NCBI RefSeq assembly: GCF_029338315.1
Contig: NZ_CP119794.1
Location: 930,001 to 994,000, forward strand
From: Haloarcula regularis
GTDB taxonomy: Archaea; Halobacteriota; Halobacteria; Halobacteriales; Haloarculaceae
Length of the DNA stretch: 64,000 bases
Reading direction: 5' to 3'
Under the pieces are notes generated by a model. That model saw nothing but the letters and a program-made list of their open reading frames with translations. It was not told the DNA's origin and made no database searches. The number at the start of each line of letters is the position of its first letter. Within the stretch, counting starts at the first letter, position 1. Made by a program: the position numbers and the translations under genes. Positions 1 to 64,000 of the stretch are shown in pieces.

Positions 1-22
1 ACGGCTTCTCCCGGGAAGCCGT
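1..22. repeat. Perfect 8-bp inverted repeat at window edge
   Basis: ACGGCTTC, six bases, then GAAGCCGT. It could form a hairpin or be an operator half-site pair. Its role is unknown because it lies at the edge. Confidence 0.4.
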
Positions 23-43
23 CTGGGACGTCGGCGCCGTCAC
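1..43 (-). CDS. Possible 5' end of a gene running off the left edge
   Basis: A GTG at 43-41 on the minus strand opens a frame reading MTAPTSQTASREKP to the window edge, with GAGGTG-like sequence around the start and a TAAAATT box near 101-107 as a possible promoter. Only 14 residues are visible, so no function can be given. The plus strand is also open over this stretch, so the call is weak. The first 22 bases form a perfect inverted repeat, listed separately. Confidence 0.2.
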   Translation of the reverse strand, partial: MTAPTSQTASREKP

Positions 44-570
44 CTCGTTTCAACCTCTCGAACCGGATGGCTCACCTCGCGGACATGCGTCCGAACGAGG
101 AATTTTACACACTCGGTCGAGAGTAATTATCCGCCAAGCGGGTAGCAGCCACATATCAACCGGTAGGCCAGAGATACCGGGTTCGAAAACCGGTCAGCAG
201 TAGTATATATCTACCCATCACGAGGAGTATATCACCTACTATTCCACGTCCCACCGATCCGAACCGCTCGTGGCGAGGGTATGCTAGTGAATATAATATG
301 AACACCGACACCGATACGCATCAGCCTCGGGTAATTTCGGAGTACCGATCGAGATCAGAGCGGTATGGGCCACCAGGACCCAGTCCTCGGGTGTCGCCTC
401 AAGTCGGCCCCTGGTTCGATCAAGACGGCTCATCTCCCGCCAGTTTTCATACATTATTTGAGGTTTTCACCCTTCGATAGGCAGGTCGACGTGACGTCCA
501 GCAAGGTAACTATGTGCTATCGCTGGTAATACAATCGAACTATCACACCGCCGGATGAAAGGTTGTCACG
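44..570. other. AT-rich intergenic stretch without a supported gene
   Basis: This stretch is much richer in A and T than the rest of the window. It contains several TATA-like tracts around 200-300, including a GTAG-TATATAT-CTAC inverted repeat near 202-216. The only open frame over 60 codons (298-480) has composition unlike haloarchaeal proteins. It is most likely regulatory DNA upstream of the surface-protein gene, or the edge of an acquired segment. Confidence 0.5.
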
Positions 571-577
571 TTATTAG
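571..577 (+). promoter_or_regulatory. TATA box of the surface-protein gene
   Basis: TTATTAG is centred about 30 nt before the ATG at 604. That matches leaderless haloarchaeal transcription and favours 604 over the in-frame GTG at 583. Confidence 0.55.
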
Positions 578-603
578 ACATCGTGACACTTCGATTGCGA
601 AGG

Positions 604-1992
604 ATGCACACACATACCAGAAAAGTCACAGCACTCTCGCTGGTGCTGTTGATGCTCGTATCGTCTTCGATCGCGATAGGCTTTGCCGGCGCGTCGTTAC
701 AACAGGCCGGGAACGCCGGGAACGTCGGGAACGTCGGCGTCGCGACGGTCTCGTTCTCCGACCAGACGACGGAAGGGACGACAGTCACCGTCGACTCGGT
801 CAACGTCTCCGAGGGCGGGTTCGTCGTCGTACACGACAGCAGCCTGTTAGAGGGCAACGTTGTCGGGAGCGTCATCGGGGTAAGCGAGTACCTCGAGCCC
901 GGTGAGCACGAGGACGTCGAGATCACGCTGTTCGACGTCCCGGGCGCTGAATTCGATCAAAGCGAGCTCACCGAAAACGAGACGCTCATCGCGATGCCGC
1001 ATCTGGACACCAACGCCAACGAGACGTACGACTTCGTCGCGACGGACGGCGCGGCGGACGGTCCGTACGTGACAGCAGACGGGTCCCCGGTCACTGACGC
1101 GGCCAACGTCACTGTCGAGTCGGAGGAGCTCACGGAGGGTGAGTCGTACACCGTCTCGAACCTCTCGGCACCCCCGTCCGTCCAACAGGGAGACTCGGTG
1201 ACCGTCAGTGCGACGATAACGAACCCGAACGACGTGGCAGACACGCAGGAAGTCGTCTTCAGGTTCGACGGCACCGTCGTGGTCCGCGACCAGGTCGAAC
1301 TCGCGGCCGGGAACTCGACGACCGTCTCCTACACCCTCGATACGTCGGACGTCGAAACCGGTTCGTACTTCCACGGCGTGTACACGCGGTCCGAGGGTGC
1401 GCCAGCACAGATCCAGGTCGTCGACGACGTGCAGTCCTTCGGAGTGTCGAACCTCTCGGCCCCCACTGCTGTCGAAGTCGGCAGCGAGTTTACCGTGAAC
1501 GCGACCGTCTCCAACCCCAACGCGTTCGTCAGCAGGCAGTCCGTCGAGTTCCGGTTCCAGGGTGGCCTTATCGAGGCGCGGGATGTCACCCTCGACGCTG
1601 AGGACAATTCGACGGTCCAGTTCCAGGTCGACGCGAGCGGCGTCAGTCCGGGGACGTACATCCACAGCGTCTTCACCCGGGACTTCGGACAGTCGGCGCT
1701 CATCACCGTCGAAACCCCGGGAGAGGACCCACCGCCCGAGGAACCGACTGAAGAACCGACCGAAGAACCAACCGAGGAACCGACTGACGAACCGACCGAA
1801 GAACCAACCGAGGAACCGACTGACGAACCGACCGAAGAACCAACCGAGGAACCGACTGACGAACCGACCGAAGAACCAACCGAGGAACCGACTGACGAAC
1901 CGACCGAAGAACCAACCGAGGAACCGACTGACGAACCGACCGAAGAACCAACCGAGGAACCGACTGACGAACCGACTGAGACCGAAGCGTAG
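604..1992 (+). CDS. Secreted surface protein with Ig-like domains and PTEEPTDE tail
   Basis: A 462-residue exported protein. Residues about 8-32 form a Sec-type signal peptide (hydrophobic stretch ending near FAGAS). Residues about 40-135 resemble the haloarchaeal DUF7282 surface domain (recalled from family knowledge). Two similar beta-sandwich, CARDB-like domains follow, each beginning VSNLSAP and ending in a (H/Y)xVFTR- or GVYTR-like strand, about 170-275 and 275-375. The remainder is a Pro-Thr-Glu/Asp tail built on a 36-bp repeat. No transmembrane anchor or PGF-CTERM sorting signal is visible at the end (TDEPTETEA), so it is either released or bound non-covalently to the S-layer. The ATG at 604 is preferred to the GTG at 583 because of the TATA spacing. 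Confidence 0.8.
   Translation: MHTHTRKVTALSLVLLMLVSSSIAIGFAGASLQQAGNAGNVGNVGVATVSFSDQTTEGTTVTVDSVNVSEGGFVVVHDSSLLEGNVVGSVIGVSEYLEPGEHEDVEITLFDVPGAEFDQSELTENETLIAMPHLDTNANETYDFVATDGAADGPYVTADGSPVTDAANVTVESEELTEGESYTVSNLSAPPSVQQGDSVTVSATITNPNDVADTQEVVFRFDGTVVVRDQVELAAGNSTTVSYTLDTSDVETGSYFHGVYTRSEGAPAQIQVVDDVQSFGVSNLSAPTAVEVGSEFTVNATVSNPNAFVSRQSVEFRFQGGLIEARDVTLDAEDNSTVQFQVDASGVSPGTYIHSVFTRDFGQSALITVETPGEDPPPEEPTEEPTEEPTEEPTDEPTEEPTEEPTDEPTEEPTEEPTDEPTEEPTEEPTDEPTEEPTEEPTDEPTEEPTEEPTDEPTETEA
1753..1968 (+). repeat. Six perfect tandem copies of a 36-bp coding repeat
   Basis: Six identical 36-bp units start at 1753, 1789, 1825, 1861, 1897 and 1933 and encode EPTEEPTEEPTD. Partial units flank them at 1741-1752 and 1969-1980. 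Because 36 is a multiple of three, copy-number change keeps the frame. Nucleotide identity between copies implies recent slippage or recombination. Confidence 0.95.
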
Positions 1993-2212
1993 AGGATACC
2001 CGCGGTCCAGTTCGAACCCCGGTCGAGGAGTGCGGGAGGTATCTGTCCCGGCCGGGCAATCGATACAGCGGACTGCGTCTCAGTTGCACCCATTTTTCGT
2101 CGTCATTCACGCAACGTGGCACACGGGCAATGCTGTGATCCGTGTATCGAGGGGTGATGCCGCGATCCGGGTCGCTGGTGACGAGGAGTGCAACGCTGAG
2201 CGAAACCAACAG

Positions 2213-2220
2213 TCTATTTA
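2213..2220 (+). promoter_or_regulatory. TATA box of the cox cluster
   Basis: TCTATTTA, preceded by an A/C-rich BRE-like CGAAACCAAC, lies about 31 nt before the ATG at 2248. A leaderless transcript is likely. The rest of 1993-2212 shows no gene. Confidence 0.5.
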
Positions 2221-2247
2221 CCGCCCTGTGCTAACCCTGATTTATCC

Positions 2248-2607
2248 ATGGCACTGTTCGGATTCGAGAAGGACACCCTGCTCGACCTCACTGTCAACTT
2301 CATCCCGCTGGGTATCATCCTCTTTTTCATCGCCGCGTTCGCCGTCGTGCCCGCGTTCGGCGTCGACCCGGTGTTCTCCGGGATGCAGTTCGCGCTGATG
2401 ATCTCGATGTTCCTCCTGCTGGGCGTGCTGACCTACTACGCCGGGCGGGCCATCGAGAACGCCGAGAAGGCAGCGGAGGCAGCCGCGCTCGAGGAACCGG
2501 CCGAGAGCGACCCGAAGGTCGAGGGAACGACCGCGGAGACGGCGGCGCTCGACGACGACGGAGCGGACGCCGAACCGTCGCTCGAGCGGACTGACGACGA
2601 CGCCTGA
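2248..2607 (+). CDS. Small cox-cluster membrane protein (DUF6684-like)
   Basis: A 119-residue protein with two hydrophobic helices, about residues 13-36 (FIPLGIILFFIAAFAVV) and 46-68 (QFALMISMFLLLGVLTYYAG), followed by a strongly acidic cytoplasmic tail. Proteins of this layout sit directly upstream of haloarchaeal cytochrome oxidase subunit I and are called cox cluster protein, DUF6684. A role in oxidase assembly or stability is inferred from position only. It lies 72 nt before the oxidase gene on the same strand. Confidence 0.75.
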   Translation: MALFGFEKDTLLDLTVNFIPLGIILFFIAAFAVVPAFGVDPVFSGMQFALMISMFLLLGVLTYYAGRAIENAEKAAEAAALEEPAESDPKVEGTTAETAALDDDGADAEPSLERTDDDA

Positions 2608-2651
2608 CGACGGGGACTGACCGACCGACGGCGGCGCGGAACCGACCCTTT

Positions 2652-2658
2652 CATTATC
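2652..2658 (+). promoter_or_regulatory. TATA-like box before oxidase subunit I
   Basis: CATTATC lies about 25 nt before the ATG at 2680, so the oxidase gene may have its own start besides read-through from 2248. Confidence 0.35.
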
Positions 2659-2679
2659 GTCTAGTCCTCACAGGCGACC

Positions 2680-4467
2680 ATGGCAGCAGGAGATCTATTG
2701 CTGACGGGGTTGATGGCCGTCCTCCTCGTCGGCATCGCCGCGCTTTTGACACGTATCGAGGACTGGCGGTCGTACACGCCGCTGGCGGGAGGGGGTTCCG
2801 CCACCGGTGAGACCGTCGTCCACAGAGAGAAACCGGCGGGGGTCATCCGCTGGCTGACGACCGTCGACCACAAGGACATCGGCCTCCTCTACGGGGCCTA
2901 CGCGGTCATCGCGCTCGCCGTGGGCGGCATCATGGCGATGCTCATCCGACTCCAGCTGGTCACGCCCGCCGGCGCGCTACTGGGGCCAAACGCGTACAAC
3001 GGCATCCTGACGAGCCACGGCATCACGATGCTGTTCCTGTTCGGGACGCCCATCATCGCGGCGTTCGCGAACTACTTCATCCCGCTGCTCATCGGCGCCG
3101 ATGACATGGCGTTCCCGCGCATCAACGCCATCGCGTTCTGGCTGCTCCCGCCCGCGGCGCTGCTCATCTGGGCCGGGTTCTTCCTCGCGCCCATCACGGG
3201 CAACATGATCGAGCCCGCCCAGACCACTGGACGATGTACACGCCGCTGTCGGTCGAACAGACCAACCCCGGCGTCGACTTCATGCTGCTGGGCCTGCACC
3301 TCTCCGGCGTCGCGGCCACGATGGGGGCCATCAACTTCATCGCGACCATCTTCACCGAGCGTGACGACGACGTGAGCTGGGCGACGCTCGACATCTTCTC
3401 GTGGACCATCCTCACCCAGTCGGCGCTCATCCTCTTTGCCTTCCCGCTGCTGGGCAGCGCCATCGTCATGCTGTTGCTCGACCGCAACCTCGCGACGACG
3501 TTCTTCGCCGTCGAGGGCGGCGGCCCGCTGCTCTGGCAGCACCTGTTCTGGTTCTTCGGCCACCCCGAGGTGTACATCCTCGTCCTGCCGCCGATGGGGC
3601 TGGTCAGTCTCATCCTGCCGAAGTTCTCCGGTCGGAAACTCTTTGGCTTCAAGTTCGTCGTCTACTCGACGCTGGCCATCGGCGTGCTGTCCTTTGGCGT
3701 CTGGGCCCACCACATGTTCTCGACGGGCATGGACCCGCGGCTGCGGGCCTCGTTCATGGCCGTCTCGATCGCTATCGCCATCCCGAGTGCAGTCAAGACG
3801 TTCAACTGGATCACGACGATGTGGAACGGTCGGCTTCGCCTGACGACGCCGATGCTGTTCTGTATCGGCTTCATCGCGAACTTCATCATCGGCGGCGTGA
3901 CCGGCGTCTTCCTCGCCGCCGTCCCGGTCAACCTCATCCTCCACGACACCTACTACGTGGTGGGTCACTTCCACTACATCGTCATGGGTGCCATCGGCTT
4001 TGCCGCCTTCGCCGGCATCTACTACTGGTTCCCGGTCTTCACCGGTCGGATGTACCAGCGCACCCTCGGCAAGGCCCACTTCTGGCTCTCGATGGTCGGG
4101 ACGAACATCACCTTTCGCGATGCTGGCGCTCGGCTACCTCGGGATGCCCCGCCGGTACGCGACTTACCAGTTCGACGGCGCCATCGCGCCGCTGGCACAG
4201 GTCGAGACGTTCCACATCGCCGCGTCCGTCGGTGCGGTCATCCTGTTCATCGGCCAGATAATCTTCGTCTGGAACCTCGTCCAGTCGTGGCTCGAGGGCC
4301 CGGTCGTCCAGGACGGCGACCCGTGGAACCTGGAGCGCGACGGCATGCTCGACCGCGAGTTCGAGTGGTTCGACCGCAAGCTCGAGACGGCCGTCGCCGA
4401 CGGCGGTGAAGACGACGAGCAGTCGGTGCTGCCCGACGGCGGCGAGCGGACCGACGCGGACGACTGA
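2680..4467 (+). CDS. coxA: Cytochrome c oxidase subunit I (aa3-type), two frame breaks
   Basis: Catalytic subunit of the terminal heme-copper oxidase, which reduces O2 to water and pumps protons across the membrane. About 596 residues once read through. It has a leading extra helix, HGITMLFLFGTPI, NYFIPLLIGADDMAFPR, the CuB motif GHPEVYILVLPP (the Tyr marks an A-type oxidase), and HDTYYVVGHFHYIVMG with the heme and CuB histidines. The sequence as given breaks twice. Near 3226-3230 one base is missing (EPAQTT then MYTPLSVEQ; TTWTMYTP expected). Near 4110-4116 the run is two bases short, or one long, after GTNITF, and it resumes at AMLALGYLGMPRRYATYQF. The two breaks restore the original frame. 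Subunit II is not in this window. Confidence 0.9.
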
Positions 4468-4606
4468 GACGCGGCGCCCTGTTTTTACGACGGCGGACGT
4501 AGATACACCCGCAGAGCCGACGAACCGGCGAGTGACGACCTGTTCCGGTGGCGCAGTGACACTGGACGGCAGAGAGCGCGGCCCGCCGGTGAGCACACGG
4601 GGGCAG

Positions 4607-4699
4607 TCAGGCCGCGCCGGCGACCAGCACCATGGCGGTCACGAACATCATCACGGCGATGCCGGAGAGCACGAGGAACAGCAGTTCCTTCTGGGACAT
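4607..4699 (-). CDS. 30-residue single-helix membrane microprotein in the cox cluster
   Basis: ATG at 4699, stop at 4607-4609. The product has a charged N-terminus (MSQKE) followed by one hydrophobic helix (LLFLVLSGIAVMMFVTAMVL) and ends VAGAA. A TTAG/TTTTTC AT-rich stretch lies about 25-33 nt upstream at 4720-4736 and is shared with the divergent gene at 4758. Other respiratory oxidases contain comparable one-helix subunits, so an oxidase accessory role is plausible but inferred. No homologue is known to me. Confidence 0.55.
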   Translation of the reverse strand: MSQKELLFLVLSGIAVMMFVTAMVLVAGAA

Positions 4700-4719
4700 A
4701 CGCTCCGTAGGGGACGGAA

Positions 4720-4736
4720 GTGAAAAAGGCTAATCG
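4720..4736. promoter_or_regulatory. Divergent promoter region between two small membrane genes
   Basis: An AT-rich island sits 21-37 nt upstream of the minus-strand ATG at 4699 and 22-38 nt upstream of the plus-strand ATG at 4758. Both genes would be leaderless. Confidence 0.4.
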
Positions 4737-4757
4737 TCTCGCGGCCTACGCTCGGGT

Positions 4758-5021
4758 ATGAGCGAAGCAGTCGCCGCGAGATCCGGCGACAGAATCGTCG
4801 TCCGCATCTACGTCGCCATCGTCGCGCTGGCGGGCGTGATGGGGTACGTGCTCGGCGTCATCCGCCCGGAGAACCTCCAGCCGGCGCTGTTCGGGATCAT
4901 CCCGCTCCCGCCGACGCCGCTGGGGGTCGCCATCTACGGGGTGACGACGGTGGGCATCGGACTCGGGGTGTTGCTCTTGCTGGTCGTCTACGTCTCGCGC
5001 TACGACGACGCGAGCGAGTGA
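4758..5021 (+). CDS. Small two-helix cox-cluster protein (DUF7520-like)
   Basis: An 87-residue protein with two transmembrane helices, about residues 15-36 (VRIYVAIVALAGVMGYVLGV) and 52-78 (PLGVAIYGVTTVGIGLGVLL), joined by a short loop containing PENLQPALFGI. Short proteins like this recur beside haloarchaeal cytochrome oxidase genes (DUF7520, from memory). The function is unproven. The gene converges with the minus-strand gene ending at 5039. Confidence 0.65.
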   Translation: MSEAVAARSGDRIVVRIYVAIVALAGVMGYVLGVIRPENLQPALFGIIPLPPTPLGVAIYGVTTVGIGLGVLLLLVVYVSRYDDASE

Positions 5022-5038
5022 CGGCCACGTCCCGCGGA

Positions 5039-5698
5039 TCACCGGTCTGCCGACGTGAGGACCGACGGGTCCGCGTCGTCGTCAGCGAGGGCCGCCCCCA
5101 GCCAGGCACTGTACCCGACAGACTGTGAGGCGTCGAGCGACAGCGGGAACGCCTCGTCGAACAGGGCGTCCCCAACCGCGCGCAGCGACGGCACCAGTTG
5201 CGTCGGCGGCCCCGTCGCCTCCAGCCCACAGGTCCAGGCGCTGGTGTCCCCCGCCTCGACAGCCGTCACTTCGGCGTGGGCGGTCACGCCGGCCTCGGAG
5301 AGACGCTCGGCGAGGACCGGGTGGTCGTCGTCGAGACGGACCAGCAGCCGGGTCTTCTCCACCGGGTGCCACAGCCCGCTCCGGTCGGCGTCCCACAGGG
5401 CCGGTGCCTCCGAAAGCGAGAACCGCCACTTGTACCACTGTTCGAGTCGGCCGGTGACAGCCGGCCCGAACGCATGCGACCCGAGTGCTGCCAGGCGCTG
5501 TTTTATCTCGAGCGCATGGGCGTCGCCGCCACGGAGTTTGACGTTGACCGCGGGTGCCGGCGGCGAGAGGTACAGGTCCGTTCGCGTCGCCGTCGTGACG
5601 TCACCCAGCCCGGTGACCCAATCGGTCAGAGAGGTCGGTGGCGGGCCGGCGTCGAACCATCGGACCTCGAGCGAGTTCGTCTCGGCTGGCGGCGCCAT
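5039..5698 (-). CDS. Unknown acidic protein, 219 residues
   Basis: The start is taken at the ATG at 5698 (MAPPAETNSLEVRWFDAG). The longer upstream extension lacks the coding bias. Features seen: alternating beta strands, VNVKLRGGDAHALEIKQR near residues 50-67 and WYKWRFSL near 89-96. These Lys/Arg/Glu-containing strands faintly recall a CYTH-type beta barrel, but I cannot confirm that. No signal peptide or membrane helix. It is convergent with the cox cluster and upstream-opposed to the kinase gene at 5921. Confidence 0.6.
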   Translation of the reverse strand: MAPPAETNSLEVRWFDAGPPPTSLTDWVTGLGDVTTATRTDLYLSPPAPAVNVKLRGGDAHALEIKQRLAALGSHAFGPAVTGRLEQWYKWRFSLSEAPALWDADRSGLWHPVEKTRLLVRLDDDHPVLAERLSEAGVTAHAEVTAVEAGDTSAWTCGLEATGPPTQLVPSLRAVGDALFDEAFPLSLDASQSVGYSAWLGAALADDDADPSVLTSADR

Positions 5699-5920
5699 AG
5701 CGGATTCGCGCGCGCCTGGCGAATGAATGTTGGCCTCACTCCGGAACCGAATCTCGGTCACCGCGACAGGGTGGTGGTCCGCCCCACCCGCGGCGTCTGG
5801 TGACTGCCGTGGCACTCGAGGCCGGGCGTTCGAGAGCGAACAGAGCCACCCCGGGTTCAGTTGACGGCCGGCAGAGACCTACACGTATTTGGTTGCACGA
5901 CACACACCTCTCACGAGAAG

Positions 5921-7397
5921 ATGGGGGACTGCGACGAGTCCGGCGGGGGTTCCGCGCCGGCAGGGGACAGAGACAGGGGCAGCGTCTACGAAACGATGGT
6001 CGACGCTATCGACGAGGCCGTCTTCCTCGTCGACGTCGACCACGCGGGGGACGACTACACGTTCACCCTCAGCCAGAGCAACGAAGCGTACAGACGACAG
6101 ACCGGATTCTCGAGAGACCAGCTCCGGGGAGCGACGCCACGGGCGCTCTTCGGCGCCGAGCAGGGCGCCGAGATCGCCGCCACCTACAGCCACTGTGTCG
6201 AGACGGGTGAACCGGTGACCTACGAGGAGACGCTCGCGGTTCCCGCCGGGACGTGTCGGTGGCGGACCAGGCTGGTGCCGGTCGTCGAGGGGGAGACGGT
6301 GACGCGGCTGGTCGGCACGGGGACCGACCTCACCGGAATGGCAGAGCGTGACCGGGAACTCGAGCGCTACGAGGCGATGCTCGAAGCCTCGAAGGACGTC
6401 GTGACGGTCATCGACACCGACGGGGTCATCACCTACGTGAGCCCCTCGGTGCACGAGGTCCTGGGCTACGCGCCCGAGGACCTCGTCGGCGAGAACGGCT
6501 TCGACTTCCAGCCGGACTCGACCGCGGCGGTGGTCGCGGAGGCGATAGCGGACGTCCGTGAGACCCCCGAGGAGCCCCGGACCGTCCAGACGAAGTTCCG
6601 CCACGCAGACGGGTCCTGGCGCTGGATAGAGGCGACGATACAGAACCGCCTGGACGACGAGGTCATCGACGGCCTGCTCGTCAGCAGCCGCGACGTCACC
6701 GAACGAACGGAGTACGCGGAGCGACTCAAAATCCAGCGCGACGACCTGGACGTGCTCAACCAGGTCCTGCGCCACGACATCCGGAACGACCTCCAGCTGG
6801 TGGTGGCATACGCGGAACTGCTCGCGGACGACCCGGACGACACCCGGCGCGAGTACGCCGAGACCATCCTCGAGAGCGCGACCCACGCCGTCGAACTCAC
6901 GCGGACCGCCCGCGAGATGGCCAGCGTGATGCTCTCGGAGGCCGACACCCGACGTCCACTCGATCTCGGGACGGCACTCGAGGCCGAGCTCGAGGACCTC
7001 CGGGCGACCTATCCCGAGGCGACGGTGCGCCTCGAAGGAGACCTAGACGACGTCAGCGTGCTCGCCGACGACATGCTGCGGTCGGTGTTCCGGAACCTGC
7101 TGAAACGCCGTCCAGCACAACGACGCCGACGTGCCCGAGGTGAGCGTCTCGGCGTCGCTGGGGGACGGCACCGTGACCGTCCGCGTCGCCGACAACGGAC
7201 CGGGAATCGACCCGTCCCGCCGGGAGACCATCTTCAGCAAAGGCGAGAAGGGGCTCGGGAGCCGCGGGAGCGGCCTCGGCCTGTACCTCGTCCAGACGCT
7301 CGTCGAGGGGTACGGCGGCGAGGTGTGGGTCGAGGACGGCGACCACGACGGCGCCGTCTTCGTCGTCGAGTTACCGACCGAAGACGGAGGCTCCTGA
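5921..7397 (+). CDS. PAS-PAS sensor histidine kinase, one frame break in the ATPase domain
   Basis: A soluble two-component sensor of about 492 residues. PAS domain 1 spans about residues 26-140 and PAS domain 2 about 150-275, with a PAC-like end (FRHADGSWRWIEATIQN ... SRDVTERTEYAERL). The phospho-acceptor H-box is LRHDIRNDLQ. The HATPase domain carries the N-box LRSVFRNLLKNAVQHN, a G1 box DNGPGI and a G2 box GSGLGLYLVQTLVEGYGG. Two A residues are missing at 7103-7105 (AAACGCC; AAAAACGCC expected), which shifts the frame exactly in the N-box. The rest is intact to the stop at 7397. No response regulator lies nearby, so the partner is unknown. ATG 5921 (MGDCDESGGG) is preferred to 5861. Confidence 0.8.
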
Positions 7398-7418
7398 CCC
7401 GCGACCGGCGGGTGGGGC

Positions 7419-9121
7419 TCAGACGACGCCCGCCGTCTCGGTGTAGGACCCGTAGGCCGCCTCGAAGACGGCCATTATCTCGCCCATCGTCGCGTAGTCT
7501 TTCACGGCGTCGACGATGGCCGGCACGACGTTGTCCCCCTGGTCGACGCGCTCACGCAGGGCTTCCAGGTCGGCCGCGACGGCGTCGTCGTCGCGCTCGG
7601 CTTTCACCCGTGCGAGGCGCTCGCGTTGTCGCTGCTGGACGGACTCGTCGACGCGCAACAGTTCGGGTTCGGTCTCCTCGGCGACGGTGTAGGCGTTCAC
7701 GCCGACGACGACCTCCTCGTCGCGCTCGACACGTTCCTGGTACTCGTAGGCCGAGTCCTGTATCTCGCGCTGGAAGTACCCCTGCTCGATGCCCTCGAGG
7801 ACACCGTCGCGGACCGAGCCGTCGCCCAGTTCCTCTTTGATGTGCTCGATGTAGGCCATCACCTGGGCCTCGATGTCGTCGGTGAGCGCCTCGACGGCAA
7901 AACTCCCTCCGAGCGGGTCGACGATGTCGGCCGCGCCGGACTCCTCGGCGATTATCTGCTGGGTCCGCAGGGCGACCCGGACCGCCTCCTCGGAGGGCAG
8001 CGCCAGCGCCTCGTCGAAGGAGTTGGTGTGCAGGCTCTGGGTACCCCCGAGGACGCCCGCCAGTGCCTGGATGGTCACCCGGACGACGTTGTTGAGCGGT
8101 TGCTGGGCGGTCAGTGACTGGCCGGCCGTCTGGGTGTGGAACTTCAGCTGCTTGCTCTGGGCGGGCCGCGCCGTACCACTCGTCCATCACCCGGGCGTAG
8201 ATGCGCCGCGCGGCCCGGAACTTCGCCACCTCCTCGAAGATGGCGTTGTGCGAGTTGAAGAAAAAGGACAGCTGGGGCGCGAAGTCGTCGATATCGAGGC
8301 CGCGGTGGAGGCAGTCCTCGACGTAGGCGAAGCCGTCGGCCAGGGTGAACGCCAGTTCCTGGACGGCCGTCGACCCCGCCTCGCGGATGTGATAGCCCGA
8401 CACCGAGACGGGCTTGAAGTTGGGCGTCTCCTCGCTGGCGTACTCGATGACGTCGGTGACCAGTTTCAGCGACGGCTCCGGGGGGGACGACCCACTCCTT
8501 CTGGGCGATGAACTCCTTGAACATGTCGTTCTGGAGGGTCCCTCGAATCTGGTCGCGGGGCACCCCCTGCCGGTCGGCCAGCGCGACGTACATCGCGTAG
8601 ATGACCGGCGCGCTCGGGTTGATGGTGAAGGAAGTCGAGACCTCGCCCAGGTCGATGCCGTCGAAGAGCACCTCCATGTCCGCGAGCGTGTCGACGGCGA
8701 CGCCCTCCTTGCCGACCTCGCCGTCGGCCATCGGGTCGTCCGAGTCCAGCCCCATCAGCGTCGGCATGTCGAAGGCCGTCGAGAGCCCGGTCTGGCCCTC
8801 GTCGGTCAGGTAGTGGAACCGCTCGTTGGTCTCCTCGGCGGTCCCGAACCCGGCGAACTGCCGCATCGTCCAGGTCCGCCCGCGGTACATCGTCGGGTAG
8901 ACGCCGCGGGTGTACGGCTCCTCGCCGGGGAATCCCAGATCGGCGTCGTAGTCGGTGTCGGCGACGTCCAGCGGCGTGTAGAGCCGGTCGACCTCGAGGT
9001 TCGAGACGGTAGCAAAGCGGTCCCGGCGTTCGCCGTGGGCGTCCAGTGCCGGATCCAGCGTGTCGTTCTCCCAGGCGTCCTTGGACTCGCGGATCTTCCG
9101 GAGGTCCGCCTCGTCGTACAT
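7419..9121 (-). CDS. mcmA: Methylmalonyl-CoA mutase large (catalytic) subunit, two frame breaks
   Basis: Interconverts methylmalonyl-CoA and succinyl-CoA using adenosylcobalamin. In haloarchaea the B12-binding domain is a separate protein and is not in this window. About 567 residues after repair. Seen in order: [115 protein letters not shown] and [20 protein letters not shown], all hallmarks of the family. Break 1: the G run at 8480-8486 is one base long, after EWVVPP. Break 2: the G run at 8159-8161 is two bases short, after EWYGAARP. The start at 9121 matches the family N-terminus. An ATG at 9148 adds nine residues with rare codons. Confidence 0.9.
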
Positions 9122-9182
9122 ACCACGGTATTTGTCACTAGATTGCATGAACGTTCGGGCGGATCGGCCGCCAGTACCCAAA

Positions 9183-9974
9183 CTACTCCTGTAGACGCTG
9201 TGTCGTCTCGACCAGCGGGTGGTGGGCGTAGTCGACGACGTCGATGTCGGCGATGGACTCGAGGTCGGACTCGGCGGCCGTCTTCGCCATCCCCAGCTCC
9301 ACCGGGGGGTCGAGGACGATGACGTAGGCGTCCATCCGGTCGATGTCGAGGCGCTCGGCGGCCTTCACCCGGTGGTGGCCGTCCGCGAGCAACAGGTCGC
9401 CACCGTTGTCGATGACCACGAGCGGTTCGGCCAGTTTCCGCTCGAGTTCGTAGACCCGGCCCTCCAGTTCGTCCGCGTAGACTGTCGTCTGCGTCGGCGT
9501 CAGGTCCGCCAGGGAGACGGTCCGTCGCTCCTCGTGGACCGTCGTCCCGTGGATGTTCTCTAAGGTCCGGCCCAGCTTGTCCACCTTGTCCGGCGTCGCG
9601 CGCTCTATCTGCGAGCGGATGACGTCGGCGTTCGAGATGATGCCCACGAGGTTGCCCGCGTCGTCGACCACCGGCAGCTTCTGGATGCCCGACCGGAGGA
9701 TGACCCGCGCGGCGTCCTGGACGGCCATCTCCGGGTGGGCGACGAGGATGTCGTCGGTCATCACGCGGAACATCGGCTCGTGGTCCTCGGCTAAGAGCAG
9801 GTCGCGGGAGCTGACGAATCCTTCGACCCGACGGCCGTCGGTGACCGGGAAGCCGCTGAACTCCTCGTTGTTCGAGATGCGCTCGGCAACCTCGGCCACC
9901 GTGTCGTCGAGTTCGACGGTGGCGACGTCGCGTGTCATGTACTCCCCGACGGTCGGCCGGCCGGAGTCCTCCAT
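9183..9974 (-). CDS. CBS-domain pair fused to ParB-like nuclease/CTPase domain
   Basis: A 263-residue cytoplasmic protein. Two CBS motifs cover about residues 10-130 ([18 protein letters not shown] and [20 protein letters not shown], with [20 protein letters not shown]), a fold that usually binds adenine nucleotides. The second half is ParB/sulfiredoxin-like and carries [16 protein letters not shown], the G-H-R core of ParB N-terminal domains. The combination is typical of haloarchaea and suggests ligand-gated regulation. The target is unknown. The gene lies between the mutase and a TrkA-DHH protein, all on the minus strand. The ATG at 9974 is preferred to the GTG two codons upstream. Confidence 0.8.
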
Positions 9975-10012
9975 CGACACTCGATTGACGGCCGACGGGC
10001 AAAAAGACTCCC

Positions 10013-11623
10013 CTACCGGGGGTCGGCGTCGCCGTCGCCGGTCGCCGGGGCCGTCGCCTCGCCGTCCTCGTCGCCGGTCTCACCGTTCGTACTCGACTTC
10101 GACTCGCCGTCGTCGGGGTGCGCCCGCCCGACCAGCGAGTCGCCCAGCATCGCGTTGGCGAACCCCTCGGTCGTGTACTCCGAGGGGTCGTACACGTCGA
10201 GCAGGCGGTTCGACCGCGCCTCGACGGCCTCGAGGAACCGGTTGTTGACGACCGCCCTGACGATGTCGTGCAGCGACTCCTCTCGGTCGTCGACCGACTC
10301 GAGGACGCCCAGCGTGATCTGGGCGCCGGCCATGTCGGCGTGGCCGCCCGCCGACCCGATCTGTCCGAAGGCGTCCCGGAGCGCCTCGCCCAGGTCGATG
10401 TCCGCGCCGCGGGCCCGGGCCGACGCGTAGATGGTCCCCTCCATCACGCCGTAGACCATCGTCGCGTGGACGCCATCCAGGTCCAGCAGTCGGTCGGCGG
10501 CCTGGGCCAGCGCGTCCCGGTCGGTGACCTGGCCCACACAGCTCAGCAGGACCGAGCCCTCCTGCTCGCGGTTCGTGATGGCCCGTCCGATGACCGAGAG
10601 CGTCTCGGAGGTCACGCTCGGGTCCTCGATGCGCTGGAGGACGCCCATGTCGGCCCGCTCGACCAGGTGCGCCGCCGCCAAGAAGTCCTCGGCTGAGACC
10701 TCGCGGCGGAAGTCCCGCGTGTCGACGCGGATGCCAAAGAGGAGGCCGGTCGCAATGGCTTCTGGGATTTCGACGTCGAACCGACGGAAGTAGTCGACCA
10801 GCAAGGTGCTCGTCGCGCCGACGCCGCTTCGCAGGTCCACGAACCGTCCCTCGACCGGGACGCGGGGCGGGTGGTGGTCGATGACGATGTCGATGTCGAG
10901 GTCCTCGGGCAGCTGGTCGTTGACGCCGGGCCGGGAGTGGTCGACGAGGGCGAACCCGTCGAAGGGGTCGAGCGCCTCGGGGTCGTCTGGGTCTAAGTTC
11001 TCGAGGTCGTACTCAAGCAGGTTGACGAACGCGCGGTTCTCCTGGTGGGAGATGGCACCGTAGTAGCAGACGGTCGCCGAACAGTCGGCGCGGTCGGCCA
11101 GTTCGGCCAGGGCGACGGCGCTGGCGATGGCGTCCGGGTCGGGGTTGTCGTGTGTCACGACGGCCAGTTCGCCGTCGACGTCCCGGAGGATGCGCTGGAG
11201 CTGGCGGACACGCGTCCCGTCCTCGCCGACGGCCGTCTTGAACCACCCGGTGAGCACCTCCGTCGGGTCGACGATGCTGTCTGCGAGGGTCTCGAAGGCC
11301 TCGCGCTGGTCGGCAGTCGCATCCGTGCCGGTGTAGACCAGGAGGAAAGCGTCGGGAAACAGCGTGTCAGCGGTCCGCGCGGCCCGCAGGTTCGTCGCGG
11401 GGTCCTCGGAGGCGACGACGACGGTGTCCGGCGCGACGTCGAGTGCAACGAGTTCGTCGGCGTCCGTCTGGTCGGCCTCGGTCACGCCGATGCCGTCGTC
11501 CCGGAGCGCCCCGGCCCGGTGCCTGTCGTCGGTGACGACCACGAGCTCACCCTGCCGGTCGCTGAGCGTGTCGAGCAGCGACAGCGCGGTGGGCCCGGCG
11601 CCCAGCACCAGCCGGGAAGACAT
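10013..11623 (-). CDS. TrkA-N / DHH-DHHA1 phosphoesterase-like protein
   Basis: A 536-residue protein. Residues 1-125 are a Rossmann NAD-binding TrkA-N-like domain (GAGPTALSLL). Residues about 150-330 carry DHH phosphoesterase motifs: VVTHDNPDPDAIASAVAL (motif I), ALVDHS and DIVIDHHPP (the DHH), then GIRVDTRDF. A DHHA1 domain follows with the glycine-rich QIGSAGGHADMAGAQI. The end is an acidic, disordered tail. Relatives hydrolyse short nucleotides or cyclic dinucleotides. The fused NAD domain hints at redox or nucleotide sensing, but the substrate is inferred. The gene is 38 nt upstream of the CBS-ParB gene and probably co-transcribed with it. Confidence 0.85.
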   Translation of the reverse strand: MSSRLVLGAGPTALSLLDTLSDRQGELVVVTDDRHRAGALRDDGIGVTEADQTDADELVALDVAPDTVVVASEDPATNLRAARTADTLFPDAFLLVYTGTDATADQREAFETLADSIVDPTEVLTGWFKTAVGEDGTRVRQLQRILRDVDGELAVVTHDNPDPDAIASAVALAELADRADCSATVCYYGAISHQENRAFVNLLEYDLENLDPDDPEALDPFDGFALVDHSRPGVNDQLPEDLDIDIVIDHHPPRVPVEGRFVDLRSGVGATSTLLVDYFRRFDVEIPEAIATGLLFGIRVDTRDFRREVSAEDFLAAAHLVERADMGVLQRIEDPSVTSETLSVIGRAITNREQEGSVLLSCVGQVTDRDALAQAADRLLDLDGVHATMVYGVMEGTIYASARARGADIDLGEALRDAFGQIGSAGGHADMAGAQITLGVLESVDDREESLHDIVRAVVNNRFLEAVEARSNRLLDVYDPSEYTTEGFANAMLGDSLVGRAHPDDGESKSSTNGETGDEDGEATAPATGDGDADPR

Positions 11624-11657
11624 ACCAGCTCCTCTACCCGGAGCGGCTAAAAACCCT

Positions 11658-12086
11658 TCACTTCAGTCGTTCCTGGAGGAACGAGGGGTGTGCGGCGGTG
11701 ACGCCGTCGAGGGCGAGAATCTCGTCCTCGATGACCCTGGCCATCGACCCGCCGTCGGGCGCGCGGACCTCGGCCATCAGCATGTGGTCGCCGCTGGACG
11801 TGTACAGCGCCTCGATGGCGTCGACGTCTTTCAGTTGCCGCGTCGCCTCGACGTACCGTTCGCTGGCCACGTCCATCCCCACCAGCGCGATAGACTGCCC
11901 CGCGAGCTTCTTCGGGTCCACGTCGGCCGAGTAGCCGACGATGACCCCCTCCTCCTCGAGCTTCTTGATGTACTTTCGCACCGTCGGTTTCGAAACGTCG
12001 GCTCTGTCAGCGATCTCGGCGTAGGACGCCTGGGCGTCTTCCTCCAGGATAGATAAGATTCGACGCTCCGTCGACTCGGTGCTCAT
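11658..12086 (-). CDS. Lrp/AsnC-family transcriptional regulator
   Basis: A 142-residue protein. The N-terminal helix-turn-helix (ILEEDAQASYAEIADRADVS then KPTVRKYIKKLEEEGVI) binds DNA, and the C-terminal RAM/ACT-like domain (LVGMDVASERYVEATRQL to EVRAPDGGSM) oligomerises and senses small effectors such as amino acids. The start at 12086 is supported by the AT-rich tract at 12091-12120 on the minus strand. It sits just downstream of porB on the same strand with 84 nt between, so regulation of por is possible but unproven. Confidence 0.85.
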   Translation of the reverse strand: MSTESTERRILSILEEDAQASYAEIADRADVSKPTVRKYIKKLEEEGVIVGYSADVDPKKLAGQSIALVGMDVASERYVEATRQLKDVDAIEALYTSSGDHMLMAEVRAPDGGSMARVIEDEILALDGVTAAHPSFLQERLK

Positions 12087-12170
12087 GTAGCGTATTTTTC
12101 CGTGGACAAAAAAATATCTTCCGAACAAGAAACCCCTCGTGTACGACAGCCCAAACAGGGTGTCGACGGG

Positions 12171-13109
12171 TTACTTGTGGTGGTGGAGCAGCTCGTCGTA
12201 GGTCCGCTCCCACTCGGCGTCCTCGTCGAAGTAGCGCTCGGCGAGTGGCTCCTCGGGCATCTCGCCGGTCGCGCGCTTCTCCTCGCCGTAGGACGGGCTC
12301 TGGTCGTCGACGTAGTAGCGACCGGTCAGCACCTCGCCCTCGTAGAGCTTGTTCTCGGTCTGGAACATCATCTCGGCCGCCTCCTGGCGGTCCGAAACGT
12401 TGTGGTCGTACTCGTCGGACTGCTGGATGTCCGTGTACGGGACGTAGTGTTTCGCGTCCTTGTTCCAGGTCGGACACTGCGTGAGGAAGTCGATGTGGGC
12501 GAACCCGTCGTGTTCGATAGCCTCGGCGATGATCTCCTTGGCCTGGTTCGGGTTGACCGCGGCGGTCCGGGCGATGTAGGTCGCCCCGGCGTTCAGCGAC
12601 TGGCTGAGCGGCCGGATGGGCGACTTCGCCGAGCCGTGGGGCTGGGTCTTCGACTTGTGGCCCTTCGGCGAGGTCGGCGATGTCTGGCCCTTCGTGAGCC
12701 CGAAGATCTCGTTGTTGAACACGATGTAGGTCATGTCGTGGTTCTCACGGGCCGTGTGGATGAGGTGGTTGCCACCGATGCCGTAGCCGTCGCCGTCGCC
12801 GCCGGCGGCGATGACTTCCAGTTCGGGGTTGGCCAGCTTCGCGGCCCGGGCGACGGGCAGGGAGCGGCCGTGGATTGTGTGGAACCCGTAGCTGTTGAAG
12901 TAGCTGTTAAGTTTCCCGGAACAGCCGATTCCGGTAAAGAGGGCGACCTCGTCAGGGTTCCTGCCCACCATGGGCATGGCCTGTTTCAGCGCCTTGAGGA
13001 CGCCGAAGTCACCACAGCCCGGACACCAGGTCGCCTGCGGTTCGATGCCGGGTGTGAATTCGTCTCGGTCGATCTCGCGCTCGTCTCCGATTGCACTGAA
13101 TGCACTCAT
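12171..13109 (-). CDS. porB: Pyruvate:ferredoxin oxidoreductase, beta subunit
   Basis: A 312-residue thiamine-diphosphate subunit. It has WCPGCGDFGVLKAL with iron-sulfur cysteines, FTGIGCSGKL, the TPP motif GDGDGYGIGGNHLIH ... NNEIFGLTKGQTSPTSP, and a C-terminal LTQCPTWN. With PorA it converts pyruvate and CoA to acetyl-CoA, CO2 and reduced ferredoxin, and it is cytoplasmic. The length equals what I recall for halobacterial PorB. The related 2-oxoglutarate enzyme (KorB) is the alternative and cannot be fully excluded. The start lies 2 nt after the porA stop, so the pair is coupled. Confidence 0.8.
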   Translation of the reverse strand: MSAFSAIGDEREIDRDEFTPGIEPQATWCPGCGDFGVLKALKQAMPMVGRNPDEVALFTGIGCSGKLNSYFNSYGFHTIHGRSLPVARAAKLANPELEVIAAGGDGDGYGIGGNHLIHTARENHDMTYIVFNNEIFGLTKGQTSPTSPKGHKSKTQPHGSAKSPIRPLSQSLNAGATYIARTAAVNPNQAKEIIAEAIEHDGFAHIDFLTQCPTWNKDAKHYVPYTDIQQSDEYDHNVSDRQEAAEMMFQTENKLYEGEVLTGRYYVDDQSPSYGEEKRATGEMPEEPLAERYFDEDAEWERTYDELLHHHK

Positions 13110-13111
13110 GG

Positions 13112-15010
13112 TTAGTCACCCGCTGCGGGGAGGTACTTCATGTTGGTCGCGGCGAGGTCCTCGCCGTTGATGCTGGACTCGAACCCGTCGACGATTTCGG
13201 CGGGCTCGAAGGGGTTGCCGTTGTACTTGAGGAGGCTCGACATCTTGTCGCCGTACTTGCCGATCTCCTTCTGCGTGAGGCCGCGGAACTGCGCCGTGGC
13301 GTTCATCTCGACGACGAGCGCCTTGTCGACGGACTCGAGGAACTCGCTGACCTCCTTGACGGGGTAGGGCATCATGTCGGAGACGCCCAGGGCCTTCACC
13401 GAGTGGCCGGCTTCGTTGAGCCGGTCGACGGCCTCGAAGGCCGTGTCCTGCTGACTGCCCCAGACGAGGATACCGTAGTCGGCCTCCTCGGGCCCGTAGT
13501 AGGTCTGGTGGGCCGCGTTCTCGTCTAAGTCCGCGCGGATGTCGTCGAGCTTCTCGAGTCGACGGTTCATCTGGGCGATGCGGTTCGCGGGGTCCTCGCT
13601 GATGTGACCCTCCTCGTTGTGCTCGTTCCCCGTCGCGAGGAAGCGACCGTTCTTCTGGCCGGGGATGGAGCGCGGACTGACGTTCGAGCCGTCCTCGGGG
13701 TCGTGCAGGAACCGCTTGAACTTTCCGGAGGAGTGGTGCGCCGCCTCCTCGATCTCTTCCTCGGTGAGGACCGAGCCGGGGTCGGCGTTCGGCTCCTCGT
13801 CGAAGTGACTCGCCGGCAGGTTCCGGAGCTCGCCCTGGATCTTCTGGTCGTAGACGACGATGGCCGGAATCTGGTACTCGTAGGCGATGCGGAACGCCGA
13901 GCGCGTCTGCGTGTAACACTCGCGGATGTTTGCTGGGGCGAACACGACCCGTGCGGAGTCACCCTGTGACGTGTACAGGACGTGTTCGAGGTCGGCCTGC
14001 TCGGGCTTGGTCGGCATCCCGGTCGACGGCCCGGCACGCATCGCCTCGACCAGCACGACGGGCGTCTCGGTCATCTCCGCGAGGCCGAGCGGTTCGGACA
14101 TCAGCGCGAAGCCGCCGCCCGAGGATCCGGACATGGCCTTGACGCCGGCGTGAGAGGCCCCGAGTGCGAGCGCCGCGGCCGCGATCTCGTCCTCGACCTG
14201 CTCGGAGATGCCACCGAAGTTCGGCAGGTGCTGGGACATGATGGTGAAGACGTCGGTCCACGGAGTCATGGGGTACCCGGAGATGAACCGACACCCCTCG
14301 TCGAGGGCCCCGTAGGAGATGGCGTTGGAGCCCGAGAGGATGACCTGCTCCTCGTCGTGGGTGTTTTCGGGCACCTCGATGTCGTGGTCGACGTCGAGTT
14401 CGCTGGCCGCCTCGTAGGCGTCCTCGAGGACCGCGAGGTTCGCGTCCTGCATGTCCCCGCTCATGTTCTGCTCGATGAGTTTCTCGAACTCGTCGGTCTC
14501 GATGTCGAGGATGGCGGCCGTCGCACCGATACCGGCCGTGTTGCGCATGATCTCGCGGCCGTGTTCCTTGGCGATGCCCCGTAGGTCCATCGGGACGACC
14601 TCCCAGCCGTTCTCCTCGGCGGCCTCCTCGAGGCCGACCTCGTCGACGTCCGCGTCGTCGAGCAGCCCCTCGTCGTACAGCAGGACGCCGCCCTCGCGGA
14701 GTTCGTCGAAGTTCTCGTACAGCGGCTTGAGCTCTTCCTTGCCGTAGTAGGCTTCTTCCTGGGGGTTGCGCGCGAACGAGTCGCCCAGAGCCAGCAGGAA
14801 GTTGTAGCCGTCGCCGCGTGACTGTACCGGTTCGTCCTTGGCCCGTACCTCCACGTACGTGTGGCCACCCCGAATCCGCGACGGGTAGTGGCGATGTGTG
14901 AACACGTGAAGTCCCGAACGCATCAGGGCCTTCGCGAAGTTCTGACTCGTCGAGTCGATTCCGTCCCCGGAACCGCCCGCGATTCGCCAGATTAGCTCGT
15001 TGTCTGTCAT
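13112..15010 (-). CDS. porA: Pyruvate:ferredoxin oxidoreductase, alpha (gamma-alpha fusion) subunit
   Basis: A 632-residue protein starting MTDNELIWRIAGGSGDGIDS. The N-terminal third is the gamma domain (SRIRGGHTYVEV, LLALGDSFARN). The remainder is the alpha domain, with ISGYPMTPWTDVFTIM, GASHAGVKAMSGSSGGGFAL, EAMRAGPSTGMPTKPEQADL and the C-terminal YGILVWGSQQDTAFEA. The haloarchaeal enzyme lacks the ferredoxin-like delta subunit and passes electrons to a 2Fe-2S ferredoxin. The length matches my recollection of halobacterial PorA. It is the first gene of porAB. Upstream, 15011-15265 is a divergent promoter region with AT-rich patches near 15060-15110. Confidence 0.8.
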   Translation of the reverse strand: MTDNELIWRIAGGSGDGIDSTSQNFAKALMRSGLHVFTHRHYPSRIRGGHTYVEVRAKDEPVQSRGDGYNFLLALGDSFARNPQEEAYYGKEELKPLYENFDELREGGVLLYDEGLLDDADVDEVGLEEAAEENGWEVVPMDLRGIAKEHGREIMRNTAGIGATAAILDIETDEFEKLIEQNMSGDMQDANLAVLEDAYEAASELDVDHDIEVPENTHDEEQVILSGSNAISYGALDEGCRFISGYPMTPWTDVFTIMSQHLPNFGGISEQVEDEIAAAALALGASHAGVKAMSGSSGGGFALMSEPLGLAEMTETPVVLVEAMRAGPSTGMPTKPEQADLEHVLYTSQGDSARVVFAPANIRECYTQTRSAFRIAYEYQIPAIVVYDQKIQGELRNLPASHFDEEPNADPGSVLTEEEIEEAAHHSSGKFKRFLHDPEDGSNVSPRSIPGQKNGRFLATGNEHNEEGHISEDPANRIAQMNRRLEKLDDIRADLDENAAHQTYYGPEEADYGILVWGSQQDTAFEAVDRLNEAGHSVKALGVSDMMPYPVKEVSEFLESVDKALVVEMNATAQFRGLTQKEIGKYGDKMSSLLKYNGNPFEPAEIVDGFESSINGEDLAATNMKYLPAAGD

Positions 15011-15265
15011 GGGTAAATCTCGGCCCCAGCTGTGGTGCCGTACTCTGGCAATTGGGGGGCCGTGACTAAAGATTTTCCACTCCGACGACACTCATTAATC
15101 GTTATCTTTCGTTTGACGGGCCTCAGTTGGCCGATTTCGGGAGTCGAGTGCCGACCGACTTCGAAGAACGTCGAGTCGAGAACGGAAATGTTCACACGTA
15201 GGCACCACGCCCGAACACGATCCGGCGGAAGGCATAACCACATTCGTCACCTACCTCCGGCGTCG

Positions 15266-15985
15266 ATGTCGCTCTCCGAACTCATCGCCGGCGTCGAGAG
15301 CCACGAACAGACGCTGACCGTGTACAACGCCGGCGAAGACGTCGGTGACGAACTCCGGGCGCAGTTCGCCGACCGCAACATCCGCGTCGAGACGGAACGC
15401 ACCGAGAGCGGCCGGCCCGGTGAGTTCGTCACGCTGAGCGACGACGGCGAGGTGGTCACGGCGACCAGTCTGGCGGCCTTCCGCGACGAGCTCGGCACGG
15501 AGTCGGCCGCGAGAGCGGTCGGCGACAGCCCGTACCGGCCGATTCTCGACCACCTGGACGAGACGATGTTCACCTCGTGGTCCATCGACCGCCTGGTGGC
15601 TGCCTCCCGGGAGATAGAGGACCGGGCCTGGCGGGTCGGCAGCGGGGCGCTTCACGCCGGATTCCAGACCACCTCGACGCTCGAGGGCGAACTCGACCTC
15701 TACGAGCGCCTGGGCGAGACGGACGTCGACGTCCACGCCTACGCGTACCCCGACACGGACCCGCCCGCTCACGAGGGGTTCACGCTCCACCTCGAACGGG
15801 CCAGCGAGATCGAAGACTCGTGGTTCGTCGTCTTCGATGGCGGGGGCGACGACGAACAGAAGAGCGCCCTGCTGGCCGAGGAGCGCGAACCGAGGGCGTT
15901 CTACGGGTTCTGGACCTACGACCCGTCGACGGTCGACTACATCCTGACTCACCTCGAGTCGACCTACGGGTTCGTCGAACAGTGA
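15266..15985 (+). CDS. DICT-type sensory domain protein
   Basis: A 239-residue cytoplasmic protein starting MSLSELIAGVESHEQTLTVY. It matches the haloarchaeal DICT arrangement: a first alpha/beta half (QFADRNIRVETERTE, SLAAFRDEL), a middle basic helix (DRLVAASREIEDRAWRVG) and a second beta half (VDVHAYAYPDTDPPAHEG, WFVVFDGGGDD, FYGFWTYDPSTVDYI). DICT domains are thought to bind ligands and often accompany GGDEF or light-sensing proteins; the ligand is unknown. It is divergent from porA. Its stop overlaps the GTG of the next small frame (GTGA). Confidence 0.75.
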   Translation: MSLSELIAGVESHEQTLTVYNAGEDVGDELRAQFADRNIRVETERTESGRPGEFVTLSDDGEVVTATSLAAFRDELGTESAARAVGDSPYRPILDHLDETMFTSWSIDRLVAASREIEDRAWRVGSGALHAGFQTTSTLEGELDLYERLGETDVDVHAYAYPDTDPPAHEGFTLHLERASEIEDSWFVVFDGGGDDEQKSALLAEEREPRAFYGFWTYDPSTVDYILTHLESTYGFVEQ

Positions 15986-16221
15986 GCGAGGGTGAGCGGC
16001 CGTGTCGCGCGTTCCAGGTTGCAGAGACTGGACAGCGAGTCAACGGCCTCGAGTTCGAGCTCGCGCTCGCCCTCGACTGCTGGCGAGTACTCGAGCGCGA
16101 GCGCGACCGGTGGCTCGTCCGGACCGTCGACGGCGAAACCATGACGCTGCTGCCGGTCGAGTCGTCCGGACCGAGGGCGTCGTCGAAGCCTGTGAGTGAC
16201 GGTCTCGACGGAGATTCCTGA
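15982..16221 (+). CDS. Possible small coupled gene, 79 residues
   Basis: A GTG at 15982 overlaps the stop of the DICT gene by four bases, the common coupling pattern. The product is acidic with a central beta-alpha core (VNGLEFELALALDCWRVLER then DRWLVRTVDGETMTLLPVE). Codon bias fits the neighbours. I do not recognise the family. A role with the DICT sensor is inferred from coupling only. Confidence 0.4.
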   Translation: MSEGERPCRAFQVAETGQRVNGLEFELALALDCWRVLERERDRWLVRTVDGETMTLLPVESSGPRASSKPVSDGLDGDS

Positions 16222-16286
16222 ACCAAGGCGAGAGCGCACCGGGACCAGACACAGTCCTGGCCGGCTGCGCGAACAAAGTGGGTCGC

Positions 16287-16736
16287 CTACGCAGGCAGTT
16301 CTTCGGGGGCCGCCCCGACCTGTCTGAGGAGGGCGAGCATGTCGTAGTACCACCGGGCTTCGGTCACCGTTTCGCCGTCTAGTTCGTAGACGGTGACTCC
16401 CGAGAACTCGACGGCTTCGTGAGTCGGTTCGATATCGAGACCGGGGAGGTGCCCCTCGTGAGTGCCGCTCATTTCCCACTCCACGGCCACCTTACCATCA
16501 CCGACGATGACATCACTGTCGGCAAAGCTGGCCGTGAAGTCGGGGAAGGCCTCACGGATGTCCGTGATCCACTCCTTGAACGCGTCTCGTCCGTCGTAGG
16601 TCGTTCCTGCCGGGACGTCGTGGACCCTGACAGATTCGGCAAACAGGTCGTCGACGGCGTCGAGGTCACCCTCGTTCCAGGCGGCGTCGTACTGCTGGAA
16701 CCGCTCGGCGAGGTCGGAAGGAGGTTGTGTAGCCAT
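16287..16736 (-). CDS. SnoaL-like ester cyclase / NTF2-fold protein
   Basis: A 149-residue cone-shaped NTF2-like protein. It contains FQQYDAAWNEGDLDAVDDLF, DGRDAFKEWITDIREAFPDF, VEWEMSGTHEGHLPGL and VTEARWYYDMLALLRQVG, the pattern of SnoaL-like polyketide-cyclase relatives. In archaea these are small-molecule isomerases, cyclases or binding proteins of unknown substrate. It lies downstream of the lactonase gene on the same strand with 87 nt between. The start at 16736 follows an AT-rich tract at 16745-16775. Confidence 0.75.
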   Translation of the reverse strand: MATQPPSDLAERFQQYDAAWNEGDLDAVDDLFAESVRVHDVPAGTTYDGRDAFKEWITDIREAFPDFTASFADSDVIVGDGKVAVEWEMSGTHEGHLPGLDIEPTHEAVEFSGVTVYELDGETVTEARWYYDMLALLRQVGAAPEELPA

Positions 16737-16823
16737 CGTGTCACCAAGGCTGAACTTGGTGGAGTTGTAGTAAAACCACACTGCCGGATATTTCCTGTAC
16801 TGCGCGGTGTAACTGCGTCCAGG

Positions 16824-17609
16824 TTACTGCAAGGCCTCGAACGCCTCGCGGTCGTGGCCCAGTAACAGGTCGGCACCGGTCTGGCGCTCGATGTCGCGGC
16901 AACGTTCGAGACTCTCCTTCCACGCGCCGTTGTTCCACAGCAGACCCGTCGCCATCGGCTGGCCGGCGTAGTTCGCCTCGACGTAGGCCTCGTCGCCGAC
17001 GACGAGCAGGGGGCTGTCGGGCCTGTCGACGAGCGCGCCCAACAGTCCGGGCGTGTGACCCGGCAGGTGGAGCAACTCGACACCGTCTGTCAGGTGATAC
17101 CGGTCGCCGTGGACGACCTGCCAGTTCAGGTCGTGGTCGAAGTCGCTGGCGAGGTAGGCGATCGAGCCCTCGTCCGTCTTCGCGCTGTAGTACGCGAAGG
17201 GAAGTTCCTCGCGGTGGACGTAGATCGGCACGTCCGTCCCCGCGAAGTTGTACAGGCCCCCGGCGTGGTCCAGGTGGAGGTGGCTCATCACGACGGCGTC
17301 GATGTCCTCGAGCGAGTAGCCCGCGGCACCCAGGTCGTCCGAGAGGTGGTGCTCGTCGGCGTCGACGTGGGCGAACGCCTCGAAGAGCGGTTCGGGCCAG
17401 TAGCCGTCACCGGCCTCGGGGTGCGAGCCAGTGTCCCAGAGGATAGTCGTCTCCGGGGTCTCGACGACCAGGTTCCAGACGACGAACTCGGCGTACTCGT
17501 GGTCGGGCGAGCGGTTCGAGGCGGTAGCGACGGCGTGCCCGTCGACCACGAAGTTCATGTCGGCCCTGACCGTGCCGCGGTCGACGAACGTGACGCTGGT
17601 TTCGTCCAT
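16824..17609 (-). CDS. Metallo-beta-lactamase-fold lactonase-like hydrolase
   Basis: A 261-residue two-zinc hydrolase. The motif HLHLDHAGG is at about residues 110-118, followed by LPGHTPGLLG, a bridging Asp in VVGDEAY and a late His in LLLGHDREAF. The layout (insertion after the first strand, DTGSHPEAGDGYW) resembles N-acyl-homoserine-lactone lactonases of the AiiA/AttM kind. Quorum quenching cannot be concluded, because the fold covers many lactonases and thioesterases. ATG at 17609 (MDETSVTFVDRGTV). Confidence 0.8.
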   Translation of the reverse strand: MDETSVTFVDRGTVRADMNFVVDGHAVATASNRSPDHEYAEFVVWNLVVETPETTILWDTGSHPEAGDGYWPEPLFEAFAHVDADEHHLSDDLGAAGYSLEDIDAVVMSHLHLDHAGGLYNFAGTDVPIYVHREELPFAYYSAKTDEGSIAYLASDFDHDLNWQVVHGDRYHLTDGVELLHLPGHTPGLLGALVDRPDSPLLVVGDEAYVEANYAGQPMATGLLWNNGAWKESLERCRDIERQTGADLLLGHDREAFEALQ

Positions 17610-17692
17610 ACCCGAGATAGATGTCAGACAGGGATAAGGGGTGGGCCAAACTGGTAGGTAATGGCAGTGTGACCCAATGTGCCGGTTCAGTG

Positions 17693-18847
17693 TTACTGGG
17701 GCGCCTGCCGGTAGATGAGGTTGCGCTGGATGTCGTTTGCCCCTTCGTAGATGACCGGGATACGGACGTCGCGGTAGACCCGAGAGATGCGATTCTCGGT
17801 CAGCACCGAGCGACCGCCGTGGAGCTGCATCCCCTTCTCGGCGCAGTCCATCGCCGCCTCGGTGGCGCGGGTCTTCGCCAGCGCGGCCCAGTACCCGGCG
17901 TTGTCCTGGTTTGCGACCCGGTCTGCGGCGTGCCAGGTGAGCGTTCGGGCCGACTGGAGTTCGAGTTGCATGTCGGCGAGCTTGTGCTGGACGGCCTGGA
18001 ACTCGTCGACGGTGCGGCCGAAGGCCTCCCGGTCGTGGACGAACTCCCAGGCCTCCTCGATGGCGGCCGTCGCCAGGCCCAGGCCGTGGCCGCCGACGAT
18101 GACCCGGCCGTGGTTGAAGAACTCCGCGAGCATGTAGAACCCGGCGCCCTCGACGCCGACGAGGTGCTCCTCGGGGATTCGGCAGTCGTCGAAGACGATG
18201 TGGGCCTGCTTCGACGCCCGGAAACCCATCTTCTCGGGGATGTGCTCGGGGTCGTACCCATCGGTGTCGGTGGGGACGATGAACATCGAGTAGTTCCCGT
18301 ATCGGTTGTTCGGATCGTCGCCGGTCTTGGCGTAGACGGTCACCCAGTCTGCTTCGACGCCGTTGCCGATCCAGTACTTCTCGCCGTTGAGGACCCACTC
18401 GTCGCCGTCCTTCTCGGCGGTCGTCGACATCCCCGCCAGGTCGCTACCGGTCTCGGGTTCGGAGACGGCCAGGCCGGTTATCTGCTCGTTCTCCGCCACC
18501 GGGCGGAGGAATTCCTCTTTCTGGGCCTCGTCGCCGTGGTCCTCGACGATCTCCGCGCCGAAACTCGCCAGCTGGAGCGTGAGCGCGATGCCGGCGTCGG
18601 CCCGGTAGAACTCCTCGGCGATGGCGAGGATCTGGTGGAGGTCAAAGCCCCGCCCGCCCCACTCCTCGCCGAGGTCCTGGGCGACCAGGCCGGCGTCCAT
18701 CCCCGCTTCGAGGATGTCGACGGGATACTCGCCGGACTCGTAGTAGTCCGCGGCGTTGGGCGCGATGTGTTCGTCGGCGAACTCCCGTGCGGCCTGCTTG
18801 ACCTCGCGGGCGTGCTCGGGGACCAGCTCGTCTGAGAGTAACTCCAT
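17693..18847 (-). CDS. Acyl-CoA dehydrogenase
   Basis: A 384-residue FAD enzyme that oxidises acyl-CoA to 2-enoyl-CoA in beta-oxidation or branched amino-acid breakdown and passes electrons to ETF. Seen: helical N-terminal domain (EHAREVKQAAREFADEHIAP), FAD/substrate strands ITGLAVSEPETGSDLAGM and VLNGEKYWIGNG, and C-terminal helices with FGRTVDEFQAVQHKLADM and the catalytic Glu in VIYEGANDIQRNLI. The chain-length preference cannot be read. The start at 18847 fits a TATA box at 18871-18877. Confidence 0.85.
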   Translation of the reverse strand: MELLSDELVPEHAREVKQAAREFADEHIAPNAADYYESGEYPVDILEAGMDAGLVAQDLGEEWGGRGFDLHQILAIAEEFYRADAGIALTLQLASFGAEIVEDHGDEAQKEEFLRPVAENEQITGLAVSEPETGSDLAGMSTTAEKDGDEWVLNGEKYWIGNGVEADWVTVYAKTGDDPNNRYGNYSMFIVPTDTDGYDPEHIPEKMGFRASKQAHIVFDDCRIPEEHLVGVEGAGFYMLAEFFNHGRVIVGGHGLGLATAAIEEAWEFVHDREAFGRTVDEFQAVQHKLADMQLELQSARTLTWHAADRVANQDNAGYWAALAKTRATEAAMDCAEKGMQLHGGRSVLTENRISRVYRDVRIPVIYEGANDIQRNLIYRQAPQ

Positions 18848-18870
18848 GGCCGACCCATGGACCGTGCCAC

Positions 18871-18877
18871 CATATAC
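18871..18877 (-). promoter_or_regulatory. TATA box of the acyl-CoA dehydrogenase gene
   Basis: GTATATG on the minus strand lies 24-30 nt before the ATG at 18847, indicating a leaderless transcript. Confidence 0.5.
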
Positions 18878-19169
18878 CTCGTGAAACTCCGGAAAACGTC
18901 GCCAGAGTTGTTTCCGAGACACCACCGATAGTCGACCGGCACGCGTTTCCCGGTCAACAGTAAGCGAGTGGGACGTATCGACGCAAACTACCTGGTCGCG
19001 GGCGCTGGTGTCGGCGCTCCCGGCCGTCCGGGACCACGGGGGCTTCGTCCTCATCTTTCGCAGCCTCGTCGCCGGCGTCGAGTGAGACACCGCACGTCGC
19101 ACTCCCAGGCCCTGACCGTCGGTGGACCGACGGTCGCCGGGTGCCGCCGACTCGTCGAAGAAGCCGCCC
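18878..19169. other. Intergenic stretch between cheC and the acyl-CoA dehydrogenase
   Basis: About 290 nt. The small frames here (for example 18968-19192 plus) are Arg-rich and look non-coding. The one notable element is the hairpin at 19114-19135. Confidence 0.5.
19114..19135 (-). terminator. Perfect 10-bp hairpin downstream of cheC
   Basis: GACCGTCGGT-GG-ACCGACGGTC begins 35 nt past the cheC stop. It is a strong stem but without a following T run, so it may be a terminator, a 3' stabiliser or a dyad binding site. Confidence 0.4.
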
Positions 19170-19769
19170 TCAGACGTCGATTTGCTGCATGAGGTCGACC
19201 AGCTCCTCGAGTTCGGGGAAGGTGTAGACGGTCACGTTGATGTCGGAGTCGAGGGCCTGGACGCGCGAGTCGAACATCAGCGCCATCTCGTTGTCCCAGT
19301 CGCCCACGAGCTGGTCGACCATCCCGCTGCCCGGCCCGAACGTGAAGTTCGGCGTCGAGATGTCGATGGTCGTGTCCAAGACGTTAGCCCACCCGTCGAT
19401 GAACCCCGAGGTCATGATGTTCCCGATCTCCTGGATGGCCGACCGCTCCATGTCGGTGAAACCGGTCGCGCTGGGGTCGGTCTCGCCCATGTCGCCGATC
19501 ATCCCGGCCGCGAGGTCCTTCGCGCTCCGGGCGCTGAACAGAAAGAGGATGTAGCCGTGGGGCTTCTCGACCATCTCGATGCTGATGCCGATCTGTTTCT
19601 CGTCGCCGATCTGGGTCTTGATGTCCGGAATGTCGATGAAGTTGATCTTGGTGATCTCCATCTGCGTCTCCATCCCCGTCATCTGGCTGAGGTGGCTGGC
19701 GACCGTGTTGCCCTCCTTGGCCATCTGGTTGAACAGTCCGAGCTTCCGGATATCTATCTTCAAACTCAT
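19170..19769 (-). CDS. cheC: CheC-family chemotaxis phosphatase
   Basis: A 199-residue CheC-like protein, which dephosphorylates CheY-P and in archaea also links the chemotaxis machinery to the archaellum. The duplicated CheC half-sites are visible. The second is intact (SAIQEIGN, the S-x3-E-x2-N pattern, followed by the Pro in ISTPNF). The first (FNQMAKEGN) departs from the motif, so probably only one active site works. It stands alone here, away from other che genes. The start at 19769 (MSLKIDIRKLGLFNQ) is chosen over an ATG two codons upstream. Confidence 0.8.
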   Translation of the reverse strand: MSLKIDIRKLGLFNQMAKEGNTVASHLSQMTGMETQMEITKINFIDIPDIKTQIGDEKQIGISIEMVEKPHGYILFLFSARSAKDLAAGMIGDMGETDPSATGFTDMERSAIQEIGNIMTSGFIDGWANVLDTTIDISTPNFTFGPGSGMVDQLVGDWDNEMALMFDSRVQALDSDINVTVYTFPELEELVDLMQQIDV

Positions 19770-19848
19770 GAGCAAAGGGGTCTTGATTGAGGTTCTGCCC
19801 CCTCGTACATAAGCGGTGCACCCGCATTTTCGCAGGCGAGAATCGGAC

Positions 19849-20516
19849 TCACGCGACTCTGACGCTCACCGCGACACCCTCGCCCAGCGGCAACAGCCCC
19901 GTCTCGAAGTCCGGGTCGGACCTGACCGTCTCGAGGTAGTCCGCGATGCCCCGACTCATCGCGTTCGCGTCGACGGACTCGCCTGCGAGCAGGGCCCGGA
20001 CATCGTCGAAGTCGAGCGGTCCGGCTTCGATGGCGTTGTCCGCCGCGACGACGCCACCGACGGGAACCTTCTCGCGGACCGCCGCGAAGGCCTCGGCGTA
20101 GCGGTCCTTCTCGTTGTCGACGAGCACCACGTCGAAGGGGCCCGCGTAGTCCGCGACGACGTCGATGGCGTCGCCGTGTTCGAAGCGCGCCCGGTCGGCG
20201 TAGCCGCCCCGCTCGAGGAACTCGCGGGCCTCCTCGAGTTCGTCGGCGTCGACCTCGGTCAGCACGATCTGGCCGTCGGCGGGGAGTGCCGGCGCCATCC
20301 AGTACGCCGAGTAGCCAAAGCCGGAGCCGAACTCGAAGACCCGCTCGGCGTCGACCATGTGGGCCAGCATCCGGAGCCACCCGCCCACGACCGGACCGAC
20401 CGTCGGGAACCCCTCGCGGTCGGCCTTCGCGTCCATCGCCTCGATGACCTGGTCGGTCTCGGGGCGAGCGTCCGGGCGAACTGTTCGGTGACGTCGGGCA
20501 GCGGATTCTCGTCCAT
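19849..20516 (-). CDS. SAM-dependent O-methyltransferase, one frame break
   Basis: A class I methyltransferase of the catechol/caffeoyl-CoA O-methyltransferase type, about 222 residues after repair. Seen: the SAM site VFEFGSGFGYSAYWMA, an acidic strand end VLTEVDADEL, the metal-site-like VVLVDNEKDRYAEAF and VVAADNAIEAGPLD. The N-terminus (MDENPLPDVTEQFARTLAP) is in a different frame from the rest. The G run at 20461-20464 is one base short (APET expected), shifting the frame at about residue 19. The acceptor is unknown. Confidence 0.8.
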
Positions 20517-20557
20517 ACGAGCCCTGCGACCGGGGCGCTGGTAAAACCCAGCGGCGG

Positions 20558-21508
20558 TCAGCGGTTCCGACCGACCGGGAAGCTGACCCGGTCCGGGGAC
20601 TCGTTGAACGCCTGGATGATGCGCCGGTACAGTTCGTTTTTCACCCGCTGGCCGCGCCGCGGGTGGACGAGATAGCGGAGTCGGAACTCGACCCACGACT
20701 CCGCCTGGACGACGTTGACCGTCGGCCGGTCCTGGACCTCGAGCTCGACCGGCGTCGACTCCAGGTTGCGCCGGTACCGCCCGATGCGGTCCGCCATCTC
20801 GTCGCCGAGGTAGTCGTCGGCGACGGTCCGCATCGTCTCGCTCGCGAACTCGAAGTCGGTCTCGTAGGCCACCTGTATCGACAGCTCGTTCCAGACGAAC
20901 GGGAACTCGTCCTGGGTGTAGTTTTTCACGTGCGAGGAGAGGACCACGCTGTTTGGCAGCGTGATGATCCGCCCCGAGGGTTGGTTCGAGGAGACGAGTT
21001 CGCCGTCGATCTCCCAGAGGGTCGTCACCAGGAACGACACCTCGACGACGTCGCCCTTCGAGGACTCGATCGCGATCCGGTCGCCGGCCTGGTAGGGCCG
21101 CTTGACCATGATGTAGGCCCACCCGAGCAGCGAGAACAGCGGTTGCTGGAGCGCGAAGGTGACGGCGAACCCGACGACGCCGAGCGAGAACAGCAGGCCG
21201 AGCCACTGCTGGGTGAGGATGCCCAGCGCCGCGAACGTGCCAGCGAGGCCGAAGGCGAGGCGGAGGACGTTCTGGGCGTCGTGTTTCCGCCGCTTGTCCG
21301 GGGTGTGGCGCTGGACGGCGTGGTTGACGAGGCGGTAGCAGCCGTAGGTCGCGAACCCGACGGCGACGGCCGAGAGCACCTTCACCAGGAGAAAGGAGAG
21401 CGCGAAGCCGTCGACCGTGCCAGTGACCCCGAGTCGCTGGACGGCGACGACGCCCACGGCCGCGAGGGCTGCGAGGACCAGCGAGAGATAGCCGAGTGGA
21501 CGACTCAC
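20558..21508 (-). CDS. MscS-family mechanosensitive ion channel
   Basis: A 316-residue membrane protein that opens under membrane tension to release solutes on hypo-osmotic shock. Helices lie at about residues 5-23, 35-60 and 75-125, the last glycine/alanine-rich pore helix including LGVVGFAVTFALQQPLFSLL. The MscS beta domain follows with YQAGDRIAIESSKGDVVEVS and RIITLPNSVVLSSHVKNYT, then a C-terminal alpha/beta domain. The length is at the short end of the family. Transcribed on the minus strand, ahead of the methyltransferase. Confidence 0.85.
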   Translation of the reverse strand: MSRPLGYLSLVLAALAAVGVVAVQRLGVTGTVDGFALSFLLVKVLSAVAVGFATYGCYRLVNHAVQRHTPDKRRKHDAQNVLRLAFGLAGTFAALGILTQQWLGLLFSLGVVGFAVTFALQQPLFSLLGWAYIMVKRPYQAGDRIAIESSKGDVVEVSFLVTTLWEIDGELVSSNQPSGRIITLPNSVVLSSHVKNYTQDEFPFVWNELSIQVAYETDFEFASETMRTVADDYLGDEMADRIGRYRRNLESTPVELEVQDRPTVNVVQAESWVEFRLRYLVHPRRGQRVKNELYRRIIQAFNESPDRVSFPVGRNR

Positions 21509-21556
21509 GACACCGAAGTAGGGCGGGGTGCCCTAAACGGTTTGGAGGGGGCGCCG

Positions 21557-22369
21557 TCAGCGCCCCCGGTCGGCCGCCGCGACCAGCGTCTCGACCCGCT
21601 CGCGCGCGACCGAGTTCGTCGGCACGCCGTCGCGTTTCAGCGCCGTCCCGACGACGACGCCGTCGGCGGTTTCGAGCAGGTCGCGGACCGTCGCTGCCGT
21701 GACGCCGCTGCCGACAAACACCGGGACGGACGGATCGACCTCGTCGCGGGCCGCGACGACGGCCTCGAGGTCGGACGCGGCGGTCGATTCCCCGGTCCCA
21801 GCCCCCGAGACGACCAGGCCGTCTGCCAGGCCTCGCTCGATGGCGTCCGCCACTTGCTGGTCGAGCGGGCGGTCGGCTAGCGGCGCTGAGTGTTTCACCG
21901 CGACGTCCGCCAGTATCGCGACGTCGGCGTCGATGCGCTCTCGCAGGCGGAGCGTCTCGTGGGCTCGCCCCTCGACGACGCCCTGGTCGGTGAGGCGGGC
22001 GCCGGTGTGGACGTTGACCCGGACGAACGACCCCCCGGCCGCGGCGGCCACCGAGAGCGCCGCCGTCGCATCGTTCCGGAGGACGTTGACACCGGCCGGG
22101 ACGTCGACGGCGTCACGGACCGCACGCGTGAGGGCGGTCATGTCGGCGACGACGTGTGCCGGGACCTCGTCGGGGTAGAAGGGCGCGTCGCCGTAGTTCT
22201 CGACGACCAGCGCGTCGACGCCGCCCGCCTCGAGCGCCGCCGCGTCGGCGACGGCCCGCTCGCGAATCTCGGCACGGGGCGCTTCGGACTGTGGGGCGCC
22301 GGGGAGCGCCGGCAGGTGGACCATGCCGACCACCGGGCGTTCGGCGCCGAAGACCGCCGCTCGGTTCAT
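21557..22369 (-). CDS. BtpA/SgcQ-family TIM-barrel protein
   Basis: A 270-residue (beta/alpha)8 protein. It begins VVGMVHLPALPGAPQS, the signature of the BtpA family, and ends with FVGSGVTAATVRDLLETADG and VVGTALKRDGVPTN, a phosphate-binding end typical of such barrels. In cyanobacteria BtpA stabilises photosystem I, but in archaea the role is unknown and probably enzymatic. It is followed on the same strand by the MscS gene. Confidence 0.85.
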   Translation of the reverse strand: MNRAAVFGAERPVVGMVHLPALPGAPQSEAPRAEIRERAVADAAALEAGGVDALVVENYGDAPFYPDEVPAHVVADMTALTRAVRDAVDVPAGVNVLRNDATAALSVAAAAGGSFVRVNVHTGARLTDQGVVEGRAHETLRLRERIDADVAILADVAVKHSAPLADRPLDQQVADAIERGLADGLVVSGAGTGESTAASDLEAVVAARDEVDPSVPVFVGSGVTAATVRDLLETADGVVVGTALKRDGVPTNSVARERVETLVAAADRGR

Positions 22370-22420
22370 ACCGCTCGCTTCATCGGCGGGAGTGAAAAAG
22401 ACAGCCGGCCGCGGGTGGTC

Positions 22421-23011
22421 CTACGCGTCCCAGTAGTCCGGTTCGTTCCCGGGCTTCCACTTGATGGAACAGCCCCGGGATGGGCGCTCCTCGGCAGTGA
22501 TGTCCTCGCCCGCGAGCACGGTCTCGACGTGGGCCGCCATCTCGCGCTCGCTCGGGTCGTCCTCGGGGTTGGGGGCGTCGTCCAGTCGGCCGTGATATGC
22601 CAGTTCGAAGGTGCCGTCGACGTTGCGAAACAGGAACGGGTCGGGCGTACAGCGGGCACCGTAGGCCGCCGCGACGGACTGGTCCTCGTCGAAGAGGTAG
22701 GCGTCGTACTGCACGGTGCCGTCGTCGACGACCGCCTGCATCCGCTCGAAGGAGTCGTCGGGGTACTGCTCGGGGTCGTTCGGGTTGATGCCCACGACGG
22801 CGAGGTCGTCGAACTCCTCGGCGAGGCGGTTCAGTTCGGGCATCTTCGCCTTCGCGTATGGACAGTGGTTGCAGGTGAACACGACGAGCAGAGCGCCGTG
22901 GTCCGTGAAGTCGGAAGGCGAGTAGGTGGCGCCGTCGGCACCGGGGAGCTCGAACGCCGGCGCGGCGTCACCGTGTTCGAGCACGTCGGATTCCGAGTCT
23001 AGCGAGACCAT
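22421..23011 (-). CDS. Thioredoxin-fold peroxiredoxin-like protein
   Basis: A 196-residue AhpC/TSA-type protein. It has FELPGADGATYSPSDF, the redox site FTCNHCPYAKAKMPELNRL (CxxC), a cis-Pro loop in CTPDPFLFRN and a C-terminal SRGCSIKWK cysteine. This matches the redoxin group with CNHCPY. It probably reduces disulfides or peroxides in the cytoplasm; the exact partner is unknown. The start at 23011 is preferred to an upstream ATG, giving MVSLDSESDVLEHGDAAPAF. Confidence 0.8.
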   Translation of the reverse strand: MVSLDSESDVLEHGDAAPAFELPGADGATYSPSDFTDHGALLVVFTCNHCPYAKAKMPELNRLAEEFDDLAVVGINPNDPEQYPDDSFERMQAVVDDGTVQYDAYLFDEDQSVAAAYGARCTPDPFLFRNVDGTFELAYHGRLDDAPNPEDDPSEREMAAHVETVLAGEDITAEERPSRGCSIKWKPGNEPDYWDA

Positions 23012-23060
23012 GCGCTCACTTGGGCGAGCGCGCACTAAAGCATCCTGTCAGGTGCCGTGC

Positions 23061-24299
23061 TCACTCGGGGACGGGGCGCCCGGCGGCGGCGTCGCCCGCG
23101 ACGGCGAGGACGACCGCCGTCAGCGCGATGGCCAGCACGCCGATGCCCGAGACAGCCAGGAACGCCGCCTCGACGCCGGCCCGTTCGACGACGACGGCGA
23201 GCACGGGCGGCGCGACCGCCGCCCCGCCGGAGATGCCGACCGTGAGCAGGCCGAAGTTCTTCCCGGCCGAGTCGTCCGTCGAGAGCGCGTCGGCCAGCGA
23301 CGCACGGGCCGGTCGACTCGCGTCGACGGTGGCGCTCAGGACGAGCACCAGCGCGAGGGCTCCGAGCGTCGGCAGCACGCCGAGGCCGAGCGCCCCCGCC
23401 ACGAGGACGAGTGCCGCGTACCCCGCCACGAGCACCGCTGCGGGCGAGACCCGGTCGGTGAGCCACCCACCGCCGAAGATGAGCACGGCGCCCGTGACGA
23501 GCATCGCCGAGACCGCAAAGTTCGCCGTCGGGTCGGGGACCCGGTAGACGGTCGCGAGCAGGCCCGCCGTGTACTGCTTGATGCCCCACCCGGCCATCGA
23601 CGTCACGAACCACAGGACGGTGAGCGCGACGATGGGGGGCGAGGAGAGCACCGTCCGGAGTTCGGCGCGCGCTCGCTGGGCGAGGGGGGCGTCCGTCGTC
23701 CCCGTCGCGGTCGGCGCGGTGATGGCGTCGTCGACGCGGCGGTCCAGCGCGAACAGCGCCACCACGCCGTAGAGGCCCCCGAGCACCGCGATGGACCCGA
23801 CTGCGAGGCGCCAGTTCAGGCCCAGCGTCGCGAACAGTCCGACGACGGCCGGCGGAGTCGCGAACCCGACGGCGCCCGTGAACCCGTGGACGCTGTAGGC
23901 CCGACCGCGGGTCGCCGGCGTCGTCGCCGACCCGATGAGCGGGTAGTGGGCCGGGTGGTGGCCCGCGATGCCCACGCCGGTGACGACGCTCGCCACCAGC
24001 AGCCAGGCGTAGGACTGGGCGGTCGCCGTCAGCAGCGCCCCCAGCGCGCCGAAAGACAGCGAGAGCGCGAGGACCGGCGTCCGCCCGCGCGAGTCGGACA
24101 CCGATCCCAGCGGGAGCTGCAGCGCCGTGACGACGACGCCCACGACGCCGAGCGCCACGCCAAGCTGGGCGTCTGTCACTCCGAGGTCGCCCCGGAGCGG
24201 GCCGAAAATCGGCGGCAGGAGCATGAAATACGCGTGGTTCACGACGTGGGACCCGCCGACGAGCGCGACGACCAGCCGGGACTGGGAGTCGGTGACCAC
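23061..24299 (-). CDS. Major facilitator superfamily transporter
   Basis: A 412-residue protein with about 12 hydrophobic helices in two halves. The motif A-like loop LGSVSDSRGRTPVLALS lies between helices 2 and 3, and a GGWLTDRVSP equivalent sits in the second half. HHPAHYPLIG in helix 5 resembles small-molecule efflux or nitrate/oxalate-type members. The substrate is unknown. On the minus strand between a winged-helix gene and the thioredoxin-like gene. Confidence 0.8.
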   Translation of the reverse strand: MVTDSQSRLVVALVGGSHVVNHAYFMLLPPIFGPLRGDLGVTDAQLGVALGVVGVVVTALQLPLGSVSDSRGRTPVLALSLSFGALGALLTATAQSYAWLLVASVVTGVGIAGHHPAHYPLIGSATTPATRGRAYSVHGFTGAVGFATPPAVVGLFATLGLNWRLAVGSIAVLGGLYGVVALFALDRRVDDAITAPTATGTTDAPLAQRARAELRTVLSSPPIVALTVLWFVTSMAGWGIKQYTAGLLATVYRVPDPTANFAVSAMLVTGAVLIFGGGWLTDRVSPAAVLVAGYAALVLVAGALGLGVLPTLGALALVLVLSATVDASRPARASLADALSTDDSAGKNFGLLTVGISGGAAVAPPVLAVVVERAGVEAAFLAVSGIGVLAIALTAVVLAVAGDAAAGRPVPE

Positions 24300-24365
24300 T
24301 GTGGACGGTGCTCCGGGGCGGTGGTAAAAGAGCGTCCTGATTGCTCGCTCGCCGCGACGGTCGGG

Positions 24366-24707
24366 TTACGACGTCGGCTCCGCGGTGCCGAGGCGCTTGG
24401 TGACGGCCTCGTCGAACTCGGCGGCCGCCGCGTAGACGTCGCTCTCCCGGTCGACGGTGTAGGTCGTCTCCTCGCCCTCGGCCTCCTCCTTCGAGAGAAA
24501 ACCCATCTCGACGAGGTGCTCCAGCGTGCCGTCCAGGTACAGGGTCTTCATCGCGACGTCGGCGGACTCGCTCAGTTCGGTCCGCGTGTACTCGGTGTCG
24601 GCGTCGAGACGGAGGATGGCGTCGATGACCGCCGGTGCGTCGTCGTGGTCGGCGACGTGGCCCCACCCCGTGTCGGGGTCCAGTGCCTGCCCAACTTCGT
24701 CGTACAT
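24366..24707 (-). CDS. Small winged-helix protein, 113 residues
   Basis: An acidic cytoplasmic protein. AVIDAILRLDADTEYTRTEL, SESADVAMKTLYLDGTLEHL and VEMGFLSKEEAEGEETTYTV read as helix-turn-helix and wing, the layout of haloarchaeal MarR/ArsR-like regulators. No effector domain. It is divergent from the Lrp gene at 24858 across a 150-nt promoter region. The start at 24707 is chosen over an upstream GTG. Confidence 0.65.
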   Translation of the reverse strand: MYDEVGQALDPDTGWGHVADHDDAPAVIDAILRLDADTEYTRTELSESADVAMKTLYLDGTLEHLVEMGFLSKEEAEGEETTYTVDRESDVYAAAAEFDEAVTKRLGTAEPTS

Positions 24708-24857
24708 TACGTTCACCCAGGGCAGCCCTCTCAATAAAATTCGGGGCTTCGCTGTGAGGTATCGGGTCCGGGCGCCCCCGTCGGCCGGCGGGAAACGGTA
24801 CCTCGGGACGGCGCGAGTGGAGCAAGGTTTTTGTCCGCGACCCTCCGCCTCCTGTGT

Positions 24858-25352
24858 ATGAGCAGTCGACGAGAGATCCTGGACCTGCTTCGGGAGAACG
24901 CCCGCTACACCACCGAGGACATCGCCCGCCAGACCGACTTCTCCGTCGAGGAGGTAGCGGCCGCTATCGAGGACTTCGAGGAGGCGGGCATCGTCCGCGG
25001 GTACCAGGCCGTCGTCGACTGGGGCGCCGTCGAGACCGAGGACGAGCGGGTCCGGGCGACCGTCGAGCTGAACGTCGCGCTGGACCGCGAGACCAACTAC
25101 GGGGACATCGCCGACCGCATCGCGAAGTTCCCGGAGGTCACCTCGCTGCGCCTCGTCAGCGGCGACTACGACTTCGACCTCGAGGTCGAAGGCGACTCGA
25201 TGCGCGAGGTGTCCCACTTCATCAGCGACAAGATCGCGCCCATCCCCGAGATCACGCAGACGGTCACCCACTACATCATGGAGTCCTACAAGGAACAGGG
25301 GATGGAGTTCGGCGACCGCGACGACGACGACAGGCTGTCGGTCTCACCATGA
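24858..25352 (+). CDS. Lrp/AsnC-family regulator coupled to an aminotransferase
   Basis: A 164-residue protein. The N-terminal helix-turn-helix contains ILDLLRENARYTTEDIARQT and DFSVEEVAAAIEDFEEAGIV. A RAM ligand domain (RATVELNVALDRETNYGDIA, VSGDYDFDLEVEGDSM) follows. Such regulators bind amino acids and control their metabolism. Its stop overlaps the ATG of the aminotransferase gene (ATGA at 25349), so the two are translationally coupled, and the effector is probably the substrate or product of that enzyme (inference). Confidence 0.85.
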   Translation: MSSRREILDLLRENARYTTEDIARQTDFSVEEVAAAIEDFEEAGIVRGYQAVVDWGAVETEDERVRATVELNVALDRETNYGDIADRIAKFPEVTSLRLVSGDYDFDLEVEGDSMREVSHFISDKIAPIPEITQTVTHYIMESYKEQGMEFGDRDDDDRLSVSP

Positions 25353-26494
25353 CCTTCGAACCCGCCGACCGGGTCGACCAGGTTCCCCCGTCGGGCATCA
25401 GGCGGTTCTTCGAGCTGGCCGAGGAGATGGACGACATCATCTCGCTGGGCGTCGGCGAGCCGGACTTCACGGCGCCGTGGGCCGCCCGTGAGGCCGCCAT
25501 CGCGTCCCTCGAGCGGGGCCGAACCTCGTATACGGCCAACCGCGGCAAGCGGGAACTGCGCGAGCGCATCGCCCGGTTCGAGGCCGACAAGCACGAGCTG
25601 CCCTACGACCCGGACGAGGAGATACTCGTCACCGCGGGCGCCAGCGAGGGCCTCGACCTCGCCTTCCGCGCGCTGATGAACCCCGGCGACGCCATCGCCG
25701 TCGTCCAGCCCTCGTACGTCTCGTACGTGCCGGACGCGATCTTCGCCGGCGCGGCGGTCGTCGACGTCCCCACGCGGTCCGAAGACGAGTTCAAGCTCAC
25801 GCGGGACGTCCTCGAGTCGTCGGGCGCCGCCGAGGCCGACGCGCTGGTCTACTGCTACCCGAACAACCCGACGGGGGCGACGATGACCGGCGACGAACTC
25901 GCCGAGGTGGCGGCGTTCTGTCGCGAGCACGACCTGGTCGTGTTCGCCGACGAGATATACGCCGACCTGACCTACGAGCACGAGCACACCTCCATCGCGA
26001 CGCTACCGGGGATGCGCGAGCGGACCATCGTCTTCAACGGGTTCTCGAAGGCCTTCGCGATGACGGGGTTCCGCCTCGGGTACGCGATGGGACCTCCCGA
26101 AGCCATCGAGGCGATGAACCGCATCCACCAGTACACGATGCTCTCTGCGCCGACGACGGCCCAGTACGCTGCCATCGAGGCCCTGGACAGCTGCTGGGAG
26201 GAGGTCCAGGAGATGACCTCGCAGTACGACCGCCGCCGCAAGTACGTCCTCTCGCGCTTCGAGGACATGGGCATCGACTGTTTCGAGGCCGCCGGCGCGT
26301 TCTACGCGTTCCCGAAGTGCCCGTGGGACGACGCCGACGAGTTCGCCGAGGCCCTCTTGCAGGAGGAGGGCGTCGCCGTCGTGCCGGGCTCTGCCTTCGG
26401 CGAGGGCGGGTCCGGCCACCTGCGCGTCTCGTACGCGACCGGCCTGCCCGATCTCAAAGAGGCGATGTCGCGGATGGAATCGTTCCTCGAGTGA
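25349..26494 (+). CDS. PLP-dependent class I/II aminotransferase
   Basis: A 381-residue fold-type I aminotransferase. It has ISLGVGEPDFTAPWAAREAA, TAGASEGLDLAFRALMNPGD, the ring-binding YPNNPTGATM, FADEIYADLTY and the PLP-lysine motif FNGFSKAFAMTGFRLGYA, then LRVSYATGLPDLKEAM with the carboxylate-binding Arg. It probably transfers amino groups between aspartate-, alanine- or aromatic-type amino acids and 2-oxoglutarate. The specificity cannot be read. Coupled to the upstream Lrp regulator. Confidence 0.85.
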   Translation: MTFEPADRVDQVPPSGIRRFFELAEEMDDIISLGVGEPDFTAPWAAREAAIASLERGRTSYTANRGKRELRERIARFEADKHELPYDPDEEILVTAGASEGLDLAFRALMNPGDAIAVVQPSYVSYVPDAIFAGAAVVDVPTRSEDEFKLTRDVLESSGAAEADALVYCYPNNPTGATMTGDELAEVAAFCREHDLVVFADEIYADLTYEHEHTSIATLPGMRERTIVFNGFSKAFAMTGFRLGYAMGPPEAIEAMNRIHQYTMLSAPTTAQYAAIEALDSCWEEVQEMTSQYDRRRKYVLSRFEDMGIDCFEAAGAFYAFPKCPWDDADEFAEALLQEEGVAVVPGSAFGEGGSGHLRVSYATGLPDLKEAMSRMESFLE

Positions 26495-26668
26495 CGGGCC
26501 TGGCGCGGTGATCCCCGAGTTATCAGATTTTGTAACGGTCCCGTAAGTTTCAGTATGGGCCGGAGTAAAGCACAGTCAACCGTGCCGAATCGTGTCAAAC
26601 CGCTTGGAATACAGCGGGACGGGTCACTGACAGTCGATTTCTCTACGGGTCCGCGAGCATGAAAGACA
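26495..26668. other. Spacer with promoter and tiny frame before pilB3
   Basis: 174 nt with AT-rich patches near 26520-26550 that may be the pilus-operon promoter. A 35-codon frame (26555-26662) starts MGRSKAQSTVPNR and ends just before pilB3. Its basic composition argues against it being a gene. Confidence 0.35.
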
Positions 26669-29149
26669 ATGGCAATTGACCACTCCGAGGACCGAGCGAC
26701 GGACCAGCTACAGGCCGGACCGGCGGACGAGGGCGCGACCGTCGGCGAGTACACCTGGGACGACCTCCGGCGGGAGGTCCACAGCGGCGGCCGGTTCGAC
26801 CGGAGCGAGTACCTCGGATTCGAACCGAACAAACTCCCACGGCACCTGGATGACGGGGCGAGCGCCGCCAAGTCACTCAACGACGTGTTCGAGTCACACA
26901 TCGACCCGAGCACGACGCCCGTGACGAAGGACGTCTACTCGTGGGAACACTTCAAACAGGAATACTACTACGAGGAGGGTGAGCGCCCGACGGACGGCGA
27001 GGGCAACGTCGTCCCGTTCGACGCGTCCGAGTACCTCGCGTTCGAGCCCGAGCAGACGGAGAACGTCCTCTCGTACGGCGAGGACCTCGCGGCCGAACTG
27101 GACGCCGTCGTCGACCGCAACACGGTCGACGTCAACCCCGACCTCGACGAGGACGCGTTCTTCTCGACACAGGAGGGCTACACGACCGTCGTCAACCGCT
27201 ACGACTTGGAGAAGGCGGTGCCACAGTCCAAGAAGTCCCACTTCAATGAACTCGAACGCTACTGGGTCAACAAGCCCTTCGCCTGCGTCGTCATCTTCCA
27301 CTCCCGGAAAGAAAACGAGAAGAAGTACTACGTCATCGAACCGCACCGCAACCCCATCGAGTCGGACCTCATGTCCTTCCTCTCGGGCAAGCTCAAGACG
27401 GCCATCAAGTACTCCGAGGACGACGTCATCGTCCAGGGGTCAGAGGCCGACCGCGCCGACGTCATCCAGCGCGAAGCCGAGCAGCTGCTCTCGCGGTACG
27501 ACCTCTACGACGGGTCCGTCGGGAGCTCGGGCGACGACGAGAGTTTCGTGGGGCAGGTAAAGAGCCTCCTCGGGATGGAGACCGAGTCCGAGCAGAGCGG
27601 GGGGCCACTCGAGGGCATCTCCGCGCGACCGGAACCGGCCATCCTCGAGGACGATCCGAAGACGCTCACCGAGTACCAGGTCGAGAAGCTGCTCTACATG
27701 CTCAAGCGGGACTTCATCGGCTACGCCCGCATCGACGGCATCAAACACGACATCAACGTCGAGGACATCTCCTGTGACGGCTACAACTCGCGGGTGTTCG
27801 TCTACCACACCGACTACGAACAGATCATCTCGAACGTCGAACACGGCGAGGGCGAACTCGACGACTTCGTCGTGAAACTGGCCCAGCGGTCGGGCAAGGG
27901 CATCTCGAAGCGGCAACCGCAGGTCGACGCGACGCTGCCCGACGGGTCGCGTGCCCAGCTGACCCTGGGTCGTGAAGTCTCGGACCACGGGACGAACTAC
28001 ACGATTCGTCAGTTCAAGGACGTCCCGTTCACTCCAATCGACCTCATCAACTGGAACACCTTCTCGCTCGACGAGATGGCGTTCCTGTGGCTCTGTATCG
28101 AGAACAACAAGAGCCTCATTTTCGCCGGTGGGACGGCGTCCGGGAAGACCACCTCGCTCAACGCCGTCTCTCTGTTCATCCCCTCGAACTCGAAGATCGT
28201 CTCCATCGAGGACACCCGCGAGGTCGAGCTCCCCCAGCGCAACTGGGTCGCGAGCGTCACCCGCCCCTCGTTCGGCGAGGACGACAAAGGGGACGTCGAC
28301 GAGTTCGACCTGCTGGAGGCCGCGCTCCGACAGCGGCCCGACTACATCGTCATGGGTGAGATCCGTGGCGAGGAGGGTCGTACCCTCTTCCAGGTCATGT
28401 CCACGGGCCACACGACCTACACCACCTTCCACGCCGACTCGGTCGGCGAGGTCATCAAGCGCTTCACCACCGAACCGATCAACGTCTCGAAGACCCTGTT
28501 CACGGCGCTGGACCTGGTCTCCATCCAGACCCAGACGCGGGTCGACGGCAACAAGGTCCGCCGGAACAAGTCCCTGACCGAGATCAACGAGTACTCCGCC
28601 GAGAACGACGAGATCAACGTCAGGGACGTCTACGAGTGGCGGGCCCAGCGCGACGAGTACGTCCAGATGGGCAACTCCAACACCTTAGAGGAGATCAAGT
28701 TCGACCGCGGGTGGACCCAGGAGAAGCTGGACGAGGAGATATTCAAGCGCAAGGTCGTGCTCGCCTATCTCATCGAGCAACAGCTGAATACCTACACCCA
28801 GGTCGCGGCGACTATCCAGGCGTTCATCAACGACCCGGACACGATACTGACGCTCATCGCCAACGACCAGTTGCGAAACTCGCTCGAGGACCTCCGGGAG
28901 ATGGAGTCGGTCAAGATCGACATCGACCCCGCGAAAGAGGAGATGGTCCCCCGGCCCGAGGCGCCCGCGGAGATGGTCGAGGAGACAAAGGCCGTCCTCG
29001 ACGACGCCTCGTCGCTGTTCGACAGCTACCGGAGCCGCGACACCCCCGACATCGTCTCGGCCCTGATGGACGGCGAGATGGACCAGGAATCCGGGACCGA
29101 GGACGCCGTCGGGTTCGGCGAGTTCGTCCCGAAGGCCGGGGAGGAGTGA
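26669..29149 (+). CDS. pilB3: Type IV pilus assembly ATPase PilB3
   Basis: An 826-residue cytoplasmic secretion ATPase that powers assembly of archaeal type IV pili. The long acidic N-terminal region (about 1-330) carries two similar YTWDDL / YSWEHF blocks, each followed by SEYLGFEPN / SEYLAFEPE. The T2SSE core follows: GGTASGKTTSLNA (Walker A), IVSIEDTREVELPQ (Asp box), RQRPDYIVMGEIRGEEG (Walker B) and VMSTGHTTYTTFHADS (His box). It is immediately followed by PilC3, the usual haloarchaeal pair. The length is large for the family because of the halophilic extension. Confidence 0.9.
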   Translation: MAIDHSEDRATDQLQAGPADEGATVGEYTWDDLRREVHSGGRFDRSEYLGFEPNKLPRHLDDGASAAKSLNDVFESHIDPSTTPVTKDVYSWEHFKQEYYYEEGERPTDGEGNVVPFDASEYLAFEPEQTENVLSYGEDLAAELDAVVDRNTVDVNPDLDEDAFFSTQEGYTTVVNRYDLEKAVPQSKKSHFNELERYWVNKPFACVVIFHSRKENEKKYYVIEPHRNPIESDLMSFLSGKLKTAIKYSEDDVIVQGSEADRADVIQREAEQLLSRYDLYDGSVGSSGDDESFVGQVKSLLGMETESEQSGGPLEGISARPEPAILEDDPKTLTEYQVEKLLYMLKRDFIGYARIDGIKHDINVEDISCDGYNSRVFVYHTDYEQIISNVEHGEGELDDFVVKLAQRSGKGISKRQPQVDATLPDGSRAQLTLGREVSDHGTNYTIRQFKDVPFTPIDLINWNTFSLDEMAFLWLCIENNKSLIFAGGTASGKTTSLNAVSLFIPSNSKIVSIEDTREVELPQRNWVASVTRPSFGEDDKGDVDEFDLLEAALRQRPDYIVMGEIRGEEGRTLFQVMSTGHTTYTTFHADSVGEVIKRFTTEPINVSKTLFTALDLVSIQTQTRVDGNKVRRNKSLTEINEYSAENDEINVRDVYEWRAQRDEYVQMGNSNTLEEIKFDRGWTQEKLDEEIFKRKVVLAYLIEQQLNTYTQVAATIQAFINDPDTILTLIANDQLRNSLEDLREMESVKIDIDPAKEEMVPRPEAPAEMVEETKAVLDDASSLFDSYRSRDTPDIVSALMDGEMDQESGTEDAVGFGEFVPKAGEE

Positions 29150-29152
29150 CCG

Positions 29153-31195
29153 ATGAGCCTCAAGACGACGGACCGCCAGGAACTGACCAGCGGCGGCGCG
29201 CTGGGTGACACCTTCTACCCGGCCTACCAGCGGCTGTTCGACGAGGAGGGCGACTTCGTCCAGAGCGTCGAGGAGAAACTCGCCCAGGCCCGGATGGCCG
29301 ACAACGTCGAGATGTTCCTGGCGCGGGCCCTCGCCGTCGGCGTCATCGCCGGCCTGGCGCTGTGGCTCGTGGGGACGCTACTGGGTTACCTGCTGGTCAA
29401 CCTCCTGATTCCGAACCCCGCGGAGTTCACCTTCATCGGCATCCCCGTCTCAGACTCGACGTCGGCGCTCATCGACACGCTGAAGTTGCCGATTCTGGTG
29501 CTGTGTACCGGCCTCGTCTTCGGGTTCATCGGCTTCGCCGTCGGTTTCGGCTCGCTCGTCTCGATTCCTTACTTCCGGGCCGGGGCCCGGAAACGGGAGA
29601 TCAACGTCTTGCTTTCGGACTCCATCTCGTTCATGTACGCCCTCTCCGTGGGCGGACTGAACCAGCTCGAGATTCTGCACGCGATGGGGCAAGCCGACGA
29701 CACGTACGGCGAGGCCGCAAAGGAGTTCCAGTCTATTGTCTTAGAGACCGAGTACTTCGATACGGACTACCGGACGGCCGTCAGGAACCAGGCGCTCGAG
29801 ACCCCCTCCGACCAGCTCTCGCAGTTCCTGACCGACATGCTCTCGATCATCAACTCCGGGGGCGACATGACCTCGTTCCTGGAAGACCAGAAGGAGAAAC
29901 ACATGCGGACCGCCCGGCAGGAGCAGGAGAAGATGCTGGAGACGCTGGAGCTGTTCGGCGAGATGTACATGACACTCTCGCTGTTCCCGCTGCTCCTCAT
30001 CATCATCCTCGTCATCATGTCGATGATGGGCAACGCACAGACGATGCTCATCTACGGGACGGTGTACGGCCTGATTCCGCTCACCGGCATCGCCTTCCTC
30101 GTGCTCGTCTCGACGGTCACCCAGGACTCCGTCGGCGACGGCTACCTGCGGCCCAACAGCCGCGAGGAGGACGTCGTCGTCGACGAGGGCATCGGCGTGT
30201 TCAACCTCGGCCTCGTCGAGCAGTACACCGGGCGTCACGGTATCTTCGACCGCATCAAGAACCGCGAGGGCACGTACGAACTCACACAGATTCTGCTCAA
30301 ACCGCACCTGTTCTTCCGGGACCACCCGCTGCTGGTGCTGGGACTGACCGTCCCGACGTCCATCGTCGCGCTGGCAGTCACCATCGTGCTCGGGTGGGCG
30401 CCGCTGTCGGTCGACGGGATGGTCGCGAACCCCGTGCTGGGCACGTTCGCGTGGGTGTACGTCCCGCTGTACATCAACTTCCTCCCGCTGGCGGTCTTCT
30501 ACGAGTGGAACCAGCGCTCGCGGAAGGCCATCGTCGGCAACCTCTCGGAGAACCTCCGGAAGCTGGCCTCTGCCAACGACACCGGGATGACCCTGCTGGA
30601 ATCTATCAAGGTCGTCTCGGAGACGTCGGCCGGGAAGCTCTCCGACGAGTTCGAGACGATGCACGTGAAAGTCAACTACGGCACCAGCCTCAAGAACGCC
30701 CTCCGCGAGTTCAACAACAAGTACCACGTGCCCCGCCTGGCGCGGACGGTGAAGCTCATCGCGGAGGCCCAGGAGGCCTCCAGCCAGATTCAGGACGTGC
30801 TGTCGACGGCCGCACAGGCCGCCGAGAACCAGGACGACATCGAGCGCGAGCGCAAGTCACGCACCCGCATGCAGACGGTCATCATCATCATGACCTACCT
30901 GACGCTGTTGGGCGTGATGGCACTACTGAAGACGCAGTTCTTAGACGTCATGGCCGGCCTCTCCGCCCAGGCCTCGAACGCCGGCGGGTCGGGCGCGGTC
31001 GGCGGTGGCGGTGGCTTCGGGGGCAACGTCGACACGAACATGCTGTCGATGCTGTTCTTCCACGCGGTGACCCTGCAGGCCATCCTGTCGTCGTTCATCG
31101 CGGGCTACATCCGCGAGGTGAAACTCATCGCGGGTGTGAAGTTCGTCGTCATCCTCTCGACCATCGCGCTCGCCGTCTGGATACTGGTCGGGTGA
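29153..31195 (+). CDS. pilC3: Type IV pilus membrane platform protein PilC3
   Basis: A 680-residue polytopic protein with two T2SSF domains, about residues 145-330 and 470-590, each with the conserved SDSISFMYALSVGGL or RKLASANDTGMTLLESI start. Transmembrane helices occur at about 55-82, 100-135, 275-318, 400-460 and in the C-terminal third. A glycine-rich GGSGAVGGGGGFGG loop lies near 617-630. It anchors the pilus rod and interacts with PilB3. The ATG lies 3 nt after the pilB3 stop, so the genes are coupled. Confidence 0.9.
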   Translation: MSLKTTDRQELTSGGALGDTFYPAYQRLFDEEGDFVQSVEEKLAQARMADNVEMFLARALAVGVIAGLALWLVGTLLGYLLVNLLIPNPAEFTFIGIPVSDSTSALIDTLKLPILVLCTGLVFGFIGFAVGFGSLVSIPYFRAGARKREINVLLSDSISFMYALSVGGLNQLEILHAMGQADDTYGEAAKEFQSIVLETEYFDTDYRTAVRNQALETPSDQLSQFLTDMLSIINSGGDMTSFLEDQKEKHMRTARQEQEKMLETLELFGEMYMTLSLFPLLLIIILVIMSMMGNAQTMLIYGTVYGLIPLTGIAFLVLVSTVTQDSVGDGYLRPNSREEDVVVDEGIGVFNLGLVEQYTGRHGIFDRIKNREGTYELTQILLKPHLFFRDHPLLVLGLTVPTSIVALAVTIVLGWAPLSVDGMVANPVLGTFAWVYVPLYINFLPLAVFYEWNQRSRKAIVGNLSENLRKLASANDTGMTLLESIKVVSETSAGKLSDEFETMHVKVNYGTSLKNALREFNNKYHVPRLARTVKLIAEAQEASSQIQDVLSTAAQAAENQDDIERERKSRTRMQTVIIIMTYLTLLGVMALLKTQFLDVMAGLSAQASNAGGSGAVGGGGGFGGNVDTNMLSMLFFHAVTLQAILSSFIAGYIREVKLIAGVKFVVILSTIALAVWILVG

Positions 31196-31298
31196 CCGTC
31201 GACGGCGTTTCCCACGATCTCTCGCAGTGACCGTTAAGCCCACAGAACGCGCATCGGGAGAGAGTGCGGCCCCAGGTTCGCGCTCGGGAGTACGACAG

Positions 31299-31628
31299 AT
31301 GACATACGACGATGGACTCGCACACCGGATTCGCGAATCGCTCGGCGACCGGCCGGGACTGTCCGAGCAGGAGATGTTCGGCGGCATCGCGTTCATGACT
31401 CGTGGCAACATGGTCTGTGGCGTCATCGACGACGCCTTGCTCGCCCGTATCGGCCCGGAGACGTACGACGATGCCCTCGACGAACCGCACGTGCGGCCGA
31501 TGGATATCACCGGACGAGAGATGCGTGGCCTCGTCCTCGTCGACCCGCCGGGGCTCACCGCCGACGAGGCCTTCGAGACGTGGCTCGACCGCTGTCTCTC
31601 GTTCGCCGAGTCGCTGCCCGCGAAGTGA
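31299..31628 (+). CDS. TfoX N-terminal-domain protein
   Basis: A 109-residue protein (MTYDDGLAHRIRESL...). It contains QEMFGGIAFMTRGNMVCGV, the core of the TfoX/Sxy N-terminal domain, then a C-terminal helix (TADEAFETWLDRCLSFAESL). In gamma-proteobacteria TfoX co-activates competence genes, including pili. The archaeal stand-alone domain has no known function. It lies directly downstream of pilB3-pilC3, which is suggestive but unproven. Confidence 0.75.
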   Translation: MTYDDGLAHRIRESLGDRPGLSEQEMFGGIAFMTRGNMVCGVIDDALLARIGPETYDDALDEPHVRPMDITGREMRGLVLVDPPGLTADEAFETWLDRCLSFAESLPAK

Positions 31629-31711
31629 GTGGGGCCCGGCCACGGGGCGGCGGTAGCGCGGGCCCGGCACGACGTGGCGGCTTTTTCAGAGGGGGCGTTC
31701 AAACGTCGCAC

Positions 31712-31918
31712 GTGCCCCCCGAGAGAACCTGTCCCGACTGCGCGGAACCGCTCGAAGAGATGGAGTTCCAGGGGAGCGACGCACTGGGCTCGCTCGCTAT
31801 CGTCTCTCCGGCCTCGGACGACGGCTTCCTCAGCAGCCACCGGGCCGACGAGGTGCTGACGCCCGTGCCGTACGTCTGTCCCGAGTGCCGACGGACGCTG
31901 GTGTACGCGGAGGAATGA
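31712..31918 (+). CDS. Small zinc-ribbon protein, 68 residues
   Basis: GTG start at 31712 (MPPERTCPDCAEPLEEMEF). It has one CPDC and one CPEC knuckle near residues 7-10 and 54-57, so a single zinc ribbon. It belongs to the large set of haloarchaeal CPxC micro-proteins that bind nucleic acids or proteins. The role is unknown. It lies between the TfoX-like gene and the tRNA region. Confidence 0.6.
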   Translation: MPPERTCPDCAEPLEEMEFQGSDALGSLAIVSPASDDGFLSSHRADEVLTPVPYVCPECRRTLVYAEE

Positions 31919-32079
31919 ATAGACTCGCCGGAATCGAGCGACCGCGAAACGAATGCAACGTCGGCGACGAGATGAGTCGAGCGAAGCGAGACGAGTGGAC
32001 TCGCCGGGATTGAGCAGAATTTCGATTCTGCGATGTTTGGCGAGTCCACGGCTGAGGGAGCGAACGCGACTGAAGAAAG
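31919..32079. repeat. Two degenerate copies of the tRNA-Ala 3' end
   Basis: On the minus strand, downstream of tRNA-Ala, CCCGGCGAGTCCA-like sequence recurs twice, at about 31997-32012 (AATCCCGGCGAGTCCAC) and about 31921-31935 (ATTCCGGCGAGTCT), besides the genuine tRNA end at 32080-32096. A third GGCGAGTCCAC lies in the opposite orientation at about 32039-32049. Repeated tRNA 3' ends are the usual scar of integrase-mediated insertion and excision, or of local tRNA duplication. Confidence 0.6.
31974..32009 (+). repeat. 36-bp dispersed repeat, copy A
   Basis: GAGTCGAGCGAAGCGAGACG followed by AGTGGACTCGCCGGGA. A copy with two mismatches lies inverted at 54154-54189. It joins a GAGCGAAGCGAG palindrome-like block to a tRNA-Ala 3' end. 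Confidence 0.7.
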
Positions 32080-32151
32080 TGGACTCGCCGGGATTTGAAC
32101 CCGGGGCCTCTCCCATGCCAAGGGAGTGATCTACCCCTGATCTACGAGCCC
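32080..32151 (-). tRNA. tRNA-Ala (anticodon GGC)
   Basis: A cloverleaf can be drawn on the minus strand: acceptor GGGCTCG with CGAGTCC, including the G3-U70 pair that identifies tRNA-Ala; D arm TAGATCAGGGGTAGATC; anticodon stem CTCCC/GGGAG with loop TTGGCAT giving anticodon GGC (codon GCC); T arm CCGGGTTCAAATCCCGG. Discriminator A at 32080. CCA is not fully encoded. No intron. It lies between the zinc-ribbon gene and the pilin-like genes, which are on the other strand. Confidence 0.95.
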
Positions 32152-32180
32152 TCACGGCATTCACCAGTATCCGGTGGCCT

Positions 32181-32190
32181 TTCTTAAAGG
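32181..32190 (-). promoter_or_regulatory. TATA box of tRNA-Ala
   Basis: CCTTTAAGAA on the minus strand lies 30-39 nt before the tRNA 5' end at 32151. Confidence 0.45.
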
Positions 32191-32319
32191 CATCGAACCA
32201 CAGGGGAGGTGTGAGACGGTCCCGTACGACACAATTGATAATTGCGGCACAATGGCTAAGAGCATCCAGTACGAGCATCGGTCAGACGCAGTTACCAGGG
32301 TCATATCGGGTCAAGTATT

Positions 32320-32940
32320 ATGGATGTGCAACGGGACGGGAATCGCGAGGCACGTGGCCAGCGGGGACAGGCAGCGACAGAGCGCGGGCAGACGACGCTC
32401 GATTTCGCCATCGGTATGAGCCTCTTCCTCGCGGTCCTCATCTTCATTTTCCTGTTCGTTCCAGGGCTGCTGGCACCGTTTACGGCCGGCGGGCAGGAGG
32501 AGACGGTGTCGTCGAATCGGGTCGCAGACTACCTGGCGAAAGGGGCGCTCGGGACGCCGCGGGACCCGTTCGTCCTGGACACGCAGTGTACGATTCTCTT
32601 CTTCGATAACCAGACGGCCGCGGACAAGTGCGGTGGCGACTGGAGCGGCGACATGCCGGTCGAGGAGACGATGGGTCTCGACCCGGCGCGCCAGAACCTG
32701 AACGTCACCATCCGGGGGACGGCACCGAACAGCGGCGAGGAGGAGATTCTGTGCTGGGACGAGGACGACAACGTGCTCGTCGGCATCTCGCACGGGACGT
32801 GTGGCACCACCCCCGGCGATCCCGACGTCCCGTTCACGAGAGGCGACACGCCTCCGGACGCGAACGACGCGACGGTGACCGCCCTCCGCGTGGCCTCGCT
32901 GAAAGGGACGGACGTCACTGTCTACGTGGAGATGTGGTAG
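32320..32940 (+). CDS. Pilin-like protein 1 (DUF7287-like)
   Basis: A 206-residue protein with a type IV prepilin-like N-terminus: an R-G cleavage context (ERGQTTLDFAIGMSLF) followed by the hydrophobic helix AVLIFIFLFVPGLLAPF. The extracellular part holds four cysteines (QCTIL, KCGGD, ILCWD, GTCGT) that could form disulfides. Predicted processing by the archaeal prepilin peptidase PibD; secreted or pilus-associated. First of five small same-strand pilin-like genes. DUF assignment is from memory. The start is uncertain, because a downstream start nearer RGQTT is possible. Confidence 0.75.
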   Translation: MDVQRDGNREARGQRGQAATERGQTTLDFAIGMSLFLAVLIFIFLFVPGLLAPFTAGGQEETVSSNRVADYLAKGALGTPRDPFVLDTQCTILFFDNQTAADKCGGDWSGDMPVEETMGLDPARQNLNVTIRGTAPNSGEEEILCWDEDDNVLVGISHGTCGTTPGDPDVPFTRGDTPPDANDATVTALRVASLKGTDVTVYVEMW

Positions 32941-32941
32941 G

Positions 32942-33529
32942 ATGCGGGGCCAGGCACACACGCTGGAGGCCACCGTCGCGGGTCTGTTGATGCTCGCGAG
33001 TCTCGTCTTCGCGCTCCAGATGACGGCCGTGACGCCGCTGTCTGCGAGTACGTCCAGCCAGCACATCGAGAACCAGCAGCAGGCAACCGGGAGCGGCGTC
33101 CTCGCGGCGGCGGCCGAGGAAGGGGCGCTCAAGCCAGCGGTGCTGTACTGGAACAATGCCAGTAAGCGCTACCACGACACGAACGGGAACCTGGGCTACT
33201 ACACGAACGGCCCGCCAAACAACACCTTCGGCGAGATGCTCAACCGGTCGTTCGACCAGCGCGGCATCGCGTACAACGTCTACTTCACGTTCCAGAACAG
33301 CGGCGGGGAGAGTATCACTCAGCGCTACGTCTACAGTGGCGTCCCCAGCGACAACGCGGTGGCGGCATCCTACACGGTGACGCTCCTCGACGACGACCAC
33401 CTCTATAACGCAAACGAGACGCGAAACGCGACGGTGCTGACGGACCCGAACATCACGTACCCGATACCGGACACGGGCCGGACCGTGTTCAACACGGTCC
33501 GCGTGGAGGTGGTCGCGTGGCGCATCTAG
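32942..33529 (+). CDS. Pilin-like protein 2 (DUF7288-like)
   Basis: A 195-residue protein beginning MRGQAHTLEATVAGLLMLAS, an RG-Q prepilin cleavage context followed by a hydrophobic helix. The remainder is a secreted beta-rich domain with many Asn-x-Ser/Thr sequons (NNASK, NNTF, NRSF, NETRNAT, NIT) that could be N-glycosylated by the archaeal Agl system. ATG one base after the stop of the previous gene. Likely a minor pilin of the PilB3/C3 system (inference). Confidence 0.75.
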   Translation: MRGQAHTLEATVAGLLMLASLVFALQMTAVTPLSASTSSQHIENQQQATGSGVLAAAAEEGALKPAVLYWNNASKRYHDTNGNLGYYTNGPPNNTFGEMLNRSFDQRGIAYNVYFTFQNSGGESITQRYVYSGVPSDNAVAASYTVTLLDDDHLYNANETRNATVLTDPNITYPIPDTGRTVFNTVRVEVVAWRI

Positions 33530-34544
33530 CCCGCGAGGACCGCGGCCAGATAATCCTCATCGCCGCCTTCGCGCTGGCGGTGACGTTCATCGCGCTGGCG
33601 CTCATCGTCAACTCCGCCATCTTCACCGAGAACCTCGCCAGCCGGGGCGAGACGGGCGGGAGCGACGACGCACTCGAGGTGCGCGCGATGGTCGAGGCGA
33701 GCGTGGGCGAGGCCATCGCCGGCGCGAACGTCCACAACACGTCCGGGCTGGACGCCGGCGTGGAAGAGGGCATAGAGCAGACGACCGACCAGCTGGAGCT
33801 CCAGCAGGTCACCAACGGTGCGCTGGTGGAGGTGTCGCTGGTTCCGGGGTCGACGGTAGACGGCCTCCGTATCGCACAGAACGAGAGTGGCGGACGGGCC
33901 TTCGAGGACAACGCGATGTCCGGCGACGACGAGTGGGCGGTCGTCACCCGCGTCGAGCCCCACTCGGACCGGTACAACGCGACGCGAGCCTTCCGGATGA
34001 ACGTCTCGAGGCTCCCGGAATCAGACTACGCGTTCGTCGTCACCGCGAACGGGACCCAGGGAGAACCCACCTGGGAGATGCGCCTCTACAGCGACTCCGG
34101 CGGAGACGTCGACGCCAACGAGGACGTTACCGTCGAGGTCACCACGCCGAGCGGGAGCGAGCACTGCACGCACGAGACCGACCACCCCTACGTCCACGTC
34201 GACGTGACCGGGGGACCGTGGCCGGCGAACCGTGTGACGCGCTCAGGCGGGGCTTTTACGATGGGGGCGGAAACTCCACCGTCTTCGACGGTCGGTTCGC
34301 ACACGGCGTCGGGGACGAGCGGTACAACATCACCTTCGAGAATGGGACCCAGGTGACCGGAAACTACTCGCTCGTGACCAGGTCGACGGGCGCCAACCCG
34401 GCCCCAAAACTCAACGCCACCGTGGGGCTCTCGCCGTACGTCACCGACGCGGTCTACAACGTCAGCGTCCGGTTCGCCTACGAGACCTCGGAGGTCCGGT
34501 ACGAGACCAGGATTCGGGTCGCCCCGGGTGAGACAGATGCGTGA
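33517..34544 (+). CDS. Pilin-like protein 3 (DUF7261-like), one frame break
   Basis: About 342 residues after repair. The N-terminus EDRGQIILIAAFALAVTFIA is an RG-Q prepilin context plus a hydrophobic helix. A long extracellular beta domain with N-glycosylation sequons follows. The G run at 34210-34214 is one base short (DVTGG then TVAGEPCDALRRGFYDGGG expected). After it the frame reads NYSLVTRSTGANPAPK and ends VRYETRIRVAPGETDA. The start is a GTG overlapping the previous gene by 13 nt. The stop overlaps the next gene. Confidence 0.75.
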
Positions 34545-34983
34545 GGATCGTGCCGTCTCCACGGCGCTCGGGTACGTCTTGACCCTCTCTATCGCGTCCC
34601 TGCTCGTGACGGGCCTGCTCGTCGCGGGCAGCGGCTTCGTCGAAGACCGCCGCGAGCAGGTCGTCCGGGAGGAGCTGACCGTCATCGGCCAGCAGGTCGG
34701 GTCCGACCTGGCCCGGGCGGACCGGCTCGTCCTCGCGGCGGACAGCAGTGGCGGGGACCTGACGGTCCAGCTCAACCGGACCTACCCCGACCGCGTGACG
34801 GGGAGTCCCTACCGGATAGCCGTCGATAAATCGAGCGAGCAGGTCGTGCTCGCCGCGTCGAAGCCGGAAGTCACGGTGACGGTCGGCGTCACTCACGAAA
34901 CGCCGCTCCGGGACTCCTCGGCGGACGGCGGGAACATTCAGCTGGCCTACGACAGCGGGGATCTGGTGATCAGCGATGTCTGA
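34537..34983 (+). CDS. Pilin-like protein 4 (DUF7266-like)
   Basis: A 148-residue protein starting MREDRAVSTALGYVLTLSIA, a DRA-V class III signal context, followed by a hydrophobic helix to about residue 32. The rest is a small beta domain (GGDLTVQLNRTYPDRV, VVLAASKPEVTVTVGV). It overlaps the previous stop by 8 nt and the next start. The compact size and single N-terminal helix fit a minor pilin. Confidence 0.75.
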   Translation: MREDRAVSTALGYVLTLSIASLLVTGLLVAGSGFVEDRREQVVREELTVIGQQVGSDLARADRLVLAADSSGGDLTVQLNRTYPDRVTGSPYRIAVDKSSEQVVLAASKPEVTVTVGVTHETPLRDSSADGGNIQLAYDSGDLVISDV

Positions 34984-35719
34984 GCGGGCGGTCAGCGAAG
35001 TGCTGAGCTTCACGCTGGTGTTCGCGCTAATAGTGACCTCGGTCGCCATCGTGTCGGTGAGCGGCCTCGGGAGCCTCCAGGACGTGCGTGACGCGGAGCA
35101 ACTCGAGAACGCGGAACGCGCCTTCGACGTGCTGGCCGACAACCTCGCGGATCTCCACCGGCAGGGCGCCCCGAGCAGGGCGACCGAGATCAGCCTCGGC
35201 CAGGCGCAGCTGGCGACCGAGGACAACGTCACGATGACCGTCAAAGTCGAAGACGACAGTGGGACCACGATCGACGTCGGGACCTGGGAGATTCGGCCGC
35301 TGGTCTACAGCGGCAACCAGGACCGAGAGCTCGTCTACGAGGCCGGCGCCATCTTCCGGACCAACCGCGACAGCGGGTTCGTCGTGCGCGACCCGCCGCT
35401 GGTGGTCGACGACGACCGGGTACTGCTCTCGATTATCGGCCTCAACTCGCCGCAGGTCCAGAGCCTCGGTGGGTCGACAGTGCTGGTCCGGGCCACCCAC
35501 CGCGAGGCCGACGTCGCGTTCTCGCGGACGGACGGGTCCATCCAGTCGCTGACGGTACAGGTCGAGTCCCCGCGTGAGGCCCAATGGGAACAGTACTTCG
35601 AGTCACACGGGTTCACCTGTACCGGCAGCGCGCCGGTGTCGTGTGAGTACGACCCCGGGAGCAACTTCGAGCGGGTCTACGTCGTCTACCACGACATCGG
35701 TGTCGGCATCGACGAGTAG
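34976..35719 (+). CDS. Pilin-like protein 5 (DUF7289-like)
   Basis: A 247-residue protein starting MSERAVSEVLSFTLVFALIV, the archaeal pilin/archaellin RAVSEV signature, then helix VTSVAIVSVSGLG. The extracellular part is beta-rich, with two cysteines (FTCTGSAPVSCEYDP) near the end that could form a disulfide. Last of five overlapping plus-strand genes. It meets the minus-strand gene at 35723 tail to tail with 3 nt between. Confidence 0.75.
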   Translation: MSERAVSEVLSFTLVFALIVTSVAIVSVSGLGSLQDVRDAEQLENAERAFDVLADNLADLHRQGAPSRATEISLGQAQLATEDNVTMTVKVEDDSGTTIDVGTWEIRPLVYSGNQDRELVYEAGAIFRTNRDSGFVVRDPPLVVDDDRVLLSIIGLNSPQVQSLGGSTVLVRATHREADVAFSRTDGSIQSLTVQVESPREAQWEQYFESHGFTCTGSAPVSCEYDPGSNFERVYVVYHDIGVGIDE

Positions 35720-35722
35720 GCC

Positions 35723-37468
35723 TCACCCACTCGTGACGTTCAGTTTGTTCTCCGAGATGTGGAGATAGGTCAGCCGGATGATGTTGGTCTGGGGCGGGAT
35801 GGCGCGCTGGCCCAGGAGCGCCTGGTCGTAGTGGACCGTCCCGCCGTTGTCCAGTTCGACGTTGCCGGCGACGATGCCGCCGTAGAGATGTGCCTTGCCG
35901 ATGTAGACGTCGCTCGACCCGGTGATGCCTGCGGGCGCGTAGATGACGCCCTCGTAGCGGATGGTCGAGGAACTCGACCCGCTGATGTGGGCCGCGAAGT
36001 CGGACTTGCCGTAGAGCCAGAACTGCGAGGCGTTCTGGTTGTCCGCCACGTCGACGACGCCGCCGGAGTTCGGTATCGAGAAGTGGGCGTCTCCGTTCGT
36101 CGTTTTACCCTGGACGAACACGCGAACCTCCCCGTCTCCGATCACTTCGATGCGGCCGTCCTGCTTGAGTTCCACGTAGTCACGGACCGCGATGACGATA
36201 TCTCCGGACCCGGTGTCGAGCGTCAACGTATCGTCGTCGAGCGTCAGCCTGTCGAGGTAGTAGACGCCCTCGGTGAGCGTCTGGTCGCCGCTGTCGAGCG
36301 TGTCGCTCGTGATGGGGACGCCGGCGTCGCCGTTGTCGTTGTCGGCGCTCGCGTTGTCGACCTGCTGCTGGACAAAGCCGTCGATGGGAGCGGCGCCGTC
36401 GACGCCGCCGATCTGGGAGACGCTCCCCTCGACAGTGCCCTGTATCTTCTTGCTCGAGGTGTACTCGACGCTGCCGTTGACCCGCCCGCTCCCCTTGACC
36501 TCGACGCGGTCGCCGGAGCGGATCGACCCGTTGACCTCGCTGTTGCCCGTGACCACGACGTCGCCCGCGGTGGTGACGGTGCCGAAGGCACCCCTGGTGT
36601 CGGCGTACGCGCCCGTCCCCACCGAGGAGTCGTAGCTGTCGGTCCGGGCGGGGTCGCCACCGTTGCCCGAGAGGCGAATCTCGCCGCCGGCGGCCGTCGC
36701 GGCGACGGCACTGGTCACCTCCCGCGGGCCGGTCGGGACCGTCAGCGTGGCGGTGACCCGCTGGTTCGGGTGGTCGTAAGAGGCCTTGCCGTCGGTCCGC
36801 TCCTCGAAGTACCGGCCCCAGGCGCGGTAGTACTCGCTGGTGACGGTGACGTTGACGACGCCGGTCTCGAGGGGGTTCGTCCGGTCGGCGCTCGCGTCGG
36901 GGTAGACCTGGGTCGTCTCGTCGCGGGTCAGCGAGGCCCGGCCGGACAACGTCGTGTCGCCGGAGACGGTGATCAACGGGAGCGTCAGCGTCGCGTCGCG
37001 GTAGTAGAACTCCGGCGGCGAGACCATCACGGTCCCGTTCCGGGACTGCTTCCAGACGCCGCCGCCCTGGTAGGCGACCTGGCGGTCCTCGTTCTCGTAG
37101 ACGACGGCGCCGAGCGGGACGTCGAGCAGGGTCGTCGTGGTCGCCGGGTCCGCAGAGGTGTTCGTGATGGTGATCTCCATCCGACCGGCCCCGCCGTCGA
37201 CGCGGTACCGGGCGCCCTGGACCCGCGAGAGCGACACCTGCCGGCCGTTCGAAGCGCCCAGCGCGACCATCGCCGCCTCGGAGTCCAGCTGTGTCATCAC
37301 TTTCTCCGAGCGCGAGACGTCCAGTCCAGCCTCGGTGTCGGTGAGCGCCGTCGCGCCCAGCCCAACGACCAGCGTCGACCCGACGATAACCATACTGAAT
37401 GCGAGCAACAGTCCGAGCGGCGCGGACTGCGCGCGCTGTCGACCCTCGCGGCGACGCCAACCGGTCAT
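35723..37468 (-). CDS. Large pilin-like beta-repeat protein A
   Basis: A 581-residue exported protein. The N-terminus has REGRQRAQSAPLGLLLAFSM, a basic patch followed by a hydrophobic helix, like class III signals. Residues about 50-240 form a beta domain with MVSPPEFYYRDATLTLPLI and YYRAWGRYFEERTDGKASYD. Residues about 285-350 hold short repeated strands (VVVTGNSEVNGSIRSGDRVE, VKGSGRVNGSVEYTSSKKIQ) resembling a bactofilin-like beta-helix. The C-terminal DUF7305-like part has ALLGQRAIPPQTNIIRLTYL. Possible adhesin or pilus cap. It is a tandem paralogue of the gene at 37628. Confidence 0.7.
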   Translation of the reverse strand: MTGWRRREGRQRAQSAPLGLLLAFSMVIVGSTLVVGLGATALTDTEAGLDVSRSEKVMTQLDSEAAMVALGASNGRQVSLSRVQGARYRVDGGAGRMEITITNTSADPATTTTLLDVPLGAVVYENEDRQVAYQGGGVWKQSRNGTVMVSPPEFYYRDATLTLPLITVSGDTTLSGRASLTRDETTQVYPDASADRTNPLETGVVNVTVTSEYYRAWGRYFEERTDGKASYDHPNQRVTATLTVPTGPREVTSAVAATAAGGEIRLSGNGGDPARTDSYDSSVGTGAYADTRGAFGTVTTAGDVVVTGNSEVNGSIRSGDRVEVKGSGRVNGSVEYTSSKKIQGTVEGSVSQIGGVDGAAPIDGFVQQQVDNASADNDNGDAGVPITSDTLDSGDQTLTEGVYYLDRLTLDDDTLTLDTGSGDIVIAVRDYVELKQDGRIEVIGDGEVRVFVQGKTTNGDAHFSIPNSGGVVDVADNQNASQFWLYGKSDFAAHISGSSSSTIRYEGVIYAPAGITGSSDVYIGKAHLYGGIVAGNVELDNGGTVHYDQALLGQRAIPPQTNIIRLTYLHISENKLNVTSG

Positions 37469-37472
37469 TGCC

Positions 37473-37502
37473 GCTCCTTTGTTATCATGTGTGATAAATT
37501 AA
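37473..37502 (-). promoter_or_regulatory. TATA box, shared motif and ribosome site of large pilin-like gene A
   Basis: TTAATTTATC lies about 29 nt before the ATG at 37468, and AAAGGAGC about 5 nt before it. The upstream GCCACT block also occurs before the paralogue. Confidence 0.5.
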
Positions 37503-37627
37503 GTGGCCATCTACCGAATTCGTGCTTAATTGAAACGCCAGCGGGAATATATACTCGACGCCCCGGCTATCAGACGTGAAACCTCGTGTCGGCCCCCCTC
37601 AGACGAGCCGACACCGGTCCCCGACAG

Positions 37628-39412
37628 TCAATCCTCGAACCGCACCGTGTTCTCGGAGACGTGCACGTACGTGATCTTCACGACGTTCGCACTCCGACTG
37701 ACGACCTGCGTGTCTCCGAGTGCCCGGTCGTAGTGGATGCGGCCCTTGGTGTCGATATTCACGTCACCGGAGACGATGCCGCCGTAGACGTCCCCGTTTT
37801 CGACCCGGAAGCCCCCAGGGCCGTCAGCGCCGACAGGAGCCCAGAGCACGCCGGTGAACTGACCCCCGTTCACCGATGCGTTGAACGTGTCGTTCGCGTA
37901 GAAGCGAAGCTGTGGGGCGTCGTCGCCGGGGACGGAGACCGTGCCACCGTGGACTCTGAGACCGGCATCGCGCCAGCCCGAGACGCTCACCTTCCCGTCG
38001 CTCGGGTTCGACCCCATCGTCCGGACGTAGACGTTGACGCGGTTGTCCCCCTGGACGTCGATGGTGCCGCTCACGTCGACGTACTCGTCGACGACGATGG
38101 TGATCGCGCCATCGTCCGTGTCGAGCTCCAGCGTCTCGCCGCTGGCGAGGTCGATGCGCTCGAGGTGGTACCGGCCCCCGTTCTCGATCGTGACCGTCGA
38201 CCGACTCGAGAAGTCGAGCGTGGGGTCCGGTCCGCTCGTTATCGCGTCGTAGCTGTCGTTGGCGTCGTCGTTGTCGTTGTCGTCGGCCACCTCTTTCCCC
38301 ATCGTGGCGACGAAGCTATTCAGCGGTGACCGCGTGCTGACACCGGATATCTGCTCCTCGCTATTGTACGTGGCGCTCCCGGACGCGGAGAAGCTGTTCG
38401 TCCAGTAGATATCGCCGTTGATGTCGGCGTTGCCGGTGATGTCGACGTCGGACCCCGACCGAATGTTCCCGTTGAAGTTTGCGTTGCCCTGATAGTCGAC
38501 GTAGCCGCCGAACGTGACGTTCCCGTTCGACCCCGTGGCGCCCGAGGAGTATTGTGAACAGTAGTCGCCCGGCTCCGACGAGTTGTAGCTGTCGGTGTAG
38601 AACGGGTTCGGTCCGGGCGGGTCCCCACAGGGACGCCCCCCGTTGCCCTGGACGTTGAGACTACCGGACGAGAGTCCGGCCACGGCCGATGTGAGTTTGG
38701 TGTTCCCGATGGGCGTCACCAGGTCGATGGTCACCCGTTCGTTGGGCGGGTCGTAACTGACCTCCCCGTCGGTCCGCGTCTCGAAGTAGTGTCCCCACGC
38801 CCGGTAGTAGTCGCTCGTTATCGTGACGACGATGGTCCCGTTCTGAATGGGGTTCGAGACGTCTACCTCGTTGGCTTTGGTCCGTCGAACCGACGCTGTC
38901 TCGCTCAGCGAGGAGTCACCCTCGACACTGATGATCGGGAACGTCAGCGTCGCGTTCCGGTAGTGAAACTCCGGCGGCGAGATCATCACCGACCCGCCGT
39001 CCGTCGCTTTCCAGACGCCACCGCCCTGATATGCGAGGGTGTTGCTCGCCCCAGTTGTGCGGACCGAACCGAGGTCACGGTCGACGAGCGTGACAGTTCC
39101 ACTCGGTTTCTCGTGCTCGACAGTGACGTGCCCGGCTGTCTCGTCCAATACGTATCCATCGTTCACCCCACTCGGGATGTGGACAGTCCGAGCGTTCGAA
39201 CTGCCGAGCGCGACCAGCGCCGTCTCGGAATCCAGCTGCGTCAGGGCTTGCTCCGACCGTTCGTTTGCCAGCTGATCTTGCGTCGTCGCAATTGCTCCAG
39301 ACCCCAGCGCGACGACAGCCGTCGCGCCGATAAACATCACTGCAAACACCAGCAGGAGGCCCAGGGGTGCGCTCTGTGCGCGGGTTCCCAACTGAGGCTC
39401 TCTGGACCCCAT
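37628..39412 (-). CDS. Large pilin-like beta-repeat protein B
   Basis: A 594-residue paralogue of the protein encoded at 35723. The N-terminus TRAQSAPLGLLLVFAVMFIG precedes a hydrophobic helix. Shared blocks include MISPPEFHYRNATLTFPIIS, YYRAWGHYFETRTDGEVSYD and GSDVDITGNADINGDIYWTN, with C-terminal RALGDTQVVSRSANVVKITY. Two cysteines flank GGRPCGDPPGPNPFY and GDYCSQYSSG, an insertion not in copy A. Overall similarity looks moderate, so the duplication is old or fast-evolving. Likely secreted and tethered by its N-terminal helix. Confidence 0.7.
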   Translation of the reverse strand: MGSREPQLGTRAQSAPLGLLLVFAVMFIGATAVVALGSGAIATTQDQLANERSEQALTQLDSETALVALGSSNARTVHIPSGVNDGYVLDETAGHVTVEHEKPSGTVTLVDRDLGSVRTTGASNTLAYQGGGVWKATDGGSVMISPPEFHYRNATLTFPIISVEGDSSLSETASVRRTKANEVDVSNPIQNGTIVVTITSDYYRAWGHYFETRTDGEVSYDPPNERVTIDLVTPIGNTKLTSAVAGLSSGSLNVQGNGGRPCGDPPGPNPFYTDSYNSSEPGDYCSQYSSGATGSNGNVTFGGYVDYQGNANFNGNIRSGSDVDITGNADINGDIYWTNSFSASGSATYNSEEQISGVSTRSPLNSFVATMGKEVADDNDNDDANDSYDAITSGPDPTLDFSSRSTVTIENGGRYHLERIDLASGETLELDTDDGAITIVVDEYVDVSGTIDVQGDNRVNVYVRTMGSNPSDGKVSVSGWRDAGLRVHGGTVSVPGDDAPQLRFYANDTFNASVNGGQFTGVLWAPVGADGPGGFRVENGDVYGGIVSGDVNIDTKGRIHYDRALGDTQVVSRSANVVKITYVHVSENTVRFED

Positions 39413-39415
39413 AGT

Positions 39416-39455
39416 TCTTATACCATTCTATTGCTCACCTAATAAGTTCAGTGGC
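39416..39455 (-). promoter_or_regulatory. Promoter of large pilin-like gene B
   Basis: AACTTATT (39441-39448) lies about 33 nt before the ATG at 39412, with TATAAGAA (39416-39423) nearer the start. Upstream AGCCACTGAACTTATT resembles GGCCACTTAATTTATC before paralogue A. Confidence 0.45.
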
Positions 39456-39524
39456 TCCGCTATCACTTTCGAGACTTGCCGACGATCACCAGCCGCGAGC
39501 GCCCTTCAGAAGGACGTGGTCGGG

Positions 39525-40073
39525 TCACTCGTACGTGACGGTAGTCTGTGACGGAACCGGCTGCAGGACGTAACTCGTGGCAGCACCGCGCTGGGCGGGA
39601 CGGAGGCCTGCCGTGACGATGGTGGCGTCGCCGGTCCGGACCTCGAACGGCTCGCCGAACGTCAGTGGACCGTCGTCGGGCGTCGTAACCACCGCCTCGC
39701 GGCCGTCTGTCAGTGCGGCGTCGATGCCGGCGACCACGAGCTTGAGATAGACGTACTGGCCCGTCATCAGCTCCTGTTCGAACGCGAAGGCGGTCCCGTC
39801 GTCGGCTACCTCGACCAGGTCCACCGACACGTCCTCGACAGAAAAGAGCAACTCGGCGCCCTCGTGTTCCTCCGTTTCGGTGGCAGCTGCCGCCGGGAGC
39901 ACGCGCAACTCGCTGACCGTGACGACACAGGATTCGAAGTCCGCGACGGCACCCGAGTCGTCCCGGAACCGCGTCACGAGGAGCCCCGTCTCGCCGTCCC
40001 GACCGGGACAGCCCGCGAGCGCACCGCTGCCGGCCACGAAGCCGGCCGTCCGGAGGAAGTCACGGCGCTGCAT
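39525..40073 (-). CDS. TAT lipoprotein with DUF4382 domain
   Basis: A 182-residue exported protein. The twin-arginine signal MQRRDFLRTAGFVAG is followed by the lipobox LAGC (Cys22). The mature part (TGLLVTRFRDDSGAVADFES, VEDVSVDLVEVADDGTAFAF, YVYLKLVVAGIDAALTDGRE) matches the DUF4382 beta-sandwich layout, which is common in haloarchaeal and bacterial surface proteins. The function is unknown. The start at 40073 is preferred to longer upstream frames. Confidence 0.75.
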   Translation of the reverse strand: MQRRDFLRTAGFVAGSGALAGCPGRDGETGLLVTRFRDDSGAVADFESCVVTVSELRVLPAAAATETEEHEGAELLFSVEDVSVDLVEVADDGTAFAFEQELMTGQYVYLKLVVAGIDAALTDGREAVVTTPDDGPLTFGEPFEVRTGDATIVTAGLRPAQRGAATSYVLQPVPSQTTVTYE

Positions 40074-40301
40074 AGCGTGGAGGTACACGAGTCCATTATA
40101 AATGTCTGCTGCCCGCTCCCGCGAGATAGAAACCGTTTTGTCGGGCCGGCGACCAGGTCCCGGTGGGAACAGCACGACCGCAAATCTGACACGCCGCGGG
40201 CTTCCGCGGCTCGGGATTGCGGCCGTGTTCGGCATCAGCCGATGCCAATACGCCTCGCTACCGGTTAGCGACGAGCGGTCTGTGCCGTTCCAACCAGAAC
40301 T
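40074..40301. other. Divergent promoter region before the S15 operon
   Basis: 228 nt with AT-rich patches near 40096-40115 (toward the lipoprotein gene) and near 40255-40275. No gene or repeat seen. Confidence 0.4.
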
Positions 40302-40766
40302 ATGGCACGAATGCACACACGCCGCCGCGGCTCGTCCGACTCGGACAAGCCCGTGGCAGACGAACCCCCGGAGTGGAGCGACGTCGACGAGGACGCCATC
40401 GAGGCACGCGTCGTCGAACTCGCCGAACAGGGCCACTCGCCCAGCGAGATCGGCCTGCAACTGCGCGACGAGGGCGTTCAGGGCACTCCCGTCCCGAACG
40501 TCAAACTCGCGACCGGCAAGAAGGTGACCGAGATCCTCGAGGCAAACGACGCCGACCCCGACCTCCCCGAGGACCTCCGCAACCTCATGGAGCGCGCCGT
40601 GCGCCTCCGCGAGCACATGGACGAGAACCCAGGCGACCACCAGAACAAGCGTGCGCTCCAGAACACGCAGTCGAAGATCCGCCGGCTCGTCGACTACTAC
40701 CGCGGTGACGAGCTCGACGAAGACTTCACGTACAGCTACGACACCGCCGTCGAGCTCCTCGAGTGA
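40302..40766 (+). CDS. rps15: 30S ribosomal protein S15
   Basis: A 154-residue archaeal uS15. It has MARMHTRRRGSSDSDKPV, IEARVVELAEQGHSPSEIG, LRDEGVQGTPVPNVKLATGK and a C-terminal KRALQNTQSKIRRLVDYYRG, all family hallmarks. It binds 16S rRNA in the platform of the small subunit. It is the first gene of a coupled cluster whose next start overlaps its stop (TGATG). Confidence 0.95.
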   Translation: MARMHTRRRGSSDSDKPVADEPPEWSDVDEDAIEARVVELAEQGHSPSEIGLQLRDEGVQGTPVPNVKLATGKKVTEILEANDADPDLPEDLRNLMERAVRLREHMDENPGDHQNKRALQNTQSKIRRLVDYYRGDELDEDFTYSYDTAVELLE

Positions 40767-41884
40767 TGTCGGTGACCGGTCGGGACAGCGCGCCGGCAAC
40801 CGCCGCCAGTGACCTCGCCGCGTCGCTGCGTGAGGCCGCCTTCGTGCGCCTCGTCAGCGGCGCATCCGGCGCGTCGCTGGCCGCGACTGGCGTCCTGGCG
40901 CGGGCGCTCGACGACGACGGCACGCCGTTCCAGGCGAGCGTCGTCGGGCCCTTCGCCGACCCCGACCGGACCACCGACGCCGACTGCGTGGTCGCGCTCG
41001 GCCACACCGGCCCGAACGCGGACGTCACGGTCACCGACCGGGTGGCCGCGACGGCCTTCGAGACCGCCCGGGAACTCGACGCGACGACGTCTCCGACCCT
41101 CGCGCTCGCCGGCACGCTCGCCGCGGGCCAGGTCGACGGGACGGTCGCGGAAGCGGCCGAGCGCGCTGGCCTCGAACGCAGGCCCGGCGTCGCCGTCCCC
41201 CTGGCGGACCTCGCCGACGGACTGGCCCACACGACGCTCCTGTCGGGGCCGTTCTCCGGCGACGAGGAGCGGGCGCGGGCGGCACTCGCCGACCTCGACC
41301 TGCCTGCCTCACCGTCCGACGACGACCACCGGCGCGTCGCGTCGCTGGTCGCACTGGCGGTGACGGGCGCCGAGACAGCGTCGGACCGCGCCGCGACGGC
41401 AATCCAGCGGGCACTCCGGCCTTACGCCGGCGGCCCGTTCGAGACGGTCGGCGGCTACGCCGACGTCCTCGACGCCGCCGCCAGGACGCGGCCCGGGACC
41501 GCCATCGCGCTGGCACTGGGCCACGACAGCGTCCGCGAGGACGCGCTGGCCGCGTGGCGACGACACGCGAGTCGCGCCCACGAGGCCGTCCGCGAGGCGA
41601 CGACCGGCCGCTACGAGGGGCTGTTCGTCGCTCGCGGCGACGCGATGCCCGTCGGCACCGTCGCACGCCTCGTCGCGGACTTCCGTTCGCCCGAACCCGT
41701 CACCCTCGTCGTCACGGACGGCGAGGCGGCGGTCCGGGCCACCGACGGACGGGACGTGACTGCGCCGCTGCGGGCCGCCACCGACGCCGTCGGCGGCCGC
41801 ACCGTCGCGACGGACGCCGGCGCGCGCGCGCAGTTCGACGTCTCCACGGCCGACCTCATCGAAGCGTTCCGGGAGGCCCTATGA
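40766..41884 (+). CDS. Degenerate RecJ/DHH-like protein between S15 and Pcc1
   Basis: A 372-residue protein in the position that haloarchaea occupy with a gene called exonuclease RecJ (from memory). It starts MSVTGRDSAPATAASDLAAS. A DHH-like alpha/beta half is visible (GASGASLAATGVLARAL, VVALGHTGPNADVTVTDR), and a DHHA1-like C-terminal half (GLFVARGDAMPVGTVARLVA, AGARAQFDVSTADLIEAF), but no intact DHH triad or metal-binding DxD can be seen. Nuclease activity is therefore doubtful; it may be structural, as with GINS/CMG-associated RecJ relatives. Overlaps both neighbours by one to four bases. Confidence 0.7.
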   Translation: MSVTGRDSAPATAASDLAASLREAAFVRLVSGASGASLAATGVLARALDDDGTPFQASVVGPFADPDRTTDADCVVALGHTGPNADVTVTDRVAATAFETARELDATTSPTLALAGTLAAGQVDGTVAEAAERAGLERRPGVAVPLADLADGLAHTTLLSGPFSGDEERARAALADLDLPASPSDDDHRRVASLVALAVTGAETASDRAATAIQRALRPYAGGPFETVGGYADVLDAAARTRPGTAIALALGHDSVREDALAAWRRHASRAHEAVREATTGRYEGLFVARGDAMPVGTVARLVADFRSPEPVTLVVTDGEAAVRATDGRDVTAPLRAATDAVGGRTVATDAGARAQFDVSTADLIEAFREAL

Positions 41885-42120
41885 GACGCGCCGAGGTCCG
41901 CACGACCCACGGGTCAGCCGACGCCGCAGCGCGCGTCGCGGCCGCACTCCGGCCCGACAACACCGACGAGATGGACACGCGCGTCGACGACGACGCCGTC
42001 GTGACCACCGTCGAGCGCGAGACCACGAGCGGCCTGCAGTCGACCGTCGACGACTACGTCGTCAACCTCCGCGTCGCAGCACAGCTTACGAACGACACCA
42101 CAGAATCCAACCATGAGTGA
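41881..42120 (+). CDS. pcc1: KEOPS complex subunit Pcc1
   Basis: A 79-residue protein, small alpha/beta fold (RRAEVRTTHGSADAAARVAA, MDTRVDDDAVVTTVERETTS, LQSTVDDYVVNLRVAAQL), the size and pattern of Pcc1. Pcc1 dimers scaffold the KEOPS complex (Kae1, Bud32, Cgi121) that makes N6-threonylcarbamoyl-adenosine in tRNAs reading ANN codons. ATG overlaps the upstream stop (ATGA). The stop overlaps the S3Ae start by 8 nt. The other KEOPS genes are not here. Confidence 0.85.
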   Translation: MRRAEVRTTHGSADAAARVAAALRPDNTDEMDTRVDDDAVVTTVERETTSGLQSTVDDYVVNLRVAAQLTNDTTESNHE

Positions 42121-42757
42121 ACGAAGCGTCTCCAAGCGCAAGCAGCAAAAGCGGTGGTACACCGTGCTCGCTCCCGAACAGTTCGATCGGGAGGAGCTCG
42201 GCCGTACACCCGCAGACGAACCGGACCAGGTGCTCGGTCGCACCATCGAAACCACGCTGGGCGAACTGAACAACGACGCCAGCGAGAACAACACGAAGCT
42301 GACCTTCAAGATCAACGAGGTCGCGAGCGACTCCGCGTACACGGAGTTCGTCAAGCACGAACTGACGCGGGACTACCTGCGCTCGCTCGTCCGCCGCGGC
42401 TCCTCGAAGGTCGAAGCCTTCGTCACCGTGCTGACGACGGACGACTACCGCGTCCAGATCCAGCCGGTTGCCGTCACGACCAAGAAGGCCGACGCCTCCC
42501 AGGAGAAGGCCATCCGCCGGACGATGATCGACCTCATCGAGGAGACGGCAAAGGACCGCACCTTCGAGGAGGTCGTCGACAGCGTCGTCGAGGGACGGCT
42601 CTCCTCGGCCATCTACGGCGAGGCCAAGGACATCTACCCCCTGCGCCGCGTCGAGATACAGAAGACCACCCTCGAGGCCCGTCCCGAGGAAGTCGCCGCC
42701 GAGGAAGAGGCCGCCGTCGACGTCGACGAGGAGGACGTCGACGTCGAGGAAGCCTGA
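42113..42757 (+). CDS. rps3ae: 30S ribosomal protein S3Ae (eS1)
   Basis: A 214-residue archaeal/eukaryotic-type eS1 protein. It has RSVSKRKQQKRWYTVLAPEQ, FDREELGRTPADEPDQVLGR, LTFKINEVASDSAYTEFVKH, TRDYLRSLVRRGSSKVEAFV and VVEGRLSSAIYGEAKDIYPL, then an acidic tail. It sits at the platform near the mRNA exit. Last gene of the S15-RecJ-like-Pcc1-S3Ae cluster. Confidence 0.95.
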   Translation: MSERSVSKRKQQKRWYTVLAPEQFDREELGRTPADEPDQVLGRTIETTLGELNNDASENNTKLTFKINEVASDSAYTEFVKHELTRDYLRSLVRRGSSKVEAFVTVLTTDDYRVQIQPVAVTTKKADASQEKAIRRTMIDLIEETAKDRTFEEVVDSVVEGRLSSAIYGEAKDIYPLRRVEIQKTTLEARPEEVAAEEEAAVDVDEEDVDVEEA

Positions 42758-42845
42758 ATCGGTCGCAACTCACTTTTCTGCGAGCCGGTCGCTACCTGCA
42801 GTCACCACCAGGGACACCGACACAGCGTCGCGAGTCGGGACGTGT

Positions 42846-43271
42846 TCAGTCGGACCCCGAGGTCACGACCACGGTCCCGACCATCCCGCCGCGCTCGTGA
42901 GGGATACAGAAGTAGGGGTACTCCCCCTCGACCTCGAAGGTGTGTTCGTAGGACTGCCCCTCGAAGAGCGTCCCGCGGTTGCTGTTGCCCCAGGACTCGC
43001 GTGCCCGCTCCTCGGACGCGAAGTCGCCCGACGCGAAGAACGCGGCACCGTCGGGCAGCTGGCCCTCGTAGGCCGTGACCGTGTGGCCCTGCTTGCTCGT
43101 GTTCACCCAGGTGAGCGTCGTCCCCGGTTCGACCTCGATGCGCTGTGGCCGGAAGGCCCGCGCCGACATGCCGACGTCGTAGTCCTGGGTCCCGCTGCTG
43201 CCGCCGATACACCCCGCGAGGCCGGCCACCGCGGCCGGTCCGACCGTCCGGAGGAAGGCCCGACGCTCCAT
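42846..43271 (-). CDS. Halocyanin-like blue copper protein
   Basis: A 141-residue TAT lipoprotein: RR signal (MERRAFLRTVGPAAV) and lipobox LAGC (Cys21). The plastocyanin fold carries the type 1 copper ligands: His in TSKQGHTVTAYEG, then Cys, His and Met in YFCIPHERGGMVGTVVV. It carries single electrons outside the membrane, probably to a terminal oxidase such as the one at the left of this window (inference). ATG at 43271. Convergent with S3Ae. Confidence 0.85.
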   Translation of the reverse strand: MERRAFLRTVGPAAVAGLAGCIGGSSGTQDYDVGMSARAFRPQRIEVEPGTTLTWVNTSKQGHTVTAYEGQLPDGAAFFASGDFASEERARESWGNSNRGTLFEGQSYEHTFEVEGEYPYFCIPHERGGMVGTVVVTSGSD

Positions 43272-43322
43272 AGCCGGCCCTGGGGTCTACGCGACTAAAG
43301 ACCGCTCGGTTCGCCGGCCCGA

Positions 43323-44480
43323 TCAATCCCGGAAGGTCAGACCGCCGCGCAGGTCGCGCGCGTCGGCCAGCAGCGCGTCCCGGTCGACGTCGTCCGGACC
43401 GGTCAGCGTGACGTGGCCCATCTTCCGCAGTTCGTAGACCTCGCGCTTGCCGTACCAGTGGAGGTGCGCCCGCGGCGTCGCGAGCACCTCGCGCTCGCCG
43501 TGGAGTTCGGCGGCCTGGCGCTCCTCGACGTCGCCCAGGACGTTGGTCGAGACGGTCGGGTATCGCTGCTCGGTCGACCCGAGCGGGAGGCCAGCGACGG
43601 CCCGGACGTGCTGTTCGAACTGGGAGGTGTGACAGCCCTCGATGGTCCAGTGCCCGGAGTTGTGCGGGCGGGGCGCGATCTCGTTGAGCAGGATCTCGTC
43701 GTCGCTGGTCTGGAACAGTTCGATGCCGAAGACGCCGCGGCCCTCCATCACGTCGAGGACGTCACGGGCCACCTCGCGGGCGCGCTCGCGGACCGTCTCG
43801 TCTGCGCGGGCGGGAGCGACCGACTCCCGGAGGATCTCTTCCTCGTGGATGGTCTCGGTCACCGGGTAGGTGTCGCGCTCGCCGTCGCCCCGACAGCCCA
43901 TCACCGCGAGCTCGCGCTCGAAGTCGACCATCTCCTCGACCATCGCGGGACCGGCGATGGTCTCGATAGCGTCCTCGACGTCCTCGGGGCCCTCGACGGG
44001 GACGTTCCCGCGGCCGTCGTAGCCGCCGGTCCGGGCCTTGAGCATCGCCGGGTAGCCCAGTTCCTCACAGGCGTCCCGGAGGTCGTCGGCCGTCTCGACG
44101 GCGCGGTACTCGGGGACCGGGACGCCGGCCTCGGAGAGGCGGCGCTTCTGGACGAGCTTGTCCTGGATAGTCCGCAGCGTCGCCGGTTTGGGGTGGACCG
44201 GCGTGCCCGTCTCGGCGGCGACGGCCTCGAGGACGTCCGGATCGGCCAGCTCTATCTCGAAGGTGAGGTAATCCGAGCGCTCGGCCAGTTCGCGGAACGT
44301 CTCGCGGTCCTCGAACCCGCCGACCAGCTGGTCGCGGACCACCGGCGCGGCCGGGCAGTCCGGCGTCGGGTCGGCGACGACCAGTTCGAGCCCCAGGGGG
44401 GCCGCGGCCTCCCCCATCATGCGCCCGAGCTGGCCGCCGCCGACCACGCCGACGGTCGGGCCTGGCGAAGTGAGTGTCAT
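43323..44480 (-). CDS. purK: 5-(carboxyamino)imidazole ribonucleotide synthase
   Basis: A 385-residue ATP-grasp enzyme that carboxylates AIR to N5-CAIR with ATP and bicarbonate in purine synthesis. It has VGVVGGGQLGRMMGEAAAP, PATLRTIQDKLVQKRRLSEA, PAMLKARTGGYDGRGNVPVE, VFGIELFQTSDDEILLNEIA and PRPHNSGHWTIEGCHTSQFE, a textbook PurK pattern. ATG at 44480. Its partner PurE is not adjacent but lies 10 kb away (54281). The upstream gene Agl23 runs into this frame only because of a frameshift. Confidence 0.95.
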   Translation of the reverse strand: MTLTSPGPTVGVVGGGQLGRMMGEAAAPLGLELVVADPTPDCPAAPVVRDQLVGGFEDRETFRELAERSDYLTFEIELADPDVLEAVAAETGTPVHPKPATLRTIQDKLVQKRRLSEAGVPVPEYRAVETADDLRDACEELGYPAMLKARTGGYDGRGNVPVEGPEDVEDAIETIAGPAMVEEMVDFERELAVMGCRGDGERDTYPVTETIHEEEILRESVAPARADETVRERAREVARDVLDVMEGRGVFGIELFQTSDDEILLNEIAPRPHNSGHWTIEGCHTSQFEQHVRAVAGLPLGSTEQRYPTVSTNVLGDVEERQAAELHGEREVLATPRAHLHWYGKREVYELRKMGHVTLTGPDDVDRDALLADARDLRGGLTFRD

Positions 44481-44530
44481 GTCGCGGGCTTCCGGGGCGG
44501 CGCGCTTAAGCGTTGACTTCTGACCCGGTC

Positions 44531-46448
44531 TCAGCGGTGGGATTCGTGGACCCAGACCGTGAAGACGTTCTTGTAGCCGCTGGTCCGCAGCCGGTAGGTC
44601 TCCCCGGTGTAGCCGTTCTCGCGGAGTCGCTCTTTCGGGACCGTCGAGTCGTAGTCCTGCGTGATTATCATCGGCGGCCGCTCGGTCATGGCCGTCACGC
44701 CCAGCGCCGTCGGACTGTTCTCGCAGGCGGTCTGGACGTCCTGGGACGCGAAGTACCACGGAAGCGGGAGCGCGTTGTACCACCGCATACAGGTCGGCTC
44801 CAGGTCCCAGTAGGCGTCGTCCCACTCGGAGCGGTTCTGCTTCACGAAGGCCTCGTCCTCGTCGTAGGCGTCGCCCTTCTCGCCGTGGTAGACGACGACA
44901 TCGGTGCCGTTCGCGTTGGCTGTCGCGATCCGGTCCATCGTCTCGAGCGCCGCCCGCGTCGACTCCTCTGGCTGGGCGAACTGCACCAGGGGATTGTCGT
45001 CGGCCGTCCCGTCGGTGTAGACGTTCGTCACCGCGACGTTGGCGACGAGCGCGGCCACCAGGACGACGACGAGGCCCGTGATCGCGACGCCGACGACATC
45101 GTCCATCGCCAGGGACTGCACGCCCCAGCGGTACACGGCCGCGAGTCCGACCCCGGCCGGGAGCGCCAGCGGCACGACGGCGTGGGTGACCAGCCACGGG
45201 GCGCCGATGTCCGTCCCGGCCGGGTATCCGAAGATAGAGACGAACCCGCCGTAGGCGACGAAGGGGACGAGGTGGCGCGCGCGGACGACCCAGGCGGTCG
45301 AGGGCGAACCCGAACACCGAGAACGCGAGCAGCGGCGCGGAGGCGTACCCGAGCGCTTTCAGCGAGGTGCCGAGGTGGCGCCGGTAGTTGTCCGGCGTCT
45401 TCTCCGAGGCCGGTTCGAACCACTCGCCGTACTGGTCGACCACGCGGTCCAGCGTGGCCTCGACCATCTGCGGGAACAGCCGCGGTTCGAAGATGCCCTG
45501 CCAGAACCCGACGGCGCCCTCCGAGGATGGGGCCGGCGGGTGTCTGAGCCCCTCGAGACCGGCGCCCCGGGGGGCGTAGAAAAACAGCGAGACGACGAGA
45601 AAAAGGCCGGCGGCCAGCGCGACGTGGCCGGCGTAGGCGCCCAGCACGCCCGCTGGGCTGTCGTGACGCGCGCGGAACGCGCGAACTGGCTCGACCAGCG
45701 TGTGAAGACCCCCGTAGAACCGGCCGACGACCCGGCGCTTGACGTCGCCGAGCGAGGGACCTGCCCAGACGAAGGCGGCCGCCTCACGGTAACCGTTCGG
45801 GAGGACGAGGACCTTCGCGAGCAGCAGGCCAAGCGCGCCGAACCAGGTGAGGACGTAGACGATGGCGTTCTCCTTCGAGGCGAAGCCAAGCGCCATGAAG
45901 AAGGCCACAGCGTAGAGGAATCGGGGCCGTCGCGTGTCGTAGAAGCGGACCAGCAGGCCGAACGCGGCGAACATGAACGCCGCGACGAGGACGTCGCTGC
46001 GCATGAACCGCGAGTAAAAGAGCACGACGGGGTTGACCGCGAGCAGAAGCGCCATCCCCACCGTCTCGCTATCGCGCAGGTGGGCACGGAACAGGAGCGC
46101 CGTCAGCGGCAACAGACTGCCGACGACGGCGACGGGCAGGCGCATCGTGAAGTCGTTCGGCCCGAGCGCGGCGAACACGTAGCGGTCGACGTGCTGGATG
46201 AACGGGCCGTGGATGATGCGCCGGTAGGCGAACGAGCCGGTCTCGCCGTAGTGGAGCGCCCAGTAGGCCACGCGCCCCTCGTCGAAGTGGGCTGGGCGCG
46301 CCCCCAGGAAGGCGAGTCTGAGTGCGAGTGCGAGTATCGAGACGCCGACGACCAGTTTCACGAGTGCGTGCTCGTCGGCGTCGAGCCACCGCTGGAGGCG
46401 GCCGCGGTACGCGCGGAGAGACGACAGGACGTCGCGAGACCCGACCAT
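44531..46448 (-). CDS. agl23: Agl23-like flippase-associated membrane protein, one frame break
   Basis: About 638 residues after repair. It is a multi-spanning protein of the glycosyltransferase-39/PMT type (TIGR03663-like, from memory) linked to lipid-linked glycan export for S-layer glycosylation. Seen: WLDADEHALVKLVVGVSILA, ARPAHFDEGRVAYWALHYGE (the DE catalytic-like motif), SRFMRSDVLVAAFMFAAFG, FASKENAIVYVLTWFGAL, and a C-terminal soluble domain ending VWVHESHR. The frame breaks near 45288-45290 (CCC/GGG after GFALDRL). Beyond it VVRARHLVPFVAYGGFVSIF continues. The downstream part is in the frame that stops at 44531. Confidence 0.8.
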
Positions 46449-46507
46449 ACAGGGGTCAAGCCCATGCGGGATTAGAATCCTTCTGGTTTCCCGAGGCGGA
46501 ACGGTAG

Positions 46508-46515
46508 TACTTTAG
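46508..46515 (+). promoter_or_regulatory. TATA box of ribH
   Basis: TACTTTAG lies about 28 nt before the ATG at 46539, giving a leaderless start for the ribH-aminotransferase pair. Confidence 0.5.
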
Positions 46516-46538
46516 TGCCGACAGCCACCCACTCTGGT

Positions 46539-46943
46539 ATGGTGCAGCTCGGACTGGTCGTCGCCCAGTACGACAAACACGGCGCCGTCGTCGAGGCAAT
46601 GACCGAGTCGGCGCGGGCGGCCGCGGCCGACCACGACGTCGTCGAGACGGTGACCGTCCCCGGGGCCTACGATACGCCGCTCGCGGCGGACCGACTGGCC
46701 CGTCGCGACGACGTCGACGCCGTCGCCGTCCTCGGGGTCGTCATCGAGGGCGACACGGACCACGACAAGGTCATCACCGACGCCGCCGCACGGGCCCTGA
46801 CAGACGTCTCGCTCGAGCGGGACACCCCCGTTACCCTGGGCATCCTCGGCCCGGGGATGAGCCGGGCCGAGGCCGAGGCGCGGACCCACAAAGGGGGGAC
46901 GGCCGTCACGAGCGCCATCGAACTCGCGACGCAACTACCATGA
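46539..46943 (+). CDS. ribH: 6,7-dimethyl-8-ribityllumazine synthase
   Basis: A 134-residue archaeal lumazine synthase, the penultimate step of riboflavin synthesis. It has MVQLGLVVAQYDKHGAVVEA, VTVPGAYDTPLAADRLA, VAVLGVVIEGDTDHDKVITD (the phosphate/His site) and THKGGTAVTSAIELA. Length typical of the archaeal form, which assembles into icosahedral shells. The stop overlaps the ATG of the next gene (ATGA). ribL is 1.2 kb away, so flavin genes cluster here. Confidence 0.9.
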   Translation: MVQLGLVVAQYDKHGAVVEAMTESARAAAADHDVVETVTVPGAYDTPLAADRLARRDDVDAVAVLGVVIEGDTDHDKVITDAAARALTDVSLERDTPVTLGILGPGMSRAEAEARTHKGGTAVTSAIELATQLP

Positions 46944-48100
46944 CTATGGACTTTTCAGCACGGGTCGAACGTGTAGAGCCGAGCGCGACGCTCGCGATCA
47001 GCAACAAGGCCGCCGAACTGGAGGCCGAGGGCAAGGACGTCGTCGACCTCTCGGTGGGCGAACCGGACTTCGACACCCCCGAGAACATCAAGGACGCCGC
47101 CAAGGCCGCACTCGACGCCGGCCACACCGGCTACACCCCCTCCAACGGCATCCCCGAACTCAAGGCGGCCATCGTCGAGAAGCTCCACGACGACGGCCTG
47201 ACCCAGTACGGCACCGAGAACCTCATCGTCACGCCGGGTGGCAAGCAGGCCCTCTACGAGATCTTCCAGACCATCGTCGACGACGGCGACGAGGTCGTCC
47301 TGCTGGACCCCGCGTGGGTCTCCTACGAGGCGATGGCGAAGCTCGCCGGCGGGACGCTCGCCCGCGTCGACACCGCCGCCCACGACTTCCAGCTCGAGGG
47401 CGCGCTCGACGACCTGGCGGCGACCGTCTCCGACGAGACGGAACTGCTCGTCGTCAACTCGCCGGGCAACCCCCACGGCGCGGTGTACTCCCGCGACGCG
47501 CTCGAGGGCCTCCGCGACATCGCCGTCGAGCACGACATAACGGTCATCTCCGACGAGATATACAAGGAGATTACCTACGACGGCGTCGAGGCCGTCTCGC
47601 TGGGGACGCTCGAGGGCATGGAAGACCGCACGGTCACGCTCAACGGCTTCTCGAAGGCCTACTCGATGACCGGGTGGCGCCTGGGCTACTTCGCCGGCCC
47701 CGAGGAGCTGGTCTCGCAGGCCGGGAAGGTCCACTCCCACTCGGTCTCGTGTGCCGTGAACTTCGTCCAGCACGCCGGCGTCGAGGCCATCACCAACACC
47801 GACGAGGCCGTCGCGGAGATGCGCGAGGCCTTCGCCGAGCGCCGGGAGTTCCTGATGGGCCTCTTCGAGAACCACGGCGTCGAGGTCCCCGAACCGCAGG
47901 GTGCCTTCTACATGATGCCCCACGTCGCCCCCGGGGGCGACGACACCGAGTGGTGTGACGAGGCCATCTCCGAGGCCCAGGTCGCCACCGTCCCCGGCAG
48001 CGCCTTCGGGACGCCGGGCTACGCGCGCATCTCCTACGCCAACAGCAAGGACCGCCTGCAGGAAGCGGTCGACCGCCTGGCCGAGGCGGACCTCATCTGA
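46940..48100 (+). CDS. PLP-dependent aspartate-type aminotransferase
   Basis: A 386-residue fold-type I enzyme. It has ISNKAAELEAEGKDVVDLSV, GEPDFDTPENIKDAAKAA, TPGGKQALYEIFQTIVDDGD, VNSPGNPHGAVYSRDALEG, SDEIYKEITYDG and the PLP-lysine motif LNGFSKAYSMTGWRLGYFAG. Similar to aspartate:2-oxoglutarate aminotransferases; the substrate is inferred. Its start overlaps the ribH stop. Distinct from the aminotransferase at 25349. Confidence 0.9.
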   Translation: MTMDFSARVERVEPSATLAISNKAAELEAEGKDVVDLSVGEPDFDTPENIKDAAKAALDAGHTGYTPSNGIPELKAAIVEKLHDDGLTQYGTENLIVTPGGKQALYEIFQTIVDDGDEVVLLDPAWVSYEAMAKLAGGTLARVDTAAHDFQLEGALDDLAATVSDETELLVVNSPGNPHGAVYSRDALEGLRDIAVEHDITVISDEIYKEITYDGVEAVSLGTLEGMEDRTVTLNGFSKAYSMTGWRLGYFAGPEELVSQAGKVHSHSVSCAVNFVQHAGVEAITNTDEAVAEMREAFAERREFLMGLFENHGVEVPEPQGAFYMMPHVAPGGDDTEWCDEAISEAQVATVPGSAFGTPGYARISYANSKDRLQEAVDRLAEADLI

Positions 48101-48125
48101 GGCCGGCGGCGAGCGGTCGGGCCGA

Positions 48126-48548
48126 CTACGTCCGCCGGTCGAGAATCCGGTCGATGATGCGTCCGGTCGAGAGCAGCTCGTCGTCGCGTTCGAGCGGCGT
48201 CGCCCGCCGAACCTCGGCGTCCAGCCCCCGTTCGCGCAGGGCCGTCCGGAGCGCGTCCGCGTCGTGGTGCTGGTCGTACCCCAGCGCGATGACGTCCGGA
48301 TCGATGCGCTCGATGGGGACGAAGATGTCCTCCGGGTGGCCCAGGTGTGCCTCGTCGACCGGCTTCAGCGCGGCGACCATCTCCCGGCGCTGGCCGTCCG
48401 GAATTACGGGCGGTTCCTTGTGGGTGACGTTGACCGAGCGCGCGACGATGACGTGCAGCTCCTCGCCCATCGCCGCGGCGTCCTCCAGGTAGTGGACGTG
48501 ACCGGGGTGGAGGATGTCGAAGGTCCCCTGTGCGACGACGCGGGTCAC
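48126..48548 (-). CDS. ribL: FAD synthetase (archaeal RibL)
   Basis: A 140-residue nucleotidyltransferase that adenylates FMN to FAD. It has [20 protein letters not shown] (the GTFD..HxGH motif), [37 protein letters not shown] and a short tail ending [11 protein letters not shown] start at 48548, overlapping the stop of the JAMM gene (GTGA), so the two are co-transcribed. Convergent with the aminotransferase. Confidence 0.9.
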
Positions 48549-49042
48549 GAGTCGAACTCCTCCTCGCGCAACTCGCGGTCGATGTCGGTCTGGTCGAAGT
48601 CGAAGAAGGCCTCCTCCGGCGGGTCCACGTCCAGCACCGGCAGGTCGACCGGGTCGCCCTCGCTGTCGAAGGCCTGCCAGTCGTCGGGTCCGTACGGGTA
48701 GCCGACGATGATGTGGACGTCGCCGCGGCCGAAGGTGGCCAGGTCGGCGTCGCTCGGTCGGAGCACCCCGTTCGGGTGGGAGTGGACCGACCCCGCGGCC
48801 CGCATGTCGTTTGGGACCATGCTCGTCTTGACCGTCGCGCTGACCGGGTTCGACTCGGTGCCGGGGATGACCAGCACGTCGGTCAGGACGGTGCCGTCCT
48901 CGTCGATGCCGACCTCGCTCGCGCTCGCGCCGCGCAGGAGGCCCATGTACTCGTTCGGGTGGGCGTCTTCGGACGCGGCGAGTGCGAAGTCGAGCGCCGA
49001 CTCGGCGATGCCGAGGATGCCGCCCGAGCGAAACAACCCCAT
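48545..49042 (-). CDS. JAMM/MPN metalloprotease-like protein
   Basis: A 165-residue Mov34/MPN domain protein. The zinc motif [16 protein letters not shown] carries the HxH..S..D residues, and a preceding Glu is likely in [12 protein letters not shown]. Archaeal JAMM proteins include desamidinases that release SAMP (ubiquitin-like) modifiers. The family fits but the substrate is inferred. Coupled to ribL by a GTGA overlap and divergent from the DHH gene across 93 nt. ATG at 49042. Confidence 0.85.
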
Positions 49043-49135
49043 GCGTGGCGCTCGGGTCCGGTCGGTTCTAAGCGTTGTGTCTCGCGCCCAGGGATTTCGA
49101 AGAGTACAAACGGCGGCTTGCCGAAGAACGTGCAA

Positions 49136-51049
49136 ATGTCTTCGCCAACTGGCACCCCCGACGGTGCCGTGGTTCCCGACGGGGGGACCGTCGTCTTCGA
49201 TCTCGCTGCAGAGTGTACTGTCGACGACCTCGAGGAGGGCGCGCTCTACCACGCGACGGTCAACGGGACCGTCGAGTACGGCGTCTTCGTCGACCTCTCG
49301 GATGAGGTCTCGGGCCTGGTCCACGACTCGAACCTCGTGGGCACCTACGGGGTCGGCGACGACCTCGTCGTCGAGCTGGGCGAGATCCGCCCGGACGGCG
49401 ACCTCTCGTTCGAGGAGGTCCAGATAGCCGACTACGAGGAGCGCCACGTCGCCCACGGCGATGCCCGCGACGTCGCGGCCCTCGCGGACGCGACCGGCGA
49501 GACGGTCGTCGTCGAGGGGCAGGTCGTCCAGATCAAACAGACCGGCGGCCCGACCATCTTCCAGGTCCGGGACACCACCGGCGTCGTCCCCTGTGCCGTC
49601 TTCGAGGAGGCGGGCGTCCGCGCCCACCCCGACGTCGAGATCGACGACGTCGTCCGCGTCTCAGGGCGCGCCGAGGAGCGCGACGGCGGCGTCCAGGTCG
49701 AACTCGACTCGCTGTCGATCCTCGACGGGGCCGAGGCCGATGCGATTCGGGCCGACATCGAGGACGCTACCGCGGCGGCCGCCCAGCCGGCCGACGTCGA
49801 GCCGCTCGTCGAGTGGCCGGCCTTCGAGAAGCTCTGGGACGACCTCCGCGAGGTCGCGACCGAGCTCCGCCGGACGGTGCTGGAGGGCCGCCCCATCCGG
49901 ATGCGTCACCACGCCGACGGCGACGGCCTCTGTGCGAGCGTCCCGCTCCAGGTCGCGCTGGAGAACTTCATCGCCGGCCACTACACCGACGAGGACGCTC
50001 CCGACCACCTGCTCAAGCGCCTGCCGAGCAAGGCGCCGTACTACGAGATGGAGGACGTCACCCGCGACCTGAACTTCGCGCTCGAGGACCGCACCCGTCA
50101 CGGGCAGAAGCTCCCGATGGTCCTCATGCTCGACAACGGGTCGACCGAGGAGGACACCCCCGCGTACCGCAACCTCCGCCACTACGACATCCCCGTGGTC
50201 GTCGTCGACCACCACCACCCGGACCCGGAGGCGGTCGAACCGTTCCTCGAGCACCACGTCAACCCCTATCTCCACGACGAGGACTACCGCATCACGACGG
50301 GCATGCTCTGTGTCGAGCTCGCCCGGATGATCGACCCCGACCTGAGCGACGACCTCCGGCACGTCCCCGCCGTCGCCGGACTCTCGGACCGCTCGGAGGG
50401 CGAGGCGATGGGCGACTACGTCGACCTCGCGCGCGAACAGGGGTACTCGGAGGGCGACCTCCGGGACATCGGCGAGGCGCTGGACTACGCGACCCACTGG
50501 CTGCGCTACAACTCGGGCGAGCAGCTCATCACCGACGTGCTCAACGTCGACTGTGACGACCGCGAGCGCCACGAGCGGGTCGTCGAGTTCCTCGCGACCC
50601 GCGCCGAGCGCGATGTCGCCGACCAGCTCGACGCCGCGATGTCTCACGTCGAACACGAGCGACTCGACAACGGCGCTCACCTCTACCGGATCGACGTCGA
50701 GAACCACGCGCATCGCTTTACCTACCCCGCGCCTGGCAAGACCACCGGGGAGATCCACGACCGGAAGGTCGCCGAGACGGGCGACCCCGTCATCACCATC
50801 GGCTACGGCCCCGACTTCGCCGTCCTCCGGTCCGACGGCGTCCGCCTGGACATCCCGCGGATGGTCACCGAGCTCACCGAGGAGGTCGACGGCGGCGGCG
50901 TCTCCGGCGGCGGCCACCTGGTCGTCGGTTCCATCAAGTTCGTCTCGGGGATGCGCGACGCCGTCATCGACGCGCTCGTCGAGAAGATGGCCGAGGCCGA
51001 GCTCGACGAGGCGCTCGGGAGCTCGACGACCCTGCCCGAAGAGATATAA
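49136..51049 (+). CDS. DHH-OB fold single-stranded DNA/RNA phosphoesterase-like protein
   Basis: A 637-residue protein. An S1-like RNA/DNA-binding domain (GALYHATVNGTVEYGVFVDL, about 35-100) and a second OB fold (VVVEGQVVQIKQTGGPTIFQ, about 122-200) precede a DHH domain: RMRHHADGDGLCASVPLQVA (motif I), DNGSTEEDTPA, VVVVDHHHPDPEAVE (DHH) and the C-terminal DHHA1 with GGGVSGGGHLVVGS. The layout matches haloarchaeal RecJ-like OB-DHH proteins; nucleic-acid degradation is likely. ATG at 49136. Spacer 51050-51154 holds nothing recognised. Confidence 0.85.
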   Translation: MSSPTGTPDGAVVPDGGTVVFDLAAECTVDDLEEGALYHATVNGTVEYGVFVDLSDEVSGLVHDSNLVGTYGVGDDLVVELGEIRPDGDLSFEEVQIADYEERHVAHGDARDVAALADATGETVVVEGQVVQIKQTGGPTIFQVRDTTGVVPCAVFEEAGVRAHPDVEIDDVVRVSGRAEERDGGVQVELDSLSILDGAEADAIRADIEDATAAAAQPADVEPLVEWPAFEKLWDDLREVATELRRTVLEGRPIRMRHHADGDGLCASVPLQVALENFIAGHYTDEDAPDHLLKRLPSKAPYYEMEDVTRDLNFALEDRTRHGQKLPMVLMLDNGSTEEDTPAYRNLRHYDIPVVVVDHHHPDPEAVEPFLEHHVNPYLHDEDYRITTGMLCVELARMIDPDLSDDLRHVPAVAGLSDRSEGEAMGDYVDLAREQGYSEGDLRDIGEALDYATHWLRYNSGEQLITDVLNVDCDDRERHERVVEFLATRAERDVADQLDAAMSHVEHERLDNGAHLYRIDVENHAHRFTYPAPGKTTGEIHDRKVAETGDPVITIGYGPDFAVLRSDGVRLDIPRMVTELTEEVDGGGVSGGGHLVVGSIKFVSGMRDAVIDALVEKMAEAELDEALGSSTTLPEEI

Positions 51050-51154
51050 GCGACCTCTCGCCCTTCGTTCGCGGTAGTCTGGGCAGGTTCGAGGGACTGG
51101 CTTGTGCGGAGAGTCGGGACGGTCCCCGACGAGTGTCCGCCTCGACGGGTGCGG

Positions 51155-52798
51155 TCACGGCGGACCGACCCCCGCGTTCGATCCGAACCTGACGCGGCGC
51201 AGCGCGAGGCCGGCGACGGCGAGGGCCCCGGCGGCGGCAGCGACTATTCCGACCGGCACGTTCGGCGTTCCGCCGCGCCAGTCGGCGTCGAAGACGGCCC
51301 CGTAGTACGAGGCCACGTCGCGCCCGTGGAGGACCAGCACCGTCTCGCGGTTCGCCGTCGCGGCCTGTTCGTTCCAGTTGAGGCTGCCAAGGACGACGGC
51401 CCGGTCGTCGACGACGGCACCCTTCGCGTGGATCTTCGCGTACCGACCGCTAGGGTCGGCGAGGCGGGCGGTAAGGGGCGCCCCGGTCCGGTCGGCCCAA
51501 CGGTCGAACCGCTCGACGGTCCGCCGGTTCTCCTCGCGGACGTACCACGCGCTGCTCAAGAGCAGGCGAACGGTGATCCCGCGACGGGCCGCGCTCCGGA
51601 GCGCGCGCAGCAGGGGTTCGTCCCACGCGCCGACCGTCGGCTGGACGACGTCGACGGACGAGGTCGCGCCGTCCACCCGCGCGACGAGTTCGCGCTGGGC
51701 GTTGTCCGGGGTCACGAGCAGCGTTGTCCGGTCGACCGACACCGTCTCGGGGTCGAAGCGGCGGGGGTACGACGCCGTCGCGGGTTCGCCGCGCTCGAAG
51801 CGCCGGCCGTCGCGGTAGGTTGACCACCGGACCGCGTCCCGCCACCCGGCGTCGGCGCGGAAGGTCGCCGCGAGCCCGTCGACGACGGCCGGCTGGCCCG
51901 TCTCGACACCCCAGCCGCGACTGCTGTTGCCGCCCGTGCCCGCCGGCTTCCAGTTCTCGGTGAGGACGACGGCCCGGTCGTCGGCCACGGCGTACTTCGC
52001 GTGGTGGTACCGATACCGGGCGTGGGGCCCCGCGACGAGGCGGACCTCGATGCCCGCCCCGGCCAGTCTGTCGAGCGTCCGTGCGCCGGCCCTGGTCCGG
52101 CCGCCGACTGGTTCACCCTCGAGCAGGACCCTGACGTCGGCCCCGCGGCGCTGGGCGGCCACGAGCGCGTCGGCGACCCGTGCCGAGGTCAGCGTGTAGC
52201 CGGCGAGGTAGACCCGTCGGTCCGCACGCCGGATGGCGCGCAGCGGAGCCCGTGGTGCGTCGGGAAGCGTGAAGACGCGAACGTCGGCGGGACCACCGCC
52301 GACAACTGGCCGGTCGGTCGCTCCCAGCGGCCGCCAGCGGAGCGTCGACCCGTGCACGACGCCCACCTCCCCCTCGACGGCGTCGGCGTACCGGACCCGC
52401 TGGACGGTGTGGTTGGCCCGCCGGAGCGAGACGGTGTCACCGCCGTTGGCCAGTTCCAGCGACCCGTTCACACCGACGACGGCCGCGTCGGTCAGGTTCC
52501 GTACGCGTCGCGGGTCGGCCGTGACGGCGACGCGGCCCTCGACTGTCCCGTTCGGTAACTCGACCGTCGAGCGCCCGTCGGTCAGCGCGTACCGCGCCAG
52601 CTCGGTCCCGGGTGGCACCGACAGGACGACGAACTCGCCGCGGTCGCCGCCGGCGACAGGGTTCGGGTAGACGGCGTGGACCTGTGGGACGGAGGACTGC
52701 TCGGGTGGCGTGGGCGTATCCGGTGGCGGTGTCCCGCCGGCTGCGGGGCTCACGATAAGGAGCGAGACGACGAGCGCGACGGTGACCAGTCTCCGCAT
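51155..52798 (-). CDS. Secreted phospholipase-D-fold protein
   Basis: A 547-residue protein. The signal peptide (MRRLVTVALVVSLLIVSP) is followed by a lamin-tail-like beta domain (about 38-150, VHAVYPNPVAGGDRGEFVVL). Then two PLD repeats: YRYHHAKYAVADDRAVVLTE and YAKIHAKGAVVDDRAVVLGS with NWNEQA (both HxK motifs present). A C-terminal helix GIVAAAAGALAVAGLALR may anchor it. Archaeal members could hydrolyse phosphodiesters outside the cell or act as nucleases. The substrate is unknown. Confidence 0.8.
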   Translation of the reverse strand: MRRLVTVALVVSLLIVSPAAGGTPPPDTPTPPEQSSVPQVHAVYPNPVAGGDRGEFVVLSVPPGTELARYALTDGRSTVELPNGTVEGRVAVTADPRRVRNLTDAAVVGVNGSLELANGGDTVSLRRANHTVQRVRYADAVEGEVGVVHGSTLRWRPLGATDRPVVGGGPADVRVFTLPDAPRAPLRAIRRADRRVYLAGYTLTSARVADALVAAQRRGADVRVLLEGEPVGGRTRAGARTLDRLAGAGIEVRLVAGPHARYRYHHAKYAVADDRAVVLTENWKPAGTGGNSSRGWGVETGQPAVVDGLAATFRADAGWRDAVRWSTYRDGRRFERGEPATASYPRRFDPETVSVDRTTLLVTPDNAQRELVARVDGATSSVDVVQPTVGAWDEPLLRALRSAARRGITVRLLLSSAWYVREENRRTVERFDRWADRTGAPLTARLADPSGRYAKIHAKGAVVDDRAVVLGSLNWNEQAATANRETVLVLHGRDVASYYGAVFDADWRGGTPNVPVGIVAAAAGALAVAGLALRRVRFGSNAGVGPP

Positions 52799-52841
52799 CG
52801 GCGGGTCTGGTCGCCCGTTCGCATAAAAAGGTACGCCCGGC

Positions 52842-54113
52842 TCAGGCGTCGGCGGCCTTCTCGGCCTCGGCCTGCACGAGGTACGCGCGGTCGTCGGCGT
52901 ACTGAGCCGCTTCGTCTAGCGCGGCCTGCGTACCGATCTGTCGGAGCGCCCAGGCGGCCGACGCGCGGACCTCGTCGCTGTCGTCGGACGCGAGGATATC
53001 TGCCAGCGGGTCGATAGCCCGGGTGTCGCCGAGCAGGCCGAGCGTGCGGGCTGCGACCGAGCGGATCTCGGGATTCTCGGCGTCCAGACGGTTAGCGACC
53101 GGTTGGACCGAGTCGGAGCTCCCGATGGCGCCCAGCGCGCGCAGGGTCACTTTCTGGAGGGCGACGTCGCCATCCCCGTCGATGAAGTCGTGGAGCGTCT
53201 CGGTCGCGCGCTCGTCGCCGATCTTCCCGAGGACGCCGATCTCCTGCTTGTTGCGCTTCTGTGCGCGCTGGTGCATCACGTCGAAGGCGGGTTCGGCGTC
53301 GCTCCCGAGGTGATAGAAGATGTCGACGATGTTCTCCTCCATGAACTCGGAGCCGACCTTCTCTAAGGCGAAGAGGACGAGTTCGAGGTTCCCCTCCTGG
53401 GCGTGAAGCTTCGCGGCGTTCCACTCGGGTGGGAAGTCCTTTCGGTTCTCGTTGGTCAGGATGTCGTAGAAGCCCTTGGCGTCGAGTTGCTCCTGTACCG
53501 TGAGGTCGTCCCAGACCTCGGCGGCCTCGAGGTCGTCCTCGAGCGTCTCGGCGGCCTCGAGGAGCGCGGCGATAGTCTCCGCGTCGTCGTCGGCATTCAG
53601 ATCTGCGTCGGCGATCGCGTCGGCGACGGTCCCGAGCGCCGCGGCGGCGGCCTCGGTGTCATCGCCCACGTCCGCGTCGTGGTCCACGTGCTCCTGGCTC
53701 GTCGCGAGGAAGGCGTCGACGGCGTCAACGGCATCAGATTCGCCGCTCTCGGTCCACTCGCTGTCGGTGACCGTTCCCTGTGCGGTCTCGAGGCTGTCGA
53801 CGACGTCCGCGGCGTACGGGCCGCGCTGGGACTCGAGGTCGTCCTGGAGGTCCGAGAGGCGCGATTCGAGCGCCTCACGGGGGGCTTCGGCGTCATCCTC
53901 GTCCTCGTCCGGTTCGGGCAGGTCGGCGGCCTCGAGGTCGCTTTCGGCCGCCTCGAGCGTCGCCTCGACGTCGTCGAGGTCGGCCTCGGTCTCGGCTGCT
54001 TCGAGGGTCGCTGCTGCCTCGTCCAGTCGTGTCTCGAGTTCGTCGGCCGTGACGTCGGCCGCCTCCGCTTCGGCGGCGTCCTCGGCGTCGGGCTCGTCGT
54101 CCCCGTTGCTCAT
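52842..54113 (-). CDS. Acidic helical protein with HEAT repeats
   Basis: A 423-residue protein. Residues 1-200 are extremely acidic and Ala/Glu-rich, with predicted long helices (ELETRLDEAAATLEAAETEA). Residues about 200-290 contain NENRKDFPPEWNAAKLHAQE. The C-terminal part has HEAT-like helices (VALQKVTLRALGAIGSSDSV, PEIRSVAARTLGLLGDTRAI, DEVRASAAWALRQIGTQAAL) of the PBS-lyase type. Such proteins scaffold other proteins. The function is unknown. Convergent gap to the PLD gene is short, and it is divergent from purE. Confidence 0.75.
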   Translation of the reverse strand: MSNGDDEPDAEDAAEAEAADVTADELETRLDEAAATLEAAETEADLDDVEATLEAAESDLEAADLPEPDEDEDDAEAPREALESRLSDLQDDLESQRGPYAADVVDSLETAQGTVTDSEWTESGESDAVDAVDAFLATSQEHVDHDADVGDDTEAAAAALGTVADAIADADLNADDDAETIAALLEAAETLEDDLEAAEVWDDLTVQEQLDAKGFYDILTNENRKDFPPEWNAAKLHAQEGNLELVLFALEKVGSEFMEENIVDIFYHLGSDAEPAFDVMHQRAQKRNKQEIGVLGKIGDERATETLHDFIDGDGDVALQKVTLRALGAIGSSDSVQPVANRLDAENPEIRSVAARTLGLLGDTRAIDPLADILASDDSDEVRASAAWALRQIGTQAALDEAAQYADDRAYLVQAEAEKAADA

Positions 54114-54153
54114 GTACGCAGGTGTGTCGGTACGGGCCAAGAGCGTTTTCCTT

Positions 54154-54189
54154 TCCCGGCGAGTCCATTCGTCTCGCTGCGCTCGACTC
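54154..54189 (-). repeat. 36-bp dispersed repeat, copy B, tRNA-3'-end-like
   Basis: On the minus strand GAGTCGAGCGCAGCGAGACG then AATGGACTCGCCGGGA, differing from 31974-32009 at two positions. Read on the plus strand it resembles a tRNA-Ala 3' end (TCCCGGCGAGTCCA). It lies in the HEAT/purE promoter region. Confidence 0.7.
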
Positions 54190-54280
54190 ACTCCCTCGCC
54201 GAACAGCGCGACCGATCCGCGGTCGCTCAACCCCATCGGAGAGAGATACCCTTACGTGTCCGCCCGGCCGACGGCCTCGT

Positions 54281-54934
54281 ATGCCCGCAGAAAGCGTACA
54301 GTCGCTCATCGACCAGTTACACGAGGAGGCGGCGATGGACCGGCCCGACGAAGCGACGCCCGACGTCGGCATCGTGATGGGGTCGGACTCGGACCTGCCG
54401 ACGATGGCCGGCGGGAAGGGGAAACGGCCCGGCGCGTACGCGGCGCTGGCCGAGGAACTGGGCTTCGAGGAACAGACCGACTACACCGACGCGCCCGAGA
54501 GCCGCTTCACCTTCGAGACGTTCGTCGTCTCGGCCCACCGGACGCCCGACCTGATGTACGCCTACGCCGAGACGGCCGAGGACCGTGGCGTCGACGTCAT
54601 CATCGCTGGCGCGGGCGGGAAGTCGGCCGACCTCCCGAACATGACCGCGAGCATCGCCTACCCGCTCCCGGTGATCGGGGTGCCCGTCCAGGAGAAGTCC
54701 GTCGACTCCGTCATCGGGATGCCCCAGGGCGCGCCCATCACGGCCGTCGACGCCGGCAAGTCGTTCAACGCCGCGCTCTCGGCCGCCCAGATTCTCTCCC
54801 GGGAACACGACGAACTGCGCGACCGACTCGTCGAGTACCACCGGGGCCTCCAGGAGGGCGTCGCCGAGGCTTCCCGTGATCTCCACGAGCTCGGCACGCC
54901 CGGGTTCAAGTCCGAGTACTGGGACGTGTCGTAG
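54281..54934 (+). CDS. purE: N5-carboxyaminoimidazole ribonucleotide mutase
   Basis: A 217-residue PurE that rearranges N5-CAIR to CAIR in purine synthesis. It has VGIVMGSDSDLPTMAGGKGK, TFVVSAHRTPDLMYAYAETA, VIIAGAGGKSADLPNMTASI, PVIGVPVQEKSVDSVIGMPQ and DAGKSFNAALSAAQIL. The extra N-terminal 25 residues and an insertion after the SDSD loop are longer than bacterial PurE. The start at 54281 is supported by a TATA-like box CTTACG about 27 nt upstream. Functionally paired with purK at 43323. Confidence 0.9.
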   Translation: MPAESVQSLIDQLHEEAAMDRPDEATPDVGIVMGSDSDLPTMAGGKGKRPGAYAALAEELGFEEQTDYTDAPESRFTFETFVVSAHRTPDLMYAYAETAEDRGVDVIIAGAGGKSADLPNMTASIAYPLPVIGVPVQEKSVDSVIGMPQGAPITAVDAGKSFNAALSAAQILSREHDELRDRLVEYHRGLQEGVAEASRDLHELGTPGFKSEYWDVS

Positions 54935-54981
54935 CGACGCTGAAACAGACGATTCGAGCGGTGAGAAACCGGCAATCCGAA

Positions 54982-54999
54982 CCGCCCGAAATCGGGCGG
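54982..54999 (+). terminator. Hairpin after purE
   Basis: CCGCCCGA-AA-TCGGGCGG, a perfect 8-bp stem 48 nt past the purE stop and 65 nt before nuoA. No strong T run follows, so termination is only probable. Confidence 0.4.
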
Positions 55000-55017
55000 C
55001 CGGAGTGGTTATCAACC

Positions 55018-55026
55018 CTTATATGC
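55018..55026 (+). promoter_or_regulatory. TATA box of the nuo operon
   Basis: CTTATATG lies about 40 nt before the ATG at 55064. A short leader with TAGGAG follows at 55051-55056, a plausible ribosome site. Confidence 0.5.
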
Positions 55027-55063
55027 CAGTACTTCTAACCGACGTACGATAGGAGTTTCCCGA

Positions 55064-55477
55064 ATGAGTAATCCATGGATCGCCATCGGCGCGCTGGCGG
55101 TCGTGGGGCTCGCCATCCCGGTCAGCATGATGGTGGTGTCGAGCATCCTACGGCCGAGCGTGCCCGAACAAGGCAAACGTGCCACCTACGAGTCCGGCGA
55201 GGTGCCGACCGGCAGTAGCCGACAGATTCGGTTCAACATCCAGTACTACATGGTCGCGCTGCTGTTTGTCATCTTCGACATCGAGACCGTGCTCATCTTC
55301 CCGTGGACGGTCATCTACCGCGACGCCGTCACGGAGGTCGACATGACGACGGTACTGGTGCCGATGGTCGTGTTCATCGGCGTGCTCGTCGTCGGGCTCG
55401 CCTGGGCGTGGCGCAACGGCGCAGTCCGCTGGGTGCGCAGTCCACGCGCGACGAAGGGAGCAGACACATATGAGTAG
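55064..55477 (+). CDS. nuoA: NADH dehydrogenase-like complex, subunit A
   Basis: A 137-residue membrane subunit with three hydrophobic helices (IAIGALAVVGLAIPVSMMVV; YYMVALLFVIFDIETVLIF; VLVPMVVFIGVLVVGLAWAW), the middle one carrying the conserved FDIETVLIFPW motif. Part of the proton-pumping membrane arm. The stop overlaps nuoB by 8 nt. First gene of the operon. Confidence 0.9.
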   Translation: MSNPWIAIGALAVVGLAIPVSMMVVSSILRPSVPEQGKRATYESGEVPTGSSRQIRFNIQYYMVALLFVIFDIETVLIFPWTVIYRDAVTEVDMTTVLVPMVVFIGVLVVGLAWAWRNGAVRWVRSPRATKGADTYE

Positions 55478-56162
55478 TGACCAGACACCACCGGCCGTAG
55501 AGGACGTATCGACACAGGAGGCCCGGATGGGCGAGGGCGTCGACGACCGCTTCAACTCGACGCTCCGCGAGGCGTTCGGGTCGACCCCGTTCATCCTGAC
55601 GAAGTTCGACAAGTTCATGAACTGGGTGCGGGGGTCCTCGATGTTCATGCTGCAGTTCGGTATCGCCTGTTGCAGCATCGAGATGATCCACACCTACGCC
55701 ATCAAACACGACCTGGACCGCTTCGGTGCGGGGGTTCCGCGCGCCTCCCCGCGCCAGGCGGACGTCATCATCGTCCCGGGCACCATCGTCTCGAAGTTCG
55801 CCCCGCGGATGAAGCGGGTCTACGACCAGATGCCCGAACCGAAGTTCGTCGTCTCGATGGGGTCGTGTACCATCTCCGGCGGCCCGTTCCAGGAGGGCTA
55901 CAACGTCATCAAGGGCGCCGAGGAGGTCATCCCGGTCGACATCCACGTCCCCGGCTGTCCCCCCCGTCCGGAGGCGCTCGTCTACGGCGTCGCCAAGCTC
56001 CAGGAACGCGTCGCCAACGGCGAATCCTCGCCGGTGACGGTCAAGCCGTACGAACTCGAACAGTTCGGTGACCTCGAGCGGGACGAACTCGTCGACAAGC
56101 TCGCCGCGGAGATCGACGAGGACGACCTCGTCATGCGGTACAACTGGAACGACTCGCCATAA
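55470..56162 (+). CDS. nuoB: NADH dehydrogenase-like complex, subunit B (N2 cluster)
   Basis: A 230-residue iron-sulfur subunit. Ligands of the 4Fe-4S cluster N2 are visible in FGIACCSIEMIHTYA (CC), VSMGSCTISGGPF and VDIHVPGCPPRPEALVYGV. It passes electrons to quinone at the junction with the membrane arm. The N-terminus has an acidic halophilic extension before FGSTPFILTKFDKFMNW. Confidence 0.95.
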   Translation: MSSDQTPPAVEDVSTQEARMGEGVDDRFNSTLREAFGSTPFILTKFDKFMNWVRGSSMFMLQFGIACCSIEMIHTYAIKHDLDRFGAGVPRASPRQADVIIVPGTIVSKFAPRMKRVYDQMPEPKFVVSMGSCTISGGPFQEGYNVIKGAEEVIPVDIHVPGCPPRPEALVYGVAKLQERVANGESSPVTVKPYELEQFGDLERDELVDKLAAEIDEDDLVMRYNWNDSP

Positions 56163-56164
56163 CA

Positions 56165-56251
56165 ATGAGTACGACAAGACAATCCTGCTCGCTTCGCTGT
56201 GCGGGCTGTGACTCATCTACTCACTCTCGACACCGGAGGTGTCTCGCGTGA
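56165..56251 (+). CDS. Tiny cysteine-rich frame between nuoB and nuoCD (doubtful)
   Basis: ATG at 56165, 28 residues (MSTTRQSCSLRCAGCDSST then HSRHRRCLA), four Cys. Its stop overlaps the nuoCD GTG in a GTGA. Arg/Ser-rich composition is typical of non-coding sequence, so the coupling may be incidental. Confidence 0.2.
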   Translation: MSTTRQSCSLRCAGCDSSTHSRHRRCLA

Positions 56252-57927
56252 GTATAGAGAAAGTACCAGAATCCGACGGCGAAATCGGTGTCACGGAGGA
56301 CGGCCTCGACTACGACGCGCTCGCGGACCTGCTCGGTGGCCACGTGATCGGCCGCGAGACCCACGTCAACGCCGAGGGATTCGTCATCCGACCCGACGAG
56401 GTACAGGAGGTCCTCTCGACGCTGAAGACCGAAGCGGGCTTCGACCACTGTTCCTGTGTCACCGCACAGGAGTACGACGACCGCTACGAGTCGATCTACC
56501 ACCTGCGGAAGTACGACGACCCGACCCAGGAACTGTCGGTCGTCGTCCCGACGACGAAGGACGACCCGACGAGTCAGTCCGCGGCCCGCGTCTACGACAC
56601 GGCCGACTGGCACGAACGCGAGGCCTACGACCTGGTCGGTATCAACTACGACGATCACCCGGATCTGCGGCGGATCCTCCTGCCCGAGACCTGGCAGGGC
56701 CACCCGCTCTCGAAGGACTTCAACCAGGACCAGCCACAGATCGTCACGCTCCGGGAGAACGCGAACCCGCTGCAGGGCGACCACCGCAGCGAGGACGACC
56801 CGGACACGATGTTCATCAACATCGGCCCCCACCACCCGGCGACCCACGGCGTCCTGCACGTGAAGACGACGCTGGACGGCGAGCAGATCGCCGACATCGA
56901 CCCGGACATCGGTTACCTGCACCGCTGTGAGGAGCAGATGTGCCAGCAGGGGACCTACCGCCACCAGATCATGCCGTATCCCGACCGGTGGGACTACGTC
57001 TCGGCCGGCATCCTCAACGAGTGGGCCTACGCGCGGGCCGCGGAGGACCTGGCGGAGATCGAGGTGCCGGAGTACGCACAGATCATCCGGACGATGTCGG
57101 CGGAGTTCTGCCGCATCGCCGCGCACATGCTCGCGCTCGGGACCTTCGCGCTGGACGTCTTCGGCGACTTCACCGCCATCTTCCAGTACGCGTTCCGCGA
57201 CCGCGAGGTCGTCCAGAACATCTTAGAGGACCTCACCGGCCAGCGCCTGATGTTCAACTACCTCCGACTGGGCGGCGTCGCGTGGGACCTGCCCGAACCC
57301 CGCGAGGAGTTCTTCGAGAAGATCCGGGACTTCCTCGACGAACTCCCCCACAAGTTAGAGGAGTACCACGACCTCATCACGGGCAACGAGATCTTCCAGA
57401 TGCGGTGTGTCGACACCGGCGTCCTCACGCCCGAGATGGCAAAGCAGTACGGTGCGACCGGTCCCGTGGCACGTGGGTCGGGCGTCGACTACGACCTCCG
57501 GCGAGACGACCCGTACGGTTACTACGACGAACTGGACTGGAACGTCGTCACCGAAGAGGGCTGTGACAACTTCTCGCGCGTGCTCGTCCGCATGCGCGAG
57601 GTGGAGGAGTCGGCCCGCATCATCGAGCAGTGTGTCGACCTGCTCGAACAGTGGCCCGAAGACGAGCGAGAGATTCAGGCCAACGTCCCCCGGACGCTGC
57701 GTCCGGACCCGGACAAGGAGATCTACCGCGCCGTCGAAGGCGCGAAGGGCGAACTCGGCATCTACATCCGTTCCGACGGGACGGACAAGCCCGCTCGGTT
57801 CAAGATACGCAGTCCGTGCTTCTCGAACCTGCAGACGCTGCCCGAGATGTCCCAGGGCGAGTACGTCCCGGACATGGTCGCGTCGCTGGGTAGCCTCGAC
57901 ATCGTCCTCGGGGAGGTGGACCGCTGA
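56248..57927 (+). CDS. nuoCD: NADH dehydrogenase-like complex, fused subunits C and D
   Basis: A 559-residue protein. The NuoC part (about 1-165) ends with ETWQGHPLSKDF; NuoD follows with INIGPHHPATHGVLHVKTTL (the quinone-site His), GYLHRCEEQMCQQGTY and the conserved C-terminal SQGEYVPDMVASLGSLDIVL. The fusion is typical of haloarchaea. Start: GTG at 56248 with an exact GGAGGT Shine-Dalgarno at 56235-56240, seven nt upstream. The GTG at 56239 overlaps that site and is less likely. The stop overlaps the nuoH ATG (TGATG). Confidence 0.95.
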   Translation: MSIEKVPESDGEIGVTEDGLDYDALADLLGGHVIGRETHVNAEGFVIRPDEVQEVLSTLKTEAGFDHCSCVTAQEYDDRYESIYHLRKYDDPTQELSVVVPTTKDDPTSQSAARVYDTADWHEREAYDLVGINYDDHPDLRRILLPETWQGHPLSKDFNQDQPQIVTLRENANPLQGDHRSEDDPDTMFINIGPHHPATHGVLHVKTTLDGEQIADIDPDIGYLHRCEEQMCQQGTYRHQIMPYPDRWDYVSAGILNEWAYARAAEDLAEIEVPEYAQIIRTMSAEFCRIAAHMLALGTFALDVFGDFTAIFQYAFRDREVVQNILEDLTGQRLMFNYLRLGGVAWDLPEPREEFFEKIRDFLDELPHKLEEYHDLITGNEIFQMRCVDTGVLTPEMAKQYGATGPVARGSGVDYDLRRDDPYGYYDELDWNVVTEEGCDNFSRVLVRMREVEESARIIEQCVDLLEQWPEDEREIQANVPRTLRPDPDKEIYRAVEGAKGELGIYIRSDGTDKPARFKIRSPCFSNLQTLPEMSQGEYVPDMVASLGSLDIVLGEVDR

Positions 57928-58973
57928 TGCTCCAGGAGTCCGCCCCGCTCCCCGAGGCACTGGCGAACCTGCTGGGCCTGGACCCGAACAGCACGCTCGT
58001 GATGATACTCATGAGCCTCATCGGTGCGGCGTTCATCGGGTCGCTGATGATGACCAACACGGCGCTGGCCGGCCCGTGGGCCAAGCGAAAGATTACGGCG
58101 GCGTTCACGGACCGCATCGCCGTCAACCGCATCGGCCCGTTCGGCCTGCTCATCATCGTGGCCGACGCCGTCCGACTGCTCTCGAAGGAGCTCATCGTCC
58201 CCGAGGGCGTCGACCGCCCGGCGTGGGACCTCGCGCCGCTGGTCATCGCTAGCACCGCGCTGCTTGGCTTTGCCGTCATCCCGATGGGCAACGGCATCCA
58301 GCTGGCCGACCCCGAGGTCGGCCTGGCGTACGTCTTCGCGACGGCGTCGATGGCCTCCGTCGGCCTGGTGATGGCCGGCTACGCGTCGAACAACAAGTAC
58401 TCGTTCCTCGGCGGCCTGCGCGCCGTCGCACAGAACCTGGCCTACGAGATTCCGCTCATCCTCACTGGGGCGTCGGTCGTCATCTTCGCCGGCTCGCTCC
58501 AGATGAGCGAGATCGTCGCGGCCCAGAGCCAGACGCTCGTCGGGCCCATCCCGTCGTGGTACGCCTTCGTCAACCCCTTCGCGTTCGTCCTCTTTATGAT
58601 CGCGAATCTCGCGGAGGTCGGGCGCAACCCGTTCGACATCCCCGAAGCGCCGACCGAAATCGTCGCCGGGTATCAGACCGAGTACTCCTCGGTCTACTTC
58701 GTCCTGGTCTACTTAGGCGAGTTCATCCACATCTTCCTGGGCGGGGCCATCATCGCCACCATCTTCCTCGGTGGCCCGGCCGGCCCCGTGCTCCCGGGCA
58801 TCGTGTGGTTCATGATCAAGATCTGGGGCGTCTTCCTGTTCACACAGTGGGCCCGATCGGCGGTCCCGCGCGTGCGCATCGACCAGCTCATCGAGATCGG
58901 CTGGAAGGGCATGCTCGTGCTCTCGCTGGCCAACCTCATGCTGACCGCGGTCATCGTCGGGGTGATCGCCTGA
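57927..58973 (+). CDS. nuoH: NADH dehydrogenase-like complex, subunit H
   Basis: A 348-residue membrane subunit with eight or more helices. It has AVNRIGPFGLLIIVADAVRL, SNNKYSFLGGLRAVAQNLAY, NPFDIPEAPTEIVAGYQTEY and WARSAVPRVRIDQLIEIGWK, the last with the conserved basic segment near the quinone tunnel. Couples quinone reduction to the pump. The stop is followed by a 13-codon frame that leads into nuoI. Confidence 0.95.
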   Translation: MLQESAPLPEALANLLGLDPNSTLVMILMSLIGAAFIGSLMMTNTALAGPWAKRKITAAFTDRIAVNRIGPFGLLIIVADAVRLLSKELIVPEGVDRPAWDLAPLVIASTALLGFAVIPMGNGIQLADPEVGLAYVFATASMASVGLVMAGYASNNKYSFLGGLRAVAQNLAYEIPLILTGASVVIFAGSLQMSEIVAAQSQTLVGPIPSWYAFVNPFAFVLFMIANLAEVGRNPFDIPEAPTEIVAGYQTEYSSVYFVLVYLGEFIHIFLGGAIIATIFLGGPAGPVLPGIVWFMIKIWGVFLFTQWARSAVPRVRIDQLIEIGWKGMLVLSLANLMLTAVIVGVIA

Positions 58974-59014
58974 TGTCTGTCGGCGAGTCTGCTGCCGGAG
59001 GTGACTCCAAATGA
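58973..59014 (+). CDS. 13-codon leader frame between nuoH and nuoI
   Basis: The ATG overlaps the nuoH stop (TGATG) and the stop overlaps the nuoI ATG (AAATGATAG). A GGAGGTGA Shine-Dalgarno for nuoI at 58997-59004 lies inside it. It is either a coupling device or the remnant of an earlier nuoI start. Encoded MSVGESAAGGDSK. Confidence 0.3.
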   Translation: MSVGESAAGGDSK

Positions 59015-59471
59015 TAGGAATCCTGAAATCGATGGCGACGACGATGAAACACGCGCTCGACGGGGAGACGTTCACGGTCGAGTACCCCGACGTCGCCCCG
59101 AGGTGAGCCCCCGCTTTCGCGGCGTCCACAAGTGGAGCCAGGAGCGGTGTATCTGGTGTCGGCAGTGCGAGAACGTCTGTCCGAACGACACCATCCAGAT
59201 CGTGATGGACGACCAGCGCAACGGCGAGGAGTACAACCTCCACATCGGCCAGTGTATCTACTGCCGTCTGTGCGAGGAGGTCTGCCCGACCGACGCCATC
59301 CTGCTGACCCAGAACTTCGAGTTCACCGCGGACACGAAAGACGAGTTCGCCTACAACAAAGAGCAACTCAAGAACGTGCCGTGGTACAAGGACATCGACC
59401 CGCTGGAGTCGCGTGAACCGGACCGGGGTGCCTGGATCGGCGAGGGCGACGGCGAAGTCGACTACCAGTAA
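59011..59471 (+). CDS. nuoI: NADH dehydrogenase-like complex, subunit I, one frame break
   Basis: About 153 residues after repair. A ferredoxin-like subunit with two 4Fe-4S motifs: CIWCRQCENVCP and CIYCRLCEEVCP, clusters N6a and N6b. Start ATG 59011 with a GGAGGTGA seven nt upstream. The C run at 59096-59099 is one base short (DVAPEVSPRFRG expected; AR* instead), so as given only 31 residues are in frame before a stop. The remainder (RFRGVHKWSQERCIWC...) is intact to 59471. nuoJ does not follow directly. Confidence 0.9.
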
Positions 59472-59506
59472 GTTGCAGTACGGGACCGAGCGGAGCGAGG
59501 GCCCGC

Positions 59507-59524
59507 TTTTTCGCCCACGTTTTT
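59507..59524 (+). terminator. Oligo-T terminator candidate after nuoI
   Basis: Two T5 runs (59507-59511 and 59520-59524) in a GC-rich context, 36 nt past the nuoI stop, fit archaeal T-run termination. They would end the first half of the nuo operon. Confidence 0.45.
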
Positions 59525-59585
59525 CGAGGAGACGCGACCACCGCGAGGGGACGAGACTTATGTCGTACCCACGATACCAGCCGAC

Positions 59586-59984
59586 ATGGACCGGCGAGCG
59601 TATCTCGGCGGGGTCGCGATGGCGGTGACCGGCCTCAGCGGGTGTGGCGGCGGTGAGAGCGAGGCCCCGGCGGCCGGCGAGATAGACGTCACCTTCGAGA
59701 CCAGGGCGTCCCGGAGTTACATGGTCAGGCTGGAACTGGTCGACGCCGACGGCGACGTCGTCGACGAGCTGGAATCGGAGTTCCCGCCGGATCAGGACGA
59801 CGCGCCGAGCTTCTTCGCGAGCGGACTCACGAACGGACCCTACACCATCACCGTCTCGACCGACGCCGACAGCCAGACGCTGGAGTGGTCGCCAGCGGAC
59901 TGCAACCGGTTCGAACTCAGCGTGACGCTGCTCCCGGACGGCCTCCTCGAGTACAGCGGGCGCTGTTCGGCGGCGGATTCCTGA
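59586..59984 (+). CDS. Small TAT lipoprotein in the nuo gap
   Basis: A 132-residue protein. MDRRAYLGGVAMAVTG is a twin-arginine signal, followed by lipobox LSGC (Cys20). The mature part is beta-rich (EIDVTFETRASRSYMVRLEL, VDADGDVVDELESEFPPDQD), perhaps one immunoglobulin-like domain. I do not recognise the family. It lies between nuoI and the exchanger gene. Confidence 0.65.
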   Translation: MDRRAYLGGVAMAVTGLSGCGGGESEAPAAGEIDVTFETRASRSYMVRLELVDADGDVVDELESEFPPDQDDAPSFFASGLTNGPYTITVSTDADSQTLEWSPADCNRFELSVTLLPDGLLEYSGRCSAADS

Positions 59985-59997
59985 GCCGAGCGCGTGG

Positions 59998-60987
59998 CTA
60001 CTGCCCCGGGAACAGGAGGAGACGTCCGGTCACGAAGACGAAGTAAAAGCCCAGCAGGTAGGCGCCCTCGGTCCGGGTGAGCGTCCCGTCGCGGACGGAC
60101 GTCGACCAGACGAGCAGGCCGGCGCCGACGGCCAGTTTGACCGGGAGGTCCCAGACGACGACGGCCAGCGGGACGTGGTACGTCGAGACGACGCCGCCGA
60201 GGCCGATGCCGACGAGCGGGTTCACGACGTTACTGCCCACGAGCGTGCCCAGGGCCACGTTGGGCGCGCGCCGGCGGATAGCCTCCATCACCGTCGTCAG
60301 TTCGGGCAGGGCGGCGGCGACACCGAGGGTCACGACGCCGACCATCGACCCGCCCAGCGCGAGCGACGCGACGACTGTCTCGACGACCGAGAGCAGCAGC
60401 GACGCGGACAGCAGGACCACGACCAGCAGCGTGGTGGCGACGAGTGCGTCGCGGCGGGGGTCCGTGCTGGGGCGTTCGCGCATCGCGTCGGGCTGTCGCC
60501 GGCCGGCCACCCGGACGACCACGTAGGCAACGTAGAGGGCGAGCAGCGCGGCCCCGTCGAGTCGGCTGACGGTCCCGTCGGCGGCCACCAGGAGCGTCAC
60601 GGCCAGCGCGCCGAGCATCGGGAGGTAGCTCTCGCGGACGAACGAGCGAGAGAGGGGCACGCGCCCGTAAGCGATGAGCAGGACGCCCACGAGGAGGAAC
60701 TGCTGGACCGTCGAGGACCCCATGTTCCCGCCGAGGACGACGGCGGAGGTGACCTCGTAGTCCAGGACGCCGGAGACGATGCCCAGCGAGGCGACCAGGT
60801 GGGAACTGAGTTCCGGGAGGCTGGTCCCCACCGCGAGGACGGTCATCCCCACGAGCACCTCGTCGACGTCGTAGTACTCGGCGAGTGCGAGCAGGCGGTC
60901 GATGGCGCGACCCGCGGCGGTCACCAGGGCATAGAGCGCGACGGCGCCGACCGACACTTGCGTCAGGAGCGCCTCGGTCACCACCAT
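59998..60987 (-). CDS. Sodium/calcium exchanger family antiporter
   Basis: A 329-residue protein of about ten helices in two inverted repeats. The alpha-repeat motifs are GMTVLAVGTSLPELSSHL and GVAAALPELTTVMEAI with GSNVVNPLVGIG. The length fits the CaCA family (YrbG-like). Exports Ca2+ in exchange for Na+ or H+; ion specificity is inferred. It is on the opposite strand to nuo and coupled to the small upstream gene, whose TGA ends one base before this ATG. Confidence 0.85.
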   Translation of the reverse strand: MVVTEALLTQVSVGAVALYALVTAAGRAIDRLLALAEYYDVDEVLVGMTVLAVGTSLPELSSHLVASLGIVSGVLDYEVTSAVVLGGNMGSSTVQQFLLVGVLLIAYGRVPLSRSFVRESYLPMLGALAVTLLVAADGTVSRLDGAALLALYVAYVVVRVAGRRQPDAMRERPSTDPRRDALVATTLLVVVLLSASLLLSVVETVVASLALGGSMVGVVTLGVAAALPELTTVMEAIRRRAPNVALGTLVGSNVVNPLVGIGLGGVVSTYHVPLAVVVWDLPVKLAVGAGLLVWSTSVRDGTLTRTEGAYLLGFYFVFVTGRLLLFPGQ

Positions 60988-60988
60988 C

Positions 60989-61162
60989 TCAGCGGCCGGC
61001 CAGCCAGGTGTCGTCCCACTCGAGCTCGTGGGCCGGGTCGAAGGCCTCGGTGGTCCAGACCGGGCAGTTCTCGCACTCCCAGACGCGCCCGACGGCCCCG
61101 TCGCGGATGACGACGCCCACCGAGGCCCAGGTGTGCCGGTCGCAGTAGTCCCCGTCAGACAT
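60989..61162 (-). CDS. 57-residue zinc-binding microprotein coupled to the exchanger
   Basis: ATG at 61162 (MSDGDYCDRHTW). Cys7, His10, Cys30 and Cys33 (CENC) could bind one zinc. Trp-rich and acidic, soluble. TGA at 60991-60989 sits one base before the exchanger ATG. Not recognised; perhaps a regulator or folding partner. Confidence 0.55.
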   Translation of the reverse strand: MSDGDYCDRHTWASVGVVIRDGAVGRVWECENCPVWTTEAFDPAHELEWDDTWLAGR

Positions 61163-61294
61163 GTTTGCAAGCGGGGACGGACGGGACCGGCAAAAGTCTA
61201 TCTCCGCGTCAGGCACACGACACTGTCGGCCCGAGCGGACCCATCGCGACGTGCGTCCCGATCCGACCGAGATATCCCGGCGAGGAACCGGCAA

Positions 61295-61301
61295 CATATA
61301 C
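61295..61301 (+). promoter_or_regulatory. Promoter of the second nuo transcription unit
   Basis: CATATAC lies about 60 nt before the nuoJ ATG at 61361, leaving a short leader with AGAGGAATC near 61318-61326. Supports independent transcription of nuoJ onwards. Confidence 0.45.
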
Positions 61302-61360
61302 AGCGACCGCGAGCGCAAAGAGGAATCTTCAAAGGGCCGCCGGCAAGAGAACCAAACAAG

Positions 61361-61630
61361 ATGGCACTGTACGAAACAATCGCGTTCGTGCTGTTCGCTC
61401 TCGTTACCGTGAGCAGCGCGGCCGGCGTCGTGCTCGTGCGCGACGTCTGGCACTCGGCGTTGTTACTGGGCGTGTCACTGCTCAGCGTCGCCGTGTTCTA
61501 CGTCATGAACCAGGCAGCATTCGTCGCGACGATGCAGATTCTGGTGTACATCGGCGGCGTCCTCGTGCTCATCACTTTCGCAGTGATGCTGACCCGGGAG
61601 GACGAGTCGGTGATCGAGGTGACACCATGA
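61361..61630 (+). CDS. nuoJ1: NADH dehydrogenase-like complex, subunit J (N-terminal half)
   Basis: An 89-residue membrane protein with helices at about 6-26, 32-52 and 56-78 (ATMQILVYIGGVLVLITFAV). In haloarchaea nuoJ is split in two; this is the N-terminal part, carrying the conserved YIGGVLVL core. The ATG of nuoJ2 overlaps its stop (ATGA). Confidence 0.9.
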   Translation: MALYETIAFVLFALVTVSSAAGVVLVRDVWHSALLLGVSLLSVAVFYVMNQAAFVATMQILVYIGGVLVLITFAVMLTREDESVIEVTP

Positions 61631-62008
61631 CCACCAAACCCCAGCTGTCGACGGAAGGGAGTCTCGTGGCGGGACTGGCCGCAGTCGCACTGTTCGTCGT
61701 GTTCGCTGCGGTGTTCATGACCGCGTCGTTCCCGGCGCCGGTCGGGTTCGGCGAGTCGGCCGCGATCACGTCGAGCCTCGGGGCCGCGATGTTCGATATC
61801 TCGCCGAGCGTCCTGATGGGCGAGGGCGAGACGGCCGTCCCCGCCGAAGGGTTCCTCATCGCCTTCGAGACCATCGACGCCGTCCTCGTGGCCGCGCTCG
61901 TGGGCGATCATGCTGGCGCGCCGCGAGGAGAGCGGCGAGAACGTCACGCTGAACCCCGACGGAAGCGAGGACCAGGCTGTCGCGACGGACGGGGGTGACG
62001 AGTCGTGA
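61627..62008 (+). CDS. nuoJ2: NADH dehydrogenase-like complex, subunit J (C-terminal half), one frame break
   Basis: About 127 residues after repair. Helices LVAGLAAVALFVVFAAVFMT and FLIAFETIDAVLVAALV, then an acidic tail ending TDGGDES. Around 61905 two bases are missing (GTGGGC then GATCATG; GTGGGCGCGATCATG expected), so the frame given continues as Arg-rich nonsense. The intended frame reads IMLARREESGENVTLNPDGS and its TGA overlaps the nuoK GTG. Confidence 0.85.
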
Positions 62009-62307
62009 TCCCCGTCGAGTCGTACCTCCTGCTCTCTGCGGCCGTGTTCTGCATCGGCCTCTTTGGCATCCTCACGCGTAAGAACGCGCTCATCTTCCTG
62101 ATGTCCGTCGAGCTGATGCTCAACGCCGCGAACATCAACTTCGTCGCGTTCTCCCTCCAGCACGGCAATCTCACGGGCCAGGTCTTCACCCTGTTCACGA
62201 TGGCGCTGGCGGCCGCCGAGGTGGCAGTCGGCATCGGCATCGTGCTGGTCCTGTACCGGAACTTCAGCGACGTGGACGTCACGATTCCGACGACGATGAG
62301 GTGGTAA
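62005..62307 (+). CDS. nuoK: NADH dehydrogenase-like complex, subunit K
   Basis: A 100-residue membrane subunit with three helices. It has YLLLSAAVFCIGLFGILTRK, NALIFLMSVELMLNAANINF (the conserved Glu for proton translocation) and LFTMALAAAEVAVGIGIVLV. GTG start overlapping the nuoJ2 stop (GTGA). Stop 3 nt before nuoL. Confidence 0.95.
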   Translation: MIPVESYLLLSAAVFCIGLFGILTRKNALIFLMSVELMLNAANINFVAFSLQHGNLTGQVFTLFTMALAAAEVAVGIGIVLVLYRNFSDVDVTIPTTMRW

Positions 62308-62310
62308 CAC

Positions 62311-64000
62311 ATGGCTGCATTCACATACGCACCCGCGATCGTGCTGTTGCCGTTCGTATCGTTCCTGGTCGCGCTGTTCCTCGGCGACCGGATGCCGAAA
62401 GGCGGTGCGCTGGCCGGCATCGCCGCGACCGGTGGCTCGCTCGCCCTCTCCATCTGGGTCGCACTCACTGTCGCCGGTGGCGGCGTCTACAACGAGTTCG
62501 TCTACACGTGGGTCGCCGGCATCGAGTCGGTGACGCTGCGCTTTGGACTCCTTCTGGACCCGCTCTCTGCGCTGATGTTGCTCATCGTCACGCTCATCTC
62601 CTTCCTCGTCCACATCTTCTCGCTCGGGTACATGAACGACGAGGACGAGACGGGCCTCCCGCGCTACTACGCCGGCCTCGGCCTGTTCACGGCGAGCATG
62701 CTCGGGTTCGTCGTCGCCAACAACCTCCTGATGGCGTTCATGTTCTTCGAGCTGGTGGGGCTGTGTTCCTACCTGCTCATCGGGTTCTGGTTCCGCGAGG
62801 ACGGCCCGCCGAGCGCCGCGAAGAAGGCGTTCCTCGTCACCCGCTTCGGTGACTACTTCTTCCTCATCGGCGTCGTCGGCGTCGTCGCCACCTTCGGCAC
62901 GGGGCTGTTTGCCCCCATCACCGAGGGCGGCGAGGTCGTCGCCCAGAGCTTCCCGGTGCTGGCCGAACACGCCGTCGTCGACGGCGAGACGGCCGGCATC
63001 GCGATGCTCGACACCGTCGGCCTCGGTCCGCAGGCCTGGTTCACGGTGCTGGGCCTGCTGGTACTCGGTGGGGTCATCGGCAAGTCCGCACAGTTCCCGC
63101 TGCACACCTGGCTCCCCGACGCGATGGAGGGCCCGACGCCCGTCTCGGCGCTCATCCACGCCGCGACGATGGTCGCGGCCGGGGTCTATCTGGTCGCGCG
63201 GATGTACGGCTTCTACGCCATCTCGCCGACGGCCCTCGCCGTCATCGCGCTGGTCGGCGGCTTCACCGCCTTGTTCGCCGCCACGATGGGGCTGGTGAAA
63301 CAGGAGATCAAGCAGGTGCTCGCGTACTCCACCATCTCCCAGTACGGGTACATGATGCTCGCGCTGGGCTCGGGTGGCTACATCGCCGCCGTCTTCCACC
63401 TGACCACCCACGCCGTGTTCAAGGCGCTGCTGTTCCTCGGCGCGGGGTCGGTCATCATCGCCATGCACCACAACGAGAACATGTGGGACATGGGCGGCCT
63501 GAAAGACAAGATGCCGGTGACATACTACGCGTTCCTCTCCGGGTCGCTGGCGCTCGCTGGCATCCTGCCCTTTGCCGGCTTCTGGTCGAAAGACGAGGTG
63601 CTCTACGAGGCGCTCATCCACGGCCTGGGGAGCGAGGGCGGCCTCGCCACCTCGTACATCGTCGCGTACGCGATGGGGCTGCTGGCCGTCTTCTTCACCG
63701 GCTTCTACACCTTCCGGATGGTCTTCCTGACCTTCCACGGCGAGCCCCGGACAGACACCGCGCGTGACCCGCACGGCGTTCGCTGGAACGTCAAGGGCCC
63801 GCTGGCGGTGCTGGGCGTGCTCGCCGCGACGGTCGGGTTCATCAACATGAAGCCCGTCGCGGAACTGACCGGCGCGCACATCGACTTCCTGCACGCGTGG
63901 CTCGAGGGGCCCGAAGAGGGCGGCTGGCCGGCCGCGCTCGTGACCGACTCGCATCACTACGGCGAACTCCTCCACGACGTGGCAGGCGTCTCGGCCGGCG
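62311..64000 (+). CDS. nuoL: NADH dehydrogenase-like complex, subunit L (partial, runs off the window)
   Basis: The first 563 residues of an antiporter-like proton-pumping subunit. Seen: LPRYYAGLGLFTASMLGFVV, LMAFMFFELVGLCSYLLIGF, GKSAQFPLHTWLPDAMEGPT, TPVSALIHAATMVAAGVYLV, VLAYSTISQYGYMMLALGSG and LPFAGFWSKDEVLYE, all typical of NuoL/Nqo12. The frame is continuously open from the ATG at 62311 to the right edge, where the C-terminal lateral helix and the following nuoM/N would be expected. Confidence 0.95.
   Translation, partial: MAAFTYAPAIVLLPFVSFLVALFLGDRMPKGGALAGIAATGGSLALSIWVALTVAGGGVYNEFVYTWVAGIESVTLRFGLLLDPLSALMLLIVTLISFLVHIFSLGYMNDEDETGLPRYYAGLGLFTASMLGFVVANNLLMAFMFFELVGLCSYLLIGFWFREDGPPSAAKKAFLVTRFGDYFFLIGVVGVVATFGTGLFAPITEGGEVVAQSFPVLAEHAVVDGETAGIAMLDTVGLGPQAWFTVLGLLVLGGVIGKSAQFPLHTWLPDAMEGPTPVSALIHAATMVAAGVYLVARMYGFYAISPTALAVIALVGGFTALFAATMGLVKQEIKQVLAYSTISQYGYMMLALGSGGYIAAVFHLTTHAVFKALLFLGAGSVIIAMHHNENMWDMGGLKDKMPVTYYAFLSGSLALAGILPFAGFWSKDEVLYEALIHGLGSEGGLATSYIVAYAMGLLAVFFTGFYTFRMVFLTFHGEPRTDTARDPHGVRWNVKGPLAVLGVLAATVGFINMKPVAELTGAHIDFLHAWLEGPEEGGWPAALVTDSHHYGELLHDVAGVSAG

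Follow-up and report, generated by a model that had tools for sequence, protein, structure and literature searches.

The window (the whole 64,000-nucleotide stretch of Haloarcula regularis DNA analysed here) contains a locus that fits a haloarchaeal PilB4-type type IV pilus operon, a known but little-studied system (Table 1). A T2SSE ATPase gene adjoins a T2SSF platform gene, five small pilin-like genes spanning 32320-35719 lie overlapping or almost abutting on the same strand, and two large genes stand in tandem on the opposite one. The initial annotation had placed the five small genes directly after the platform gene; instead, 1.1 kb intervenes, holding a TfoX_N ORF, a small zinc-ribbon-like ORF and a tRNA-Ala(GGC) gene. 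The two large genes, which it had described as convergent, are indeed paralogues (40% identical), but both lie on the minus strand and run towards the five-gene cluster rather than towards one another. Nor was the proposal of a complete machine supported: a prepilin peptidase gene is absent from the locus, and a Peptidase_A24 (prepilin peptidase) gene was found elsewhere in the genome, at G000:C1:2333953. A locus of Haloferax denitrificans (L113) has S3Ae, tRNA-Ala and all seven families in common with the window locus.

Table 1. Coordinates of the pilus locus and neighbouring features in the window
Feature	Position	Strand	Details
PilB4-type secretion ATPase (motor), 826 aa	26669..29149	+	T2SSE E=9.8e-32
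PilC4/TadC-type platform protein, 680 aa	29153..31195	+	two T2SSF domains
tRNA-Ala(GGC)	32079..32151	-	syntenic landmark near the locus, outside the pilus machine
DUF7287 pilin-like protein, RGQTTLDF signal	32320..32940	+	Pfam E=1.5e-36; motif in 124/125 homologues
DUF7288 pilin-like protein, RGQAHTLE signal	32942..33529	+	Pfam E=9.3e-66; motif in 131/131 homologues
DUF7261 pilin-like gene, RGQI signal, frameshifted	33517..34544	+	ORFs 33517-34356 and 33933-34544
DUF7266 pilin-like protein, RAVS signal	34528..34983	+	Pfam E=2.4e-24; motif in 131/132 homologues
DUF7289 pilin-like protein without insert, RAVS signal	34976..35719	+	Pfam E=3.6e-71
Large modular pilin 1, DUF7289 head and DUF7305 insert, 581 aa	35723..37468	-	
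Large 1, class III signal RAQS and N-terminal pilin helix (residues about 12-69)	37262..37435	-	
Large 1, DUF7305 insert (residues 348-551), solenoid-like strands in model	35816..36427	-	
Large modular pilin 2, DUF7289 head and DUF7305 insert, 594 aa	37628..39412	-	
Large 2, DUF7305 insert (residues 350-567)	37712..38365	-	

The motor and platform had been named PilB3 and PilC3, and this assignment did not hold. The window ATPase scored 22 bits against each of PilB3_N and PilB3_C (cut-offs 27 bits), as opposed to 206 and 177 bits for the true PilB3, whose ortholog in this genome lies away from the pilus locus, at C1:506493-508061; the window ATPase and the true PilB3 compare at 47%. Its length of 826 aa sets it beside a Haloferax counterpart of 1104 aa and a PilB3 of 566 aa. 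PilB3 is marked by neighbouring methyltransferase and DUF4382 genes (HVO_1030-1034), and the test for PilB3-C3 identity, which drew on these neighbours and on the domain scores, went against the window locus. The Haloferax volcanii PilB3-C3/PilA pilus resembles the window locus in having a motor and platform of the same superfamily, but its PilB3-C3 is a different ortholog and the PilB3-C3 locus is without pilins. A PilB4 system has already been described in haloarchaea, at the HVO_1160 locus of H. volcanii (Makarova, Koonin, Albers 2016, PMC4858521; cited throughout from part of its text). PilB4 has also been detected in cells grown in glycerol minimal medium (PMC7305310). The window locus resembles that system in its Clade 2 ATPase with extra terminal domains, its TadC-type partner and its own pilin set; a set of class III signal proteins of its own is as expected of a PilB4-type system.

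Each of the five small genes encodes a hydrophobic helix preceded by a signal context of the form R[GA]Q or R[AG]VS, in agreement with the initial annotation. In four of the families at most one of the 118-132 homologues lacks the motif, and DUF7261 keeps it in 119/125 homologues; this degree of conservation exceeds chance. A class III signal is seen in all six families (five small plus large). Calling the products five minor pilins is unsupported, however, because arCOG03926 of this system's set is predicted to be the major pilin in the part of Makarova et al. 2016 compared here. The small DUF7289 protein is a small paralogue of both large proteins (hhalign to the large family, 99.9%). The DUF7261 gene is broken near 34211 by a one-base frameshift inside a G run, and its relatives have a single intact ORF of about 300-345 aa; an assembly error is therefore likely.

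Judged by sequence, both large proteins are outsized DUF7289 pilins with a bulky extra domain set in. They carry RAQS signals and a DUF7305 domain (E=2.2e-43 and 7e-30), which comes after the pilin head and ahead of a conserved last strand. The bactofilin-like repeats that had been proposed were not borne out, the scores of 22.7 and 17.2 bits lying below the cut-off of 27.9. Among the large proteins scanned, Pfam gave no match to the PilY1 or DUF2341 domains of the PilY1/PilC tip adhesin. Profile searches of PDB sequences returned nothing significant for the large proteins and no ComZ match; Natrinema PilA2 alone matched, weakly and at the N-terminus. A profile test of their last strand against that of the small DUF7289 protein gave no homology signal.

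The AlphaFold model of large 1 (mean pLDDT 88.9) comprises a helix at residues 19-69 (50 residues), a beta head, solenoid-like strands at about 298-548 and a long last strand at 568-580, so that the pilin helix and the repeat-like strands suggested earlier are both predicted. The best PDB match in a Foldseek search was ComZ (6qvi, E=2.5e-4), but with a probability of 0.60 and low TM-scores (0.15); the next matches were ice-binding beta-solenoids. Model and search thus agree in pointing to a solenoid-like insert before the last strand, with low TM-scores. A model of a DUF7308-type protein reached a pLDDT of 79 and had no significant PDB match. Thermus thermophilus ComZ is a pilin with a beta-solenoid inserted into the pilin sheet, is encoded beside minor pilins and binds DNA; it has been argued to occupy the pilus tip, its rigid insert being hard to pack within a helical pilus (PMC6561018, PDB 6qvi). 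The large proteins resemble it as pilins with a large, here predicted, solenoid-like insert and in having genes near those of minor pilins. By contrast, ComZ is bacterial and the large proteins are haloarchaeal and without sequence relation to it, and the insert type varies in haloarchaea.

We examined an unbiased sample of 60 DUF7288 loci from about 50 haloarchaeal genera. All five small genes occurred together in 56 of the 60 loci, PilC in 50, PilB in 48 and a large DUF7289 protein in 38; in the remaining 22, no large protein was encoded within about 9 kb of the operon. The motor and platform genes, the pilin-like set and the genes for the large candidate tip proteins thus make up a single conserved locus, as the initial annotation had proposed. 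Where operon and large gene converge, the median stop-to-stop distance is 31 bp, and this convergent site is kept across families. Large genes also occur in tandem pairs and in arrays that reach five copies. The expected tie of the large genes to the motor stood in part: DUF7288, the operon marker, was present in 91/91 DUF7305-positive versus 47/54 DUF7305-negative genomes sampled (Fisher p=0.0008), but one family (f3) has its large genes in separate arrays without PilB or PilC within about 9 kb.

All 43 large proteins scanned contain DUF7289, with DUF7308 in 20, DUF7305 in 16, vWA in 2, CARDB in 2 and Pilin_N in 5. The gene at the same site in other genera carries DUF7308, vWA, CARDB/Ig or unknown inserts; the vWA module was found on a DUF7289 head, and the CARDB/Ig giants are longer than 1,200 aa. 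Profile comparison shows no relationship between DUF7305 and DUF7308 (probability 0.2%), but a terminal motif common to both types is present in 61/83 DUF7305 proteins and 41/41 DUF7308 proteins. Quick trees gave about 10 DUF7305/DUF7308 type changes on the concatenated locus, 7 of them forced by supported branches, versus 1 on the head tree. Large-pilin genes therefore seem to have been replaced whole. On the head tree each insert type is close to monophyletic, which gave no support to a shuffling of inserts between heads; whole-gene replacement or differential loss fits these trees better, and part of the type changes could reflect ancient duplication followed by differential loss.

In the part of the PilB4 description compared here (PMC4858521), arCOG02911, which DUF7289 fits, comprises FlaFind-positive minor pilins of about 250-550 aa that are duplication-prone and variable in length. 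It is presented there as a typical Ig-like pilin, and an inserted module, a solenoid, a tip role and type exchange are absent from that portion of the text, which likewise describes neither DUF7305, nor the architecture of the insert, nor the pattern of swaps. A likeness in design is offered by the modular pilins of Streptococcus sanguinis, PilB (vWA) and PilC (lectin-like), in which a pilin displays a functional module, vWA included (PMC8179133). In those proteins a short loop joins the pilin part to the module behind it, whereas the haloarchaeal module precedes the conserved last strand. The 2021 survey of modular pilins covers bacteria, and archaea are unmentioned in its main text (PMC8179133).

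We consider it probable that the locus encodes a PilB4-type pilus in which the large DUF7289-DUF7305 proteins are modular tip pilins, acting as adhesins or receptors and swapped as cassettes. This reading rests on the order of the genes, their families and signals, the predicted fold, where the insert sits in the sequence and the pattern of type changes; from these we infer assembly into the pilus, tip position, binding, and replacement in preference to differential loss. The pilins would be cut by a PibD-type peptidase whose gene lies outside the locus, and the ATPase and platform would polymerise them; the subunits would come from the five small genes, supplying minor pilins and possibly the major one too. 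Because a bulky module is hard to pack inside a fibre, the large subunit would most likely start or cap the filament and show its module at the tip. Across haloarchaea, whole replacement of the large-pilin gene while the machine stays would change what the pilus binds.

The large gene is duplicated in tandem, although a tip present in one copy would not require this, and the duplication counts against the tip assignment. Together with arrays of up to five copies, it suggests more than one copy per system, which would suit structural or decorating subunits of the shaft, a role proposed for this system's pilins in the part of Makarova et al. 2016 considered here (PMC4858521). We regard shaft subunits as unlikely, since a rigid insert of 200-300 residues would fit poorly into the packing of a helical pilus, as argued for ComZ (PMC6561018), and the operon already has a small DUF7289 gene without an insert. 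It is unlikely, too, that the large proteins stay in the membrane or S-layer as scaffolds, surface enzymes or adhesins that are pilin-like and share the signal peptide pathway alone. The separate f3 arrays and the giant CARDB/Ig forms would suit such proteins, but the association of DUF7288 with DUF7305 and the convergent site conserved beside the operon argue against them.

The structural match to a DNA binder raises the prospect that, as with ComZ, the insert acts specifically as a DNA receptor, and that the pilus is a device for DNA uptake or exchange. Beta-solenoids bind many ligands, however, ice-binding-like solenoids also match, and the vWA and CARDB modules at other loci point to varied ligands, leaving a DNA receptor very unlikely. 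Most improbable of all is a pseudopilus-like secretion piston in place of an extended pilus: several minor pilins and one large cap are numerically like the textbook GspH-I-J-K set of type II secretion, but no secreted cargo is known, a weak objection in that the loci were searched for pilus families only.

Beyond the tip-pilin assignment, we put forward tentatively, as a possibility that may well fail, that haloarchaea alter the grip of a conserved pilus by cassette replacement of one convergent tip-pilin gene. Five or more mutually unrelated modules would fit the socket: the DUF7305 solenoid, DUF7308, vWA, CARDB/Ig and one unknown. In one family, arrays of spare heads would stand at separate loci. 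Surface recognition by archaeal type IV pili is poorly known, and the literature compared here names no haloarchaeal tip adhesin; the locus supplies a well-delimited candidate whose fold is solidly predicted and whose alternative modules form a natural series, in hosts that can be grown and manipulated. DUF7289, DUF7305 and DUF7308, families of unknown function, would gain testable functions, and the modular-pilin idea, so far surveyed in bacteria, would extend to archaea. Within Halobacteriota, DUF7305 is nearly confined to the class Halobacteria, with three genomes outside the class.

Beside the secretion ATPase and platform genes, from which they are separated by 1.1 kb containing a TfoX_N ORF, a small zinc-ribbon-like ORF and tRNA-Ala(GGC), lie five small pilin-like genes and two large tandem genes (see table). 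The two large proteins are 40% identical, and hhalign matched their family to the fifth small gene (DUF7289) at 99.9%. Composed of DUF7289 and DUF7305, they are therefore enlarged paralogues of that gene. A class III signal motif was near-universal in all six families.

Main features in the window and in compared loci (L handles), with family signal motifs
Feature	Location	Strand	Signal motif	Remarks
Secretion ATPase and platform protein	26669-31195			
DUF7287, DUF7288, DUF7261, DUF7266, DUF7289, in order	32320-35719	+	R[GA]QT (DUF7287); R[GA]QA (DUF7288); R[GA]Q[LI] (DUF7261); R[AG]VS (DUF7266 and small DUF7289)	overlapping or nearly abutting
Large gene 1, DUF7289 + DUF7305	35723-37468	-	R[AG]QS	converging on the five-gene cluster
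Large gene 2, DUF7289 + DUF7305	37628-39412	-	R[AG]QS	converging on the five-gene cluster
DUF4382 protein	39525-40400	-		adjoins the large genes
S15-Halobacteria ribosomal protein leader (RF03143, 80.2 bits)	40163-40228	+		upstream of the S15 gene
Giant pilin-like proteins	L044:15845-19633, L049:17730-21542, L095:16963-20784, L103:16547-20482			
Second complete system copy, source genome (L041)	G000:C1:132000-151999			
Tandem array of large genes (L182)	G104:C22:70000-89900			

In the alignment of the large proteins, the head and the end (about ITYLHVSENxV) are conserved and the middle varies. The protein encoded at the same site in Haloferax, Halorientalis, Halobellus and Natronomonas had the same head and end around a DUF7308 middle, a module unrelated to DUF7305; in still other large proteins the middle was vWA, CARDB/Ig or unknown. 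On the tree built from four neighbouring proteins of the locus, module type changed 10 times, with 7 changes forced by supported branches, whereas the head tree required one change. Head and module therefore travel together, and whole large-pilin genes appear to have been replaced. The type changes might alternatively reflect ancient duplication followed by differential loss. Whole-gene replacement would amount to a cassette exchange that, like the modular architecture of DUF7289 proteins, is undescribed as far as the literature searched shows; our search found no paper naming DUF7261, DUF7266, DUF7287, DUF7288, DUF7289 or DUF7305. Near the five-gene cluster, beside tRNA-Ala, four compared loci encode giant pilin-like proteins of 1,262-1,311 aa; in the only one scanned, from L095, CARDB and MG2 domains accompany a DUF7289 head.

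The pilus system itself is already known. The initial annotation had called its motor PilB3/PilC3, a label that did not hold: the window ATPase scored only 22 bits, compared with 206 bits (PilB3_N) and 177 bits (PilB3_C) for the true PilB3 of Haloferax denitrificans, which adjoins methyltransferase and DUF4382 genes in the order of HVO_1034 to HVO_1030. The genome's PilB3 ortholog lies elsewhere (C1:506493-508061; 66% identity in this comparison versus 47% for the window ATPase), ruling out the window ATPase as that ortholog. The locus instead fits the second haloarchaeal Clade 2 system, PilB4 (HVO_1160), which Makarova et al. 2016 (PMC4858521) describe as having its own pilins and an ATPase with extra terminal domains. 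In H. volcanii proteomes, PilB4 was detected only in glycerol minimal medium (PMC7305310).

Using the large proteins as queries, we found all five small genes in 65 of 77 named loci. Against bias from these queries, 60 loci were picked by DUF7288 alone; they contained all five small genes in 56 cases, PilC in 50, PilB in 48 and a large DUF7289 protein in 38. Across genomes of the class, DUF7288 occurred in 138/145 and DUF7305 in 91/145, with DUF7288 present in all 91 DUF7305-positive genomes (Fisher p=0.0008). In one family (f3), the large genes stand apart from the operon in arrays of one to five. At L182-L185 and L191, as many as five large DUF7289 proteins of widely differing length, the majority bearing DUF7305, are encoded in tandem, and no pilus motor lies closer than about 9 kb; these arrays could serve as a reserve of spare heads.

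The AlphaFold model of large protein 1 (55 sequences; mean pLDDT 88.9) combines a helix at 19-69 with a beta head, numerous short strands resembling a solenoid, and a last strand of 13 residues. A profile test matching the last strand of the large proteins to the small DUF7289 protein was negative. The best Foldseek match in the PDB was ComZ (E=2.5e-4, probability 0.60, TM 0.15), followed by ice-binding beta-solenoids. In the pilin ComZ, a beta-solenoid is inserted into the sheet, and the protein has been argued to be accommodated only at the tip (PMC6561018); the predicted architecture agrees, although the match is numerically weak. By analogy with ComZ, modular pilins (PMC8179133) and established type IV pilus knowledge, the large proteins would most likely serve as tip-displayed adhesion or receptor modules. 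The analysis shows the gene order, families, signals, predicted fold and pattern of types; pilin processing, assembly, tip position and ligand are inferred.

The window DUF7261 gene has a frameshift near 34211, where one base is lost in a G run; relatives have it intact, and trees placed Haloarcula species closest to this genome. Because other frames in the genome are also broken, including a stop within a second ATPase gene, an assembly error is likely. By eye, the ORF at 43323-46448 seems to fuse, through a frameshift, a membrane glycosyltransferase-like part to a PurK-like part of an unrelated protein; together, these two breaks suggest indel errors in the assembly. The second system copy (L041) comprises PilB (66% identical to the window ATPase), PilC, a large DUF7289+DUF7305 protein and the five small genes, among which DUF7261 is intact. 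No DUF7261 was detected in the clusters at L134, L135, L151 and L171, and the DUF7261 of many f3 genomes is only about 130-160 aa long. Haloferax instead has a DUF4382 gene near the PilB3 locus.

Follow-up and report, generated by a model that had tools for sequence, protein, structure and literature searches.

Folded units ending in a copy of the adjacent tRNA 3' end behind haloarchaeal tRNA genes resemble RtT repeats

RtT repeats are, to our knowledge, known from tRNA operons of Escherichia coli, with an origin that is unsettled and little understood. Strings of short units also occur in integrons, whose attC sites fold as inverted repeats around a variable centre. The tRNA operons of E. coli have been reported to release RtT RNA (PMC4986893). 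According to a review (PMC8371274), most archaeal chromosomes encode the tyrosine recombinase XerA, and the binding of PaXerA to att-site stem-loop structures is of lower affinity.

Here we analyzed a 64,000-nt stretch of haloarchaeal DNA (hereafter the window; genome G000, C1:930001-994000), in which an alanine tRNA gene is followed by two short units ending in copies of its 3' end, and compared it with related genomes and with the E. coli loci. The units behind tRNA-Ala(GGC) are one case of a wider feature and not a local scar. We recognized no description of these haloarchaeal units in the literature covered (titles and beginnings of abstracts, with subscription journals mostly outside the search). 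They would constitute a second, much larger RtT-like set. Every unit in it matches the tRNA that it follows, and both filled and empty sites exist among related genomes, so that what spreads and maintains tRNA-end repeats is now testable by strain sequencing and by genetics in laboratory Haloferax.

The tRNA-Ala loci of the window genome

The tRNA-Ala(GGC) gene was located by ARAGORN (32079-32151) and by Rfam model RF00005 (32080-32151, 65.6 bits). The features of the locus are as follows.

32080..32151, minus strand: intact tRNA-Ala(GGC)
31996..32079, minus strand: unit 1, 84 nt, terminating with a copy of the tRNA 3' end; units are also present in relatives
32039..32049, minus strand: inverted arm of unit 1, complementary to the copied end and forming an 11-bp stem with 31995-32005
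32014..32031, minus strand: inner hairpin of unit 1, with a 7-bp stem and a 4-nt loop
31996..32010, minus strand: direct copy of the tRNA-Ala 3' end in unit 1, identical at 15 of 15 positions
31920..31995, minus strand: unit 2, 76 nt, terminating with a copy identical at 13 of 15 positions (31920-31934); missing in G017, a genome of the same genus

A sequence-only reading of this DNA had described two degenerate copies of the tRNA end and an inverted block. The repeats are real and are copies of the tRNA-Ala(GGC) 3' end, but the word degenerate applies only to the one at 31920-31934, with its two mismatches in 15, as the 15-nt copy at 31996-32010 (ATCCCGGCGAGTCCA) is exact. The inverted block (GGCGAGTCCAC) is present where it had been seen, and its 11-bp stem with the copy is perfect. 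In relatives, the inner hairpin of unit 1 differs in sequence and keeps its pairing, and shuffled versions of the 166-nt stretch rarely fold as well as the stretch itself (z -2.46; three of 200 shuffles were equally good). Compared with most other units described below, that of the tRNA-Ala(GGC) locus is a variant, with an inverted arm complementary to the acceptor part. The 10-mer GGCGAGTCCA, allowing at most one mismatch, has 16 matches in the window against a shuffle mean of 11.2, a count reached by 15 of 100 shuffles; it is thus not enriched across the window, and such a short block is by itself no proof. Elsewhere in the window, positions 1695-2018 hold a run of a 12-nt periodic repeat, with 19 overlapping 108-nt copies in register.

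The same reading had taken the repeats for the att-like duplication of an integrative element since lost, or for local tRNA decay. It was right that the tRNA 3' end is copied at a position used by integrative elements for insertion and that no integrase is visible: none of the ten neighbor proteins (26.7-37.5 kb), which comprise pilus-type and DUF families, one TfoX_N protein, and one unmatched protein, has an integrase domain. The lost island at tRNA-Ala(GGC) is not supported, since the copies belong to compact folded units that stand behind about two fifths to half of tRNAs and that relatives also have; moreover, the 84- and 76-nt spacing leaves no space for genes. Decay is not supported either, the tRNA gene being intact and set among pilus-type genes. 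As for repeats conserved in all relatives with no mobile element, which that reading had offered as grounds against itself, relatives do carry units, but patchily: a copy matching at 12 or more of 15 positions lies inside 400 nt at nine of 29 related tRNA-Ala(GGC) loci, one of which (L040) is truncated by a contig end. In one relative (G055, locus L032), the tRNA-Ala end reads CAAGTCC, and the same change is present in its unit.

Arrays of another scale are found at a second tRNA-Ala gene of the window genome (2809629-2809700), behind which ATCCCGGCGAGTCCA recurs at 2810628, 2811465, and 2822425, with spacings of 938, 837, and about 10,960 bp (L334, G000:C1:2809400-2823000). Judged by their sequence, these copies look like an integrative-element array; the ORFs between them include ParE-like and DUF5615 (PIN-like) genes, and a Pfam search of 10 of the 30 listed ORFs behind this tRNA revealed no integrase. 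Together with tRNA-Ala cores lying 7-15 kb apart in three relatives (G001, G010, and G022), this repetition of the core lends something to the idea that the short units, too, are att-site scars of lost kilobase-scale integrative elements. We consider that idea highly improbable, given the small uniform size and internal plan of the units at many tRNAs and the ten integrase-free neighbors of tRNA-Ala(GGC). A haloarchaeal copy of a tRNA 3' end is weak evidence of a lost genomic island.

Occurrence and anatomy of the units

For each tRNA, we searched for its last 18 nt with up to three mismatches within 200 nt downstream and, as a control, searched the same downstream stretches for the ends of other tRNAs that were at least six mismatches away. 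Own-end copies were found at 22 of 44 tRNAs in the window genome (swapped control 3/1580), at 18 of 44 in G017 (1/1582), and at 19 of 44 in G046, which belongs to another family (3/1570), with none upstream of the 44 tRNAs in any of the three. Among the 30 best-scoring of 43 tRNAs of G022, a further genome of the same genus, 10 had such a copy (control 0/710), and among the 30 best of 44 tRNAs of G341, from the same phylum outside Halobacteria, none did (control 4/748). Chance or ordinary spacer sequence as the source of the copies is ruled out by the swapped-tRNA and upstream controls.

We excised 81 units from the window genome, G017, and G046, arranged in tandems of up to three; among the 60 first units the median length is 121 nt, with a range of 72-215 nt. 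Most follow one plan, in which a lead hairpin is followed by a GGATTYGAA arm, an inner hairpin, and the copy of the own tRNA end. GGATTYGAA is the complement of the tRNA T-loop and is frequently extended; this inverted T-loop is found with at most one mismatch of nine in 61 of the 81 units, and the first two bases extending the arm match the own tRNA at frequencies of 0.64 and 0.59, compared with 0.34 and 0.26 for other tRNAs. The copied block has sharp limits: identity specific to the own tRNA extends from the discriminator back to about position 57 and drops to background past 22 nt. The inner hairpins are of few recurrent types, common to different tRNAs. A lead-loop motif occurs in 29 of the 81 units, and a perfect 5-bp stem of varied sequence accompanies it in 16 of these 29, compared with 0 of 47 control motifs.

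Stems that stay paired despite varied sequence are what would be expected if the units were kept mainly for their trailer RNA, whether as an RtT-like small RNA or as a processing or termination signal, with selection maintaining the match to the tRNA. The unit of G055 that tracks the change in its tRNA end, the vertically kept body of 13 of 19 comparable units (see below), and the reported release of RtT RNA from tRNA operons (PMC4986893) point the same way. Nevertheless, half or more of the tRNAs lack units and orthologs differ, and we regard this explanation as decidedly unlikely. In a strand-specific comparison for RNA-level selection, G.T mismatches numbered 17 vs 12 A.C mismatches, a difference that gives no signal.

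The units spread across the class. The pattern GGATTYGAAN{28,58}TTCRAATCC is present in 274 of 292 Halobacteria genomes, with none for the reversed control pattern among the matches listed from Halobacteria genomes. Across the phylum, a stricter pattern was found in 66 of 392 genomes, namely in 65 of 81 Halobacteria and in one of 311 others, and every distinct place listed for it in the window genome (5) and G046 (7) is 3' of a tRNA, no more than 300 nt away. Patterns built on the inverted T-loop overlook units, as G022 has no match to the first pattern yet carries its 10 own-end copies in 30 tRNAs. The exact tRNA-Ala tandem was retrieved from 38 records, of which 36 are haloarchaeal by title (Haloferax, Halosimplex, Natrinema, Haladaptatus, and others), the two remaining being archaeon BMS3Abin16 and one archaeal MAG. 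In BMS3Abin16, not a haloarchaeon by title, a 96-nt unit bearing an inverted T-loop arm stands behind a tRNA-Ala (L338, about 5208-5380). No tRNA was found in the examined stretch beside the units of L371 (8.0 kb, Halosimplex pelagicum), L409, and L411 (3.1 kb each).

A plasmid or phage source was also considered and rejected, as the matches listed (20 of 36 plasmid and 5 of 5 phage records) covered the tRNA part of the query and nothing beyond it. A scan of viral contigs (IMG/VR) returned at least 120 stretches, 62 of them with a length of 47 or 49; by eye, the 47- and 49-nt stretches listed (at most six per length) read as phage tRNA genes, and most of the other listed ones look like chance. 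One IMG/VR contig, possibly a provirus with host flank, has a tRNA-Glu followed by an own-matched unit (L218, about 13744-13920). As a separate observation, the Rfam L4-Archaeoglobi ribosomal protein leader matches a haloarchaeon at 2206-2305 of L066 with 77.7 bits (gathering score 34.5).

Turnover of the units and a unit away from a tRNA

At tRNAs with units in both the window genome and G017, 13 of 19 unit bodies of the former are more similar to their counterparts than the 95th percentile (0.71) of 621 unit-body comparisons between different tRNAs. Eight units in the window genome and three in G017 stand at tRNAs without a unit at threshold in the other genome; among these unpartnered units, G017 lacks a closely matching tRNA for L081, and the counterpart of L078 carries a weaker copy (four mismatches). 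Clean filled and empty sites were seen in 5 of 11 pairs chosen for differing, with gain and loss unpolarized by an outgroup: the filled sites are Val (+119) and Arg (+119) in G017, and Pro (+145), Ser (+149), and unit 2 of Ala (+76) in the window genome. One other pair has an extra tandem unit (Leu), and 5 of the 11 show internal deletions or are not cleanly alignable. In three of six pairs, the extra unit adjoins the tRNA (L069/L113, L075/L119, and L089/L163); of the remaining three, L092/L166 is ambiguous, L080/L125 has a swapped unit order, and at tRNA-Ala(GGC) the extra unit is distal. These mixed positions do not establish that the arrays grow from the side of the tRNA. The swapped order between the two genomes is at tRNA-Ser.

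Differences of this kind might arise if the units were immobile and their copy number were altered only by slippage or repeat-mediated deletion between direct repeats, aided by the hairpins. Clean empty sites can indeed be losses, tandems of identical or near-identical units exist (2 × 75 nt in Salinibaculum KK48 and 2 × 94 nt in Halospeciosus), and precise deletions between short direct repeats have been reported in Haloquadratum (PMC3119063). Slippage alone, however, explains neither the swapped order at tRNA-Ser nor the inner-hairpin types common to different tRNAs, and immobility by itself leaves the single split core away from a tRNA, described next, unexplained. We hold immobile units to be somewhat unlikely.

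The window contains one further unit, an inverted copy absent from the list of the sequence-only reading.

54155..54234, plus strand: related intergenic unit, upstream of a purE-like gene, with one tRNA-Ala core split at its ends

This unit is inverted in orientation and is present at the same place in G017; the gene downstream of it is one that we take to be purE-like. Of the 23 same-genus loci (L378-L400), 13 were aligned: the window genome and G017 have the unit, seven keep both flanks without it, and four have other upstream sequence. Apart from point changes, its left end starts inside the tRNA-Ala core in both species (CGGCGAGTCCA), and its right end halts inside the core (CTCAACCCC in the window genome, CTCAATCCCG in G017). 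Because both ends lie inside the core, the unit has one core, split near CCCG, which is as would be expected from the insertion of an excised single-core form; this is a single event. A search of 391 genomes for further split-core insertions gave seven matches, none of them split: six are a point variant whose core reads CCCGACGAG, and one is interrupted by N.

Taken together, unit-wise differences at a fixed core, swapped order, inner hairpins shared between tRNAs, and the single-core insertion favor recombination in the tRNA 3' core, and we give an even chance to the reading that haloarchaea have RtT-like tRNA-end units which come and go by that route. On this reading, they would be non-coding elements of about 70-215 nt, single or tandem, directly behind tRNA genes, whose gain, loss, and re-ordering would proceed via recombination within a tRNA 3' core of roughly 17-22 nt. 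The first-candidate catalyst would be a tyrosine recombinase that works on the folded unit, whether XerA of the host or a resident integrase, and replication slippage over direct repeats may add duplications and losses. By analogy with what has been reported for E. coli RtT RNA, the units may be part of the pre-tRNA transcript, as trailers that 3' processing releases. A bolder version, which we judge improbable, would make them class-wide tiny mobile tRNA-end cassettes, with the tRNA as docking site and the folded unit as recombination site, moved in single-stranded form by a XerA-like recombinase or resident integrase; E. coli RtT would then be an independent or ancient instance.

Comparison with RtT repeats, att sites, and integrons

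In E. coli K-12, three units with a 178-nt period follow tyrV; they carry an inverted arm and terminate in the tRNA-Tyr 3' end. Behind proK stands an RtT unit terminating in its own 3' end. At argQ, argZ, and argV, own-matched copies lie at 133-135 nt with a similar inner hairpin and without an RtT match at gathering. With tyrT, own-matched units thus stand at 6 of 15 chosen E. coli tRNAs, compared with 18-22 of 44 tRNAs in three haloarchaea; the matches at argY, leuP, and leuQ are neighboring tRNA genes and not units.

The haloarchaeal units share with RtT (RF00391, rttR) the position directly 3' of a tRNA and the end in that tRNA's 3' end. An inverted arm pairs with the copied end, as it does in the Rfam consensus structure, where this pairing is the outer stem, and both sets have tandem copies and inner hairpins common to different tRNAs. 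In contrast to the haloarchaeal units, the copy in the E. coli RtT loci that were read includes the encoded CCA. The RF00391 model matches E. coli loci with 101-137 bits and gave no match at E<=1 in window positions 31600-32500 or at 20 tRNA loci. As the plan is common but the model is unmatched, the haloarchaeal units appear to work like RtT without being members of it.

With the att sites of archaeal tyrosine integrases, the haloarchaeal units share the same place, a similar core, and the duplicated tRNA 3' end; they differ in being gene-free, about 70-215 nt long, and equipped with an inverted arm and hairpins, with no linked integrase. Like integron attC sites, they fold as inverted repeats around a variable centre and are arranged as short units in strings; unlike integrons, they come without integron integrase or cargo genes, and their core is the end of a host tRNA.
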